From: Panorpa germanica
Taxonomy: Eukaryota > Arthropoda > Insecta > Mecoptera > Panorpidae
NCBI GenBank assembly: GCA_963678705.1
Contig: OY783208.1
Location: 16,737,782-16,801,781, forward strand
DNA: 64,000 nt
Reading direction: 5' to 3'
Part shown: positions 1 through 64,000 of the stretch, in pieces
Numbering within the stretch: the stretch's first letter is position 1
How the letters are laid out: every line of letters starts with the position of its first letter
The notes under the pieces: generated by a model
The model's database searches: none
What the model was told of the DNA's origin: nothing
Seen by the model: only the letters and a program-made list of their open reading frames with translations
Translations under genes and position numbers: made by a program

Positions 1-212
1 AGAACTATATTTATTTATTTTAAGTTTCACAGAGTACTAATTTATTATAGATTTGTCTTACATTTTTTCAGATTAACCTCACGTATTTATCTTTATTGTT
101 TGTTTCATTTTTTAAGCACTAAAGATTTATTTGTGTTAAGGAATAGGTCATATATTTCTGTGGTAGAAATGCAATCTTTTTGGTTTTTAGTAAATTCAAA
201 AATTGTTCTATA

Positions 213-1082
213 ATGGAGGATTACAAATTTCTAAAAATAAAGCTAGAAAGTGATGCGGGGTTAAATGAACCAATGGATACAGCAATTATCAACGAAAGAG
301 AGAAACGAGTCTTTAAAGAAACAGCGCTATGTGAAGAAATAAAGATAGAAATTATAGAAGAACCGGACCATAGTTTAGAAGAAGCTGAATTTTTACCGCG
401 GGATGAATACGTTAATTTCGAAGTTCCAGTTAAAGATCTGACCGAACCGCTGAACAGTGAACATTTACAAAGCGGAATGAATGCTAAGTTGAAGCCTTGT
501 ATATGTGAAGTATGTAACAAATTGTTAGATTCTAAGGCTGAAATCAGAAACCATTTGCTGCGAGTACATTCAGTAAAAAAAATACATTCTTGTAATGAGT
601 GTAACAAAACATTTGCACAGTCATCAACTTTAAAAAGACATAAAAACACACATTTAGGTTTAAAACCATTTTCTTGTGATATTTGTAGTAAAGCTTTTAG
701 TCGTTCATCGGATTTTAAACGACATAAAAATACACATTTAGGTCTAAAACCATTTTCTTGCGACGAATGTAGTAAAACGTTTAGTCGTTCATCGCATTTA
801 AAACTACATAAAAACATACATGTAGGTTTAAAACTGTTTTCTTGCGACGAATGTAAAAAAACGTTTAGTCAATCATCGAGCTTAAAGCTACATAAAAACA
901 CACATTTTGTTTTAAAACCATTTTCTTGTGACGAATGTAAAAAAACGTTCAGTCAATCATCACATTTAAAACAACATAAAAATACACATTTAGGTTTGAA
1001 ACCATTTTCTTGCGGTATATGTGGTAAATGTTTCTCGTATCCTGTTTCCTTAAAGAGACATCAAAAAATTCATTTAGATTAG
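213..1082 (+). CDS. C2H2 zinc-finger protein, 7 fingers (289 aa)
   Basis: Probable nuclear DNA-binding protein. The ATG at 213 begins MEDYKFLKIK, and a splice acceptor (tttttag) ends at 190, so this is the last coding exon with part of the 5' leader upstream. Residues 1-90 are acidic and carry IKIEIIEEP, a leader common in insect zinc-finger families. Then come seven C2H2 fingers about 28 residues apart with linkers such as HLGLKPFSC; the first (CEVCN) has a four-residue His spacing. The acceptor and leader are shared with the pseudogene at 18949-20293, so the two are paralogues. Poly(A) signals (AATAAA) lie near 1294 and 1312. The frame is intact. Target unknown. Confidence 0.88.
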   Translation: MEDYKFLKIKLESDAGLNEPMDTAIINEREKRVFKETALCEEIKIEIIEEPDHSLEEAEFLPRDEYVNFEVPVKDLTEPLNSEHLQSGMNAKLKPCICEVCNKLLDSKAEIRNHLLRVHSVKKIHSCNECNKTFAQSSTLKRHKNTHLGLKPFSCDICSKAFSRSSDFKRHKNTHLGLKPFSCDECSKTFSRSSHLKLHKNIHVGLKLFSCDECKKTFSQSSSLKLHKNTHFVLKPFSCDECKKTFSQSSHLKQHKNTHLGLKPFSCGICGKCFSYPVSLKRHQKIHLD

Positions 1083-3489
1083 GTTGAGTTATTCATGTTT
1101 ACATATCGTAGTTTAACTGCAGTTTATATTTGTTGTAGTTTTATTATACTAAGCTTATTTAGCCTATACCCAGCTAGGGTCACCACTTAAAATCAAATTA
1201 ATTATTAAACACAATCCAAATCAAATTTTATAATAATTTGACGTTCAACTTTCTTCAATTATATTAAATGTAACTAAGTGTATTATTTGTGGACAAATAA
1301 ACGTGTATTTCAAATAAAATAATTTTTTTTCTATAATGACATCTAAGTCACTGTCTTTTGGGACTATCCCACATTTACAACTAAAAAAGTTTTTCTATAC
1401 ATATAAAGATAATTTGCGCCACCAGTTTTTTTTCTTTTTTGTAATACTTAATTTTTTAATCTATTTAGATACTTATTAAAAGTAAAATCTTATTTTAACG
1501 AGCAACAAATGGGCTTGTGTCTTATGTTTTAATTTTAAAGTGAATTACTAGAACCACAAATGTCCAATTATTTTTTAATAAATCCGTATATGTTAGGAGA
1601 TATTAACATATAAAAAAGTCATTTTGTCTCTTTAATTATTAAAGGGATTCAACGTTGTAGAACATTCCAAGGCATGTGACCAAACGTCCACTAAATCGGT
1701 GATTAATAATTTATGCAATTCGAGCAGACGAGCAATTGTCGATATTCTTAAACTTCCTTTTCATATTTCTACGTGTTTTGGTTAATTCGTAATAATAACC
1801 CAAAAGCTGATGATAAATTTTGAATGACTATTTCAAGTAGTTGATTTTGTATAGTATTGCCTTGCCTTTATAATAGTAAAATAGAACCAATTATCTGGCT
1901 ACATTATGCTAATGCGTCAATTATAAAATTTACGCTAAAATTATTACCAAAAAATATGATTTTTCCATTTTGAAATATTAATAATCTTAAATTTATAGAA
2001 CACGAAAATAAAAATCACGCATTTAAATTAATAATTTTCGATCGAATTTTTCAGAAACACCTTTTGCTTTTGAACTTCTATTCTATCTATTTAGTAATTT
2101 AAAACAATGTATATTATTATAAAGTAAATTAATTTATTACAGAATAATTGAATTACAATGATGCGACAATGATAATTACTCTTACAATTAATAAATGATT
2201 TAATTATTTAAAGTTTAAAAGACAATCAATATTACTCTTACAATTAGTAAGTTGTTTACAATGGTTTAAATACATAGGTTAAAATATGCATTATTCATAT
2301 TTTACTGGCACGGTAATGTGCTGTTACTTTGCTTACATAATTATTAACTTATTTCTAATTAAACAAAAGATTATTATAGTTACTAACACATAAATTAGCG
2401 TTTTCGAAGAGTTGTAAACTTTTTCATTTTATTAGCAGGCTGCTGTTTAAAATAAACGATAATTTGTCTCTGTAAATACTGTTCTAACAAAGTACAGTGT
2501 TACCTTAGAATTTGGATAATTATAGATTTATTAAAATCTATTGTTCAGTTGTTCTAAGGATTTCCGCGGTGTAGTTTTTGATCTAGAAAAATTAAGTGCA
2601 GGTTTAATTTAAATACAGTGAATTCAGAGTACGTAGCTTGTTTAGCCACCATTTATTATTGAGTGCATGGTTATTTTTTTGCTTAATTGTTTCTGTTTCG
2701 CCATCAAATCTGATAGAGATTAATTGGATTTCAAACCGCCATGACCTCGAGGATGTTAAGAATTAATCGTTTACGAAATTCTAGAAATCCTGGAATTAAA
2801 TCCTTCTGTCTGACTTATGTTCAAATCATAGACATCATGTCTCGTACACATTCTTCCATTATACTTGTATCCTCTTTTTTTTAATTCGTCCAAGATCCTT
2901 AATACACATTTTCTATTTACGATATTTGTGCTATTGTGACTGACCTAATTATTTATTTATTTAATTTAATCAAATTCAAATTCACTCTTTGCACCATTAG
3001 TGATTTTGTTATACTTGACACTTCTTGTTTAGAGTAAATATTTTGTTTCACATTATTATTCAAGCACTGTTTTAAATAACTTTGCTTGTTGCACGATTGT
3101 CTCCTGAAACATTTAACCTGCACCAGTTTAACCAGTTTTAACCTATCCAGTTTTCAGAACTCTTACTTTTCTCCGTACGTAGATCTGAATATTTCCTAAA
3201 AACCGTCATAATTCTTCAAATTCTAATATATATTCTGTTATCAAGCTGCGTTCATCATCCTGAATATTTGTATTAACATACTTCAACACTGCAGCCAATT
3301 AAATATTGGTTTGTAACGAGTTTCAATGATATGGAACAAATAATACAAAGTTAAAATAAAATTGTATATTTTTTAAGCTTTTGTTAGTGAAATCTTTTGC
3401 TGATAATGTCGTTCAAGGTTATCCTTAAGTAGCATTCCTTTTGATAAGGTATTGATGTGAGAAGAAAAAATTTTAAAATACTATTCAGA
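1083..3489. other. AT-rich intergenic region
   Basis: No coding sequence recognised. It holds the 3' end of the zinc-finger gene, one MITE fragment (1505-1690), and otherwise low-complexity AT-rich DNA with no long open frame. Confidence 0.6.
1505..1690 (+). repeat. MITE fragment (GGGCTTGTGTCC family)
   Basis: Starts GGGCTTGTGTC and carries the family's left end in order: tactagaacc, ttattttttaataa, gtctctttaattattaaagg, ttcaacgttgta. Only the left ~180 bp is recognisable. The complete reference copy is 56098-56715. Confidence 0.65.
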
Positions 3490-4416
3490 TTAGACATCTG
3501 AATGCTTTTTTTTATGCTTATTTAAATAACTTAACCATGTAAAAGATTTATTACATTTATCACAAGCGAACCGCTTAATTTCTAAATGACTACTTTTGTG
3601 ACATTTTAATCGCTGTACATTTGCAAATGATTTATTACAAATGTCACAAGTAAATGGCTTAATGATTAGGTGACTGTCTTTGTGTTGTCTTAAATGATTT
3701 ATATTTGCATATGACTTACTGCAAATCTCACAGGTAAAAGGTTTAACGTCTAAATGACAACTTCTGTGTCGTTTTAAGTCACCAGAACTTGCAAAAGATT
3801 TATTGCAATCGCTACAAGAAAATGGTTTAAGATTTAAGTGCCTATTTTTATGATCTCTTAAGTCACTTGATCTTGTAAACGACTTATTACACATATCGCA
3901 AGCAAACGGTTTAATGCCTAAATGTGTATTTTTGTGTTGATTTAAATTACTTAACTGAGTAAATGATTTATGGCAGATATCACAAGAAAATGGTTTAAAA
4001 CCTAAATGACTATTTTTATGTTCTTCTAAATGACCTGACCTTGCAAACGTTTTACTACAAATGTTGCATGAAAACGGTTTAACATCTAAATGTGTATTTT
4101 TGTGTAAATTTAAATAAACTAATTTAGTGAAAGATTTATCGCAAATGTCGCAAGAAAGCGGATTGACGTCTAGCTCAATACTTCTATGTCTTTTTAAATC
4201 GCTTGATCGTGTAAAAGACTCATTAACTATATTAAAAGAATGTTTCTCTGCTTCTGTCAAACTATCAAGTGGTTCTTCCTTGATTTCTACTAGAAATTCA
4301 ACATGTGAGAGTTCCTCCTTCGAGACATGATCTTTATCCACATTTAAAAACGAATTCTTTAATTCATATGTTTCGTTACCTTCTAATTTTATTTCTACTG
4401 ATTTATACTCGTCCAT
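3490..4416 (-). CDS. C2H2 zinc-finger protein, 8 fingers (308 aa)
   Basis: Probable nuclear DNA-binding protein. It starts MDEYKSVEIKLEG; a splice acceptor (tatttcag) lies 28 bp upstream of the ATG (exon begins near 4442), the same layout as the other family members here. Residues 1-60 are acidic with VEIKEEP. The segment around residues 65-85 (SFTRSSDLKRHRS) is a finger that has lost its cysteine pair and last histidine. Eight intact C2H2 fingers follow to the C terminus, with linkers such as HLDVKPFSC. The fingertips differ from those of the gene at 213-1082, so the DNA target probably differs. The frame is intact. Confidence 0.88.
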   Translation of the reverse strand: MDEYKSVEIKLEGNETYELKNSFLNVDKDHVSKEELSHVEFLVEIKEEPLDSLTEAEKHSFNIVNESFTRSSDLKRHRSIELDVNPLSCDICDKSFTKLVYLNLHKNTHLDVKPFSCNICSKTFARSGHLEEHKNSHLGFKPFSCDICHKSFTQLSNLNQHKNTHLGIKPFACDMCNKSFTRSSDLRDHKNRHLNLKPFSCSDCNKSFASSGDLKRHRSCHLDVKPFTCEICSKSYANINHLRQHKDSHLIIKPFTCDICNKSFANVQRLKCHKSSHLEIKRFACDKCNKSFTWLSYLNKHKKKHSDV

Positions 4417-4441
4417 TTTAAAACAGCAGTGACCAGAGTTT

Positions 4442-5300
4442 ACTGAAATATAAAAGATTTATTTTAACGTTATGACACTCGGGCACAATATAATCAAATG
4501 TTGGCTAATTTCGACGATTTCGCATATGATATTTAAGAAAGAATAGTTACATATTTTACACAACATAAATCTGAAGAAAAACAAGCGAATGTAACGCTAT
4601 ATATCTCTGAGTATAATGACACACAAAAGTATAGCTATCTATATTTTATCTTGTTATATTTAATACAAGATAATATCGTATACTTGCTTTCAAGTTAAAC
4701 TAAATTTAGGTGTAAGTAATTATCAAAACTTGAAATTCATGTTAATGATAAATTAAGTGATTCTTTGCTTTAAACTAAGTTGTCATACTCATTCTTTAGT
4801 TATAATAATAAATAAGTTTTAAGCATAACTCTTTCATGTTACAATTTTAAAGCCATTTTGCGTAAATGTTTGCATTTCACAAGTACATGCTCTTGTTAGT
4901 GGTATATTTGTTACAATTATTTTTATTATTATATACATATATCATTATGTTATGTTAAATGCGTATAAAATAAGTAACTCCGATCTCGTTATATATTTTA
5001 AAGTCTTCAAAATTAGTCAAATTTACAAATACTTTGTTATGAAGGTAATTATTTCCTTCAACTTAAATTTTTAATTTTGAAACTTGAACAAAATATGTAC
5101 AAATGACTACATAATATGTAATATTATATGTAATTGTTAAGAAGTAGACAATACAGGGTTAAAGTTGAAATTTATAATTTGAGGTTATAAAACAACTTTT
5201 ACGTATTAGAAATGTCAGCCGGAAAATATATGTTTTCCTGTTATAGCACAGTGCCACTTATGCCGCACAGTGCCGCATTGTGTAGATGATTAATAAGTTT
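4442..5300. other. 5' flank of the zinc-finger gene, AT-rich
   Basis: No coding sequence recognised. Presumed intron or promoter of the minus-strand gene. The stretch near 5155-5200 (agggttaaagttgaaa) recurs near 55498, upstream of another zinc-finger copy, which suggests shared ancestral flank. Confidence 0.4.
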
Positions 5301-5304
5301 GACT

Positions 5305-5490
5305 CATATGTCTTAATTTTTATAAAAATGTACTATATATTAATAAAGTGGGTTTCTAGAACCTCAAATGTCCAATTATGTTTTAATAACTCATTATATG
5401 TTAGGAGATATTAACAATTAAAAAAGTGATTTTGTCTCTTTAATTATTAAAGGATTCAACATGGTACAACATTCCAAGACCATAGCAAGA
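5305..5490 (+). repeat. MITE fragment (GGGCTTGTGTCC family)
   Basis: Left-end sequence of the family (tcttaatttttataaaa, gggtttctagaacctcaaatg, gtctctttaattattaaagg) without the terminal repeat. It abuts the FReD relic. Confidence 0.6.
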
Positions 5491-5509
5491 CGAGACGAGC
5501 AAAGTATTG

Positions 5510-5880
5510 TGCTCATGTGAAGCCCTAATAAAAAGTTTTATTTACGTCAAAAAACGTTATTTTGACATTACGTTAACGTAAAAATGTTACCCCAAATTTA
5601 GGACGTGTAAAGAGTTAGGACAGCTGAAAGTTTGACTATTTAACGGATTCATATTCCTGAACTGCTGCGGAGAAAAAGTTGTAACGTATAAACAATAAAC
5701 ATATAACGGATATTGTGTTTTGTGATAAAACTCGCAGACCCGGAGTAGGAATAATTAAACCCATGGCCTGGATATAATGTGTTTGGGCCGGAGCATCCGA
5801 TGAGGTTGCAACTGTACTCTGTAGAGGGCCGTCACATCATGCGTCACGTGACGTAGACGCAGTTGGAAATAGTTACCTAG
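5510..5880 (-). pseudogene. Relic of a third FReD gene (intron fragment)
   Basis: Read on the minus strand, this matches the start of the last intron of both FReD genes here (13024-13480 on plus; 34018-33830 on minus). Shared landmarks are ggtaactat, ctgcgtcta/gcgtcacgt, gatgtgacgg, catcggatg, ccgggtctgcgagtt and gttcaggaatatgaat. The neighbouring fibrinogen exons are not present: no GAWWY segment lies upstream and no SNLNG segment downstream. This is therefore a non-coding remnant of an inverted third copy. Confidence 0.65.
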
Positions 5881-6089
5881 ACGAATAAGTTGAAAGGTCA
5901 CGAACACGGTAGAAATAGCATTCGTGCAAGATTTAGAACAAAGTATTTTAAAAAACAGAATTTGATTTGAGAGCGATGACGTCATCAGCAGTCACATACG
6001 TTGCTATCAGTGGGTTCACTCAGGTCGCGGAGGAATACCACTTGTTGACTGACACAACCTTTATACAAAATATTTACGTTATACGAAAA

Positions 6090-6720
6090 AGAGAAAGGAG
6101 TATTATGAAAAGAATGGAATGGCGATCGAGGAGGCAGAGAGAAGAAGAGAAGGAGGCACAAGTGTGGAAGATGAGCTATAGAGAAGGGACAAGGAGATAC
6201 AGCAACAGGAACGAATGGAAAAAATTGAGAAGAGCAATTACAACACAAGATATAAAAGGATTTGGGAGAAAGAGATACCACAGTACTTTAGAAAAAAAGA
6301 CACAAAAACATGAGAAGAATTGCCAGATTTAGATTGAGAAACGAGGAGAAAGGAAACAGATACTGGGCAAATAGCGAGGAAAGGATGGTAGAGTGTGCGG
6401 AACGGACTTTGAAACACTGGAGCACATTAAGTTTTCTTGTTAGAAAAATGTAATGAGCGAGAAGAATATTATGCAGTTATTAAAGGGTGGCAGTGAAGGG
6501 AAGAAGTGGATGGCGGAAAGGAACGAGGAAAAGAAAAGTAACGCCAGAGCAGAGGTGATTTTAATCTGAAGTGACAAAGAGACGAAGAGACAAAGAAGAC
6601 ATGAGGTGTAGGTTATTTTCTTTTAGAATTGGAATGTAATTAAGCACAATGATATGTAATTTATGGATTTAAAGCGGAAGAATGTAGTGCCTAATGGCAA
6701 AAACATTACAATAATAATAA
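6090..6720 (+). mobile_element. LINE 3' fragment, purine-rich
   Basis: Purine-rich sequence whose frames give pieces such as YNTRYKRIWERE and ARFRLRNEE..GNRYW, the C-terminal tail typical of insect R1-like LINE ORF2 proteins. It is followed by a 3' tail (gaatgtagtgcctaatggca, then ATA-rich). Truncated and interrupted by stops. The same family recurs at 9260, 33520, 36040, 38090 and 41220. Confidence 0.55.
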
Positions 6721-6919
6721 GTAATACAAAATATTTCTTAAAATTCGAATAAATTTATATGTTTATAAATTTGATTAAAGAAATGACTCAAAATTTGAGT
6801 TGAGTTCAAATTAAAAAAAAAAAACAGTTATTTATTTTAAAACATTATAAGAGTTAGAAAGGATAAGAGAAGAGAAGAGTGAGGTGCAGGCGTTTGTAAC
6901 GAAAATAGATACAGAAATT

Positions 6920-7287
6920 CAGCAATAAGTAAGGTTAATTTAAAGTATTCATTGCATTAAATCTGAGTCACTTTTCGTTTCATTTTTGTAATTTACTTAA
7001 ATAATCCATCAACTTATTAAAAACCATTAAATGTCATTCGGGTGTAACGGTTTCTCGTTTACCGTGACATGCCGTTTAAATTGCCTGCACTCTAGTAATT
7101 GCGTGCCCCCTTCTCCGCTCCACCACTAGTCAAGTGTGTTTATCTATTATTCGGGTGCCAGCTCAATATTATTGAGTATTTTCTCATAGAGTGAAGTTCG
7201 GTGTTTTCTTGCGGGGTTTTAAAGTGATTTAATCTCAGTGAAGCTTTTTTTATTTTCTAACAAATTGTAACAATTAAATAATTTAAA
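6920..7287 (+). promoter_or_regulatory. Promoter and 5' leader of mucin-FReD gene
   Basis: About 370 bp directly upstream of the signal-peptide ATG is conserved with the upstream region of the second FReD gene (47441-47765, minus). Shared blocks include atccatcaacttattaaaaa, accgtgacatgcc, ttaaattgcctgcactct, ctcatagagtg, cggtgttttc, and tcagtgaa near 7230, which resembles an arthropod initiator. The start site is not proven. Confidence 0.6.
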
Positions 7288-10200
7288 ATGAAGGTGTTAA
7301 TCCTTGCCATCTTCATCGTAATTTGTGCCTCAAGGACCAATGACATGGTGAGTTTTCTACGTTAATTTGTTTGCTTTGACATTATTAGTCCTTCTATTCA
7401 GCACCGGCTATCTAGGTTCGACGTGAACTTCCTGGGGACTTTCCTTTGATATGATTGTGCCTATGTCTTAATTTCTATAAAAGTGTACTATATATTAATA
7501 AGGTGGGTTACTAGAACCTCAAATGTTCAATTATTTTTTATTAACTCCTTATATGTTTAGAGATATTAACAATTAAAAAAGTCATTTTGTATCTTTAATT
7601 ATTAAAGGGATTTAACGTTGTACACATTCTGAATGCATGTGACATCACAACCTCTGCCAACCTTACACCTCATTAATCTCTGCTTTATGTATTTATATAT
7701 CAAAATATCAAATATTATTTACAGCGATTTCAAGGAACAATAAAATTTCAACATTATGCCTGCCTTAGCAGGGTTATATAAAATAAAAACTTATTATTCT
7801 TTGACTTTACTTGATTATTTCGACTACCAATAGCTACAAAACATTACCACAGCACTGACCTACTCAACAAATAACTGACGTTAAAATGCCTTTCATGTCA
7901 TACAAATATGGCCGACCATTTCTAGCGCTAAAACTACAATTCAGTTTTTTAATTGCTATATATTCGTCAATATTTAGATATTTATTAAAATAGGCACGCC
8001 AATACACATTTTTTTTTTTTTATATTTATTTACTTCTTTGCCTTGACTTTCGTCATACCCACCATCAAATAATTTTTTAACATCTTTTATCCTTTATAAT
8101 TTAATTTTACACATTTCTAAATATTTAATAAAATAGACACGCCAATACACATTTATTAACATCAATTACAATCAACAATTGATAAATCGAACACTAAAAA
8201 ATTAGTGCACAAGCCCATTAAGGAGGACTGCTTGGTGCACTATTTCTTATTTTTGTAAGTAATTATTTAGTTGCATAGCTTTATCTTTATCTAGTAGCGA
8301 CCCTCCACGGCAGATGTCAGCTGGTTGGTGACCAGCATCTGATTTATTCAATATTTTGAAATTTGTTTGTTGTAAACATCAATTTGGTTTGAAATTTTTG
8401 TAAAATTCTAAAATTGACCGAAATATTACTATTTGGATTTGAAAATTGACCTTTTGCCCATTATTATGCACATTATTTTGTGACTGCTGACGTCATTCTG
8501 TTGCTTAACAGAGATGGAAATATATTTAAATGGTAGAGGCATGTTGAAGTTCTATAAAACAGTAGTATATTTTTATAACGTTTAACGTTGTCCAGTTATT
8601 TTTAAATAAGTCGCAGTATGACAAGAGAAAGTACCATTTCTGTCAATTTTTGGATATATTGAAACAAGTAAGATAAGGCAATTGACATATAGCCTAAATG
8701 TTACTATAAATTCAAAAGATTTGACCACAAAAACCGTCTTGGTCTTTTAGTCGGCAACCGTTAGTTGGTATCCTTCCGAGTACACAACCACTGAGTACAC
8801 CACCGTTGCAACTACAACCTCTGAGATGACAACCACTAAGTATATCACCGTTGCGACTACAACCACTGAGTATTCAACCACAGATACGACGACGACTGAG
8901 TACACCACCGTTCCGACTACAACCCCTGAGAAGACAACCACTGAGTATACAACCACAGATACGACGACAACTGAGTACACCACCGCTGCGACTACAACCT
9001 CTGAGAAGACAACCACCGATTATACAACCACAGATACGACGACGACTGAGTACACCACCGCTCCGACTACAACCTCTGAGTCGACAACCACTGATTATAA
9101 AACCACAGATACGACGACCACTGAGTACACCACCGTTCCGACTACAACCTCTGAGAAGACGACCACCGATTATACAACCACAGATACGACGACGACTGAG
9201 TACACCACCGCTGCGACTACAACCTCTGAGTCGACAACCACCGAGTTAGGTTATTAAGTTGTTATCTATTTTGTTATTTTCTTCGCTTGTTTGCCACTTT
9301 ATTTCATTTGTCTATTCCGCAGGTAATTTTCCTCTTAACCGAGCTACTTCCTTTATACCCTGCCTCCTTTCAACAACTCCTCTCTCTCTCTCCTTTTTGT
9401 CTCTGCACAATCTGCTGTACGATCCTTCACCGTCTTCCCTATATCTCTTTTCTTTCTCCTTATTTTCTTGTCCTGGCTATGTCTTGTTATTTGGTTGTTT
9501 TATTTTTGTCGTCTCTTCCTACTGATGTACCTTTACATTCCTCTTCATGGTATACTTACAAGACAAATAAGTAAAAAATATTTACAATTTAAAAACCTGG
9601 TGGCTTATAATACTTCACGTCATTCGTACCTTTTAAAACTATTGACTTGGTTCCCTCCTAGAAGTTTCTTAGCCGTTTTGGTAATGTCTATTCGTGCTAC
9701 TAAATTTAAAATTTATAAAAGTATATTCAGCTGAGATAAACTCAGCTATAAGGTATTTTGTGAATAATATCAACATTGAAAATCTAAACTAGTGCAACTT
9801 TGCTCTTCAGATTCCATTCCGGACCTTCACGTTTACGGAGCGTGCACTGATATTAATGATATCCTTCCTGGAGTCTACCTAATTCAGGCCAACAACGACG
9901 TTGAGCCCTTTGAAGTTTATTGTGACATCGTGGATGGCAAAAAGTGGACGGTAACTACTCTGACGTCATTTCGTTTTAAGACATTACTTACTTGTTGCTA
10001 GATTTTATGTGACCGCTTTTTGTTAAAGTGAAAATCTTAAAGATTAGTTTTAGTAACACTTCTAGGATCTACTTACCCAGGTGTTCTAAAGGTTTATTTA
10101 ATGAATATAAATGGTCTTTAATCTAGCAATGAATTACACTTGATAATCATAAAATATAAATATTACCTTGAAAAATTTAAGCAAATGATAAGATTTTTGT

Positions 10201-13200
10201 GTTAATTAAACCTTGCATACATATAACAGTTTTTAGCTCAGTTATTTCCGCTGTGGTAAACTTTAATTCTAAGGAAAACATTTTCAGATAACTTCAAGAT
10301 TAATTTCATAAAAAAAAATAAACTCATTTTGTAGGTCATCCAGCGACGGTTCAACGACTCGGTTGACTTTTACAGAAACTATGCTAACTACACGATGGGA
10401 TTTGGGCCGATAGCTAGCAACCATTGGCTGGGATTGGAGAAGACCTACCAGGTGTGGTCTTGTTTTGTTCTTATCTTTATGTCATGACTTTGTTTATAAT
10501 GTGCCATTGAGTAATACCAACTGCACCGAACTAAAATCATAATCATCTGCTGTTAAATGAAACAAGAAATATGATCACAGTGTAACTGTTACTTTTAGTT
10601 GACGAAAAATGGCGACCATGAACTTCGGGTGGAGTTGGAAGCCTACAACTTAGCGAAAGCACACGCGCAGTACAGTACGTTTAAACTTGATTCGGCGGAA
10701 TCTGGATTCAAATTAACGATCTCCGGTTACAAAGGAAACGCAGGTAGGTCCAATGTTTATGCCACACGCAAGACTTCCTCGACAAGACAATGTTCTCTTG
10801 AGTCACGTGGCCTACACATTCGTTTAACATTCGAGGGATGTTTGGTCAGATGCATCGATCTTCTGTATTGTGACACTGGACACTTTTAAGGCCCTAAAAC
10901 CAACCTAGGTCCAACGTTGTTAGAAGTATCATAGATACAGCGCCAGATTAAGCGATGGAACTGCATGACCACGAGACAAAACTTAATTGTATAAAACTTA
11001 ATAATAATTTACTGATGTGGCACTAATAATCCTCAACAATTTCAAAAATGTCTTCTTTTTCAAGTAAGCCATTATTTTTGCATTCGGTGGTCAGGATAGC
11101 ATTGAGCGCAATCAACAAACAATAATAATAAGGAGAAGAACATTAGACGTCGTATTAACGCTGTGTACCTCTTATTGTAAAAATGTAATACATACGTTAA
11201 AATGAACGGGCCTAGTAGACCATTGGCATCCATTATCTCAATCCGGAACTGCATAGATACTAGGAAATCATCAGTGAAATAAAAGTGTAAAAACCGCACT
11301 ACGACAAAACTAAGGGATGTTCTATAAAAAATGGGTTGAAAACAAAAAATTTTAGCGTCTGGTAAGTCATTGTATAGATATTACCGGCGGCGTTGATTCC
11401 GTGATAGAATACCGGGATTCCGCTTGATTTCTAGTCCCGTAAATCCCGGGATTCCTTAATAAAACAAAATCAATATCCTTGAATTCTCCAATATTATCCT
11501 TATATTTCCTCAAATCAGATATTTAATAATTATTGCGAAAATCCTAGAAAATGCATAATTCATTTTGTGTCAATAAGCTCAATGTTTGATCAATTAATAT
11601 TACTTTGTGCAGTTGCATTTAGTTGCTGTCACACATTTGTTGCAACGAGGTAAAGACTGTCTTTATAAAATCAGTCACTTTTAAATTACAACTCTTACAG
11701 AAAGCATCACGTTGCAATTGTTGCAAATATTGGACAGTAGTGTTGTAGCTGGGACATGGTGTAAGTGGCGTGTCATTTATATTATGTAAATATAAAAGTA
11801 ATGGGCCTCTTAGACATTCAACTTAGTTGAAAACAGGTTGAAACCAGGGATGAAGAGATTTTTGACATTTGGTGGGTAGACCTGATGTCGGTGATTAGCC
11901 GTGTCGATAGAAATAAATCCATTTCGTTAAAAATTAGAAGTTTTTAGATCAAAGAATAAAGCTAGCATTATGATATCGATATGTGCTGTTCATTTTATGT
12001 ATTGTGACACGTACCAGAGTTAAATCAGGTCGGGCTTTCTTGGAGGGCGCTTATATGGAAAACAAATAACAACGACTAGGAAATGAAAGTTAAATGCAAT
12101 TGCCATTGTTTCTTCTTTTACATTTCTATTAATTTGCTAAATAATTGACCGATTTGTTATTTGATAATAAATTGATTTTAAAATATTATTTTTGACATAA
12201 TATAGTTTTATGCTCTTGAAAATATGATCTTCTATGGATGTAATTGTTATATGGAGTAACGCAAAAAAACATTAAACTTAACTGCTGAAATGCTATATAA
12301 CTAATCACGGGATTGACTCTTTCAAATGCCGAAATCCCGGAAACGTGAATATGTATGGCGATTGTTTCCTTAATTGTAGTCGACTCCAGCCGTACGAGAC
12401 ATGAAGAGCGCAAATTACGTAATTCCAAAGGACTGAGATATCTGGTGATAAGTTTAAAGGGCCACGTTGTGAGCTAAGTCTTAATAAGTTGGAATATTCT
12501 TGGAGACATTAACAATTAAAACAGTTCTTTTTGTCCCTTTAATCGTTTAAGGAATCAACATTTATAAAAAATGTCTAATTCAATGACGTGACGTCAATTT
12601 CATAACCCCTTCCCTTCTATGAACTAATGTCACTCTTAAGCAACGGAGTCTTAGGGAGATAGCATACTCAAATGTAAGGTAATACTCACAGCTGTCTGGA
12701 GCAAAGCATGAAGATTTGATGTAATCAAAAAATAAAAATTTAAATTAGTTGACGTTGAAAACAACAGAAAGTTTTATGTTTCTCCGTTGTCCATTGGTTG
12801 TAACATAATCCCTCTCCGTCTCCCCATAACGTGGAGAACGCGTTAACAACGGTTGTTGTTGTGTTTGTCTGTACCGCAGTGTTCTTGGTATTGTTTCAGG
12901 CCACTCAATGGACAGCAGCAACGGAATGAAGTTCTCTACGTTTGATAAGGATCAGGACATGACGACGACTAACTGTGCTAAATTTTACCATGGGGCCTGG
13001 TGGTACAATCATTGTTCGGTCAGGTAACTATCCACTTGTGTCTGCGTCACGTGATGCGTGATGTGACGGTCCTCTGGAGTGTAAGGTTGCCACCTCATCG
13101 GATGCCCGGACCTAGACACATTATCTCCAGGCCACGGGTTTACTTATTCCTACTTCGGATCATTGAGTTCTCTCACAAGACACACAATTATTCGTTTCCA

Positions 13201-14023
13201 TGTTACAAAATTTTCTCCCCGGCTGTTCAGGAATATGAATTCAGGTTTTGAATATGAATTAAATATTTAAACTTTTATCAAATTTCAACAATTTTTTTAA
13301 TTGAATTAAGGTAGTTGTGCCGCGGCTCTAATTTCTATAGTTGTCCTACTCTTTCTAATAGACGTCCTATATTTAAGTTAACTTTTTTACGTTAATGTAA
13401 TGTTAGATTAAATAAAGAAACAAATTCGTTTGACATAAATTTACGTTGTTTTACGTAAATAAACCTTTTTATGCAAGATTATAAAATGTTACATATTAAA
13501 GTAATATATTAGTAAAAGATTTTATGTGTATTTTAATTTATTTAATGACAGTGTAATAACATTTATTAAATTTATTAAATATGATATATTTATATTAGGT
13601 AATATATTTTAGTTAGGTAAAGTATTAGACTAAATTATACATAAATTTACGTTTTTTGTTCATCGGGTGATTTAATGCAGTTTTATTAGATAAAATAAAA
13701 ATATGCAGCAACCCAATGAAAGTCCCATCGCTCTGTTGCAGATTTAGATTTTTGTAATTTATGATTTTCAGTGAATTGACTAAAATATATTTCTGTGCAG
13801 AGTTCATGGCATCATTCAGTTGTTGTCAGTTAGTAACTCTGATCCATTTATGTTCACCCTCTGTTTTTGTGTTTGTACTATTCTAACGTTGTGTTTTACT
13901 TGCAGCAATTTGAACGGTCGGTATTTCAATATGGCTAAGCATGATTTTGAGTCAATGCACTGGGCTGACTTCTTGAGCTGGTACTCCTTAAAAACAGCGC
14001 GGATGATGATCAGAAGAAAATGA
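7288..14023 (+). CDS. Secreted mucin-like fibrinogen-related protein (400 aa, 7 exons)
   Basis: Predicted secreted lectin-like protein. Coding exons: 7288-7347, 8751-9249, 9811-9950, 10335-10451, 10599-10743, 12900-13023, 13906-14023; all junctions are GT-AG and the frame holds. Residues 1-20 (MKVLILAIFIVICAS..) are a signal peptide. Residues 21-186 are Thr-rich 25-residue repeats, likely O-glycosylated. Residues 187-400 are a complete fibrinogen C-terminal domain, including GVYLIQ, VIQRRFNDSVDF, HWLGLE, the calcium-site stretch DKDQD (336-340), NCA, GAWWY and SNLNG. The family binds sugars or acetyl groups in immune recognition, or acts in clotting; the role here is inferred. The paralogue at 32081-47440 shares promoter, signal exon and FReD exons but has a protease-like middle. 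Confidence 0.82.
7456..8218 (+). mobile_element. MITE with a LINE inserted in it
   Basis: GGGCTTGTGTCC-family element in intron 1 of the mucin-FReD gene. It runs from cctatgtcttaatttctat to gcacaagcccat, followed by TA. A LINE tail at 8009-8132 interrupts it, and MITE sequence (aataggcacgccaatacaca) occurs on both sides of the insert, as expected of a long target duplication. Confidence 0.7.
8009..8132 (-). mobile_element. LINE 3' tail
   Basis: Poly-T at 8009-8021 followed by tatatttatttacttctttg and gccttgactttcgtca, matching the 3' ends of the RNase H LINE copies at 31145 and 46082. Severely 5' truncated. Confidence 0.65.
8826..9240 (+). repeat. 75-bp coding tandem repeat (Thr-rich)
   Basis: About five units of 75 bp, each encoding 25 residues of the type EYTTAATTTSEKTTTDYTTT plus DTTTT. 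Units differ by a few bases (VP, AA, AP; SEK or SES). The array lies in exon 2 of the mucin-FReD gene and keeps frame. Such arrays vary in copy number between individuals. Confidence 0.85.
9260..9560 (-). mobile_element. LINE fragment, purine-rich on minus strand
   Basis: Pyrimidine-rich on plus, so purine-rich on minus, resembling the R1-like LINE tails elsewhere in the window. It sits in intron 2 of the mucin-FReD gene. The open frames here are compositional and I do not call them genes. Confidence 0.35.
12470..12590 (+). repeat. Degenerate MITE fragment
   Basis: Carries diverged family blocks (ggagacattaacaattaaaa, ttgtccctttaatcg, aaggaatcaaca) in an intron of the mucin-FReD gene. No terminal repeat remains. 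Confidence 0.4.
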
Positions 14024-15254
14024 TGAGCGCATAATCAGAAAGAGAGAGAGAACACAATGGAATTAATTGGATGATTTAATTAGTCCAATATCTTAATTAG
14101 ATAAAGATTCACTTATAAAACTAATTTGTTAATGAGCTTGTCTGTGATGAACAGTACAGGGTGTCCACTAATTTATTGAAATAGTGTAATGGGAATCATG
14201 CCTGCAATCTAAAATTCATTAACTTGCTTAAAACCTTGTATCATTATATACATAATCATTAATGGGACATCTCCGAAAACTCGAAATTTAAGTTGAGTAT
14301 GCAGTTGTGTGAAAAAATGTACCCTATATCTGTTTCCTTACTCAGATAACTCCTAAATGCAACTAGAATGTTTATAACTCAAATATTGTTTTAGTGGCAT
14401 TCGTAGATGTCTCACTATTGAACTGGTCTGTTAACATATGAGTCGCTCAGAAGCCAACGCAGTTAAGTTGAGAAAAATCTAAAGAATGAATGTATTTACT
14501 AATACATAGAAGATCACAGTCATATGTAGAAGCAGTAAAAAGAAGAAGAGAATCCTTTGGTAATTAAAAAGAGTTTTATTTATTCAATTAAAGTTTACAA
14601 AATTCAGAAAATATCAAACAATGGACTTAACCGCCTTGTCTTCTGGACGGCTCATCTAGTAATGGAAAAGAATTCTTCTTCTTAGCTGTCGCTTAACTTT
14701 GCAAACGGTTGCAAAGTTTTGACCCAAATGAGCTTATAAAAAAAGAATTTAAACTAAAATTACAAAAGAAAGAAAATAATTATTCCTGGACTTGCCTTAA
14801 ATAGTTGAAGAAAATAGAAAAATCTCTCTCTCTCTCTCTCTCTCCTTCTTTCTCACCTTTTTCTTATAAAATAATTACTAAAATAATATTCAAATAACGC
14901 ACGCTTTCCATAGACAAAGTTTATTAAAGTGACCATCTTGAATATTATTTTAAGTATCAAATCTATATTATATATGTAATAATAAAAAATGGATTGTATA
15001 GTAATTGAATAAATAAATAAAAGAAAAGAAGCTAGACTGTTTTCCCTTTTCAGCATTCTGTGCAAAATATAATCGTACAGTCTTCGACACTATAAAAACT
15101 GACAACATAACAGGAATTCGTCAGGGCATCAAAAATAAGACGCAACAATAAATATAAATTAAACTGAAGCGGTGTAAATAATTAAAAATTTAACGCCATG
15201 TTTTAGATTCGTAATTAAAGAATACGCGAAAGAAAATGGCGCTGTCAAAAAACA
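14024..15254. other. Region downstream of the mucin-FReD gene
   Basis: Presumed 3' UTR followed by AT-rich DNA. No coding sequence recognised. A (TC)n microsatellite lies at 14823-14844. Confidence 0.45.
14823..14844 (+). repeat. (TC)n microsatellite
   Basis: Eleven uninterrupted TC units. Confidence 0.9.
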
Positions 15255-15915
15255 TTTAAATCGCCGTCAGTATCAGTACTCGATTTACTTAATTACACAT
15301 ATAAAACTGTCAAATTTATAAAAAAATAAATTACAGGTGCGATCCGGCACTAACTATGTAAAAGTCGCGCATCGGATGTAATGGTTTAATGAAAAATCGC
15401 GGTATTTGATAAGCGTGATGTAAAACCGCGCGACGCTCAGGAATTCGGTACCTGATAATCGACAAGCTTCTATATTGGTTGAAGAACAAAACTAGACTTA
15501 TGGTATAACTGTCGCGAATTTAAATTATTGGTCTAATATCGCAATATTGTATAAAAATGTGTTGTGAAGCCGCGCGACGCTCAGGAGTTTGGTACCTGAT
15601 AATCGACAAGCTTCCAGATGTAGATCGGTTGATGAACAAAATCAGACTCCCGCTAAAATCTAAATTAACAACATATTTCGTTCTTAATTAGTCTGAGCAA
15701 GTCAGCAAGTGACGCTATGTAGCCATCTCATTTGTGTTCAAGTGCTCAAGGATTCCATATGTTGATTCTCAGAATGTATAGGGTGCAATTAGGGTACAAT
15801 ATGCCTCTCACTTTGTCTTATGAAATTAGTAGTGCCATCTCATTAACGCATGTTTTTCTTAAGATTAGGACAAGTTCATTATGCAAGTTGTTAGGGGTGT
15901 TTACTTGCTCAAACG
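15255..15915 (-). repeat. Dispersed repeat, copy 1 (possible LTR)
   Basis: Matches 27504-28260 and 39829-40390 in the opposite orientation. Within it a block (gcgcgacgctcaggaattcg, then ggtacctgataatcgacaag) occurs twice, near 15428 and 15575. The family begins TGTAATCCGCGGGAC in the other copies; that end is missing here, where a Gypsy element abuts. It may be an LTR, but no matching internal region was found. Confidence 0.55.
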
Positions 15916-15929
15916 TTTCTATAATTAAC

Positions 15930-18081
15930 TCCAATTTAATAAAACTGAAAAGAGAATGATTATGAATGTGGTAATTTAATCATAATTAATGGTGTTAAAA
16001 AGACAATTGGTTTGACAACTATTAACTTAAAAAAAATTGATATGGAAGAAAAAGCTGATGTTTATATAATTGATGGAGAAGATTTTAAATACGATTTTCT
16101 AATTAGACTGGATATAAAACAATTTAAGTCTGGTTCAAGATAGAAATATGAAAATCAATCAAAAAAGAGAAATAATAAAAATAGAAGAACAAAAAGGTCC
16201 AATGAAAGAGGATGGCGTTGCAAAGAACACTTCTAAGGAGGTGAAAAAAGAAACAAACCGATGCTCAATAAATTTTAATGAACACATAAAGGATATGAGT
16301 AATTTAAATACTCAACAAAATTTAGAAGTACACAAATTGATGAACACTTTAAATCAATCTTTGCAAAAGACAAATATGGCATTGGCACGGTCAGAGAATT
16401 CGAAGCACGTATTGATCAACTCATGAACAAATATTGTAATAAGAGACCTTATAGATGTTTAGTTGAAGGTGAAAAGGAAGAGAAGAACAAATAGCAACGC
16501 TACCTGGCAAAAATCTTATACAAGAATCTTATAGTCCGTTTGCGCCACCGGTGACTTTGGCTTTCAAAAAAGAAGACAACAAAAAATTAAGATTATATAG
16601 ATTTAAGAGCTCTAAATAAAGTAATGGTACTTTTTAAACAAGAAACTTAACATATTTTACAACACTGGACATCAATTCAACCTTCTGGTCAATCCCGCTA
16701 AGAATTGAAGATAGAAAGAAAACTGCCTTTGTAACGCACGAGGGCATTATCAATGGACATGTTTACTTTTTAGTTTAAAGACATCACCAGCTATTTTTCA
16801 CAAGTTACTAAGTAACATTTTGATAAAGTATAAGCCTAATGATTTTGCAGTAAACTACATAGATGATGTCCTAATATTTCTAAGACTTTTTCTGAGCACA
16901 TTAACCATCTAACACAATTGTTAGAAGTTATAAAAAGGGTGTTAGACTAAAATTCACAAGATGTACATTTGCTTCAGACTCAGTGAGATATCTCGGTCAT
17001 ATAATATATAATAATACAGTACATCCAGTAACTGATAATTTAGTTTCATTATAGGACAATTTCTTACCTAAAAGTGCTGTAACTTTAGAACACCTTTGTA
17101 AATTACTTAGGAGAAGTCAGAACATTATTTGATCTGATTATGTGATCTGTAGGTTGTCATAAATCTTTTAAACACATAAAAAAGTTATTGTGCTCACAAC
17201 CAGTCTTAGAAATATTTGATCAGAATTCACAAACATTTACACAGATGCATCCTTAGAAGGTATTGGAGCAGTGTTAAAACAAACACAACCAAATGGAAAA
17301 GATAAACCAGTGGCATACTTCTCAAAAAAATTAAATCAAGTAGAAAAGAACAAAAAGGCAGTTCATTTAGAATGTTAAGCTGTTAAAGAAGTAATAGGAT
17401 ACTGGCTAATAGGTAGGTCGTTTACAGTATATTCTGACCATAAACCATTGGAAATTTTGAATATTAAATCTAGAAGAGATGATGAATCAGGAGATTTAAC
17501 ATATTGTTACGACTTTGCGGGCGTCTAAGCATACAAAAATTATAGTTATAAAATAATAGCTGGAATTAGCAGAAAAGGTTGCGCATCTCTGTACAAATAC
17601 CAAGACATTTTGATAACGAAGCTGTTTACTCGTCGGCGCATAACTTAATACGCGTGTTCGTTGGAGATAAACATAAATAACTGCATACCATGCACTTGTG
17701 TCATTGTTTACGAGTTAACTTTCTAGAATTAAATACTACGCGTCTTGAGTGGAACGTCATAGAAGTAGTCGGAAGGTCAAAACAGCTCTACATTCTCGAA
17801 TGTCAAAGATGTCGAGACAAGGGGCATTCTACTGCGCAAACCGCTGATATAAAAGGAGCAGAGCATCGCGTCGCGAGTCAGTCCGCGGGAATAAGTTAGT
17901 CAACAACAGCAGTCAGTCCGCAAGAAAACATCAGTCAGTAACAAGCAATCACAGTGAAATATTAAACAGTAATAATTATAAAGTAGTTATAATTGTTTTG
18001 TGTTAATAAATAAAGTCTGTAAAAGTGTTAATCCTTCTTTTAATTTTTAATTGTGGCTATTTCTTAATTTAATAAGTTACA
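15930..18081 (+). mobile_element. Broken Gypsy/Ty3 LTR retrotransposon
   Basis: Old Gypsy copy. Recognisable parts in order: protease-like tail, RT pieces (PFAPPVTLAF; the catalytic region near 16855) and RNase H pieces (YTDASLEGIGAVL, YSDHKPLE). A likely 3' LTR spans about 17505-18081; it begins TGTTAC, ends TTACA and carries TATA-like gatataaaaggag and an AATAAA. No integrase and no clear 5' LTR. Broken many times and internally deleted, so old. Confidence 0.75.
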
Positions 18082-18569
18082 ACGCGACTAAATAATAAAA
18101 ATAATTACTCCGCTCGGTGATTAGAAAGAACCCCAGTCGCAGGCGTAATACGGTGTATATTTAGAAGGTTCGAGAATCCTAATCTCCCTTCCTTTAATCC
18201 TCGCTCGCACATACAAATTTGTACCTTTAGCGTTATAGAAAGTTGCAGAGCCAGACTCCCTTCATCCCCCTTTGACGCCCTTACAAGTTTGTAACATTTC
18301 GTGTTAGAAGCTGAAGAGGATAGTTGCTAAAATATTAAATACACTTCAGAAAATAAGATATAGAACCCAGTATTAGATGCGAATGAGGATACAGGTGAAC
18401 TATTAAAAATTGTGACAGATCACGAAAACAATGAAAACATACAAAATAATAAATCAAAATTAAAATCAAGACACAATGTTTGTTATGTTTGACCTTAGTG
18501 AATAAAAAACTCGTTAAAAGTTAGTTTCAATAGTATAGTTTATTAGTTAGATTAAAGTACATTCATATA
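18082..18569. other. Repeat-flanking DNA
   Basis: No gene recognised. AT-rich sequence between the Gypsy LTR and the next dispersed repeat. Confidence 0.4.
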
Positions 18570-18945
18570 TAAATTGAACAACACTTAAAATAATTAAACT
18601 AATAAACGCAGACAAATAATAACACTTTAAAATATTGAAAAGGCAAATGCCTGTATTAAAACAGTCAATCTTGTTAGAGAGAGACGACTTTGTGTGTCGG
18701 AGTTTATTGTAAGATACAAGTATTGTAAAAAGATAAACAGCCAGTGCTGATAATTGCGCAGTTACTTATATAGGCCAGCAAAAGAGAAGAGATGGTGACC
18801 AGCTGTAATGTGTTGTATGGTGGCGAAATATAAATGATTAAGTCACAAAACAATAATTTGTAATTTGACCAATATGTAAAAATATATAAATTTGACAACA
18901 TTTTGCTGTATAAAAGAGCAAAATGTGTGCTGCAAAATTACCCTC
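18570..18945. repeat. Dispersed repeat, also at 48590-49000
   Basis: Shares cacttaaaataattaaacta-like sequence, gcagttacttatataggccag, caaaaagagaag-like sequence, gtcacaaaacaataa, and gacaacattttgctg ending in gagcaaaatgtgtg with the second copy. Family unknown. Confidence 0.55.
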
Positions 18946-18948
18946 AAC

Positions 18949-20293
18949 CTAATGTAAATTACGTTTTTGATGTTTCTTTAAAGAACCAACAGATGAGAAA
19001 GATTTATTACATAAACTACAAGCAAATGGTTTCACCACTAAATGTGTGTTTTTATGATGTTTTAAGAGAATTGGTTGACTAAAAGTTTTACTACATTCGT
19101 CACAAGAAAATGGTTTTACATCTAAATGTGTGTTTTTATGTTCTTTTAAATGCGATAAACGATTGAACGTTTTACTGCATTCGTCGCAAGAAAATGGTTT
19201 TACATCTAAATGTATGTTTTTATGTTGTTTTAAATGTTGTGAATAATGAAAAGTTTTACTACATTCATTGCAAGAAAATGGTTTTACACCTAGATGTGTG
19301 TTTTTATGTTGCTTTAAATCAAATGATTGACTGAATGTTTTACTACATACGTCACAAGAAAATGGTTTTACATCTAAATGTGTGTTTTTATGTTCTTTTA
19401 AATGCGATAAACGATTGAACGTTTTACTGCATTCGTCGCAAGAAAATGGTTTTACATCTAAATGTATGTTTTTATGTTGTTTTAAATGTTGTGAATAATG
19501 AAAAGTTTTACTACATTCATTGCAAGAAAATGGTTTTACACCTAGATGTGTGTTTTTATGTTGCTTTAAATCAAATGATCGACTGAATGTTTTACTACAT
19601 TCATCGCAAGAAAATGGTTTTACACCTAGATGTGTTTTTATGTTGCTTTAAATCAAATGATTGACTGAATGTTTTACTACATTCGTCACAAGAAAATGGT
19701 TTTACACGTAGATGTGTGTTTTTATGTCGTTTTAAATGATGTGAATAATTAAAAGTTTTACTGCATTCGTCGCAAGAAAATGGTTTTACACCTAGATGTG
19801 TGTTTTTATGTTGCTTTAAATCAAATGATCGACTGAATGTTTTACTACATTCATCGCAAGAAAATGGTTTAACAACTAAATGCGTGTTTTTATGTCGTTT
19901 TAAACTCGTCGAGTTAGCAAGTATTTTACTACATGTATTACAAGAATGTAGTTTCTTTGCAGAATGCAGACGCAAATGTTTTCTGATTTCTACCTTAGTG
20001 TCGAACAATTTGTTACATACATCACAGATAAAAGGTTTCAGGCTCGTATTTATTTCACTTTAAAGTTGTTCCTCTGGAACTTCAAGCTTTATGAAGTAAT
20101 CATCTCGGGGTAAATGTGTAGCTTCATCTGAGTTATATTCTGGTTCTTCCTTAATTTCCGTTTTTATTTCTCTAACGACTCGTACTTCTTCTATTTCTAT
20201 TTTGATATCTTCGTTCACATTTTCTGTTTCTACTGGTTCAGTTAATCCGACATCAACTTCTAGCTTTATTCGTTCTAATTTACAATTCTCCAT
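18949..20293 (-). pseudogene. C2H2 zinc-finger pseudogene, 13 fingers
   Basis: Paralogue of the gene at 213-1082. The acceptor gtttttag and leader precede MENCKLERIKLEV; residues 1-78 are acidic with IKTEIKEEP. An in-frame TAA at 20060-20062 separates the leader from finger 1 (FICDVCNKLF). A 2-bp loss near 19633 (gatgtgtttt where sister fingers read gatgtgtgttttt) shifts the frame in finger 5. Thirteen finger units are countable down to a TAG at 18949-18951, and the last (CSLCNKSFSSVGSLKKHQK) matches a normal family end. Otherwise well preserved, so inactivation looks recent. A shorter protein starting at 20008 (MFDTKVEIRK, four complete fingers) is possible. An assembly error at either lesion cannot be excluded. 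Confidence 0.8.
19102..19581 (-). repeat. 252-bp tandem duplication of three zinc fingers
   Basis: The block from about 19102 recurs 252 bp (three 84-bp fingers) further on, at about 19354, nearly identical over some 230 bp. For example ttcttttaaatgcgataaac starts at 19141 and again at 19393. It shows recent array growth by unequal exchange. Confidence 0.88.
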
Positions 20294-20965
20294 TATATGT
20301 AGAACAATCTTGGAGCTTACTAAAAACAAAAAAAAATAATAAAATTATAGCAACGAAAAAATAAGATATCTACGTTAAATAAAATAAGTCTGAACTGTTA
20401 AACTGTGTCTGAAGAAATGAAACAAAACTATGTGCACTATGTGACACAATAATAATAAATAACAGAGGTTTAGTTAAATTAATGTAAAAACTGTTCAGTA
20501 ATAAATTTATGCTTTGTAAAACGTTAACTAAATAAAGTTTTTATTAAAAGCATGATTCAACCAGTTAAAGCAATGAACCATTTTAACTTTTAGTTTTTTA
20601 CTCCCTAAAATAAAAAGTAATTATTAAAAATAATTAAAAATTAATTTAAATATAAAAGGGTAACATACATTTATATATGGTAATTATTCAATAACCTTTT
20701 GTTTTTTCATTTGTAAAAAAAAACTACTGCATTTTTGTATGTTTTATTATGCTTACTTTATACTCAAAATGTGTACAAATCAGTACGTAATATTCATTTT
20801 ACTATTTTTTATTAAGCAATAATAGTGAGTGAGGGTATAGGTGGGATAGTGATCACCACTTTCATGTGTAACTGATGACTGATTTGTATGCATACTACTG
20901 GCTTATTTCGATTTAAGCCAAATCAGTTTATTAGGATTCTTACTATATGGTTTAAAAATGTAATA
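20294..20965. other. 5' flank of the zinc-finger pseudogene
   Basis: AT-rich, no coding sequence. The part at about 20690-20945 (aaaaaaactactgcatt, gtacgtaatattcattttac, gcttatttcg..aagccaaatca) matches 55363-55625, so two zinc-finger loci share upstream DNA. Confidence 0.5.
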
Positions 20966-21441
20966 ATGGGCTTGTGTCCTATGTCTTAATTTCTATAAAA
21001 GTGTACTATATATTGATAAAGTGGGTTACTAGAACCTCAAATGTTCAATTATTTTTTAATAACTCCTTATATGTTAAGAGATATTAATAATTAAAAAAGT
21101 TATTTTGTCTCTTTAATTATTAAAGGGATTCAATGTTGTACACATTCCAAGTGCATGTGACATCACAATCCTTGTGTTAGGTTACCAACCTTACAACTCA
21201 TAAATCTCTGCTATATGTATATATATATATCTAAATATCAAATATTATTTACAGCTATTCCAAGGAACAATAAAATTCTAATATTATGTCTGTCTTAGCA
21301 GGGTTAAATAAAATAAAAACTTATTATTCTTTGACTTGACTTGATTATTTCTACTATTAACAGCTACAGAACATTACTACAGCACTGACCTACTCAACAA
21401 ATAACTGACGTTAAAATGCATTTCACGTCATACAAATATTT
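20966..21441 (+). mobile_element. MITE (GGGCTTGTGTCC family), right end missing
   Basis: Starts TA-ATGGGCTTGTGTCC and keeps most of the family interior up to catttcacgtcatacaaata. The right terminal repeat is absent. It lies within the presumed first intron of the zinc-finger pseudogene. Confidence 0.75.
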
Positions 21442-21720
21442 GTCAAGTTTAACTCTCAATATCTTCTATTTCTTAATAAAAAAATGGTACAACATGCATA
21501 ATAAAACGTACAAATATGCAGCAGTTTTTTTTTAAATTAAAAACAAAAGGTTAGCTATATCAATTAATTACCAATAATTCAACGTGTCATTTAAAGTTAT
21601 TAGCACGGAGCAGTAATTCACAACAAAACTATTTAACGAAAATGTTTGCGAAACTCGTTGTACTATAACATTAGAAATGAAATATAATATTTAAGGTTAT
21701 GTATAGAAAGTTAAACTTAC

Positions 21721-21800
21721 CTTAGTCAGCTGCAGTCGACCTGTTCACTTGGTGGTTAGAGTTAAAATGGAATACCCACCGAAAATGACAGTTAACTTAT
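21721..21800 (-). promoter_or_regulatory. Possible 5' noncoding exon of the zinc-finger locus
   Basis: A good splice donor on minus (CTAAG/GTAAGTTT) at 21721/21720 precedes the acceptor at about 20319. This would fit a first noncoding exon for the pseudogene. The upstream limit is a guess. Confidence 0.3.
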
Positions 21801-23194
21801 TTCACTTAGATTGCATTGAGCAGAGAAAATTTATTAACTGCGTAAAGTATGTAGCACTGCGGACAAGTCGAGCATTAAAATCAGAATATTTTAAATCTTT
21901 CTGAAATAAAATTGTAAATATTGTTGTAAGTACGCATAAGTCGTACTTATCCTTCCTATTTTTAATATAAATGTTATTTATTTTATAAGAATTATATTAT
22001 GTTATCTTTAATTTTAGTATTAATATTGTAATAAATAATTATTTGTATTTAGCGCTTGTAAACATTGACTCTGGTCTGTGGAGATTTTATATTATTTTAA
22101 TGCTGGTAACTCAGTATTGGCACATTGTGATGTGAAATAAATCATTATATATTAATCTGCACGCTAGTCAGAAAGTCAGTCTTCTCCTGAGTCTCAACCA
22201 AGTGTTTACTAATTGTACTTCGTTCGTACAATACTCCAATTGTAACATCTAAGTATTCAATAGTGAGCACATTTTAACTATTAATCAAATTATAACACTA
22301 GAATTACATTTTGTTTTATATCTGGCATCTTTATTAATCCAATAAAATACTATTGTAATTAAGTACGTAGATATAATATTACAACGAATAAATGATATAT
22401 TTTAATAAAAGTGTTTGTATTAATAGTAATAAAAAGATACTAATTGTTCAACCGTCGTATGTTGCAACGAGGTTACTTTAGACCGCTCAAGTATTCTCTA
22501 ATTGCAACAATACACCGTCTTAACAAGAATCCTATTAATCATCTGAAGAGACTTAATTCTTATCAATGTGAGTAATTCAAGAAGGTGGATGATCGTCAAA
22601 CTGAAGAATCTACTTCCAGAAACTAGCAACACTGCGTGATGTATTAGCAAGCTGAGTAATCGCCTTTAGAACGACCATCAGCATCTTCACACATTTTTTA
22701 CATCTGACTACCAACCTTACTTACAACAAATGGTGTCAGATGTGAGGCTTGAAGAGATATTCCTACACATAAATATCCAAGAGGTACGCCCAAAATTTTT
22801 TTTCTATATATTCTACACCTGGATGCAAATCAATAAATCTGGATACCACTACGCCGATCGATTATTTCCAAAATTGCCGAAGAGTACGAGCTAGAATATC
22901 ATTTCATCTGTATTTCACATAATTTTTCTACAAGTCCGGCGGATGCAAAAACTACAGCCAGCTGAACCTGGAAAAAGAAATCTTTTGCCGCCCCGGGAAT
23001 GGATGGATGCTTCTAGAACATTTGGAATAATCTAAATCAATGTTGGTCGCGTCCAGAGCCCTGCACACAGCTGTTTATAGATCATAATCACTGATAAGAA
23101 AATCTTTAAGTATAATAAGACAGTATCTTTCTATTTGTATATAATTATTATTATAAATTGATAATTGTATTTTTTTTATTAATAGCATTATTTT

Positions 23195-23430
23195 TAACGA
23201 GGCTATCATTTTTTTTAGTATTATATTCAGTACTTTTGAATATTTACTATAATCCAAGCATTTTTTTAGTAGCAACGTTGTTAATGAGGCTATTGATATT
23301 TTTTTTAGTATTATATTCAATACTTTTGAATATTTGCTATAATCCAAGTATTTTTTTGTAGCATCCTTGTCCATCATTGAAGCTATTAATTTTTTTATAG
23401 TATTATATCCAATACTTTTGCATATTTACT
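23195..23430 (+). repeat. Tandem repeat in the LTR element leader
   Basis: Two to three diverged units of about 90 bp (gaggctat, tttttttagtattatattca, acttttgaatattt, ataatccaagcattttttt) between the 5' LTR and gag. Confidence 0.75.
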
Positions 23431-23745
23431 ATAATATTTTTTATAATTGTTTCCGCAATTATACTAATTTATGTTAATATTTTTTTAGAACAACATCTTT
23501 TTTTGAACGAGAGGAAATTTTGAAAAGGAGAAGTAAAGAGCTGAAACAGTTAGATAGCAGTCTGTTCAATCAGAGAGACTACCTTCCTGTTACAACTGCG
23601 GTGTCTGAGCCCCATCGGAAATTTCCTGTGAGTTACTGTTTTCGCTAACAATTTTTCCTTGTCAGAATCCTATTTTTCGGAGAGTCGTTTATTGGTACAA
23701 AATAATCTTTAGTCTGTATATTATATATAACTTTAATTAAGTACA

Positions 23746-26286
23746 ATGGCACCGAACGTTCATTCCCTCACATTAGTTGAGAATACAATCAATCTAATTA
23801 ATGAGTTTTCAAAAAATTTAGAAGTCCAATCAACATCCTTAACAATAGTTGAATTAAAAATCAAAAACTTAGAAAAGGCTTGGGTCAAATATAATAGTAT
23901 CGTAGAAGCACTGCTTCCAACTCTAAAAAATGAAGAAGCTACGGCTATCGTTAGTAAGTCTATGGAAGTTGAAAGTATTTATGACGACACTCTTATTTCC
24001 TTGTTGAATTATAAGCAAACATTTGAGAATGATACACATATTGTGGATGACTCAAAAAGCATAGATTCAATAAGAAATTTAAACTTAAGTCCAATGCAAC
24101 TAACCGTTTTTGATGGAGAATATACTAATTGGCAAAGTTTCATGGAATTATTTACAAATTTAATTCGTAATAATAGCAAACTATCAAACATTGAAAAAAT
24201 GCATTATTTAAAATTAAATTTGACAGGAGAACCACTCAAACTCATAAAGAATTATCCTTTAACAAACGATAATTATGAAATTGTTTGGAACATCCTTTGT
24301 AAACGTTATGATAACAAGGTAGCACTTATTGAAACCTATTTAAACAATTTGATAAACTACAATGTTATACGTTTAGAATCAGAAACTAATATCAAAAATT
24401 TTTTAGACGAAATTAATGAATCGATTAGAGCATTAACCGAGTTGGGAATATATTCTAATCATTCAGATTTTATTTTTATACATTTTTTAAAGACCAAGTT
24501 AGATTTTAACACATTAAAGGAATGGGAAAACAGAAATACTTCTGAATTACCAACCCTAAATGATTTTACGAATTTTCTTGAAACACGGTGGCGCACTCTA
24601 GAAAGAAGAAGGCATGTTGAATTTAAAACAGATTCAAGTCATTCTATTTCTAGTAGTGAACCAGTTTCAAGTGAACAATTTGCTAACGAAGTCGAAACAA
24701 AATTTAAAACTTTTTTTTGTAACTATTGTAAAAAAAATGGTCATTTAGAGAAATATTGTTTTATCAAGAAGGAAAATGCGGATACGGTATATCCTGTCGC
24801 GCAAATTAATATTTGTAGGAGAGATACGGTATTTTCAAAACCTTCTGTTTATTGTAAAAGATCGAGACATCTTGAATCTGATGGTCCTCAAGTATCTTTT
24901 ACTAAAAATACAAAACAAAATTCACGTTCTTTTTATAATCACCATTTACGTAAATTTAATAGTTTAAATAAAAATATTGAGATTAAAGAAATACAAAATA
25001 CCAATGATATAACAAATTTTAACTGTAACAATGAAAATGTTATTGACAAGCAAACAGCTGACACTGTTCAATTCAGAATAGTCGCAGCCAAAGCAAAGAC
25101 TGTATCATTTTTATTGGACACTGGTTCTCAAATTTCTTTAATTAAACAAAATATTTTAAAAAATAATATCAAAATAGATAGTACATCTAAAGTGTTATTA
25201 AAGGGAATCTCTGAAGGCACGCCTTATACTTTAGGTTCACTAAAAACTTCTATAATTTTAGATAGTTCTAGGTCGAAACATACTTTTCAGGTTGTGTCAG
25301 AGGATTTCCCCATTAAGCATGATGGAATCATAGGATTAGATATTTTACGTACATTTAAAGCAGTAATTAATTTGGAAACAAACAGCGTACAATTCTCACA
25401 ACATGGCAAAATATTTGAATTCCCATTATTGAACATAAACAGTATTATCATAGTTCCAGCACGTACTAGGAAATTAATTCCTATGTCGGGTTCTACGGTA
25501 GGAGTTTGTGTAGCCAAGGAATTGCTACCTGAAGTTTTTTTAGCCAACGCATTAATTAATCCTGTTAATAATACTTTTTATATATCAATAACTAATTCCT
25601 CAGCAAAAGATGTAATACTTGACAATTTTAAACCAGATATTATTCCAATAAATAAATTTAATTTTTACCATTTTTTGAAAAGAAATCCTAACGATCCTAA
25701 AAGATCCTTACGACATCTTTTATTTAATAATATAGATTTTTCAAATGTTAATTCAAAATACTTAACAGATTTAATGGAAATCTGTAATAATTTTAATAAC
25801 ATATTTTTTTTCCCGGTAGATAAGTTATCTTGTGCGAGTGCACTGAGTAACTCACCTAACCCTGTAAACATTAAGCCGCATAGATTATCTCATGCGCATA
25901 AAGAAATTGTTGAGAAGCATATTCAAGAACTGTTGGCTAACAACATTATTGAAAAATGCGACTCACAGTTTAACGCACCTCTGTTAATGGTACCTAAAAA
26001 AGCAGATGTGTCGGGGAACAAACAATTTTGCGTTGTAATCGACTATCGTAAACTTAATGAACAGACGACAAGTGATGTTTATACTTTGCCTCTCGTACAT
26101 GACATACTAGACCAATTTAGTGGTGCAAAATATTCTTCTACGATTGATTTAGCTACAAATAAATTTACTAGTAATAAACCAAAATTTAAACTAAATTTTG
26201 ATAAAAGAGTCAATTCTTTTTTTTCACCTAGAAAGTATACGGTAGTTAATAGGAATAGATTAAAGAGATTTTGTACCAATGAATAA
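23746..26286 (+). CDS. Retroelement Gag-protease-RT(N) frame (846 aa)
   Basis: Transposon protein, not a host gene. Residues about 115-300 are a DUF1759-like Gag of the kind usual in BEL/Pao elements (TVFDGEYTNWQSF, LTGEPLKLI, KRYDNKVALIE). A CCHC knuckle (CNYCKKNGHLEKYC) follows near residue 325, then an aspartic protease (FLLDTGSQISLI near 455; GIIGLDIL near 525), then the N-terminal part of a Gypsy-type RT (VPKKADVSG, FCVVIDYRKLNEQ). Pol is incomplete after that. The Gag and RT families disagree (see findings). Confidence 0.85.
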   Translation: MAPNVHSLTLVENTINLINEFSKNLEVQSTSLTIVELKIKNLEKAWVKYNSIVEALLPTLKNEEATAIVSKSMEVESIYDDTLISLLNYKQTFENDTHIVDDSKSIDSIRNLNLSPMQLTVFDGEYTNWQSFMELFTNLIRNNSKLSNIEKMHYLKLNLTGEPLKLIKNYPLTNDNYEIVWNILCKRYDNKVALIETYLNNLINYNVIRLESETNIKNFLDEINESIRALTELGIYSNHSDFIFIHFLKTKLDFNTLKEWENRNTSELPTLNDFTNFLETRWRTLERRRHVEFKTDSSHSISSSEPVSSEQFANEVETKFKTFFCNYCKKNGHLEKYCFIKKENADTVYPVAQINICRRDTVFSKPSVYCKRSRHLESDGPQVSFTKNTKQNSRSFYNHHLRKFNSLNKNIEIKEIQNTNDITNFNCNNENVIDKQTADTVQFRIVAAKAKTVSFLLDTGSQISLIKQNILKNNIKIDSTSKVLLKGISEGTPYTLGSLKTSIILDSSRSKHTFQVVSEDFPIKHDGIIGLDILRTFKAVINLETNSVQFSQHGKIFEFPLLNINSIIIVPARTRKLIPMSGSTVGVCVAKELLPEVFLANALINPVNNTFYISITNSSAKDVILDNFKPDIIPINKFNFYHFLKRNPNDPKRSLRHLLFNNIDFSNVNSKYLTDLMEICNNFNNIFFFPVDKLSCASALSNSPNPVNIKPHRLSHAHKEIVEKHIQELLANNIIEKCDSQFNAPLLMVPKKADVSGNKQFCVVIDYRKLNEQTTSDVYTLPLVHDILDQFSGAKYSSTIDLATNKFTSNKPKFKLNFDKRVNSFFSPRKYTVVNRNRLKRFCTNE

Positions 26287-27503
26287 AACCTTGACGAATA
26301 AGATGGATTTTGTCAGGGATGATTGTTTTGTGGAGCAGTGTTAACTCTATACGATGGGATCAGAATCGTTGTCGACACTTTGCTTCTCTTTTTGTTTTTT
26401 CCAGAATTGTAACTCGTATATTTTGTTTTTATACGTGTCCCTTTTTTTTGGAAGGGGGTGTTGCGATAGTACGACATCGTCCTATCTTCCTTTTTCTTTT
26501 TCTTGGAAAGAAACGCATATGTTTGTTTAATATGCGTTCCTTTTTTAGGGTTGAAGGGTGTTGTAAGTACGCATAAGTCGTACTTATCCTTCCTATTTTT
26601 AATATAAATGTTATTTATTTTATAAGAATTATATTATGTTATCTTTAATTTTAGTATTAATATTGTAATAAATAATTATTTGTATTTAGCGCTTGTAAAC
26701 ATTGACTCTGGTCTGTGGAGATTTTATATTATTTTAATGCTGGTAACTCAGTATTGGCACATTGTGATGTGAAATAAATCATTATATATTAATCTGCACG
26801 CTAGTCAGAAAGTCAGTCTTCTCCTGAGTCTCAACCAAGTGTTTACTAATTGTACTTCGTTCGTACAATACTCCAATTGTAACATCTAAGTATTCAATAG
26901 TGAGCACATTTTAACTATTAATCAAATTATAACACTAGAATTACATTTTGTTTTATATCTGGCATCTTTATTAATCCAATAAAATACTATTGTAATTAAG
27001 TACGTAGATATAATATTACAACGAATAAATGATATATTTTAATAAAAGTGTTTGTATTAATAGTAATAAAAAGATACTAATTGTTCAACCGTCGTATGTT
27101 GCAACGAGGTTACTTTAGACCGCTCAAGTATTCTCTAATTGCAACAATACACCGTCTTAACAAGAATCCTATTAATCATCTGAAGAGACTTAATTCTTAT
27201 CAATGTGAGTAATTCAAGAAGGTGGATGATCGTCAAACTGAAGAATCTACTTCCAGAAACTAGCAACACTGCGTGATGTATTAGCAAGCTGAGTAATCTC
27301 CTTCTAGAACGACAATCCGACCTCTTTTTACAACATTGATGTCAGGTGTAACATCCGCCTTCGAATCTTACTCACAACAATATACTAGGAGAAGTAATTG
27401 TAAATTGCGCAAAACTATCAGGCAGCTTTAAATTATGTGCAAAATAACTTTGAAGTAAGCATAAGTATCCTTATTTAAAAAATGAAATGTCCAAGGTTCT
27501 TAG

Positions 27504-28260
27504 ATGTAATCCGCGGGACTTCATTACGCGGATCTATTCCAATTTCTGGTTCAATGTGGTTCCTCAAATTTAATAATATTAGATATATAAAAATATGCGA
27601 GTTCATTATTTAAGTAACAAGCAAACACCCCTAGCAACTTACGTAATGAACTCGACCTAATCTTAGGAAACACATGCATTAATGAGATGGCACTACTAAT
27701 TTCATAAGACGGAGTGAGAGGCATAATTGTACCCTAAGTGCACCCTAAGTAACGGATCTAATTCCGAGAATCAACATATAAATTTTCTGAGCACCGGACA
27801 CCAGATGGCGATATAGCGTCTGCTGCTGATTCACTCATACTAATTAGGAACGAAATATGTTGTTAATTTAGATTTTAGCGAGAGTCTGATTTTGTTCATC
27901 AACCGAGCTACATCTGGAAGCTTGTCGATTATCAGGTACCGAACTCCTGATCGTCGCGCGGCTTACCAACACGTTTTTATACAATATTGCGATAAGTATA
28001 CCAATAAAATTAATTCGCAACAGTTATACTATAAGTCTAGTTTTGTTTTCAACCAATATAGAAGTTTGTCGATTATCAGGTACCGAATTCCTGAGTGTCA
28101 CATCACGATTATCAAATACCGCGATTTTTAGTTAAACCATTACATCCGATTCGCGACTTTTACATAGTAGTGCCAGATCGCAACCTGTGATTATTATTCC
28201 TTTATAAATTTGATGGTTTTATATGTGTAATTAAGTAAATCAAGTACTGATACTGTTGTG
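27504..28260 (+). repeat. Dispersed repeat, copy 2 (possible solo LTR)
   Basis: Begins TGTAATCCGCGGGAC and includes both copies of the internal block (cttgtcgattatcaggtacc near 27920 and 28070). Same family as 15255-15915 and 39829-40390. If it is an LTR it might extend to about 28487, where the sequence reads ccggttaca, but that end is unsupported by the other copies. Confidence 0.55.
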
Positions 28261-29480
28261 CGTAGTGTAAATACTCTTCAAGTTTATATCGCTTTAAATA
28301 TATATATATGTTATTAAACAAGTGTGTGTTTTCCTGTTATCTTTTGACCGGTTGATTTAAATTTCCCGTGGAATGCCCTTTGACTACCGCTACCCGTTGG
28401 AAATCTGATTGTTTTAAGTGCTAAAATTACCATAAACCTATCTGTCCAACTGATTTAATTGACAATAGCCTAGCGCCGGTTACATTAAGTGACGGCTAGA
28501 GGGTTACAATACGGCTATCACTATTTATTACTAGGTGTTATAATGTTGGTACCCCTGGAACAAAGTTTTCTATGACATTTAGCGTTGTTCTGAGAAAACC
28601 CAATCCTAGAGATTCTAAGCTAAAAAACATTGTATTAACCCTGCGAGTGAACACTCTATTTTTCGAAACATGATGTGTACACTGGGTCTTTTCGAGTTTT
28701 TTAAGCTTTCAAAGAATCTAAAAAAATTCTGGATTACTTCATGAAGTGTATACTTAATGTTCGAAAAGTTGCCAAAGTCCAAAGTTTAAAACCGTTGTTA
28801 ATAAAAATTCACAAATAGTGAAAAACGTGTAAAAAACGGAATATTGTTAAAAAATTCATAACTTTAGAACAAACAAATATTAAGAAAAATGGTTTTAGAC
28901 TTTTTTATCTTAGACTATAAGCTTTCGCAAGAATGTAGTGTCTTTGCCGTGGTCTCCAAAAAGTTGAATTATTTGTTCACCTGAAAGTGGGGAATATTTT
29001 ACGGATTCAGGCAAATCATAATAAACAAAACGGTGATTATTCGGCACAAAATAAGTTTTTATTGATGAAAATACAAAGGTTATGAAATAATAATTAATAT
29101 TAGTTAATTATAATTAGTTTAAAAAAAAAAATTCGGTGTGCAACCGTTGAATTGTCATCCATCTTCAAAAACTTATTGTAGTAAAAAGATAAAGTAAAAA
29201 AAAAAATCTATATATATAATCTGAGAAATAATATATTAAATTACATAAAACATTTATTTAAACCTTGAGAAAACTGTAAAACAACGAGAAAATAAAAAAA
29301 AGTGCATTTTCTAACATGTGTGTACAGTGTACACTGTACACTGACCCTTTTAGAGAACAGAGGCAAGTTTAATTATCGTTCATGTCTACCTAATTTGAAA
29401 TAATTGGCAAACAGTAAAAATAATCAAACGTAAACCGAAGTCAATCTTCAAAGTTTTTTCTTTTTTTTGGAAGGTGTTAT
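28261..29480. other. Gene-free AT-rich region with a palindrome
   Basis: No gene recognised. A perfect 22-bp palindrome built from gtgtacagtgt and its reverse complement sits at 29320-29341, and a related gtgtacact occurs near 28678. Confidence 0.4.
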
Positions 29481-29620
29481 TTGTTGGCTCTCTCGCTTAT
29501 GTGTTGCGTCACTCGCAAACACGTTCGATCCTTCACTAACAGCATAGTTGCAATCACATTCGGTTCAAGCAAATTCGGGTTTGCAACCAGTCGCGTCGTG
29601 TGCTGGGGGCCTTATTATAC
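29481..29620 (+). repeat. One arm of a Harbinger-type MITE
   Basis: Matches one inverted arm of the MITE at 49084-49605 (ctcactagtaaacacgttcg-like, ttgcaatcacattcgg, ggtttgcaaccagtcgc). The other arm is not found. Confidence 0.5.
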
Positions 29621-29893
29621 ATTGGGGTTTCCTGATCACATGCTGTGGCAATGTAAAAATACATCAATGGCAAGAAATGGACTCCAAAGGGCGGTGCTAC
29701 AGACTTCGCAGACGCTTCCTGTTAACACCGCTTTTTTGATTGAGAAACCGAAATTTATAACTGCAGTAGCCATGAATAGATCATTCTTGTTGTCTGGGTT
29801 TAATATATAAGAAGAAGCAGAATAATATTAGGGGCGATAAAAGGCTACGTGCCTACGAAGCCCGAGAAACTATATATAAAAAAAAAAAATACA

Positions 29894-30523
29894 TTGGGGT
29901 TGTGTCCTCATTTTTTAGTGGTCGATTCTTCTATTGTTGGTTGAAATTGATGTTAATAAATGTGTATTGGCGTGTCTATTTTATTAAATATCTAAATGTT
30001 GACGGAGATATAGTAATTAAAAGTTTGAATCGTAGTTTTAGCGCTAGAAATGGTCGGTGATATTTGTATGACGTGAAATGCATTTTAACGTCAGTTATTT
30101 GTTGAGAAGGTCAGTGCTGTGGTAATGTTCTGTAGCTGTTGGTAGTCAAATAATCAAGTCAAATCAAAGAATAATAAGTTTTTATTTTATTTAACCCTAC
30201 TAAGGCAGACATAGTATTGAAATTTTATTGTTCCTTGAAATAGCTGTAAATAATATTTGATATTTTGATATATAAATACATAAAGTAGAGATTTATGAGC
30301 TGTAAGGTTAGTAACCTATAACACAGGGATTGTGATGTCACATGCACTTGGAATGTGTACAACGTTGAATCCCTTTAATAATTAAAGAGACAAAATGACT
30401 TTTTTAATTGTTAATATCTCTTAACATATGAGGAGTTATTAAAAAATAGTTGAACATTTGAGGTTCTAGTAACCCACTTTATCAATATATAGTACACTTT
30501 TATAGAAATTAAGACATAGCCCT
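29894..30523 (-). mobile_element. MITE (GGGCTTGTGTCC family)
   Basis: Near full length, reversed. It starts ttggggttgtgtcctca and ends with the family left end in reverse (aagacatagccc). Interior blocks gacggagatatagtaatt, tgacgtgaaatgcattttaa and ggttctagtaacccac are present. Confidence 0.75.
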
Positions 30524-31144
30524 TTGTTTATTACACGGTCGAATACACGAACCCTGTAAAGAGGGAATAATAATAGGTGCGACGCACTTAATGAGGTTAG
30601 CGCTACACAACGCAGTCAACATCATTCTTAAACTTATACTCATATTTAATATTATAAAGTTCAATTTTATAGAAATTAAACACGATTCAGAACTCTGTTA
30701 GGGTTCACCTGCGATTTTAAGGATTAATGTATGTAATAAAGGAGTAAAGTATTGTCCTTCAGCGAAAAATCGAAAAGTGTAACTGTTGAGGGAATTAAAA
30801 AGGCCCTGAAAAAGAATTGAAAGCCTGCCTCTCAAAGATATCTTGAATTATTTTAATGTAACTCAAATAACAAAAATAATTAGTAGGTACATTAATGTTA
30901 CAGTATGAAGACTAAAAAGAAAGCTTTGATTGCTATATATTTATAAAAAAATAAATATAATGATTTAATCTTTTTAAATTTGGCGCTAAATCATTTAAAA
31001 CACATTCGTTATTTTTTATATATACGTATATTTTATCTTTCTTGTAAATTTTCTCTTTTATTATTGTGTTTTTCTTATAATATTTAAATTTATATTTAGT
31101 TCTATATTTAAATACAATATATATTTATTTATACATTTATATTA
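30524..31144. other. AT-rich gene-free stretch
   Basis: Nothing recognised between a MITE and a LINE tail. Confidence 0.4.
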
Positions 31145-31850
31145 TTTTTTTTATATTTATTTACTTATTTGCCTTGACTTTCTTTCGTCAAAGCGACCAT
31201 CAAACGTTTTTTATACATCTTTTATAATTAATAATTCAATTTTACAAATTTCTAAATATTTAAATAATGCACTAATTAATTTTGGATCACTTAACAAAAA
31301 TATAGTATTAACAGGAAAAGTTTTAACCACATCTTATATATCACTATTGAATTTTGATCTTTCTAAACTATAATTTATGCATTCAAATATAATATGATCC
31401 AAAGTTCCTTCTTCACCACATTGTCATGTATCGTCAGATTTAATATTAATTTTGTACAGGTGAGCTGGAACTTTGCAATGATTACTTTTGATTATAGTTG
31501 ATATAATTTTGTGAGACTCATTTCTAAACCATCTCTTCTTACTTAAATTTGGATATAACATATAATAATCTCTTCCTTTTAACTGACTTTTGTTAATGAA
31601 ATCTGTGTTTCTCAAATTGAAATTTAATTTTTTGATAATATTAAAAATTTCAAATGAAAGTAATTTCACTTTCATCTCAATTTCCAAATTTATTGATTCC
31701 TTTGCCAATTTATCCGCAATTTCTTTTCCTCTTATTCCACAATGTCCTGGTATCCACATAAATTTTAAGGTAATATTCTTATTTATACATCACCTTAATT
31801 TTTCATGTCAAAATATTATTATTTGATTTGTTATCATTAGAATTTAAATT
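31145..31850 (-). mobile_element. I-superfamily LINE 3' fragment (RNase H)
   Basis: On minus it encodes RNase H tail motifs (WIPGHCGIRGKEIADKLAKE) and ends with the same 3' UTR and poly-T boundary as 46082-46850. It is 5' truncated and interrupted by stops. RNase H in the ORF2 tail points to the I superfamily. Confidence 0.75.
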
Positions 31851-32080
31851 TTGTAAAACTTTATATTTTGTTAAATTAATTTATATTAATTATTTTATAT
31901 ATAAAATAATATTCAAGATAGTGGCTTTTTTAAACTCGTTTTATGGAAAACGCGCGTCATTTGAATTTTATTTTATAAAATTTGTAATTTTTTAATTTTT
32001 AAAGACGTATTGATAATTACATTTTATAGAGTTTTGACAGTAGCTGTTATTTACTCTCTCTCCCTCTTTCTGGGTGTTAG

Positions 32081-35000
32081 TTAATTATATTTCGCTTTAT
32101 AAGTTACACGCTGTTTATTTCTTCTAATCAACATACGAGTAGTTTTTAAGGAGAAGAGGTCAAAGTTGCTATACCAGTACATTGTTGCATAACCATAGAC
32201 AGATGTGTTGTGGTACAGGCCGTTCAAATTGCTGTAAGTAAAACACAACATTAGAATAGTACCAACACAAAAACATAGCGTGAACATAAATGGATAAGGG
32301 TTACCAACATCCTGGACATAGAGATAGCATTTAAAACTAAGAGCTAAAAATGTCAAGTTGCTTGATTAAAGTAATAAAGTCAGTTATACCTAAACCACAG
32401 TAAATTCGAAATGTGTCTACAGCACGACATCTTCACAAGAAAAGAAATACCAGCGGCCGTACGACAAGGATCGCTACCAATCCAATCTCTTTACAATTAT
32501 TATAATAAGGACATTTTTTAGACAGATTACGCTCATTTAACATTATTCGTCTACGACACAGGATTATACACCATTGCTAAATTAGACTTTACCGTCACCA
32601 CTACTACAATAAATGGAAGAAAAAACAAACACGACGAAAACGGCAACCCATTTTCTGTACTAGCTTACACGCCGCACATACAGAACGTCATCTGTGAGGA
32701 AATAAGGTCATTGGAGCACTGTATTGCCTATTAAGAAAAGGCAGTTGACTTTGTACACAAAATAAAAATATAATATACTAAGTAATTATAAAACCCACAG
32801 ACGGAGTACAAGTCTGCGGCAATACATGCTGTAACCATCACACGCCACTGCCTTGCAGCGATATTATATATTGATTGGGCTTGTGTACCTCACTTTTTAG
32901 TGGTCGATTTTTCATTTGTTGATTGAAATTAATGTTAATAAATGTGTATTGGCGTGTCTATTTTATTAAATATCTGAATGTTGACGGAGATATAGCAATT
33001 AAAAGTTTGAATTGTAGTTTTAGGGCTAGAAATGGTCGGCCATATTTGTATGACGTAAAATGCATTTTAACGTCAGTTATTTGTTGAGTAGGTCAGTGCT
33101 GTGGTAATGTTCTGTAGCTGTTGGTAGTCAAATAATCAAGTCAAGTCAAAGAATAATAAGTTTTTATTATTTTTAACCCTGTTACAGCAGTCATAATATT
33201 GAAATTTTATTCTTCCTTGAAATAGATGTAAATAATATTTGATATTTTGATATATAAATAAATAAACAGAGATTAAGAGCTATAAGGTTGGTAACCTTAC
33301 ACAAGGATTGTGATGTCATATGCACTTGGATTGTGTACAACGTTGAATCCCTTTAATAATGAAAGAGACAACATGACTTTTTTAATTGTTAATATCTCTT
33401 AACATATAAGGAGTTATTAACAAATAATTGAACATTTGAGGTTCTAGTAACCAACTTTATCAATATATAGTACACTTTTATAGAAATTAAGACATAGGAC
33501 ACAAGCCCATTCACTCTATTTCATAAATTACAAAAAATTGTAGAGAGGAGACAAGGAAGGCAAGAGGTTATAGATGAAGATACAGGCAATAAGGAAGGAA
33601 AAGCAGGAAACGGTGTAAATAAAGGAGGAGTAGGGGATACAAAGAGAGGATCAAGAAAAGAAGAAACAGAAAGTACTATTCGAAGTAGTAATAGTCTAGA
33701 ATAGTTTAAGTTTAGTTTTAACTTTGAATTTATATGAAATGCATTAAGAAATATAATAATGTAGATTGTAAAGGCGAAAGGCACACAATTAATATAATAA
33801 ATAAATAAATATAATCTTATTCGCCGTAGAGAAAATGTTGTAACATGGAAATAAATAATGGTGTGCTTTGTGGCAGAACTCGCAGACCCGGAGAAGGAAT
33901 GAATAAACTCGTGTCCTTGAGATAATATGCCTAGGCCTGCGGTAAGGAGGCAACTCTACACTTTAGATGACCGTCACATCGCGTAATACGTGACGCAGAC
34001 GCAGGATGAGATAGTTACCTGTACGCACAAGCTTTGTACCACCAGGCTCCGTGGTGGTCCACAGCACAGTTATGTGGCGCCTCGTCCTGATCGTTATCGT
34101 ACGTAGAGAATTTGATTCCGTTCAAGTTGTAGTAGGTCATTGAGTCGCCTGAAACAATAACAAGAACAATGCGGTAAAAAAAAACAACAACCATCTATTG
34201 CTAAGACATTCAAGACGAAATTAGGCGACGGGAACAAAACATAAAACTTCCTGTTGTTTTCAACGTCAAATAATTTAAATTTTCTACAAAAGTAAAACAC
34301 AACGTGTTCCCTACTTCATGCCCTAGTACAGGGTAGGCGAACCAATGGCACGCGTGCCATTGATGGCACGCGACACAATATTTTGGGCACGTCGCCGATC
34401 ATAAAACATGTGTAAAAAATGTGTTAAGTAATAGGTATTTTGTAGTATTTAAGTAGGATCGAACTGCATCATTCACCAACAAGCCTTGTGTTCTAAGAGT
34501 GGTTTAATATCCCTTGATAATATAATGGCGGTAGTTACAAAAATAGTCAACCTCATCTCGTCACAGGCTTTAAACAAGCGAAAGTTCGATGCTTTGTTGG
34601 ATGAAATCAACTCGGTGTATAATGGCTTACTGATGTATAATAATGTTCGTTGGTTGAGTCGCGGGAATGTACTTGAAAGATTTGTTGATTGCTTGGAAGA
34701 AATCAGACTGTTTTTGCAAAATGAGGGAAAAATTGAACAATACGTGGGTATTGTTGGACGTTATGTGGCTTTCAAAATTGATGTTTTTTACAGACATATG
34801 CCAACATTTAAATACATTAAACGTAAAGCTTCAAGGGACAAACAAAACAATTATTGTCATGATAGATCTCATTAGCGCTTTTGAGGCTAAACTGCAAGTT
34901 TTCAGAAACGATATTATCACAAGAAACTACAAGTATTTTCCAAACTTGAAAAAATATATCAATGATTTTGATATTCACGAGACAGCAGACAAAGAAAAAT

Positions 35001-38000
35001 TTACTGAAGAATTTATTTCTGTGATCGATTCTTTAATCAAGGAATTTTCAGGGGGATTTTCTCTGTTCAAAGAATTGTCGGAAATACTCAAATTTATTAT
35101 GTGCCCTGATGTGGCGTCATTTCATAAACTGAACTTCTCTCAATTCGATTGGTTGGAAATTGAAGAATTTGAAATGCAGTTGATTGATTAAGCTCAATAT
35201 GGATTCAAAAATTTATTGAAACAAGGAAAGAGTTGGAATTAATTGAAACTGAAAGATTGACAAGTAATTTAAGTAAAAACGCTAATAACAAAATTCTGGA
35301 AACATGGAATGCGTTACCAGACACATTTAACTGTTTGAAGAAGCTGGATCATGCTATTTTAACAATGTTTTCATCTACCTATGCCTGTGAGTCATTATTT
35401 TTAGAGATGAATAACATTAAAAACTCGGTTAGAAACCGTTTGACAGATGAATCCAGTTCAGCATGCATTTTGCTAAAAGTAACATCTTACAACCCTAACA
35501 TAAATTATTTGTCATCTAACCTGCAGCAACAGAAGTCACACTAATTTTACAGTAATTTAATTTATGCATGTAATAAAAATATTCCAAAATGTACCTCTTT
35601 TGTTTACTTTATTTAATAAAGAGTTTTGATAGATAGTATTTATTATTATTATTTTCCAAATAATCAGAAAGTCAAAATTATTTGATGGCACGTCAATGAC
35701 CTCATTCGACATTTTTCAGAAAAAATGGCACGTTGATGCATAAAGGTTCGCCTACCCTGCCCTAGTACATAAAATCATTACAGGAAGTTTCGCGTGTTGA
35801 ATAAACATTAGACCTACCTGCGTATCCTGTGTATCCAGAGATAAATAATTTATATCCGGTTTGGGCAGAGTCAACTTTAAACGAACTGTACAGCGCATAT
35901 GCTTTAGTTAAGTTGTAGGATCTCACTTCGACGTAGAGTTCATGTTCGTCATTCTTCGTCAACTGAAAGTAACAGATAAACAGGTGATATTTCCTTTTAC
36001 AGTTAATGGAAAATAGAGAAGATTACGAGTTGAGTTCTGTGTGGTTGAACTAGGAGAGTGGTTCGTTAAACAAATAAGTAACGGAGGGAATACCAAAATG
36101 GAAAAGAAAGAGGATGGCATTACGAAGAAAGAGGGTTAGGGCAGCGGGGATAGTAAGACCAAGAGAGAAAGGGGTGGAGGTACAGTTGCAAAAACAGGAT
36201 AGAATGAAAAGGATGCATGAAGCAAACTATAATACTAGATACAGTTATTTAAGGTCGAAAAGCATGTTTAAATACCTAGAAAAGCAGAGAGGTAAAGAAA
36301 GGAAAATGACCGCGAGGTTTAGAGTACGGTATAAAGAAAGGTTAAGTAGATACGGGGCTGGGGAGGAAGAGAAACTAATTAGATTGTGTGGTAAGAAAGG
36401 TACCAGTCCGACACACGACGACACGACGCTGAATTTTGAAAACGGCATTTTGAACGACATTTCATGGCAGGAGTGTGTCTAGGAAACGTCTAGTGAATAC
36501 GACGTAAATTACCAGGCACCTAATAAGCTGCCTGGTAACACTGATCCGACATCGGATTCGGTAGAAATCTACACTATTCTATATAAAAATCTAATCTTTT
36601 TTTAAATATTGAATGATATTGAACATAAAACATATGAAAATACAGTAATTTTGTACAAGTTAAAAAAAAGTGGTCTAGCTAATTATATAATTGCCTATAA
36701 TTCTTTTTAATATAAGAGTCCTTCATTTATTTATTGCAAATACGAATTATCTTTTAATATTTTATATTTAGCATATTTAATACTTTGACTTTAAAAAATT
36801 ATAGGTTAGGATTATTTGACAAGAGTAACAAAGGATTATAATAATGTAGTTATTTGACAGTTTTGATGACGTGCTTCTTTAGGTAATTGCTGCTCACCAT
36901 CAAGAATACCTAAGATGAATAACATTGAGATCTTGTATTCATCCATTTTAAATAGCTTTAGATTTTCGAAGAAAATAGTTAAGATGATAATCGCAACACT
37001 GAAGCCGCACGCGCCAAAACAAATTAGAAGATCTGCTGTATCTTTTAATAGCAAGGTTAGAAGTTATATTGATAGAAGATATGTTTTTATAATATAATTA
37101 TACGATTGTATTAGGTTTCTGTGTTTTTAATTGTTATTCTGATGTTTTAGTTCTTTGCCGCTCTACAGTTCTTCGCATGAGGGTTATCAACAAGTTGTAG
37201 GAGGAAAATACAATGTATCACTTTCACAGATGATCATTAGTAAAAGTATACATCCAGTCTGTGATTTGACAATGAAATACTTGATGCCTAAATACATCCG
37301 ATTCCCACAAACTATAAATGAAAATAATAATATCAAAGCTGTGTAGTATTATATGAAAACACCGATATCTATATCTTATATATTTTTATGTATAAACCTG
37401 TCATTGCATATTTTACAATAAATACAACATGCAGGGAGCAATAGGTGGTACAAATTGTACACATATACGAATAGTGAACCAAAAATCTTTGATCCTGTAT
37501 ATCCTCCACCCTACCCATATACATACATATGAATAGATGGAGTTATTATAGTATAAATGTTGAAGTGTTAAATAAAACAAAATGTACTTGTATTACTCTG
37601 ATGAGTGTTGTTGAATTATGTTATTTTGTTAATATTATTAGTTTGTATCATATATTTCCAATTTCCAAATTATGAATTATACGTACACAATTATTATAGT
37701 ATAATAAATAAGTTGCAATACATATTGTATTTATTTTCCTGTAACTCTAGGTGTCTAATTGTTATTTTCACATTTTATCATTAAATCAATTTTAATACAA
37801 ACGTTTGTACTGTTTAATACAAGTATATGTTTATTTACTAATTAACAAAAATTTAATTTAAAAATAACTTTTTTTGGTTAATATTTTAAATTTCTGTTGG
37901 TAACTGTAGCTATGTTTACAACCAATCCAATTTAACGTCTGGTAGTTACCAAACACTTCCGACGGGGCTTTCACAATACATAAATTGATGGCACGGCACC

Positions 38001-41000
38001 AGACCGTCCTAAAACAGCCCCGTCGGATACAAATACGAACACGACGCCTGGTCTCTACCCGACGAAGTTGTAAAATAAGCGCCTAAGAGTAGGTGTCGTG
38101 AGAAGTTGAAAAGTGAAAAAGAAGAGAACAAAATGGATGAATAAAATTAGGAGTGAGAGAAGGAAAATAAAGAGCAAGGAAGATGATGCTAGACATGTAG
38201 TTCTAAGAAAGTAAAAATGTAATCAGTAAAAGTAGAAGCATGTAATGCTAAGGGCACAGATGTTCAAGTAATACAATACAGAATAAACAAGACAGACAAG
38301 AAGAATTAAATAATTTAGAAACGATAATGAATAGAAGGCAAACAGTTATTTAAAAGAAATAGAAAGAAGTGTTCGCAGAATGTGTAAACGAGAAAGAAAT
38401 ATCTTTGAAATATATGAAAGAGGAATGCATTTAAAGATTGAAAGAAAATAGAAAAGAGAACACTTTTGGAGAAAAGATAAGGATGTCAAGAGGTGGATGG
38501 TGTACATACATAATGGCAAGAAAGAACGAGAAAGAGTAAAGAGAGAGAGAAACAACGCGGGAAGGGAGCAAAAGAAGATATAAGGACAAGAGTATAAGTA
38601 TCAAAATGTTTCTATTGCATTATTAAAATGTACAACAGTTTTAAGATTAATTTAGTAATGAGATGTAATTACGTCATTTACACTGAAAGAATGTAAGGGC
38701 TAACAACAAACACATTAAATTAATAAATTCAAAACAATGCAATAATAGATGATTATGAGTTTAGTTCAGTATGGTTGGATTACTGAATGACACTATTACA
38801 ATGGGCTTGTGTCCTCACTTTTTAGTGGTCGATTTTACAATTGTTTATTGAACTTGATGTTAATAAATGTATTGGCATTTCTATTTTATTGAATATCTAA
38901 ATATTGACGGAGATTAGAGCTGCAGATGTCGGCCATATTTATGACGATTGTAGTGGCATAGGTCAGTTATTTGTTGATTCGTTCAGTACTGTGGAAATGT
39001 TTTGTAGCTGTTGGTAGTCCTGTGTATCTAGTACGCACGCGTTAGTTAGCAAAGAATAATAAGTTCTCATTTTATTTAACGCGGTTGCGGCAGTTACATT
39101 GAAACTTTATTGTTTTAATTTATAGATTGCAATAGCATGAACAATAGCATAAATAAAAATAGCAAAGATTTATAAACTATAAACTTGTCAGAGTTCTATC
39201 AGTAATATGCTATCTCCTTTTAGCTCTGTTGTATAAAAGAGATAGCAACATAGCAAAAGTGAGGTAACATGTTCTGACCTGTTCTACAACGTTGAATTCC
39301 AGTGAATATGTCTCCTAACATATAAAAAGTTATTAAAAAATAATTAGACATTTGGGGTTATAATAACCACTTTATCAATAAATAATAGACTTTGTTACAA
39401 AAATAAGACATAGGACACTTAAAGTCATGACTTAAGGATAAGGTAAAATCCTGACTTTACCTGGTGAATCTTCTCTAATCCCAGCCAATGGTTGCCAGTC
39501 AACGGCCCAAATCCGTCGGTGTAGTTAGTATAGTTCCTGTAAAAGTCAACGGACTCGTTAAAGCGCTGCTGGATGACCTGCAAAATGGTTTTATAAAATT
39601 TCAGTAAAATAGATCTTGAAGTTATCTAAGATGATTTCCTTAGAATAAAAATTTTAAGTAGCCGAAATAACCCGCAAAACAGAGAATTACTTATTACATA
39701 TAAGGTTTATTTAACATAAAAATATTTACTTTAGACTTCAAAGATAAACCAGCTGTTAAGTCGACTCATAATGTTTCAATATAATGTCGTGATGTAAAAC
39801 GAAATATAAATAACATTATTTATGTAATCCGCGGGACTTCATTACACGGATTTATTCCAATTTCTTGTTCAATGTGGTTCATCAAATTTGTTAATAGTAG
39901 ACATAAGCATAAAATAAGCGAGATCTATTATTCAAGTTAGCAAGTGGACACCCCTAACAACTTGCATAATGAACTCGTCCTAATCTTAAGAATCACATGT
40001 GCTAATGAGATGGCACTACTAATTATGTAAGGCAGAGTGAGAGGCATAATTGCACCATAAGTGCACCCTAAAGAATCGGATTCTGAGAATCAACATATGA
40101 GTTTTTTTGAGCGCAGGACACATGAGATGGCGATATAGCGTCTCTTGCTGATTCACTCATACTTATTAGGAACGATATATGTTGCCAAATTAGATTTTAG
40201 CGGGAGGTTAATTGGTTTTCTCAACGAAGATAGAAGCTTGTCGATTCTTAGGTACTGAATACTAGAGTAGCGCGCGGCTTCCTCCCACGTTTTCTTATTA
40301 GACCAATTAGCGATTGTTTGTTATACCAACAATTTCGATTCGCGACAATTATATAGTTAGTGCCAGCTCGTTGATCTGTAATCAATAGTTCCTTACAAAA
40401 TTGCATGTAGTGTTATGTCTAATTAGTTGGTTCCAGTTTCGCACTTTTCAAAGAGCTGAACTGTACGAGGCTCTGCTGCAGTTGGAACATTTGTCGTAAT
40501 TGAGTAACAGTTAATGTAACCGATTCATGAAAAATATGAAGTTAACAATATGAAGTAAAACAAATAAATAAGTAATATTTAACTGTTACAAAATAATGTT
40601 GTTCAAAGCAAGTACAATTGTTATTTGGACGCAACCGAATATTTTAACAATAACTTGATATTCCAATGCTCAAATATTAAATAATAGCACATATTAACAC
40701 ATATTTAAGATTTACCTAACATGAAAAAAGTTATTATTTGTGTAAAATATATGAGATGCAATCCACATATTGTGTTTAGCGAGATGTAATACATTGCTAG
40801 ATTAAAGTCCATTTGGATAAGTTGATCCGACCAGTGCTAGAAAAAACTATTATTTCAGACTTACACCTCGGCAAAAGGCAACCAGATGAAATTAAGCAAC
40901 AAATAACTCAACAGTTCACCAACAACTGCATTCTGAAGGTTATGCCGTGCATGTGTGGAGGAAAAGTTTTAGGAACAAATGTAGTTAGAGTAAATACCGT

Positions 41001-44000
41001 CCACTTCTCGCCATCCCCGCTGAGTTCGCAAAAAACTTCAAAAGGCTTCACATTGTCGTTCGGCTGAATTAAGTAAACTCCAGAAAGGGTACCAGAAATA
41101 CCACTGCACGCTTTATAAACCCTGGAGCTTGGAGCACAATCTGAAGACAAGGTTGCAGGTGTTTAGATTTGCAATGTTGACAGTCAAAAAAATAAATTGG
41201 TAATGGCAAAAATCAAAAATTTGAAGCACTAGTGAACAACAATAGAGCGGTTAAGGACCTTCTGAAAGCAATTTCAGGTAGAGCAAGAGTGAGTGGGAGA
41301 CGTAGAGGAAGATGGAAAAAGCAAAAAAGAAGAAAGCCTTAACATAAATGCGAATAACAAACTGAAAGAAAACGGGAAAAAGAAAAGGAGGGCAAGGCTG
41401 TACAGGGTATAGCGCTTTAATGATACATAGTTTGATAAAATTTAAAATTTACCTCCATTATCAAATCAAGATTTAAAATCTAGCTACAGTAACATATGTA
41501 AATAATATTTGACGTAATCATCGTTTAAGTGTGCCATCTCTTTTGCACTCAATTGTATACCAAAGATCACAAGAGATTAGAAAATTATAGGTTAAAAGAC
41601 GTAGATATGAGGATGAGAGAAGTAAAAAGCGTAACAGTAGTCGTAAAAATAAGTTTAGGTACATCAGAGGGAGATGGCAATATAGAACAAGCCATACAAG
41701 AGGAAATGGGAAAGAACATATAAGGTATGAAGAAACGAGAAGAAAAGAGACAAGGAAGAAAGGAGATGGATGGCAGAGCTGATATAGAGATTGTTAGGGA
41801 TCGGGTTATAACAGCAGCAATTACAATAGCCTTGGGATCTTCTTAATCAAGGAAATACAGTTTGGTTTGTCAGTGAAAAGAAGGTAGAGGAGCTAAGAAA
41901 GCAAGAAGATGAATGACGAAGATAAAAAGAAGAAGGAAGATGAGAACGAGGAAAAGAGGGAGAATCATGGAGGTTAGAAAGGTTAAGTAGAGGAATAGAG
42001 GACAGAAATCTGATACCAAAAGAATAAGGGAGATATGTCATTCGCTTAAGTTTATCAGGAATAGTTTTAAGTCAATTTATTGAAATGTAATTAACGATAT
42101 AATATGGAAAAATGTAAAACTTAGCGGCATGCATTAAAAATAAATATACAAAGAAAGAAATATATTAGCTTATTTAAGGATAGACACTAATACTAAGACA
42201 AAAAAAAATAGCTAGTGTAGAAGGAAGATCCAGCAGGTTGTTTAAGTGGGAAGAGAAGACGCAAACGAAAAGGATATAGACGATTTGTTTAAAGGAGGAT
42301 GCGGATGATGAAAGGGGACAAAACAATTGAATTGAGAAACATACGAAAGGGAATTGCATTTACGTGACAACAACAGCTTGTTGTTCTGTCGTTAGATTTT
42401 TTGTCTCATTTACATTACGGTTATACTCGTGTGCAATGCATAGAGTTGTATAATGGACAATCTATTTGTAAAGAAGATTATAATGCCGCGGCTTGTGCAA
42501 AATCAATTAAAATATACACCTACAATTTATATAAAGAAAAATATCTGTGACATCCAAAATGCGGTTAAAAATTAAGTGGTAAAATTGAAATCTAATTTTT
42601 ATATTTCCATTACCAATTATACATTTGAAAAATTAAAAAACCAAATGACGGATTTCGACCATAACGATGTCGAATAACCTGAGGGTGAATCTGATCTAGC
42701 TGTCTGAATAAATATTTAATTAATATACAAAAGTAAGTTGTATCTAACCTGCAGTTAAGGTATCATCGATCCACTGTTGGTGTTTGTAGAGGTTGGTGAA
42801 TATACCTTCATGGTGGCTGCAATGAGAAAAGCACCGCTCAGTCATTATCCCCACTAAAGCACCATTAATGATTAAACCACCTCCGGTATGCATCTAGAAG
42901 AAGGAAAACATTACAACAGACATCTAAAGATTTATATATATGAATTTAATATTTAATTTTTAAAAAATGTTCTTAAGTAGTTTTATAAGTGTTTTAAAGG
43001 TATATAAAGCTATTACATAGCGTATTTCAGGACGTTGTATATCAGATAACATCGTTTATGCAACAGGCACTGGCGTAGCTAGGTATGGGCGAGTCGGTGC
43101 AGTACACTGGGGCCCCCAAGCCCAGGGGGCCCTCGGACTTTTATAACTTATATTTATATTTTAACGGTTTCACCGTGAAGTAATACTCTTAGTAAATAGT
43201 TATTCCCGACAATGCATACAAAACTTTTATAACAAAAACATAAACAATAACAAACATTCTAAATAGGAATGAATTTTTTTTATTGAGAGTGTATTTCATA
43301 CTCACTTATGTACAAATTTATCGCTGAACATGAGGGAGGCGGGAAGCATGGACTAGGCAAGGGTCTAAGTCTATTACATAATTCTCTCATCCAGAGGTAC
43401 GCATTCTAGAGTTGTTGAAACAAAAGTAGCTGCAGGATTGTACTTAGAGTCTTAGAGCGTAATATCGCTAACAATATACAGAAAAGGCTGATGTTTATTT
43501 CCTTTGGTCTACTATTAAAACATCATAATAATTGATCTGGATAAGATAGAAGCAGTGACATAAATGCACATAATTTGGTGCAAAATAGTATACCCGCTAG
43601 TGAAGAAAGTAGGATATTCCAGTCCGCGTGTTTGCCATCCTTGCCTTCAGATAGGGGTAAGTTTTACACGCCGGTTGAAATGTCTTACTTTCTTCCCTCG
43701 GTGTGTAATATACTATTAATGTTTTATGTAAAATAAATGTTTTACATACATACAGGCATACATCTTTTGATTTACTTCGTTTTATTGATTAATACCAATA
43801 ATATAAATCCAAGTATACATTCCTAAACTCTATACCTAGGCGATCACTAAAGCTCACACAAGACACACATACACATACATGTAGTAAGTTATAGTTTTGC
43901 TGTACCATTTAAAGCTTTGTACCTTTAAAGTATTTATATATATTTATATCTGACTTGAAAAATCTAAACAGTTTAGTTGGGGGCCCAGATTTTTTTTTTT

Positions 44001-47000
44001 GCTCCGGAGCCCTTGGTTACCTAGCTACGCCACTGGTAACAGGTAACCTTTTCTTATCTGAAACACCCCGTAACTGTGTTTAGCGGGTATTAAAAAGCCT
44101 TTAGAGGCGTGGTCTTTGCAACCGAGCGATGATGTGGCTTTAGAAGAGTTAGTCTAAGACTATAACTCGGAGGAATTACAGCCTATAAAATCAGATAACA
44201 AATCCTATTGCAAAAATGCATTTTTCTAACATAGATTAACTAAAGATAATCATAAAGTAACTTGGACACTTACAAAACAAAAGTAGTCAACTGAGACACA
44301 GCAAAAGAATTCCGAGTCCCAGGCTGCATCTTCATAATGTGATGTACCCTGCGTCTCTCGACAGTGGCATGGTCCTTTAAATATCATCATCTGCTTAGTG
44401 AAGGCCATAGTTTCTGAAGTAATGAATGCTTCTATTAATTTGCAGTTAACAACTTTTAACCCTGCTTCTAAGGGTCTTCTTAATATTCTTGTCTTAGTAA
44501 ACCAGTTAACCTACCGTAGCCAACTTGTCCCCATGCTGCGAATGTGATGTTATCCTTAGTGATTGGTATAGAGCCTCTTTTCAGGTAAACGGGCATAATT
44601 GATTCTGCAACAATCAGCACAATGAATCAGGATCATCAGGAGTTTGGTGAAATACAGGATCTGATGATCTTACCTGACCTTACCGATCTGGACAATTTAA
44701 TCAAAGCCACATCGTTCTTAGGTTTTCTATAAAGTGGAAGATACTCAGGATGGATGTAGACAAAATCGGAATACACAACGACTCTGTCCGGATCTTCTTC
44801 ATCGAACGGAACGAGGGCCCCGAGGGTGACCTTAACCTTTGCGTCACTAGAAAATAAGTTACTATAGTAGTGAATTGTTGCCAACCTAAAGAAATAACAA
44901 ATCAGACATTTCACTTACGGGAACGTGCAATAAGCGGAAGTGAGCACCCATCTATAATGAATTAGACTTCCGCTGCAATATTTCACTTGAAAGTCTCTCT
45001 TGCTTTTTAGAAAGGCAACATGAGGGAATTGCCTTTTAGCTGCAGGAAGTCCGTATTTATACCCGCCTGTAAAAATAACAGTACGTTAACATCAGAGACG
45101 CATTGGGGGTCCTGTATAACCAGATAATCACTTACAAGTTTTTATCTCTTGAATGGGGTCATAGTCATGTGTTCTCAGCAGAGAAGGAAGCGACAGGATT
45201 GAGGTAGTCTCAGTGGATGCTGACTGAAAAACGAAGACACTTTCTTGTGGTCGGATCATTTGAATTTATAGCTACACATAGACTAATATATGTGTGTTGG
45301 TCTTTTATTGTCCGTACATTGGCGGACATATTATTTTAAATTTGAATTTTTGTTTCATGGTTCGTTAAGAACAGGAATAAATTTGAAGTTCTGTAAAACC
45401 AGGTAATCACTTATAAAAGTTTGCCTCGTCAACGGAATAATCATCTGATGCACTCGTCAGTACCGGTCGATAAATTAGTCGACAATGTCGTAGATTCTGT
45501 TTTCTGACTTGCAGCAAGGGGATCAATATTGATAAGTGAATAGTTTTAATTAGTTACTAGAGAGTGTAATTTCATAATTTGTTTTACCTGAAGATGACTT
45601 CGCATGGAGAGTTGAAAGGTGTTAGTATTTATTTTTATTAAAGTTACGTTTTCTATGATAAAAGGGTTGTTTTATTGAACATGTACCTAGTAATTGTAAG
45701 ACTGAAAAATGCAAAGCCAAAATTACGATAGTTCGGCGTTGACGTATGGCTAGGGAATCCCTGAATTAAGATTTGATCGATATTTTAGACTTCGATTTTA
45801 TTTTTAATCGATTCTTTAGACTTCGATTTGAATCGATTATTAAATCGATCCTTTTTAAGAAGAATCGCCAGCCCTAATTTGAGATCCTGTTAGCCACCTT
45901 TATCAATATATTGTACAGTTTTATAGCAATTAAGTCATAGTTCACAAGTGAATATTTGAGGTCCTGATAGATACCTTTATAAATATACGATTATTGTGCA
46001 ATTTTATAGAAAGTATAACATGCCTCTTAAATACATTGCCATCTGTTTTATACTACAGGGTGCTACTGAGATAGCACATATTTATTTCTTTTATATTTAT
46101 TTACTTATTTGCCTTAACTTTCTTTCATCATAGCCACCATCAAACATTTTTTATACATCTTTTATAATTTATAATTAAATTTTACAAATTTTTAAATATT
46201 TCAATAATTCACTAATTAATTTTGAATCACTTAACAAAAATTTAGTATTAACAGGAAAAGTTTTAATCACATCTAATATATCACTATTCAATTTTGATCT
46301 TTCTAAACTATAATTTATGCATTCAAATATAATGATCCAAAGTTCCTTCTTCACCACATTGACATCTATCGTCAGATTTAATAATAATTTTGTACAGGTG
46401 AGCTGGAGTTTTGCAATGATTACTTTTGATTCTGATTATAGTTGATATAATTTTGTTGGACTCATTTTTAAACCATCTCTTCTTAATTAAATTTGGATGC
46501 AACATATAATAACCTCTTCCTTTTAACTGACTTTTGTTAATGAAATCTGTGTTTCTCAAATTGAAGTTTAATTTTTTGATTATATTAAAAATTTCATATG
46601 AAAGTAATTTCACTTTCATATCAATTTCTAAATTTATTGATTCCTTTGCCAATTTATCCGCAATTTCGTTTCCTCTTATTCCACAATGTCCTGGTATCCA
46701 CATAAATTTTATGGTATTATTCTTATTTATTATATTGAAATACATCTCCTTAATTTTGCATGTCAAAATAACACTATTTTATTTGTTATCAGTAGAATTT
46801 AAAATTTTTAAAACACTTAAAGAATCCGTTATTATATAATTTTATTATTGTTGATATTTTCATTAATTTCCAACTTTAATAATGCTTATTTTCTCCAGTA
46901 TAAGAGCAAACTTTGTTATTTAATTTAAATGTATAATATCTTAAATGTATTTGTTCGTATACTGAATGCATCTGTATATATTATTTTTGTAAAATGTGTT

Positions 47001-47440
47001 AGCACATATTAATACTTTCATACGTATTATATATAACAAGGAAATAGTGACGAAAATTATCACAATATGGCGGCGAAAAATTAAATCGTAAAATGTTAAA
47101 TTTTAAATAACTATATTTTGATTTCCAAAATTGCACATGTTATCGAAGTTTATAACAATAAGTCTTTAAAATATTGAATGAAGCACAACCCAACAGGTGA
47201 CATCTGCCGTGGATGGTCACTACTACATGAATATAACGGCTATTTACCTAAAATTATCTAAAAATATAAGAAATGCAGCGCACCAAGCAACACTCCTCAG
47301 GTGAAGAGATTTTCTCAAAGTCCACAGTGCTGGATAATGCTAATAATGTCAAAACAAGAAAATAAAAGTTAAAAACTTACCGGAGCATAGAAGATTGAGG
47401 CAAACGATAAGATGAAGACGACAACAACCAACATCTTCAT
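32081..47440 (-). CDS. Serine protease homologue-fibrinogen fusion protein (527 aa, 12 exons)
   Basis: Exons in transcript order: 47440-47381, 45223-45136, 45066-44919, 44846-44674, 44604-44515, 44467-44274, 42893-42749, 41140-40998, 39577-39461, 35962-35818, 34148-34019, 32231-32081. All are GT-AG and one frame runs through. Residues 1-20 are a signal peptide; 21-50 a linker; 51-299 an S1 serine protease fold (FPHVAFL, YCSGSLI, HPEY, NDVALIKL, AAWGQ, GIFTNLY, WI). His57 is Tyr (TSAYC, residue 95), Ser195 is Thr (MHTGGG, 254), Asp102 is kept (144), and the IVGG start is missing, so it is probably a pseudoprotease. Residues 300-527 are a full FReD with DNDQD (452-456), NCA, GAWWY and SNLNG. 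A TAG follows six bases beyond exon 7's donor, so a protease-only form is an alternative. Poly(A) signal near 31967-31972. Confidence 0.75.
32440..32750 (+). mobile_element. Jockey-like LINE RT relic
   Basis: Conceptual pieces such as EIPAAVRQGSLPIQSLYNYY and LFVYDTGLYTIA resemble the VPQGS..LF and YADDTA segments of LINE reverse transcriptase. Short and broken. It lies in the last intron of the fusion gene. Confidence 0.4.
32876..33510 (-). mobile_element. MITE (GGGCTTGTGTCC family), near complete
   Basis: Terminal repeats gggcttgtgt and ggacacaagccc bound about 635 bp, with the family interior in reverse order. No clear target duplication. It lies in the last intron of the fusion gene. Confidence 0.82.
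33520..33810 (+). mobile_element. LINE 3' tail, purine-rich
   Basis: Purine-rich run followed by aatgtagattgtaaaggcga and an ATA/AATA tail, as in the other R1-like LINE fragments here. Confidence 0.45.
34329..35759 (+). mobile_element. hAT DNA transposon with transposase remnant
   Basis: Perfect 15-bp terminal inverted repeats (CAGGGTAGGCGAACC) and a perfect 8-bp target duplication CCCTAGTA (34321-34328 and 35760-35767) define it. Subterminal gtgccat motifs recur at both ends. Inside, frames at 34486-35544 encode the C-terminal part of a transposase of the GTF2IRD2/ZBED5-like group (ALNKRKFDALLDEI, NNVRWLSRGNVLERF, and a dimerisation-like end, STYACESLFLEMNNIKNSVR). The N-terminal part is missing and the frame is interrupted at least twice, so the copy is inactive. 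It lies 51 bp from an exon of the fusion gene. Confidence 0.92.
36040..36500 (+). mobile_element. R1-like LINE C-terminal fragment
   Basis: An open stretch (36114-36482) reads RMHEANYNTRYSYLRSK, KYLEKQRGKE, MTARFRVRYKERLSRYGAGE and IRLCGKKG, the lysine/arginine-rich C-terminal tail of insect LINE ORF2 proteins. Only the tail is present. It lies in an intron of the fusion gene. Confidence 0.55.
36915..37346 (+). pseudogene. PIF/Harbinger transposase relic
   Basis: Reads FRFSKKIVKMIIATLKPH, then after a possible GT-AG intron (about 37056-37150) FFAALQFFA, then in another frame GYQQVVGGKYNVSLSQM and KYIRFPQTINE. This order and spacing match the N-terminal half of Harbinger transposases. A one-base shift and a stop near 37178 break it; the catalytic core is absent. 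Confidence 0.55.
38090..38730 (+). mobile_element. R1-like LINE 3' fragment
   Basis: Long purine-rich run followed by gaatgtaagggctaacaaca and an ATTAAATTAATAA tail, as in 6090-6720. No usable frame. Confidence 0.5.
38801..39418 (-). mobile_element. MITE (GGGCTTGTGTCC family)
   Basis: Starts ATGGGCTTGTGTCCTCAC and ends gacataggacac, with the outermost right bases lost. About 618 bp. The boundary is some 40 bp from the fusion-gene exon at 39461-39577. Confidence 0.78.
39829..40390 (+). repeat. Dispersed repeat, copy 3
   Basis: Starts taatccgcgggacttcatta and matches copies at 27504 and 15255, but has only one internal cttgtcgatt block. In an intron of the fusion gene. Confidence 0.55.
41220..42130 (+). 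mobile_element. LINE fragments, purine-rich
   Basis: Two purine-rich runs with short frames and a tail (aaaaatgtaaaacttagcgg) like the other R1-like LINE remains. The small open frames are compositional. In the intron between exons 7 and 8 of the fusion gene. Confidence 0.45.
42170..42360 (+). mobile_element. LINE fragment, purine-rich
   Basis: A further purine-rich piece of the same type as 41220-42130. Confidence 0.3.
42749..45223 (-). other. Serine protease homologue module, exons 2-7 of the fusion gene
   Basis: Six exons (88, 148, 173, 90, 194 and 145 nt) with internal phases 1, 2, 1, 1 and 0. The module starts in phase 0 and ends in phase 1 at CAG/GTTAGA. Around the lost catalytic Ser, Cys191 is kept but the specificity position 189 is Tyr and 193-194 are Met-His. 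Several extra cysteines (FFCCVSVDYFC, GPCHC) may give new disulfides. Gene 1 has a single Thr-rich exon in this slot, also phase 0 in and phase 1 out. Confidence 0.8.
43068..44035 (+). mobile_element. Non-autonomous hAT element (968 bp)
   Basis: Terminal inverted repeats CACTGGCGTAGCTAGGTA and its near-perfect reverse complement ending ctacgccactg, with an 8-bp target duplication gcaacagg/gtaacagg (7 of 8; 43060-43067 and 44036-44043). Subterminal gggggcccag-like blocks occur at both ends. No transposase. It sits in the intron that splits the S1 domain between exons 6 and 7. Confidence 0.85.
45880..46020 (-). repeat. Degenerate MITE end fragments
   Basis: Twice repeats the family left end in reverse (tgagatcctgttagccacct, tttatagcaattaagtcat, then a second ttgaggtcctgatagatacc). 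In an intron of the fusion gene. Confidence 0.4.
46082..46850 (-). mobile_element. I-superfamily LINE 3' fragment (RNase H)
   Basis: On minus: WIPGHCGIRGNEIADKLAKE (RNase H), then a CQCGEEGTLDH zinc-like tail, then the ORF end at 46175 (LKYLKICKI) and a short 3' UTR. 5' truncated; a frame break separates the tail from the RNase H. Closely related to 31145-31850. In intron 1 of the fusion gene. Confidence 0.8.
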
Positions 47441-47765
47441 ATTAACTTAGTTTTATTGTTACAATTGGTTAACAAAATGCAGAAAGATTCACTGAAATTA
47501 TAGCACTTCGAGAACCCGCAGGAAAACACCGACCTGCACTCTATGAGCAAATCTCACTACTGTTGAGCTGGCAGCTAAACAATGTGGAGGGGCGCGCAAT
47601 TAGTAGAGTGCAGGCAATTTAAACAATGTAATGGGCATGTCACGGTAATAAAGGTAGTAATAAAAAATCAGTATATCCCGAATGCATTTATAGTTTTTAA
47701 TAAGTTGATGGATTACTTAAGTAAATTACAAAAATAAAACAAAGTGTAATTCTTACTTAATGTAA
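47441..47765 (-). promoter_or_regulatory. Promoter and 5' leader of the SPH-FReD gene
   Basis: Matches 6920-7287 upstream of the mucin-FReD gene block by block (atccatcaacttattaaaaa, accgtgacatgcc, ttaaattgcctgcactcta, ctcatagagtg, cggtgttttc, tcagtgaa). Similar control of the two genes is expected. Confidence 0.6.
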
Positions 47766-47956
47766 TATGTATTTCAAATTAAAATAAAACATTTTTTTAT
47801 ATTTTTTATTTTACAACATACATAATTTACAATCTGTCCTCGATTATTCAAATTTTGAGAATATATATAAATATGACATGCGAGCTTTCCATCCATCGAT
47901 GACTCACACTTTGACTTAATCTATTACATTATTATTAAGTACATTTGGAACCTATT

Positions 47957-48180
47957 CTACACCATATTTGGTAGGTATATTGGATTTTTACGTTTCAGTC
48001 GTCTATTCGGTTTATGCTGGAAAAGTTGTACAGCTGATTCATTTGGATGAACTTCTAATCTTTGAACGTACTTCTTGCTGATATCCTTAATTTCACTTCT
48101 TATGTATGGAACCCCAAGATCTTGACGTGTTAACCAGTTTGGAACGAATCGCGGCACGTTAAGGATTTGCTGTAGCAGTT
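47957..48180 (-). mobile_element. Jockey-like LINE ORF2 C terminus
   Basis: A 66-residue frame (VPNWLTRQDLGVPYIRSEI, KKYVQRLEVHPNESAVQLFQ, NRRLKRKNP) matches the typical C-terminal end of Jockey ORF2. Only the tail remains. Upstream of the fusion-gene promoter. Confidence 0.7.
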
Positions 48181-48589
48181 TATTTTGACATCTTTGTAGG
48201 TAGGTTATTTGCTTTTATGTAAAATTTATATAGTAGAACGAGTTAAATATTTCAATTTAAAAATGGAATTAAAATTTGAAATAATATTCAAATCACACAC
48301 TAAAGACAGTCGTCGCTTGCGACGGGGGTAAACTCTAATATACATATATTAACATTTACCTATTTCAATCAAACATTAAAAAAACGATCTCTAAAAAAGC
48401 CCATTACAATTTACAAAAATTAAAAATGTTTGTTTATCTTATAAATGACAACTTTGGTAATATAAGTAGCATTCGATCTTTGTTAATAAGCAGATCGTGC
48501 GTTTTTTCAGCACTACGCTTGGTTGACAATTCTTGAGGGGCAAGCACAGGAAATTAAAGATCTTCACTTAAATTTTATATAACGATTCA

Positions 48590-49000
48590 CTTGTTTATTG
48601 GATCTAATTTAAATCACAAATTTTGAATAACAATAAATAATAATTAACACTTAAAATATAACTACTAATAAAATAAATTTAACTAAATATAGATAATGAC
48701 AAAGTAACAAGTAGTAAGAGCAGCGTAAGAACGAGCACGTTGCAAAAGAGAGTAGTAAAGAGACGAGAGCGAGCACTGATAACAGTGCAGTCACTTATAT
48801 AGGCCAGCAAAAAGAGAAGGGATTGTGACCTGCTGTAATCTGGTTGATGAAAGAGGTCCCTTGTGGCGCAAATATAAATGAATTTGTCACAAAACAATAA
48901 ATAATTTGTAATTTGACAAATATGTTGAAATAAATAAGTTTGGCAACATTTTGCTGCCTAAAGGAGCAAAATGTGTGTTCCAAAATTAACCAATCTTATT
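48590..49000. repeat. Dispersed repeat, second copy of 18570-18945
   Basis: Shares gcagtcacttatataggcca, gtcacaaaacaataa, ggcaacattttgctg and gagcaaaatgtgtg with the first copy. Family unknown. Confidence 0.55.
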
Positions 49001-49083
49001 AAGATATTATGATACACATAATGTCCGAAATAGCAGTGATTATACCTTAACTGGTTGCGTCGTTTAAAACAGTAAAACACTAA

Positions 49084-49605
49084 GGGCGTCCGCCGACGGG
49101 GCGACTGGTTGCAAACCTTAGCCCGAATCTGCTCGGAGCGAATGTGATTATAACTATGTTGTTAGTGAGAAATCTAACGTGTATGCGAGTGAGATAAAAT
49201 ACGAAAAAAGGCATACGAGTCGACTGATTGCAAACTAAACGAGAAACGAAGTTTTCAACGAATACGAGCATGAGCCATGTATCATGACTTTATAGAATTT
49301 TAAACAATAGCAAATCAGGGGATTCTATTGTGTTATATTTGATTATATGTATGTATTTAAATACTTTTCAAGTATTCGTAAACATCTCTGTTGATGAAAC
49401 CAACAAATGCCCTGCGACCGAGAAATATAGTCGCTGAATATATGCTCAAAACCAGTTTAAAATCAGTTTAGTTACGTTCGTGACGTGTGTTTCATCTCAC
49501 TAGTAAACACGTTCGTTCTTTTACTAACAACACAGTTGTAATCACATTCGGTCGGGCAGATTCGTGGCTAAGGTTTGCAACAAGTAGCCTCGTATGCGGA
49601 CGCCC
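49084..49605. mobile_element. Harbinger-type foldback MITE
   Basis: Long inverted arms start GGGCGTCCGC and end GCGGACGCCC; the arms (aaccttagcccgaatctg, gtgattataactatgttgtt) pair over about 130 bp. Flanked by TAA on both sides (49081-49083, 49606-49608), the target type of PIF/Harbinger. It abuts the next MITE. Confidence 0.78.
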
Positions 49606-49608
49606 TAA

Positions 49609-50245
49609 ATGGGCTAGTGTACTTATTTTGCAGTAATCGATTTTCAATTGTTGATTGAAATTGATGTTAATAAATGTGTATTGCCGTGTCTATTTTAATA
49701 AATATCTAAATGTTGACGGAGATATAGTAATTAAAAATTTAAATTATAGTTTTAGTGCTAGAGATGTCGGTCATTTTTATGGCGTGAAAATCCATTGGTT
49801 AGGTAATGTTTTGTAGCTGTTGGTAGTCCTGTGTATCTAGTAACCATGCCTCAGTTAGCAAAGAATAATAAGTTAACCCTGTTACAGCAGATTTAATATT
49901 GAAAGTTTATTGTTCCTCGAATGAACTGTAAGTAATATTTGATATTTTGATGTATAAATACATATAGCAGAGATTTATGAGCTGAAAAGTTGGTAACCTG
50001 CACACTTGTCAGAGTTCTGTCATGAATATGCTATCTCTATTACGCTCTGTTGTATAAATGAAATAGCAACATAATGGACGTGAGGTCACATGTCTTGGAG
50101 TGCTCTGCACCGTTGAATCTCCTTAATAATTAAAGCGACAAAATGACTTTGACTTGATGATTTTTAATATCTCCTACGATATAAGGAGTTATTAAAAAAT
50201 GATTTAACATTTGAGGTTCTAGTAACCCACTTTATCAATATACAG
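49609..50245 (-). mobile_element. MITE (GGGCTTGTGTCC family)
   Basis: Begins ATGGGCTAGTGTAC directly against the Harbinger MITE and runs to ctttatcaatatacagtag; the far terminal repeat is lost. Confidence 0.7.
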
Positions 50246-50278
50246 TAGTGCGATGTTGCGCATATTTATGTCTAGCAA

Positions 50279-51302
50279 ATGGGTTTGTGTCCTCATTATT
50301 TAGTAGTCTAATTTTCAATTGTTGATTGAACTTGATGTTAATAAATGTATATTGGCGTTTTTATTTTAATAAATATCTAAATGATAACGGAGATATAGCA
50401 ATTCAAAATTCGAATTGTAGTTTTAGCGCTACAGCTGTCAGCCATATTTATGACGTAACATGACGCACTATTAGGAGTAGGTCAGTTATTTCTATGGATA
50501 AGCTCTGTTGTATATAATAAATAGTAACTTAGCAGACGTGACGTTACATGTTTTCGAATGTTCTATAAAGTTGGATCACTTTAATAATTTATTTTTTTAA
50601 TATTTATTTTGTTTGTGCATCAACTTTTAGAAGTTATTAGCACTTATATTAGCACGTATACAATAATTTATAATATATAATTTGTAATTTAGAATTTACA
50701 ATTTATAAATATGTTTAAATTAAGGAAATTAGGTTTGTTTTGTTTATAAATTTAGTAAGGTTTTTCAAATTTTCTTTGTTTTATATATATCAGTCTATAT
50801 TCTTGAGCTATATTATATTCTTGTCTGAGCGACGAGTATTTTGAGCAAAGGAAAATAATATGCTTTACTGTTAATGGGTTATTGCATTGCTCACATATTG
50901 GTTGTGGTTCTTTTTTAAATAAGTATGAGTATAATTTGTATGGTCTATCATGATTCTACATATTACTACTTCCAGCCTTCTATTTATTCCATCTGGTAAT
51001 TCTTGTTTGCAAATTAATGGTTTTACTTCCCCTAATTTGTTATCACTTTCTTCACTCCATTCTTTTTGCCATGAACAATTTATTATATTTTTGATTTTGT
51101 TCTTTAGATCTGAACATGTAATTGTTGTTTCTTCTGGAATGATTAAAAGGAAAAATAACTATTGTAATTGTTAATATTTCGTTACATAAAAGAAGTTATT
51201 AAAAAATAATAGGAAATTTGAGGTTCTAGTAACCACCCCCATTCATAGAATAAACAGACAAACCGTTTTTTTTAGAAATAAAGCTATGTTTCACAACCCC
51301 AT
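50279..51302 (-). mobile_element. MITE interrupted by a LINE
   Basis: Begins ATGGGTTTGTGTCCTC and ends near gctatgtttcacaacccc. The LINE fragment at 50590-51140 splits it after ggatcactttaataat. Confidence 0.65.
50590..51140 (-). mobile_element. LINE ORF2 C-terminal fragment
   Basis: On minus: SWQKEWSEESDNKLGEVKP, RRLEVVICRIMIDHT, then PICEQCNNPLTVKHIIFLC, the C-terminal CCHC of I- or R1-like LINEs, ending at about 50754 with KPY. A small frame break lies between the two parts. Inserted in a MITE. Confidence 0.72.
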
Positions 51303-51390
51303 TGCTAATATATTTAAATTAACATAATTTATAAGTAATTGCATAACTTTATGAGTCACATAAAGTACAATTTCTAAACAACTGCTTCCG

Positions 51391-53024
51391 TTATAATGTT
51401 TCTGCTTCATCTGAAGTATCACATTGTTCTTCTTTAATTTCAATGTGGAACTCGTCACAATACGGTTCCTCCTTTACGGCAGGGTTTGCTTCCGCGTCAA
51501 CGCATTGATTTCCAAATGTATTAGTATCTTTTGGAATATCATCAACTTCTACATTTGTTTGCTGTGGTTGTTGTTCATTCACTTCCATTTTAAAGGTGTT
51601 CTCTGAAAACAAACAGAAAAATTAAGTATTTATAAAAAGTGATACAAAATCAAATAAAAGTATTTGATAAAAGAATGGATATTTATATGTATACTTAAGT
51701 TTACACCCGTCGCAAAGCTACGTCTTTTTGGCGTGTATGATTTGAATCCAATAAAATAAGTCGTAATTACATTTCATATTTAACTCTATTTTTAAATTGA
51801 AATAATAAATAAACTCGCACAATTTTTAGTCTCGGCAAATACTGCCCCCGTGCCCCCAAATAAAATGTTTAAATTTTGAATTTCTTTTTATTAATAACAT
51901 ACTTAATTATTCTAGAATTGAGAATATGAACTTTCTCCAAAGTTCCCTACCGGGCCCCCAATTTCTTCAACCCCCCCCCCCCCTTCTATTTTCTAATTTT
52001 TGAGAAGTGTCAGCATTGAATACACATGCAAAATTTCAACTTTCTATATTTTACGAATTAAAAGTAATATAGCAAAAATGAGCCCACTTTTATTCCACTT
52101 TTTCCAAAATTACGAGTTTTCAGGAAATTCTGGGAAAAATCCGAGGATACCAAAAGTCTTAGAATTTTTTTCTCTACGAAATAGGAAATTTTCAAAAATA
52201 TTAATAGAACCGTTTTCGATCTACCATACAAAATTCAGTACCAAACATATAAAAATATAAGATTATAAGAATATAAACATACAGTTGGAGCATTATAATA
52301 TAGGATGTACCAGATGTCTCATTAAGTGTGAAAGAGACGATGCGACACCGCTCTTCTTCTTACCTGTATCCGAATTTAACGGAGTGGCACTTTCGGTGTT
52401 ATTTTGCTCTGTATAAGCCAAGTCTCCTAGAAAAAACGTTTTACGGAGTTGTGTGCATGAGTTGCATCTGTTAGTCTCTGCAACTAACAAACATTCCGTT
52501 GACCGGATGCGTTTTATGCTGTCGACGTACACTGTGTCAGCGTCTGCAAGATGGATGACTGCATCTTCCAATCCATCACATACTCGCAACAAGTGAAATT
52601 TGGTTGAAACGGTTAACAAAAGTTTGGCATCAGTTAACATCTGTGGTAGTTGGTACAACGAATGATCTTTAACTTCTTTTCCAACTACATAGTATCTTAT
52701 TTTCCTCTTATCATCAATAGCAAAACTTTTTCGAATGACAGGCTCGATACCGTAACTTCCTACAATCGTAACAATCTCTGAAAATATCATACGTCGCATA
52801 TTTGTAACAAAATATTCATTAACGCTCCAAGGTTTTGGTACAGTAAATAAATATGATTCATCGCCATTTTGAAATTTGATCTGTGAATTATTTGTTACAG
52901 AATAGTTAAGCAGCTCTTTCTTCGACTCGCTGTGGTTATCTTCAGGATATTTGAAGGTCACTGTTTGTGCTGATAGTGCGAATGAATTCTGGGAACTTCG
53001 CAACTGCTCTTGTTTTCCGTCCAT
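51391..53024 (-). CDS. Two-exon protein of unknown function with KEEP-type acidic tail (290 aa)
   Basis: Exon 1 is 53024-52364 (ATG to ACAG/GTAAGA, phase 1); exon 2 is 51602-51391 (ttttcag acceptor, phase 1 compatible, stop TAA). Residues 1-220 contain WSVNEYFVTNMRRM, KFHLLRVCDG and a Cys pair CNSCTQLRKTF near 190; I do not recognise the family, though a Cx2C followed by LRK occurs in transposon-derived THAP-like proteins. Residues 222-290 (MEVNEQQPQQ, NPAVKEEP, IEIKEEQ) look like the acidic leader of the local zinc-finger genes, but no fingers follow. Exon 2 alone, started at its own ATG, is an alternative. A splice acceptor (ttattgcag) near 53093 suggests a 5' UTR exon. Confidence 0.55.
51613..52292. 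other. Intron of the unknown gene, with a C13 run
   Basis: No gene recognised. A run of 13 C lies at 51971-51983, close to gggccccc (about 51953). Confidence 0.45.
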
Positions 53025-53469
53025 ATCTCTTCCACCATTTACCGACTAAAACACTTCAGTAATTGGTAGAAAGCCAGAAACAATTGTTGGATCTGCAATA
53101 AAACATTGTTATGGAATTAAAAAAATTAGTGATTAACCTCTTAATTCTATAATTCACATAAATTATTAATGTATAACACTATACCCAGGTCAAGTATATT
53201 CGGAGCAGGGGCCCTATTCCTGAGTCTTGGGAACAATGATCATAATCGAACAGATCTGATTTATATAAGTGAAACATTTTCGGAATCACTTTTAAAAGAG
53301 TATTCCTGTACTATTCCTAAATTTTATTATTAATTATTATTATAGTTCAGAAATACTCGTTTAAAAGTAATTCTAAAAACGTTTAAAAGTACTTTTAAAC
53401 GAGTATTCCTGTACTATTCCTAAATTATATTACTAATTAATATTATAGTTCAGGAATACTCTTTTAAAA

Positions 53470-53957
53470 GTTAATAGTAAAATGTTTCGTGAAATGCATT
53501 TTAACGTCAATTATTTGTTGAGTAGCTCAGTGCTGTAGTAATGTTTTGTAGCCGTTGGTAGTCAAATAATCAAGTCAAAGAATAATTAGTTTTTATTTTA
53601 TTTAACCCTGCTAAGGCAGACATAATATTGAAATAACATAACAAGGAATTTTATAGTTCCTTGAAATAGCTGTAAATAATATTTGATATTTTGATATATA
53701 AATAAATATAGCAGAGATTTATGAGCTGTAAGATTGGTAACCTTACACAAGGATTGTGATGTCACATGCATTTGGAATGTTGTACAACGTTGAATACCTT
53801 TAATAATTAAAGAGACAAAATGACTTTTTTAATTGTTATTATCTCTTAACATATAAGGAGTTATTAAAAAATAATTGAACATTTGAGGTTCTAGTAACCC
53901 ACTTTATTAATATATAGTATACGTTTATAGAAATTAAGACATAGGACACAAGCCCAT
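53470..53957 (-). mobile_element. MITE (GGGCTTGTGTCC family), one end missing
   Basis: Runs from gtgaaatgcattttaacg to aggacacaagcccat, followed by TA. The distal third is lost. A second fragment of the same family (gtctctttaattattaaagg) follows at 53965-54070. Confidence 0.72.
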
Positions 53958-54079
53958 TAAGATAGACATTTTGTCTCTTTAATTATTAAAGGGATATAAT
54001 GTTATACAATATTCCAAGACATGTGACGTCACATGTAGCAAATATGCCATCTCTTTTATACAACAGAGACGAGTTTGTA

Positions 54080-54909
54080 TGTAATTTCACAAGTAAATGA
54101 TTTAATACCTAAATGAATATTATGTTGCCTCAAATTACTTAAAGTTGCAAATGACTTTATACAAATGTCACAAGAATAAGGTTTCACGCCTAAATGAAGA
54201 TTTTTATATTATATGAAACAGAACTGGAAAATATTTTATTGCAAATGTTACAAGAAATGGGCTCAGTGTCTAAATACATATTTTTATACTTTCTTAAATT
54301 ACTAGAGCTTGCGAATGATTTGTTGCAAATATCACAAGAAAATGTGTTAACGGGCAAATGACTATTTTTGTGATATTCTAAATGACTGGCACTTAGAAAT
54401 GACTTATTGCAAGTATGACAAGAAAATGGTTAACACTTAAATGAAGATTTTTATGTGATTACAAAGTGTTCAAGTGTGCAAAAAAATGTATTACATATAT
54501 CGCAAGAAAACGATTTCACTTCCAAATGAATGTTTTTATGTTCTTTCAAAAAACGTAAAGCTGAAAATGATATACCACAAATGCTTCATGCAAAAAATTT
54601 GAATGTAGTATTACTATACTTATATACCTCACCCAAATGTGCAGGTAAATGCTGAAGAATTGTCAAAAAACTTTTTACAAACTTCGCAAATATACATTTT
54701 TTATACGAATTTAATTTTACTTTTTCCGATAGTCTATTTTTTAGACATTGAATGATATTAATTCGATTGCCAACACTATCAATACATTCCTCTTGTCTAT
54801 CAAGATGTGTCTGACAATCAGATGAAGAAACTCTTACATGTTCTTTTTTCTTTATTTAACGTAATCTATTTAATTCCAATTTTATTTGTTGTAAGCTTTC
54901 CTCAGCCAT
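54080..54909 (-). pseudogene. C2H2 zinc-finger pseudogene, copy 1
   Basis: The ATG at 54909 reads MAEESLQQIKLELNR and meets a stop soon after; finger pieces (YICEVCKKFFDN, FSCDICNKSFASSSNLRK, KPYSCDICIKSF) continue to about 54080 in changing frames. Several stops and shifts; inactive. Downstream fingers here are absent from copy 2. Confidence 0.75.
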
Positions 54910-56097
54910 TTTGAAATCCGAAATGAACAATTTTCTAAAAATAAACAAATAATTACAATATTGCAGAAACTGATTTCCAGCATATTGTAAACAGAATTTA
55001 CTCTAATGTAATTGTAGATAAAATAAAACAATTAATTAATATGTGTTTCTGTATCGAATACCAAAGTATCTAAAAAAACACTTATTATTGGAGCCAAAAA
55101 TTATCACCTTGTTTTTCTAAATTTGTAACAGAATTTTAACATAATTTGAGAGTATAACATTCTGTTAAAGTAATTAAAATCATTAATTTAGTTACCTTGA
55201 TAGTTTCTTTATTTGTAATTACTATAATATTCTCCAATTCCAAAAAACAGTCTACTTTAATGTCAAATACTCATTCACAATATTAAGACAGATTTCATTA
55301 CATAAGTGTTCCATTAGTTGATAAAACAAAACAAATCGGTAATTATGAGATATGACTATACCCTTTTCTTTTCACTTTGTAAAAAAAACTACAGCATTGT
55401 TGTATGTTTTTATATGCTTATTGTATTCTCAAAACATATCAAAATTACTACGTAATATTTATTTTACCATTTTTTTTAATAAATAGGAGATATTGAGGGT
55501 TAAAGTTGAAAATTCAAAATTGAGGTTATGTCAATACTGTTATGTGTATCAATTGACAGATTTTTTGCATAATACTGGCTTATTTGGATTCAAACCAAAT
55601 CATTTTATTAGGATTCGTACCATGGTATAAAAGAAAGCACGATGCTTTTAAATGCGTAATTTTACATGTTTTTAATTTAGCAATTATATAGATGTAGGGC
55701 TTACACTAGTTCGATAAAAAGATATAACTAAAGATAGCTATATAAAATTACTAAATTAGAAACATATAAAATTAAGTATTTCGAGAGAGAAAATATAGAT
55801 AAACAGATATTCACAGTTTCTAGGTTATAACATAGAAATAGTATTTCAATATGTAGATTATAAACATGGATAAAAATTTATTTTTTATGCATCCATCTAA
55901 AACTAAAATAAAAATTAAAATTGTATTTAAATATGACTCCTAAGTAAATATTTCACGGGTCGTATCCAGGGCAATAAAGTTAAATTGCAATAAGAACATT
56001 GAAACGTAAAAAATTAAATATAAGCAAGCTGGACTGGACGTGGTGTAACTCAGGTTACAGTCGCTCCAGGCGTAGGTGTGAGTCAATATTCGCAATA

Positions 56098-56715
56098 ATG
56101 GGCTTGTGTCCTATGTCTTCATTTCTATAAAAGTGTACTTTATATTGATAAAGTGAGTTACTAGAACCTCAAATGTTCAATTATTTTTTAATAACTCCTT
56201 ATATGTTAAGAGATGATAACAATTAAAAAAGTCATTTTGTCTCTTTAATAATTAAAGGGATTCAACGTTGTAGACATTCCAAGTGCATGTGACGTTACAG
56301 TCCTTGTGTAAGGTTACCAACCTTACAGCTCTTAAATCTCTGCTATATGTATTTATATATCAAAATATAAAATATTATTTACAGCTATTTCAAGGAACAA
56401 TCAAGTTTCAATACTATGTCTGCCTTAGCAGGGTTAAATAAAATAAAAACTTATTATTCTTTGATTTCACTTGATTATTTGACTACCAACAGCTACAGAA
56501 CATTACCACATCACTGACCTACTCAACAAGTAACTGACGTTAAAATGCATTTCACGTCATGCAAATAAGGCCGACCATTTCTAGCGCTAAAACTACAATT
56601 CAAACTTTTAATTGCTATTGCTAATTAAAATAGACATGCCAATACATATTTATTAACATCAAGTTCAATCAACAATTGAAAAATCGACCACTAAAAAATG
56701 TGGACACAAGCCCAT
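56098..56715 (+). mobile_element. Complete MITE (GGGCTTGTGTCC family), 618 bp
   Basis: Reference copy: starts ATGGGCTTGTGTCC, ends GGACACAAGCCCAT, flanked by TA on both sides (possible TA target duplication, Tc1/mariner style). No coding capacity. It lies between the two arms of the segmental duplication. Confidence 0.88.
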
Positions 56716-57282
56716 TATTATTTTACGATGGTTAAGAAAGAGGAATAATAATCTCGACTACTTATTTCTTCTGTGGCGTCTTATCCGGAGATAAAACACG
56801 CGGAAAACTGAAATTCAAATTTGATATAGGTATAACAACTTTAACCTTTGAATATTTAAAATAATAAAAACGTCAGTATACATATATATTAACCTTTATT
56901 TTAATCAAAAATTTAAAAAGTTCACTAGAAATGAGTTTACAAGCCTATCTTGACAACAAACCAATGGATAGGATACCTCTTTAGCGAAGAAACAAACAAA
57001 ATAATAAAATTTATATTATATAAAGAAATTAATGTTAAATTAAGTACATTATTGTAAGAGTAAATATTAAATCGAAAGCAGTACGTGACAATTTAAGTTT
57101 ATGTGGTATAATAATATATATTAAGTTATAAGATAACGTTTCTTCGTCCTATTCCATTTTATTCATTGTTCAAACCTAATAGTTCCTTCCTTACCGATTT
57201 GCACCGTTGTGTATAAAGTATTATTTCTGAACGCTCTATGATTATTTTTATCAGGGCGTAAATGTCATTGCGGTCATTATGG

Positions 57283-57980
57283 AAGAACCAGAACTGGAAA
57301 ATATTTTATTGCAAATGTTACAAGAAATGGGCTCAGTGTCTAAATACATATTTTTATGCTTTCTTAAATTACTAGAGCTTGCGAATGATTTGTTGCAAAT
57401 ATCACAAGAAAATGTGTTAGCGGGCAAATGACTATTTTTGTGATATTCTAAATGACTGGCACTCAGAAATGACTTATTGCAAGTATGACAAGAAAATGGT
57501 TAACACTTAAATGAAGATTTTTATGTGATTTCAAAGTGTTCAAGTTGTCAAAAAAATTTATTACATATATCGCAAGAAAACGATTTCACTTCCAAATGAA
57601 TGTTTTTATGTTGTTTCAAAAAACGTACAAATGCTACATGCAAAAGATTTCAATGTAGTATTACTATGCTTATATATCACCGAAATGTGCAGGTAAATGC
57701 TTTTTAAATTCAGAATAATTGTCAAAATACTTCTTACAAACTTCGCAAATATACATTTTTTATACGAATTTAATTTTACTTTTTCCGATAGTCTATGTTT
57801 TAGACATTGAATGATATTAATTCGATTGCCATCACTATCAATACATTCCTCTTGTCTATCAAGATGTGTCTGACAATCAGATGAAGAAACTCTTACATGT
57901 TCTATTTCCATCATTTCACGTAATTCATTTAATTCCTTAGATTCCTTAAATTTTATTTGTTGTAAGCTTTCCTCAGCCAT
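57283..57980 (-). pseudogene. C2H2 zinc-finger pseudogene, copy 2
   Basis: Starts MAEESLQQIKFKESKELNEL and stays open for 137 codons, but a shift near 57760 leaves the intended first finger (YICEVCKKYFDNYSEFKKH) in another frame. A later deletion near 57625 damages the second finger, and the 3' end is cut at the duplication breakpoint. Less decayed at the 5' end than copy 1. A short fingerless protein is possible but not supported. Confidence 0.72.
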
Positions 57981-59709
57981 TTTGAAATTCGAAATCAACA
58001 ATTTACTAAAAATAAACAAATAAATACAATATTGCAGAAACTGATTTCCAGCATATTGTAAACAGAATTTACTCTAATGTAACTGTAGATAAAATAAAAC
58101 AATTATTTAATATGTGTTTCTGTATCGAATACCAAAGTATCTAAAAAACACTTATTATTGGAGCCAAAAATTATCACCTTGATTTTCTAAATTTGTAATA
58201 TAACATTATTTGAGAGTATAACATTCTGATAAAGTAATTAAAATCATTAATTTAGTTACCTTGATAGTTTCTTTATTTGTAATTACTGTAATTCCAAAAA
58301 ACAGTCTACTTTAATGTCAAATATTCATTCACAATATTAAGACAGATTTCATTACATAAGTGTTCCATTAGTTGATAAAACAAAACAAATCTTTTTTGGT
58401 TTATTAAAATAACATGTTTCTACAATAGAAAAACTGAGTATGAAATGAAAACGAATATTATTTTAAGTGCCTGTATTAATCCAATAAAAGACTCGGAACA
58501 ACGAAAATAAAAGGGTTACCATGTAAAAAAATTTCTTCTTTATAACTGTCAAAAGATAGCAAAACATATTTTCGCTACATTATTCGGCAGTGCAACTTAA
58601 TATCACTAAACAATTGTTTCAATCTTATAATTGATAATTGTATTATTTTACTGTTTGTGTTTTAATATTATATTTCCACTCTGCTGACAGCTGCAATTGT
58701 TAGTAGCAACTTAGTAGATTAATGGATTTGTCACCATGTTATTTTTTACAATACTCCATTATCCAATTTTGTACTACTATTTCGTGAAGTACCCTTTTTG
58801 TAGTTTGTGGATTATTTTATATTTATTAAAAAGAAACACGACTGTGACGTGTAATGCAGTGACATTTTCTATAACATTGAATCTCTCTAATAATTAAATA
58901 AACAAAATTATTTTCCTAATTGTTAATATCTCCTAAAACATAAGGAGTTGTTAAAAAATATTTGAGGTTCTGGTTTAGCCAAGTTTATCAATATAAATAT
59001 ATATAAATATTCCATTGTTATATTTTTAACTTTAGAAAAAAATAACTAAAGGGGTTAAGTTAATCTATCCATTTCTAGATGGTACATGAAGTGCACGAGT
59101 AAGAATTGTTGCAGCAAATAAGGCGCCTATATATAACCAAAAATGTTTTATTTGCAATTGCAAAGAGGCTTAACACAAAAAGTAATGGATAACATATAGG
59201 TTGTGCTAGATTCATTACAATCTGTGGCTTGATTAAAGTAAGAAGCAATAAGAGCAGTTAACATCTTCAACACAGCGTAGGTTGATTTGAAGTTCTCTGC
59301 CAGCGCATATTCTTGTCTCAAACCATACTTCACTTCTTAATTATGTGATGGTAATATAGTATTACATTATATCGCTGTGGTAAACTTCCATGGTTACTGT
59401 TTCCATATTGTTTTTAATTTATGATGATAAATATCTACTTCTTTTGTTAAATTTTAAGCGACTATACTTTGACAGCTATTCACAGTTTCTAGGTTATAAT
59501 ACAGAAATAGTATGTCAATATGTAGATTATAAACATGGATAAAAATTTATTTTTTATGCATCCATCTAAAACTAAAATAAAAATTAAAATTGATTTAAAT
59601 ATGACTCCTAAGTAAATATTTCACGGGTCGTATTGAGGGCAATAAAGTTAAATTGCAATAAGAACATTGAAACGTAAAAAATTAAATATAAGCAAGCTGG
59701 ACTGGACGT

Positions 59710-61972
59710 CATTATTTAACAATAACAAAATATATTTCAATGGCATCCAGAAGTTCAACTTCAAGAACCAAGCTACAAGTTACAATCAAGGAGCATTATG
59801 GGAATTTGTACGTAACAGTATTTTAATAATAATGAATTGATAATTTGCAAATCACTTCATGTAATAAATGTTAAAATTACTTCACTTTAATAATTAGAAA
59901 ATTGCTACTTTAATTAGACTAACAATGTAAAGAGATAGATATGAGATATATTTACTATAATTACAAGGTGTACTGTAACCGAGGGTTACGCATAAAACCG
60001 ACGCAAAAGTTCAAATTGTGATTGACAGTGTAGAAATCTGAATGAGAATCGGTTTTTTTTAAATAATTACATCAATTTTTTTTAACTGTGTATAACGTAT
60101 TAATTTTTGTTTATATTACAGGCAAACTGGCGACATGAGATCTAGGTTAAGTTAGTTATAAAGAAAAATAAATATATACTTTTAAATACATAATCTTTCA
60201 AATACACAATGTTGCTATGATAAAATATATTAACTATATGAAATAAAATTTATTACTGTTTATAAATATATGATTGTTTTAACTCTATCTGAATTCAAAT
60301 TTAAAATCAATGTTTAGTTTAAGAAACTAAAAAGCATGAACTAATAATAAATCTTTGCAACAAAGTAACAACCAGAGATTGTCAGAAAATAATGACATGA
60401 ATTTTTATAAAATCCATAGATGCAAATTAAGTTAAAATTAACAGTTTGAGAATGCATGATTTGTTTTAGAGTACACGTGGGGCCTAGTTTAGAGTTAAAA
60501 TCACGATTAAAAATAAGCCATAAAAATCAAATTAAAATCGAACATAGATTTAAGAACTAGTATAAACAAAACTTCCGTTTAAGACAAAAGCATTGGGAAT
60601 AGACTTATTGAAACTTAGAACGAAAGACAGAGATAAAATTACTATGCACGTTTAATGCCATATACAAAGTAAAATTGATGATGTCAGTGGTTTTCAAACA
60701 AAGAATCAATGATGTCACGATTGAAAATACTAAAGCATAGTGGGAGATTTTCATTTACCTCCTCTTAATCATTACATTATTAAAGTCAGTCTAATTTTAG
60801 CCTCGGAAGGAGAGCTAAGTGGTCTCATTACAGAGTCTTTGCAGAGTCCAAAGTTAGTGTTAAGCATTAATTTTCGGTACGCGTCAAAGTCTAAAAACAA
60901 GTTCAAGTTAAATTTAAAAAGAAATTTAAGTCAAACGTCGAAAGCCAGTGCAAACGTTTTAAAAGAAAGTTTTAAAATCATTGCATGTAACCAAGTTCTA
61001 AGTTAAACTTAAAAGATAAATTTAAGTCTAAGTGTAAGAGAAAAGCATTGTAATTTCCCATTTAAATCGAATTAAATGTGAATAAAACAAGTGTAAACCT
61101 TAAACCAAAGTGTTTAAAATCCAATTTACCCGACTTACACCTTTACAGAGGGTAAAGAGACCAGCTAAATTCCAGTGCAGAACTACACAGAAGCAGAGCA
61201 GAGATCTTCACAGGATAAAAGCTAAGTCAAATTTCATATAACAAAACGTAGTAATCTAGATAAAACGACATTGATACTTGAGAACCACAGGGAGTTCAAA
61301 GTACAGAACTATATAGGTGCAGAGCCCAAGTGCATGACAAACAGCAGTTGCAGCCATATTGAATAACCGATAGCTCGGGCGACGCTCGTGGCTATACGAA
61401 ACGCATCGGACGAATATTAACACGTGCGACAGACGCATAACAACCATATGTTTTTGACAAAACAATTACAGCACTAGCACAATTCAAGGTCGAATGCAGA
61501 GTGACACACGCCCACGAGAACAACGTACGGAAAACCAGAGAACGTCGTATAACGCATGTCATGTGTTTAATTTATGTATTTTACAGGAATCATAGTTTAA
61601 CCATATGTCCTAATTAACACAACTTGATACAAATTCCCAAGGGACGCTCTAAGAAAACGCTCGAGATTAGATGCATGTTTTGATATAGGTTTTACAGCTA
61701 AAGTTTAGGTACGAAACCGACGTCAATTTGCATGTATCTAGGCCAAGGCTGATGTCATAAAGTTGACATACAGAAAGTGGTAACATAAAAGTGAGGACCA
61801 GCTGTGGGATAACAGCTCGGTCACATAAAAAAGTGGTGACAGCTACAAGTGGGATAAATCAAGGAACGAAATCAACGAAAAATCAAGGAACGAAACCAAG
61901 CTAAAAGTAGGAAAATCAACGAACGAAAGCAAGGAAAAATCAAGGAAAAATCGAAGAAAACAAGCCAGCAAA
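59710..61972. other. Upstream part of the right-edge Gypsy element or flank
   Basis: No host gene recognised. Composition becomes purine-rich toward 61972 (aatcaaggaacgaaa repeats), consistent with a retroelement leader. The 5' LTR limits were not found. The open frame at 60740-61006 has no recognisable motif. Confidence 0.4.
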
Positions 61973-64000
61973 ATGCCGAACGGAGAAAACAAGAATGCGG
62001 GAGGTGCAGGAGGAAGCCCAAGTCCACCTACAACTACGACGATGCCAATGTCAGTACCAAGATTGGTAGAAGGAATGCACCTGATTCCAAAATACAACGG
62101 AACAACAAACCCTAAAAAGTTCCTAAAGCAACTAGAAGTTGTAGCGAGCATGTATGGCTGGGAGAGTCACATAAAAGCCTTCTTGTGCAGACAGAATCTG
62201 ACAGGTGAAGCAGAAGCGAACGTAGAACAGGATGACCTCCTGACCGAAACAGATGACTACGAGATACTGAAAAGAGGAATAATAGAACGTTATTCTCTAA
62301 CGGTAAGAAACCAACACCAGCGACTAGAAGCAGAATTTGAAAACTGCTCACAAAAACCAGGAGAGAGTGTATTAGAATACAGTACCAGATTAGCAGCACT
62401 GGGTCCACGCTTAAAAGACCACTACGCGCAAAATCTCAAGATAGCGGATGAAGCGAGGCCACAATACCTACAGATGATGCTACTGTCGAGATTCAGAAAC
62501 GGACTAAGACCGGACATAGCAGAGATGGTGTATGTATACGATTGTCCAGACTTCAACAGCGCCGTAGATTACGCGATGAGAGTGGAAACTGCGAAAAAAA
62601 GAACAAACCCAACGAGACACATATTAGCAGGAACCACCGCTACAGCAGAGAGCTACAGCGGCCAGCCGAGAGTTCACCCCAAATGAACACCCCAACACTC
62701 CGCGTAGACCGTTACTATGCACAACCAACACCGCAACCGACGCTAGCACCGAGAAGAGAAGGAAGTACAAGCTTACCCCCTTCCGCACCGCCGCTAGAAA
62801 GATGTGACACCTGTACGGAGCTAGGACACACAAAATGGACATGCAAGTACTACCTAACAAGAAGAGGTACACTCCCCTTGAAAACCAGAAACCAGTGGAG
62901 TAGATGTTTTTCATGCGGACAAACAGGTCATTTCAGTGTGAACTGTCCTAAACCTGATGCTAGATTTGCAAGACCGCAACAACAACAACAAACGCAACCA
63001 CAGCAAACTCAACACCAGATGCAGCGTCCGAACCAGTATCAGAATACCCCAGGTACCGCCGGTGTACGAGATGCAGCGCAAAGAGGTCGCAGAAACGTCA
63101 CAGAAGTTGTAAGAGATCAATAAGACCCCACAACTTCAAGAACAAATGCAGAAGATAACGACGAGCATTTAAACGAACAATAGGTTGGTCTACACGTTCC
63201 GAGCCCAACCTAACACGAAAAACAACAAAGGAACAAACCACGAACCACTTTGTAACTAGTGTACCAGCACAACGAAACAATCGTTGGTTTTTAACACTTA
63301 CGACCCCAGAGAACAAGTACAACATGTTAGTAGACACAGGCGCGAGTATCAGCCTAATTGCAAAACACCTACTATCACCTGAAGCGATAAGAACTTCAAA
63401 CCTAGTAATTAGAGATGGTCAAGCAAATAAAATACCACACTGGGGAAAAACAAACCTACAATTCAACATAGCCGGTAGAAACTACAGTCACACCTTCGAA
63501 GTTGTTACAGGTATAAGCGAAGACGGGATCCTAGGCATGGATTTACTGGAAGAAATAGGCGTCATAATAGACTGTGGAGCCAGATGCATGTACTTCGACA
63601 GGAACATCGTAGAAGCAGATAATGGCTTAATACACACCCTAAATACTATTCCAGAAACGATACCAGACGAAATCTTAAACAAAATAGGATCCTTAGTCAG
63701 AGAGGCGAGGACTCAAGCAGGTTTTACAACCGCACAACACGGAAAAGAACAACAGTCGACCAACGCAGTAAAACAACAGACTACCGTGAAACCGCCGCTG
63801 AAACCGAAAGAAACCTATCAGGACTTCCTGAGGTGGGAAAAAATGAACTTTGTCGGACTAAATGCAAAATGTCTAGTACTAGAAGACAGCAAGAACATTC
63901 CATCCATATGTGACGTAGCACATTGGGGAGCGAGTGACTTAACACATCTAGAAGAACTAACGGAAGACCTACAGTCTCACCTGGAGTTCCAGAAAAAGAC
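61973..64000 (+). mobile_element. Gypsy/Ty3 LTR retrotransposon, 5' part, cut by window edge
   Basis: Gag begins at 61973 (MPNGENKNAGG) with a typical Gypsy core (PKYNGTTNPKKFLKQLE, LTGEAEA, LEYSTRLAALG). A CCHC knuckle region follows (CDTCTELGHTKWTCK, CFSCGQTGHFSVNC), then an aspartic protease (MLVDTGASISLIAKHL; DGILGMDLLEE) and a linker running off the edge. About one or two breaks are visible in this part; otherwise well kept, so fairly young. Base composition is richer in GC and CA than the surrounding DNA. Confidence 0.85.

What the first reader, a model, noticed from the sequence alone, without database searches (positions are those of the whole stretch)
32081..47440. One-chain fusion of an inactive serine protease and a fibrinogen lectin-like domain
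Seen: 12 exons with GT-AG borders keep one frame from signal peptide through an S1 fold into a full FReD. The S1-FReD junction joins G at the end of exon 7 with AT at the start of exon 8 to make Asp, exactly as in the paralogous gene. Known: vertebrate ficolins (FReD) work with MASPs (S1 proteases) as separate chains; insect pseudoproteases act as immune cofactors. Inference: a single polypeptide combining sensor and cofactor. I know of no described family with this order, but cannot search.
Basis: partly seen in the sequence, partly recalled or inferred. Interest (0 to 1): 0.92.

Follow-up and report, generated by a model that had tools for sequence, protein, structure and literature searches.

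The report
Pseudo-protease fused to fibrinogen lectin domain
An animal gene (species not given) appears to encode one secreted protein that joins a dead trypsin-like enzyme to a fibrinogen-type recognition domain; protease-lectin fusions are known from mosquito immunity, but this pairing was not found described in the searches made here.

Summary
A 12-exon minus-strand gene (47440-32081) with 11 GT-AG introns in consistent phase encodes 509 aa: leader, trypsin-like S1 domain (Pfam Trypsin 73.5 bits, profile 4-220 of 220) and FReD (Fibrinogen_C 190.5 bits). My first exon model was wrong at two S1 introns; correcting them raised the S1 score from 58.5 to 73.5 bits and removed an apparent frameshift. 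S1 cannot be an ordinary protease: His57 is Tyr, Ser195 is Thr, Gly193/Asp194 and the Ile16 activation end are replaced; Asp102 remains. A plus-strand paralogue (7288-14023) shares leader, start of exon 2 and FReD but has a Thr-rich repeat instead of S1. S1 exons 3-7 form a symmetric phase 1-1 cassette, as in exon shuffling. The FReD keeps both calcium aspartates but only 2 of 5 acetyl-pocket residues, so GlcNAc-type sensing is doubtful. Closest known design: mosquito CLSP1-3 (N-terminal S1, C-terminal C-type lectin). One-chain protease-lectins are therefore known; S1 plus FReD looks like a new variant. No transcript was available: S1-only and S1-skipped isoforms stay possible.

The parts
47381..47440 (-). 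exon 1, leader MKMLVVVVFILSFASIFYAP (signal-peptide-like)
   Evidence: homologous to paralogue exon 1 with its upstream sequence, 71% over 477 aligned bases. Signal peptide judged by eye, not predicted by a program.
45136..45223 (-). exon 2, short linker SASTETTS...EIKT, ends phase 1
   Evidence: its start and the end of intron 1 match the paralogue, 8690-8759
44919..45066 (-). exon 3, S1 domain: N-terminal part and position 57 (VLTSAYC, His to Tyr)
44674..44846 (-). exon 4, S1 domain: Asp102 kept (NDVALIKL)
   Evidence: start moved from 44885
44515..44604 (-). exon 5, S1 domain (AAWGQVGY)
44274..44413 (-). exon 6, S1 domain (CHC, FFCC, YFC)
   Evidence: start moved from 44461
42749..42893 (-). 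exon 7, S1 domain: position 195 (MHTGGG, Ser to Thr) and C-terminal helix; phase 1 donor CAG|GTTAGA
   Evidence: alone it gives no Pfam hit (protein 6)
40998..41140 (-). exon 8, FReD
   Evidence: paralogue match
39461..39577 (-). exon 9, FReD
   Evidence: paralogue match
35818..35962 (-). exon 10, FReD
   Evidence: paralogue match
34019..34148 (-). exon 11, FReD: calcium aspartates DNDQD and disulfide
32081..32231 (-). exon 12, FReD end and stop TAA
42744..42746 (-). in-frame TAG met if exon 7 is not spliced (S1-only rival)
42715..42720 (-). ATTAAA, 24 nt after that TAG: possible poly(A) signal of an S1-only isoform
   Evidence: about 0.26 such sites expected in any 60 nt
7288..14023 (+). paralogue, 7 exons, 400 aa: leader, Thr-rich repeat exon 8751-9249, FReD; no S1

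Best explanation
A real gene for one secreted polypeptide: leader, catalytically dead S1 domain (a non-clip serine protease homologue), then a FReD. It arose from a FReD gene duplicate in which a symmetric phase 1-1 S1 cassette sits in front of the FReD, where the sister gene has a Thr-rich linker. Most likely way of working (inferred): the FReD binds a surface or a partner protein, and the dead S1 domain docks onto the proteases or prophenoloxidase machinery of the haemolymph, so that the chain steers or damps a protease cascade at the bound surface, in the manner reported for mosquito CLSP2. Shown: frame, domains, dead active site, paralogue, phases. Inferred: joint splicing, secretion, partners, immune role.
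For: 12 exons, 11 GT-AG introns, consistent phases, no stop. Trypsin 73.5 bits over profile 4-220 of 220 and Fibrinogen_C 190.5 bits in one translation. Position 57 Tyr, 195 Thr, Asp102 kept in alignments to kallikrein-4 and Hypoderma collagenase. Leader exon and FReD homologous to the paralogue on either side of the S1 insert, so leader and FReD belong to one ancestral gene. Exon 7 donor scores 7.28, better than 98.7% of 7152 GT sites in the window, and lies in the right phase right at the S1 end; about 0.007 such in-phase donors expected in 27 nt (weight matrix from 16 introns of my own models, chosen after the fact). FReD dN/dS between the copies 0.47 (0.32-0.70), below 1. Neutral-decay simulation: once 30% of S1 residues had changed, only 2 of 400 runs had no stop; at 50%, 0 of 400 (indels not modelled, and exons were chosen to be open, so partly circular). 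No other leader-like exon in intron 1 by a crude scan.
Against: No transcript or protein data. S1-only reading ends naturally (TLTAG, stop TAG 42746-42744) with ATTAAA 24 nt downstream. Exons 3-7 can be skipped in frame, so the FReD could be expressed without S1. The exon 7 donor has the unusual GTT start; exons 6 and 8 have among the weakest acceptors, 3.85 and 3.58. Exon 7 alone and exons 5(end)-6-7 read through gave no Pfam hit. S1 is diverged, and no orthologue could be compared, so selection on S1 is not measured. At 10% neutral change 72 of 400 simulated runs had no stop, so recent loss is not excluded. Acetyl pocket 2 of 5 kept.
Confidence: 0.68

Rival explanations
1. Alternative transcripts instead of a fusion: leader + S1 ending at TAG 42746-42744 (a plain secreted serine protease homologue), and leader + FReD with exons 3-7 skipped. 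The two domains share a leader but not a chain.
For: All phases allow it; the skipped form reads through without a stop and the S1-only form has 282 aa in the frame; ATTAAA lies 24 nt after the TAG.
Against: Needs exon 7 to carry a good donor in the right phase at the S1 end by accident (about 0.007 expected in 27 nt). ATTAAA/AATAAA is common here (0.26 expected per 60 nt).
Confidence: 0.18
2. Decaying S1 cassette: the S1 exons are remnants of a nested protease fragment inside a FReD gene, no longer translated.
For: Catalytic and activation residues lost; diverged; no S1 in the paralogue. My first reading of exons 5-6 looked frameshifted.
Against: The frameshift vanished with the 101-nt intron. 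No stop in 231 S1 codons; simulation (with its caveats). The S1 cassette has conserved splice sites and phase 1-1 ends.
Confidence: 0.1
3. An active or switchable protease with a Thr nucleophile, fused to a FReD.
For: Asp102 and Thr at 195 remain.
Against: Tyr at 57, His at 194, Met at 193 and no Ile16-type N-terminus (chymotrypsin numbering recalled).
Confidence: 0.02

Closest known systems
CLSP1, CLSP2, CLSP3 (CTLD-SP family) of culicine mosquitoes (PMC4461313, PMC6070988; abstract/outline and passages seen)
   Same: Secreted single chain, N-terminal S1-type domain, C-terminal lectin domain, made by fusion of a protease and a lectin gene, with duplicated copies; CLSP2 modulates melanization and Toll responses and is cut into 33-kDa protease and 14-kDa lectin parts on fungal challenge.
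   Different: Lectin is a C-type lectin, not a FReD; called elastase-like serine protease in those passages, whereas here the active site is replaced. Function here untested.
Fibrinogen-related proteins / FReD lectins (FIBCD1, ficolins, tachylectin-5A; PMC3908420 passages, PDB hits)
   Same: Full Fibrinogen_C domain; calcium aspartates and the Cys401-Cys414-type disulfide kept.
   Different: An S1 domain in front in place of collagen, coiled coil or Thr-rich linker; acetyl pocket 2 of 5 kept.
Non-clip serine protease homologues of arthropods (recalled)
   Same: S1 fold with catalytic residues replaced.
   Different: Carries a C-terminal FReD; no clip domain found (Pfam gave only two families).
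Ficolin-MASP complexes of vertebrates (recalled)
   Same: FReD and S1 functions brought together.
   Different: There on separate chains, with active protease; here one chain, dead protease.

Membership tests
S1 (trypsin-like) fold | Profile match over the whole domain | tested here: met
   Trypsin 73.5 bits, positions 4-220 of 220
Active S1 protease | His57-Asp102-Ser195 triad and Ile16 N-terminus | tested here: not met
   Tyr, Asp, Thr; YKYGLPA in place of IVGG-type start (numbering recalled)
Serine protease homologue (SPH) | S1 fold with at least one catalytic residue replaced | tested here: met
   Two of three replaced
Clip-domain SPH | N-terminal clip domain | tested here: not met
   Only Trypsin and Fibrinogen_C found at E up to 1
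FReD / FREP | Fibrinogen_C domain | tested here: met
   190.5 bits, profile 14-219 of 221
FReD / FREP | Calcium site (Asp393, Asp395 of FIBCD1) | tested here: met
   Both Asp in gene and paralogue (position counted from Cys401)
Acetyl-binding FReD lectin | Pocket Tyr405, His415, Tyr431, Ala432, Trp443 of FIBCD1 | tested here: not met
   His, Ala, Tyr, Ala, Leu: 2 of 5 kept; paralogue Tyr, Ser, Phe, Glu, Trp: 2 of 5 kept
Ficolin | Collagen-like region before the FReD | tested here: not met
   No collagen match in Pfam scan; S1 there instead
CLSP / CTLD-SP | N-terminal S1 and C-terminal lectin domain in one secreted chain | tested here: met
   secretion only from a leader-like exon 1
CLSP / CTLD-SP | Lectin part is a C-type lectin domain | tested here: not met
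   It is a FReD
CLSP / CTLD-SP | Cut into protease and lectin parts on immune challenge; modulates melanization | not testable with these tools
   needs protein or knock-down data

The most novel reading that the evidence does not exclude
One locus encodes a three-state immune regulator: a fused pseudoprotease-FReD adaptor, a FReD-only recogniser (exons 3-7 skipped in frame) and an S1-only protease homologue (stop in intron 7), chosen by splicing of a shuffled phase 1-1 S1 cassette; the fused form couples surface recognition to control of a protease cascade in one molecule.
Probability: 0.15. Interest if true: 0.75.

Novelty: new variant of a known kind. Interest (0 to 1): 0.5.

Why it matters
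If transcribed as one chain, it is a second, independent solution (besides mosquito CLSPs) for tying a recognition domain to a protease-type domain, here with a FReD and a dead enzyme. It would show that S1 cassettes are shuffled into FReD genes at a phase 1 intron, and would give a single-molecule system in which to test how pseudoproteases act at a recognised surface.

Tried and rejected
Frameshift between exons 5 and 6: I first read on through 44510 because LRRPLEAGLKVVNCK resembled the S1 stretch before Cys168. Of 74 in-frame introns found by enumeration I scored by Pfam the 32-nt one (44510-44479), the 53-nt, 101-nt and 224-nt ones, exon 6 left out, and the read-through with X: S1 alone 63.4, 61.7-61.8, 68.2, 58.1, 57.3 and 60.5 bits. 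The 101-nt intron also has the best of the 15 acceptors scored (4.86). Rejected: the frameshift and the 53-nt intron.

33-nt intron before exon 4: rejected for the S1 fit (68.2 to 76.0 bits on moving to the 72-nt intron) although its acceptor scores higher (11.22, against 4.47).

Relatives elsewhere: none in viral contigs (11 pattern matches, none confirmed) or genome contigs (17, none confirmed); both used my earlier 538-aa model and reach close relatives only; neither collection is eukaryotic. No genome is held for the window.

S1 traces near the paralogue: none with E below 1 outside the gene (earlier model); one hit at 5510-5611, E 1.3, with a stop, taken as chance.

Papers: ten searches, no S1 + FReD fusion seen in the listings; passages seen of PMC9334734, PMC12549020, PMC4840205, PMC12751051, PMC6070988, PMC3908420, and outline, abstract and passages of PMC4461313. 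Most subscription papers and all protein-architecture databases were out of reach, so the pairing may exist in databases.

Structure prediction was not tried: the tool takes proteins that the window's DNA gives letter for letter, and I did not want to test whether a spliced protein counts.
Full report
Observation. The minus strand from 47440 to 32081 holds 12 exons with 11 GT-AG introns; phases agree and the 1530-nt reading frame has no internal stop. The 509-aa product matches Pfam Trypsin (73.5 bits, residues 55-275, profile 4-220 of 220) and Fibrinogen_C (190.5 bits, residues 299-496). Against the PDB the S1 part matches 353 distinct sequences at E up to 0.001 (60 listed), best kallikrein-4 at 9e-14 and, among insect proteins listed, Hypoderma collagenase at 2.3e-12; the FReD matches 68, best MFAP4 at 9.2e-47. 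The S1-FReD codon is Asp, made from G 42749 and AT 41140, as in the paralogue.

Gene model. My first model gave Trypsin 58.5 bits in the full protein. It held two stretches foreign to S1: 13 residues from a 33-nt intron before exon 4, and 16 residues from a 53-nt intron before exon 6. Moving the acceptors to give 72- and 101-nt introns raised S1 alone to 76.0 bits. The acceptor evidence is mixed: better for exon 6 (4.86 against 1.11), worse for exon 4 (4.47, against 11.22). With the final model the weakest acceptors are those of exons 8 (3.58) and 6 (3.85), and the weakest donors are paralogue exon 2 (2.70) and gene exons 6 (3.71) and 8 (4.11). These matrices rest on 16 introns each time.

Active site. 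In the alignments VLTSAYC stands against VLSAAHC (His57 to Tyr), NDVALIKL against NDLMLIKL (Asp102 kept), CFMHTGGG against CNGDSGGP (Gly193, Asp194, Ser195 to Met, His, Thr). In one search GLPAAKRQFPH aligns from residue 4 of mature kallikrein-7, so Tyr-Lys-Tyr stands where Ile16-Val17-x is expected (numbering recalled). Cysteines lie at or beside positions 42, 58, 168, 182, 191 and 220, with two candidates each for 168 (CHC) and 182 (CC); this is my reading of the alignment.

Paralogue. On the plus strand 7288-14023 seven exons encode 400 aa: leader, a Thr-rich exon built of 75-base repeats (5.1 copies, 91% matches) and a FReD (189.1 bits), no S1. The two FReDs are 59% identical over 216 aligned residues; dN/dS is 0.47, bootstrap 0.32-0.70, over 214 codons. 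DNA similarity runs through the region before and in exon 1, into the start of exon 2 (8690-8759 with 45285-45215), stops, and resumes about 40 bases before the first FReD exon (9770 with 41180). So the S1 exons, and the Thr-rich exon, sit at the same place of an otherwise shared gene. The genes are convergent, 18 kb apart. Whether S1 was gained here or lost there cannot be told from one window.

Is S1 part of the chain? Exons 3-7 begin and end in phase 1, so they can be included or skipped without loss of frame. The S1 part has no leader of its own by a crude scan of intron 1 (intron 2 of 69 nt not scanned). Exon 7 ends with a donor better than 98.7% of the window's 7152 GT sites, in the needed phase, exactly at the end of the S1 domain; about 0.007 such donors would be expected in 27 nt. 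Against this, reading on gives a stop after two bases of the intron (TAG 42746-42744) and ATTAAA 24 nt later, the shape of a natural S1 3' end; such hexamers are frequent here (560 sites on both strands, 0.26 per 60 nt).

Is S1 still under constraint? No orthologue was available. In a neutral simulation of the 231 S1 codons, runs without a stop were 72 of 400 at 10% changed residues, 19 of 400 at 20%, 2 of 400 at 30%, 0 of 400 at 50% and 0 of 400 at 70%. Since the exons were picked as open frames, and indels were left out, this is supporting, not decisive.

FReD ligand. FIBCD1 binds calcium through Asp393 and Asp395 and N-acetyl groups through Tyr405, His415, Tyr431, Trp443 and Ala432 (PMC3908420, passages). 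By alignment (positions counted from Cys401) the gene keeps both Asp and the disulfide, but has His, Ala, Tyr, Leu, Ala in the pocket (2 of 5 kept); the paralogue has Tyr, Ser, Phe, Trp, Glu in the same order (2 of 5 kept). The fold and calcium site are kept; acetyl-sugar binding is doubtful.

What it works like. Mosquito CLSP1-3 join an N-terminal serine protease and a C-terminal C-type lectin; CLSP2 is cut on fungal challenge and damps Toll and melanization responses (PMC4461313: outline, abstract and passages; PMC6070988: passages). A shrimp FReD lectin raises phenoloxidase activity through its coiled coil, not through its FReD (PMC12751051, passages), which shows that the N-terminal partner of a FReD can carry the signal. 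By analogy the dead S1 domain here would be the signalling or docking arm. This is inference.

Verdict. The architecture is real in the sequence and the gene model is sound; the fusion as a transcript is likely but unproven; the immune reading is plausible. It is a new variant of the known protease-lectin kind as far as ten paper searches could tell; no protein database could be searched.

Noticed in passing
34315-35773 (intron 10): hAT-like transposon insertion: 29-nt arms 83% complementary, an 8-base TACTAGGG repeat at both flanks, and transposase-like open frames 34453-35541 on the plus strand (the one frame scanned, 34453-34872, had no Pfam hit).
   Followed up: partly
43068-44035 (intron 6): About 1-kb insertion with 18-nt terminal inverted repeats (CACTGGCGTAGCTAGGTA), 94% complementary.
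   Followed up: partly
8751-9249: Thr-rich mucin-like exon of the paralogue, 75-base tandem repeat, 5.1 copies: leader + mucin-like linker + FReD.
   Followed up: partly
147-1079 (+), 3493-4458 (-), 18952-19647 (-): Several C2H2 zinc-finger open frames (Pfam zf-C2H2).
   Followed up: no
23737-26283 (+) and 61829-63998 (+): Retroelement gag/protease frames (DUF1759 and RVP; zinc knuckle and Asp_protease_2). Ten of 31 long open frames were scanned; seven had a family at E up to 0.001.
   Followed up: no
33504-32937, 30519-30001, 7455-8014 and further copies: A repeat of about 550 bases present in several copies, 89-90% alike.
   Followed up: no
15330-15909 and 40382-39939: A 71-76% similar stretch shared by the DNA downstream of the paralogue and intron 8 of the gene, unidentified.
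   Followed up: no
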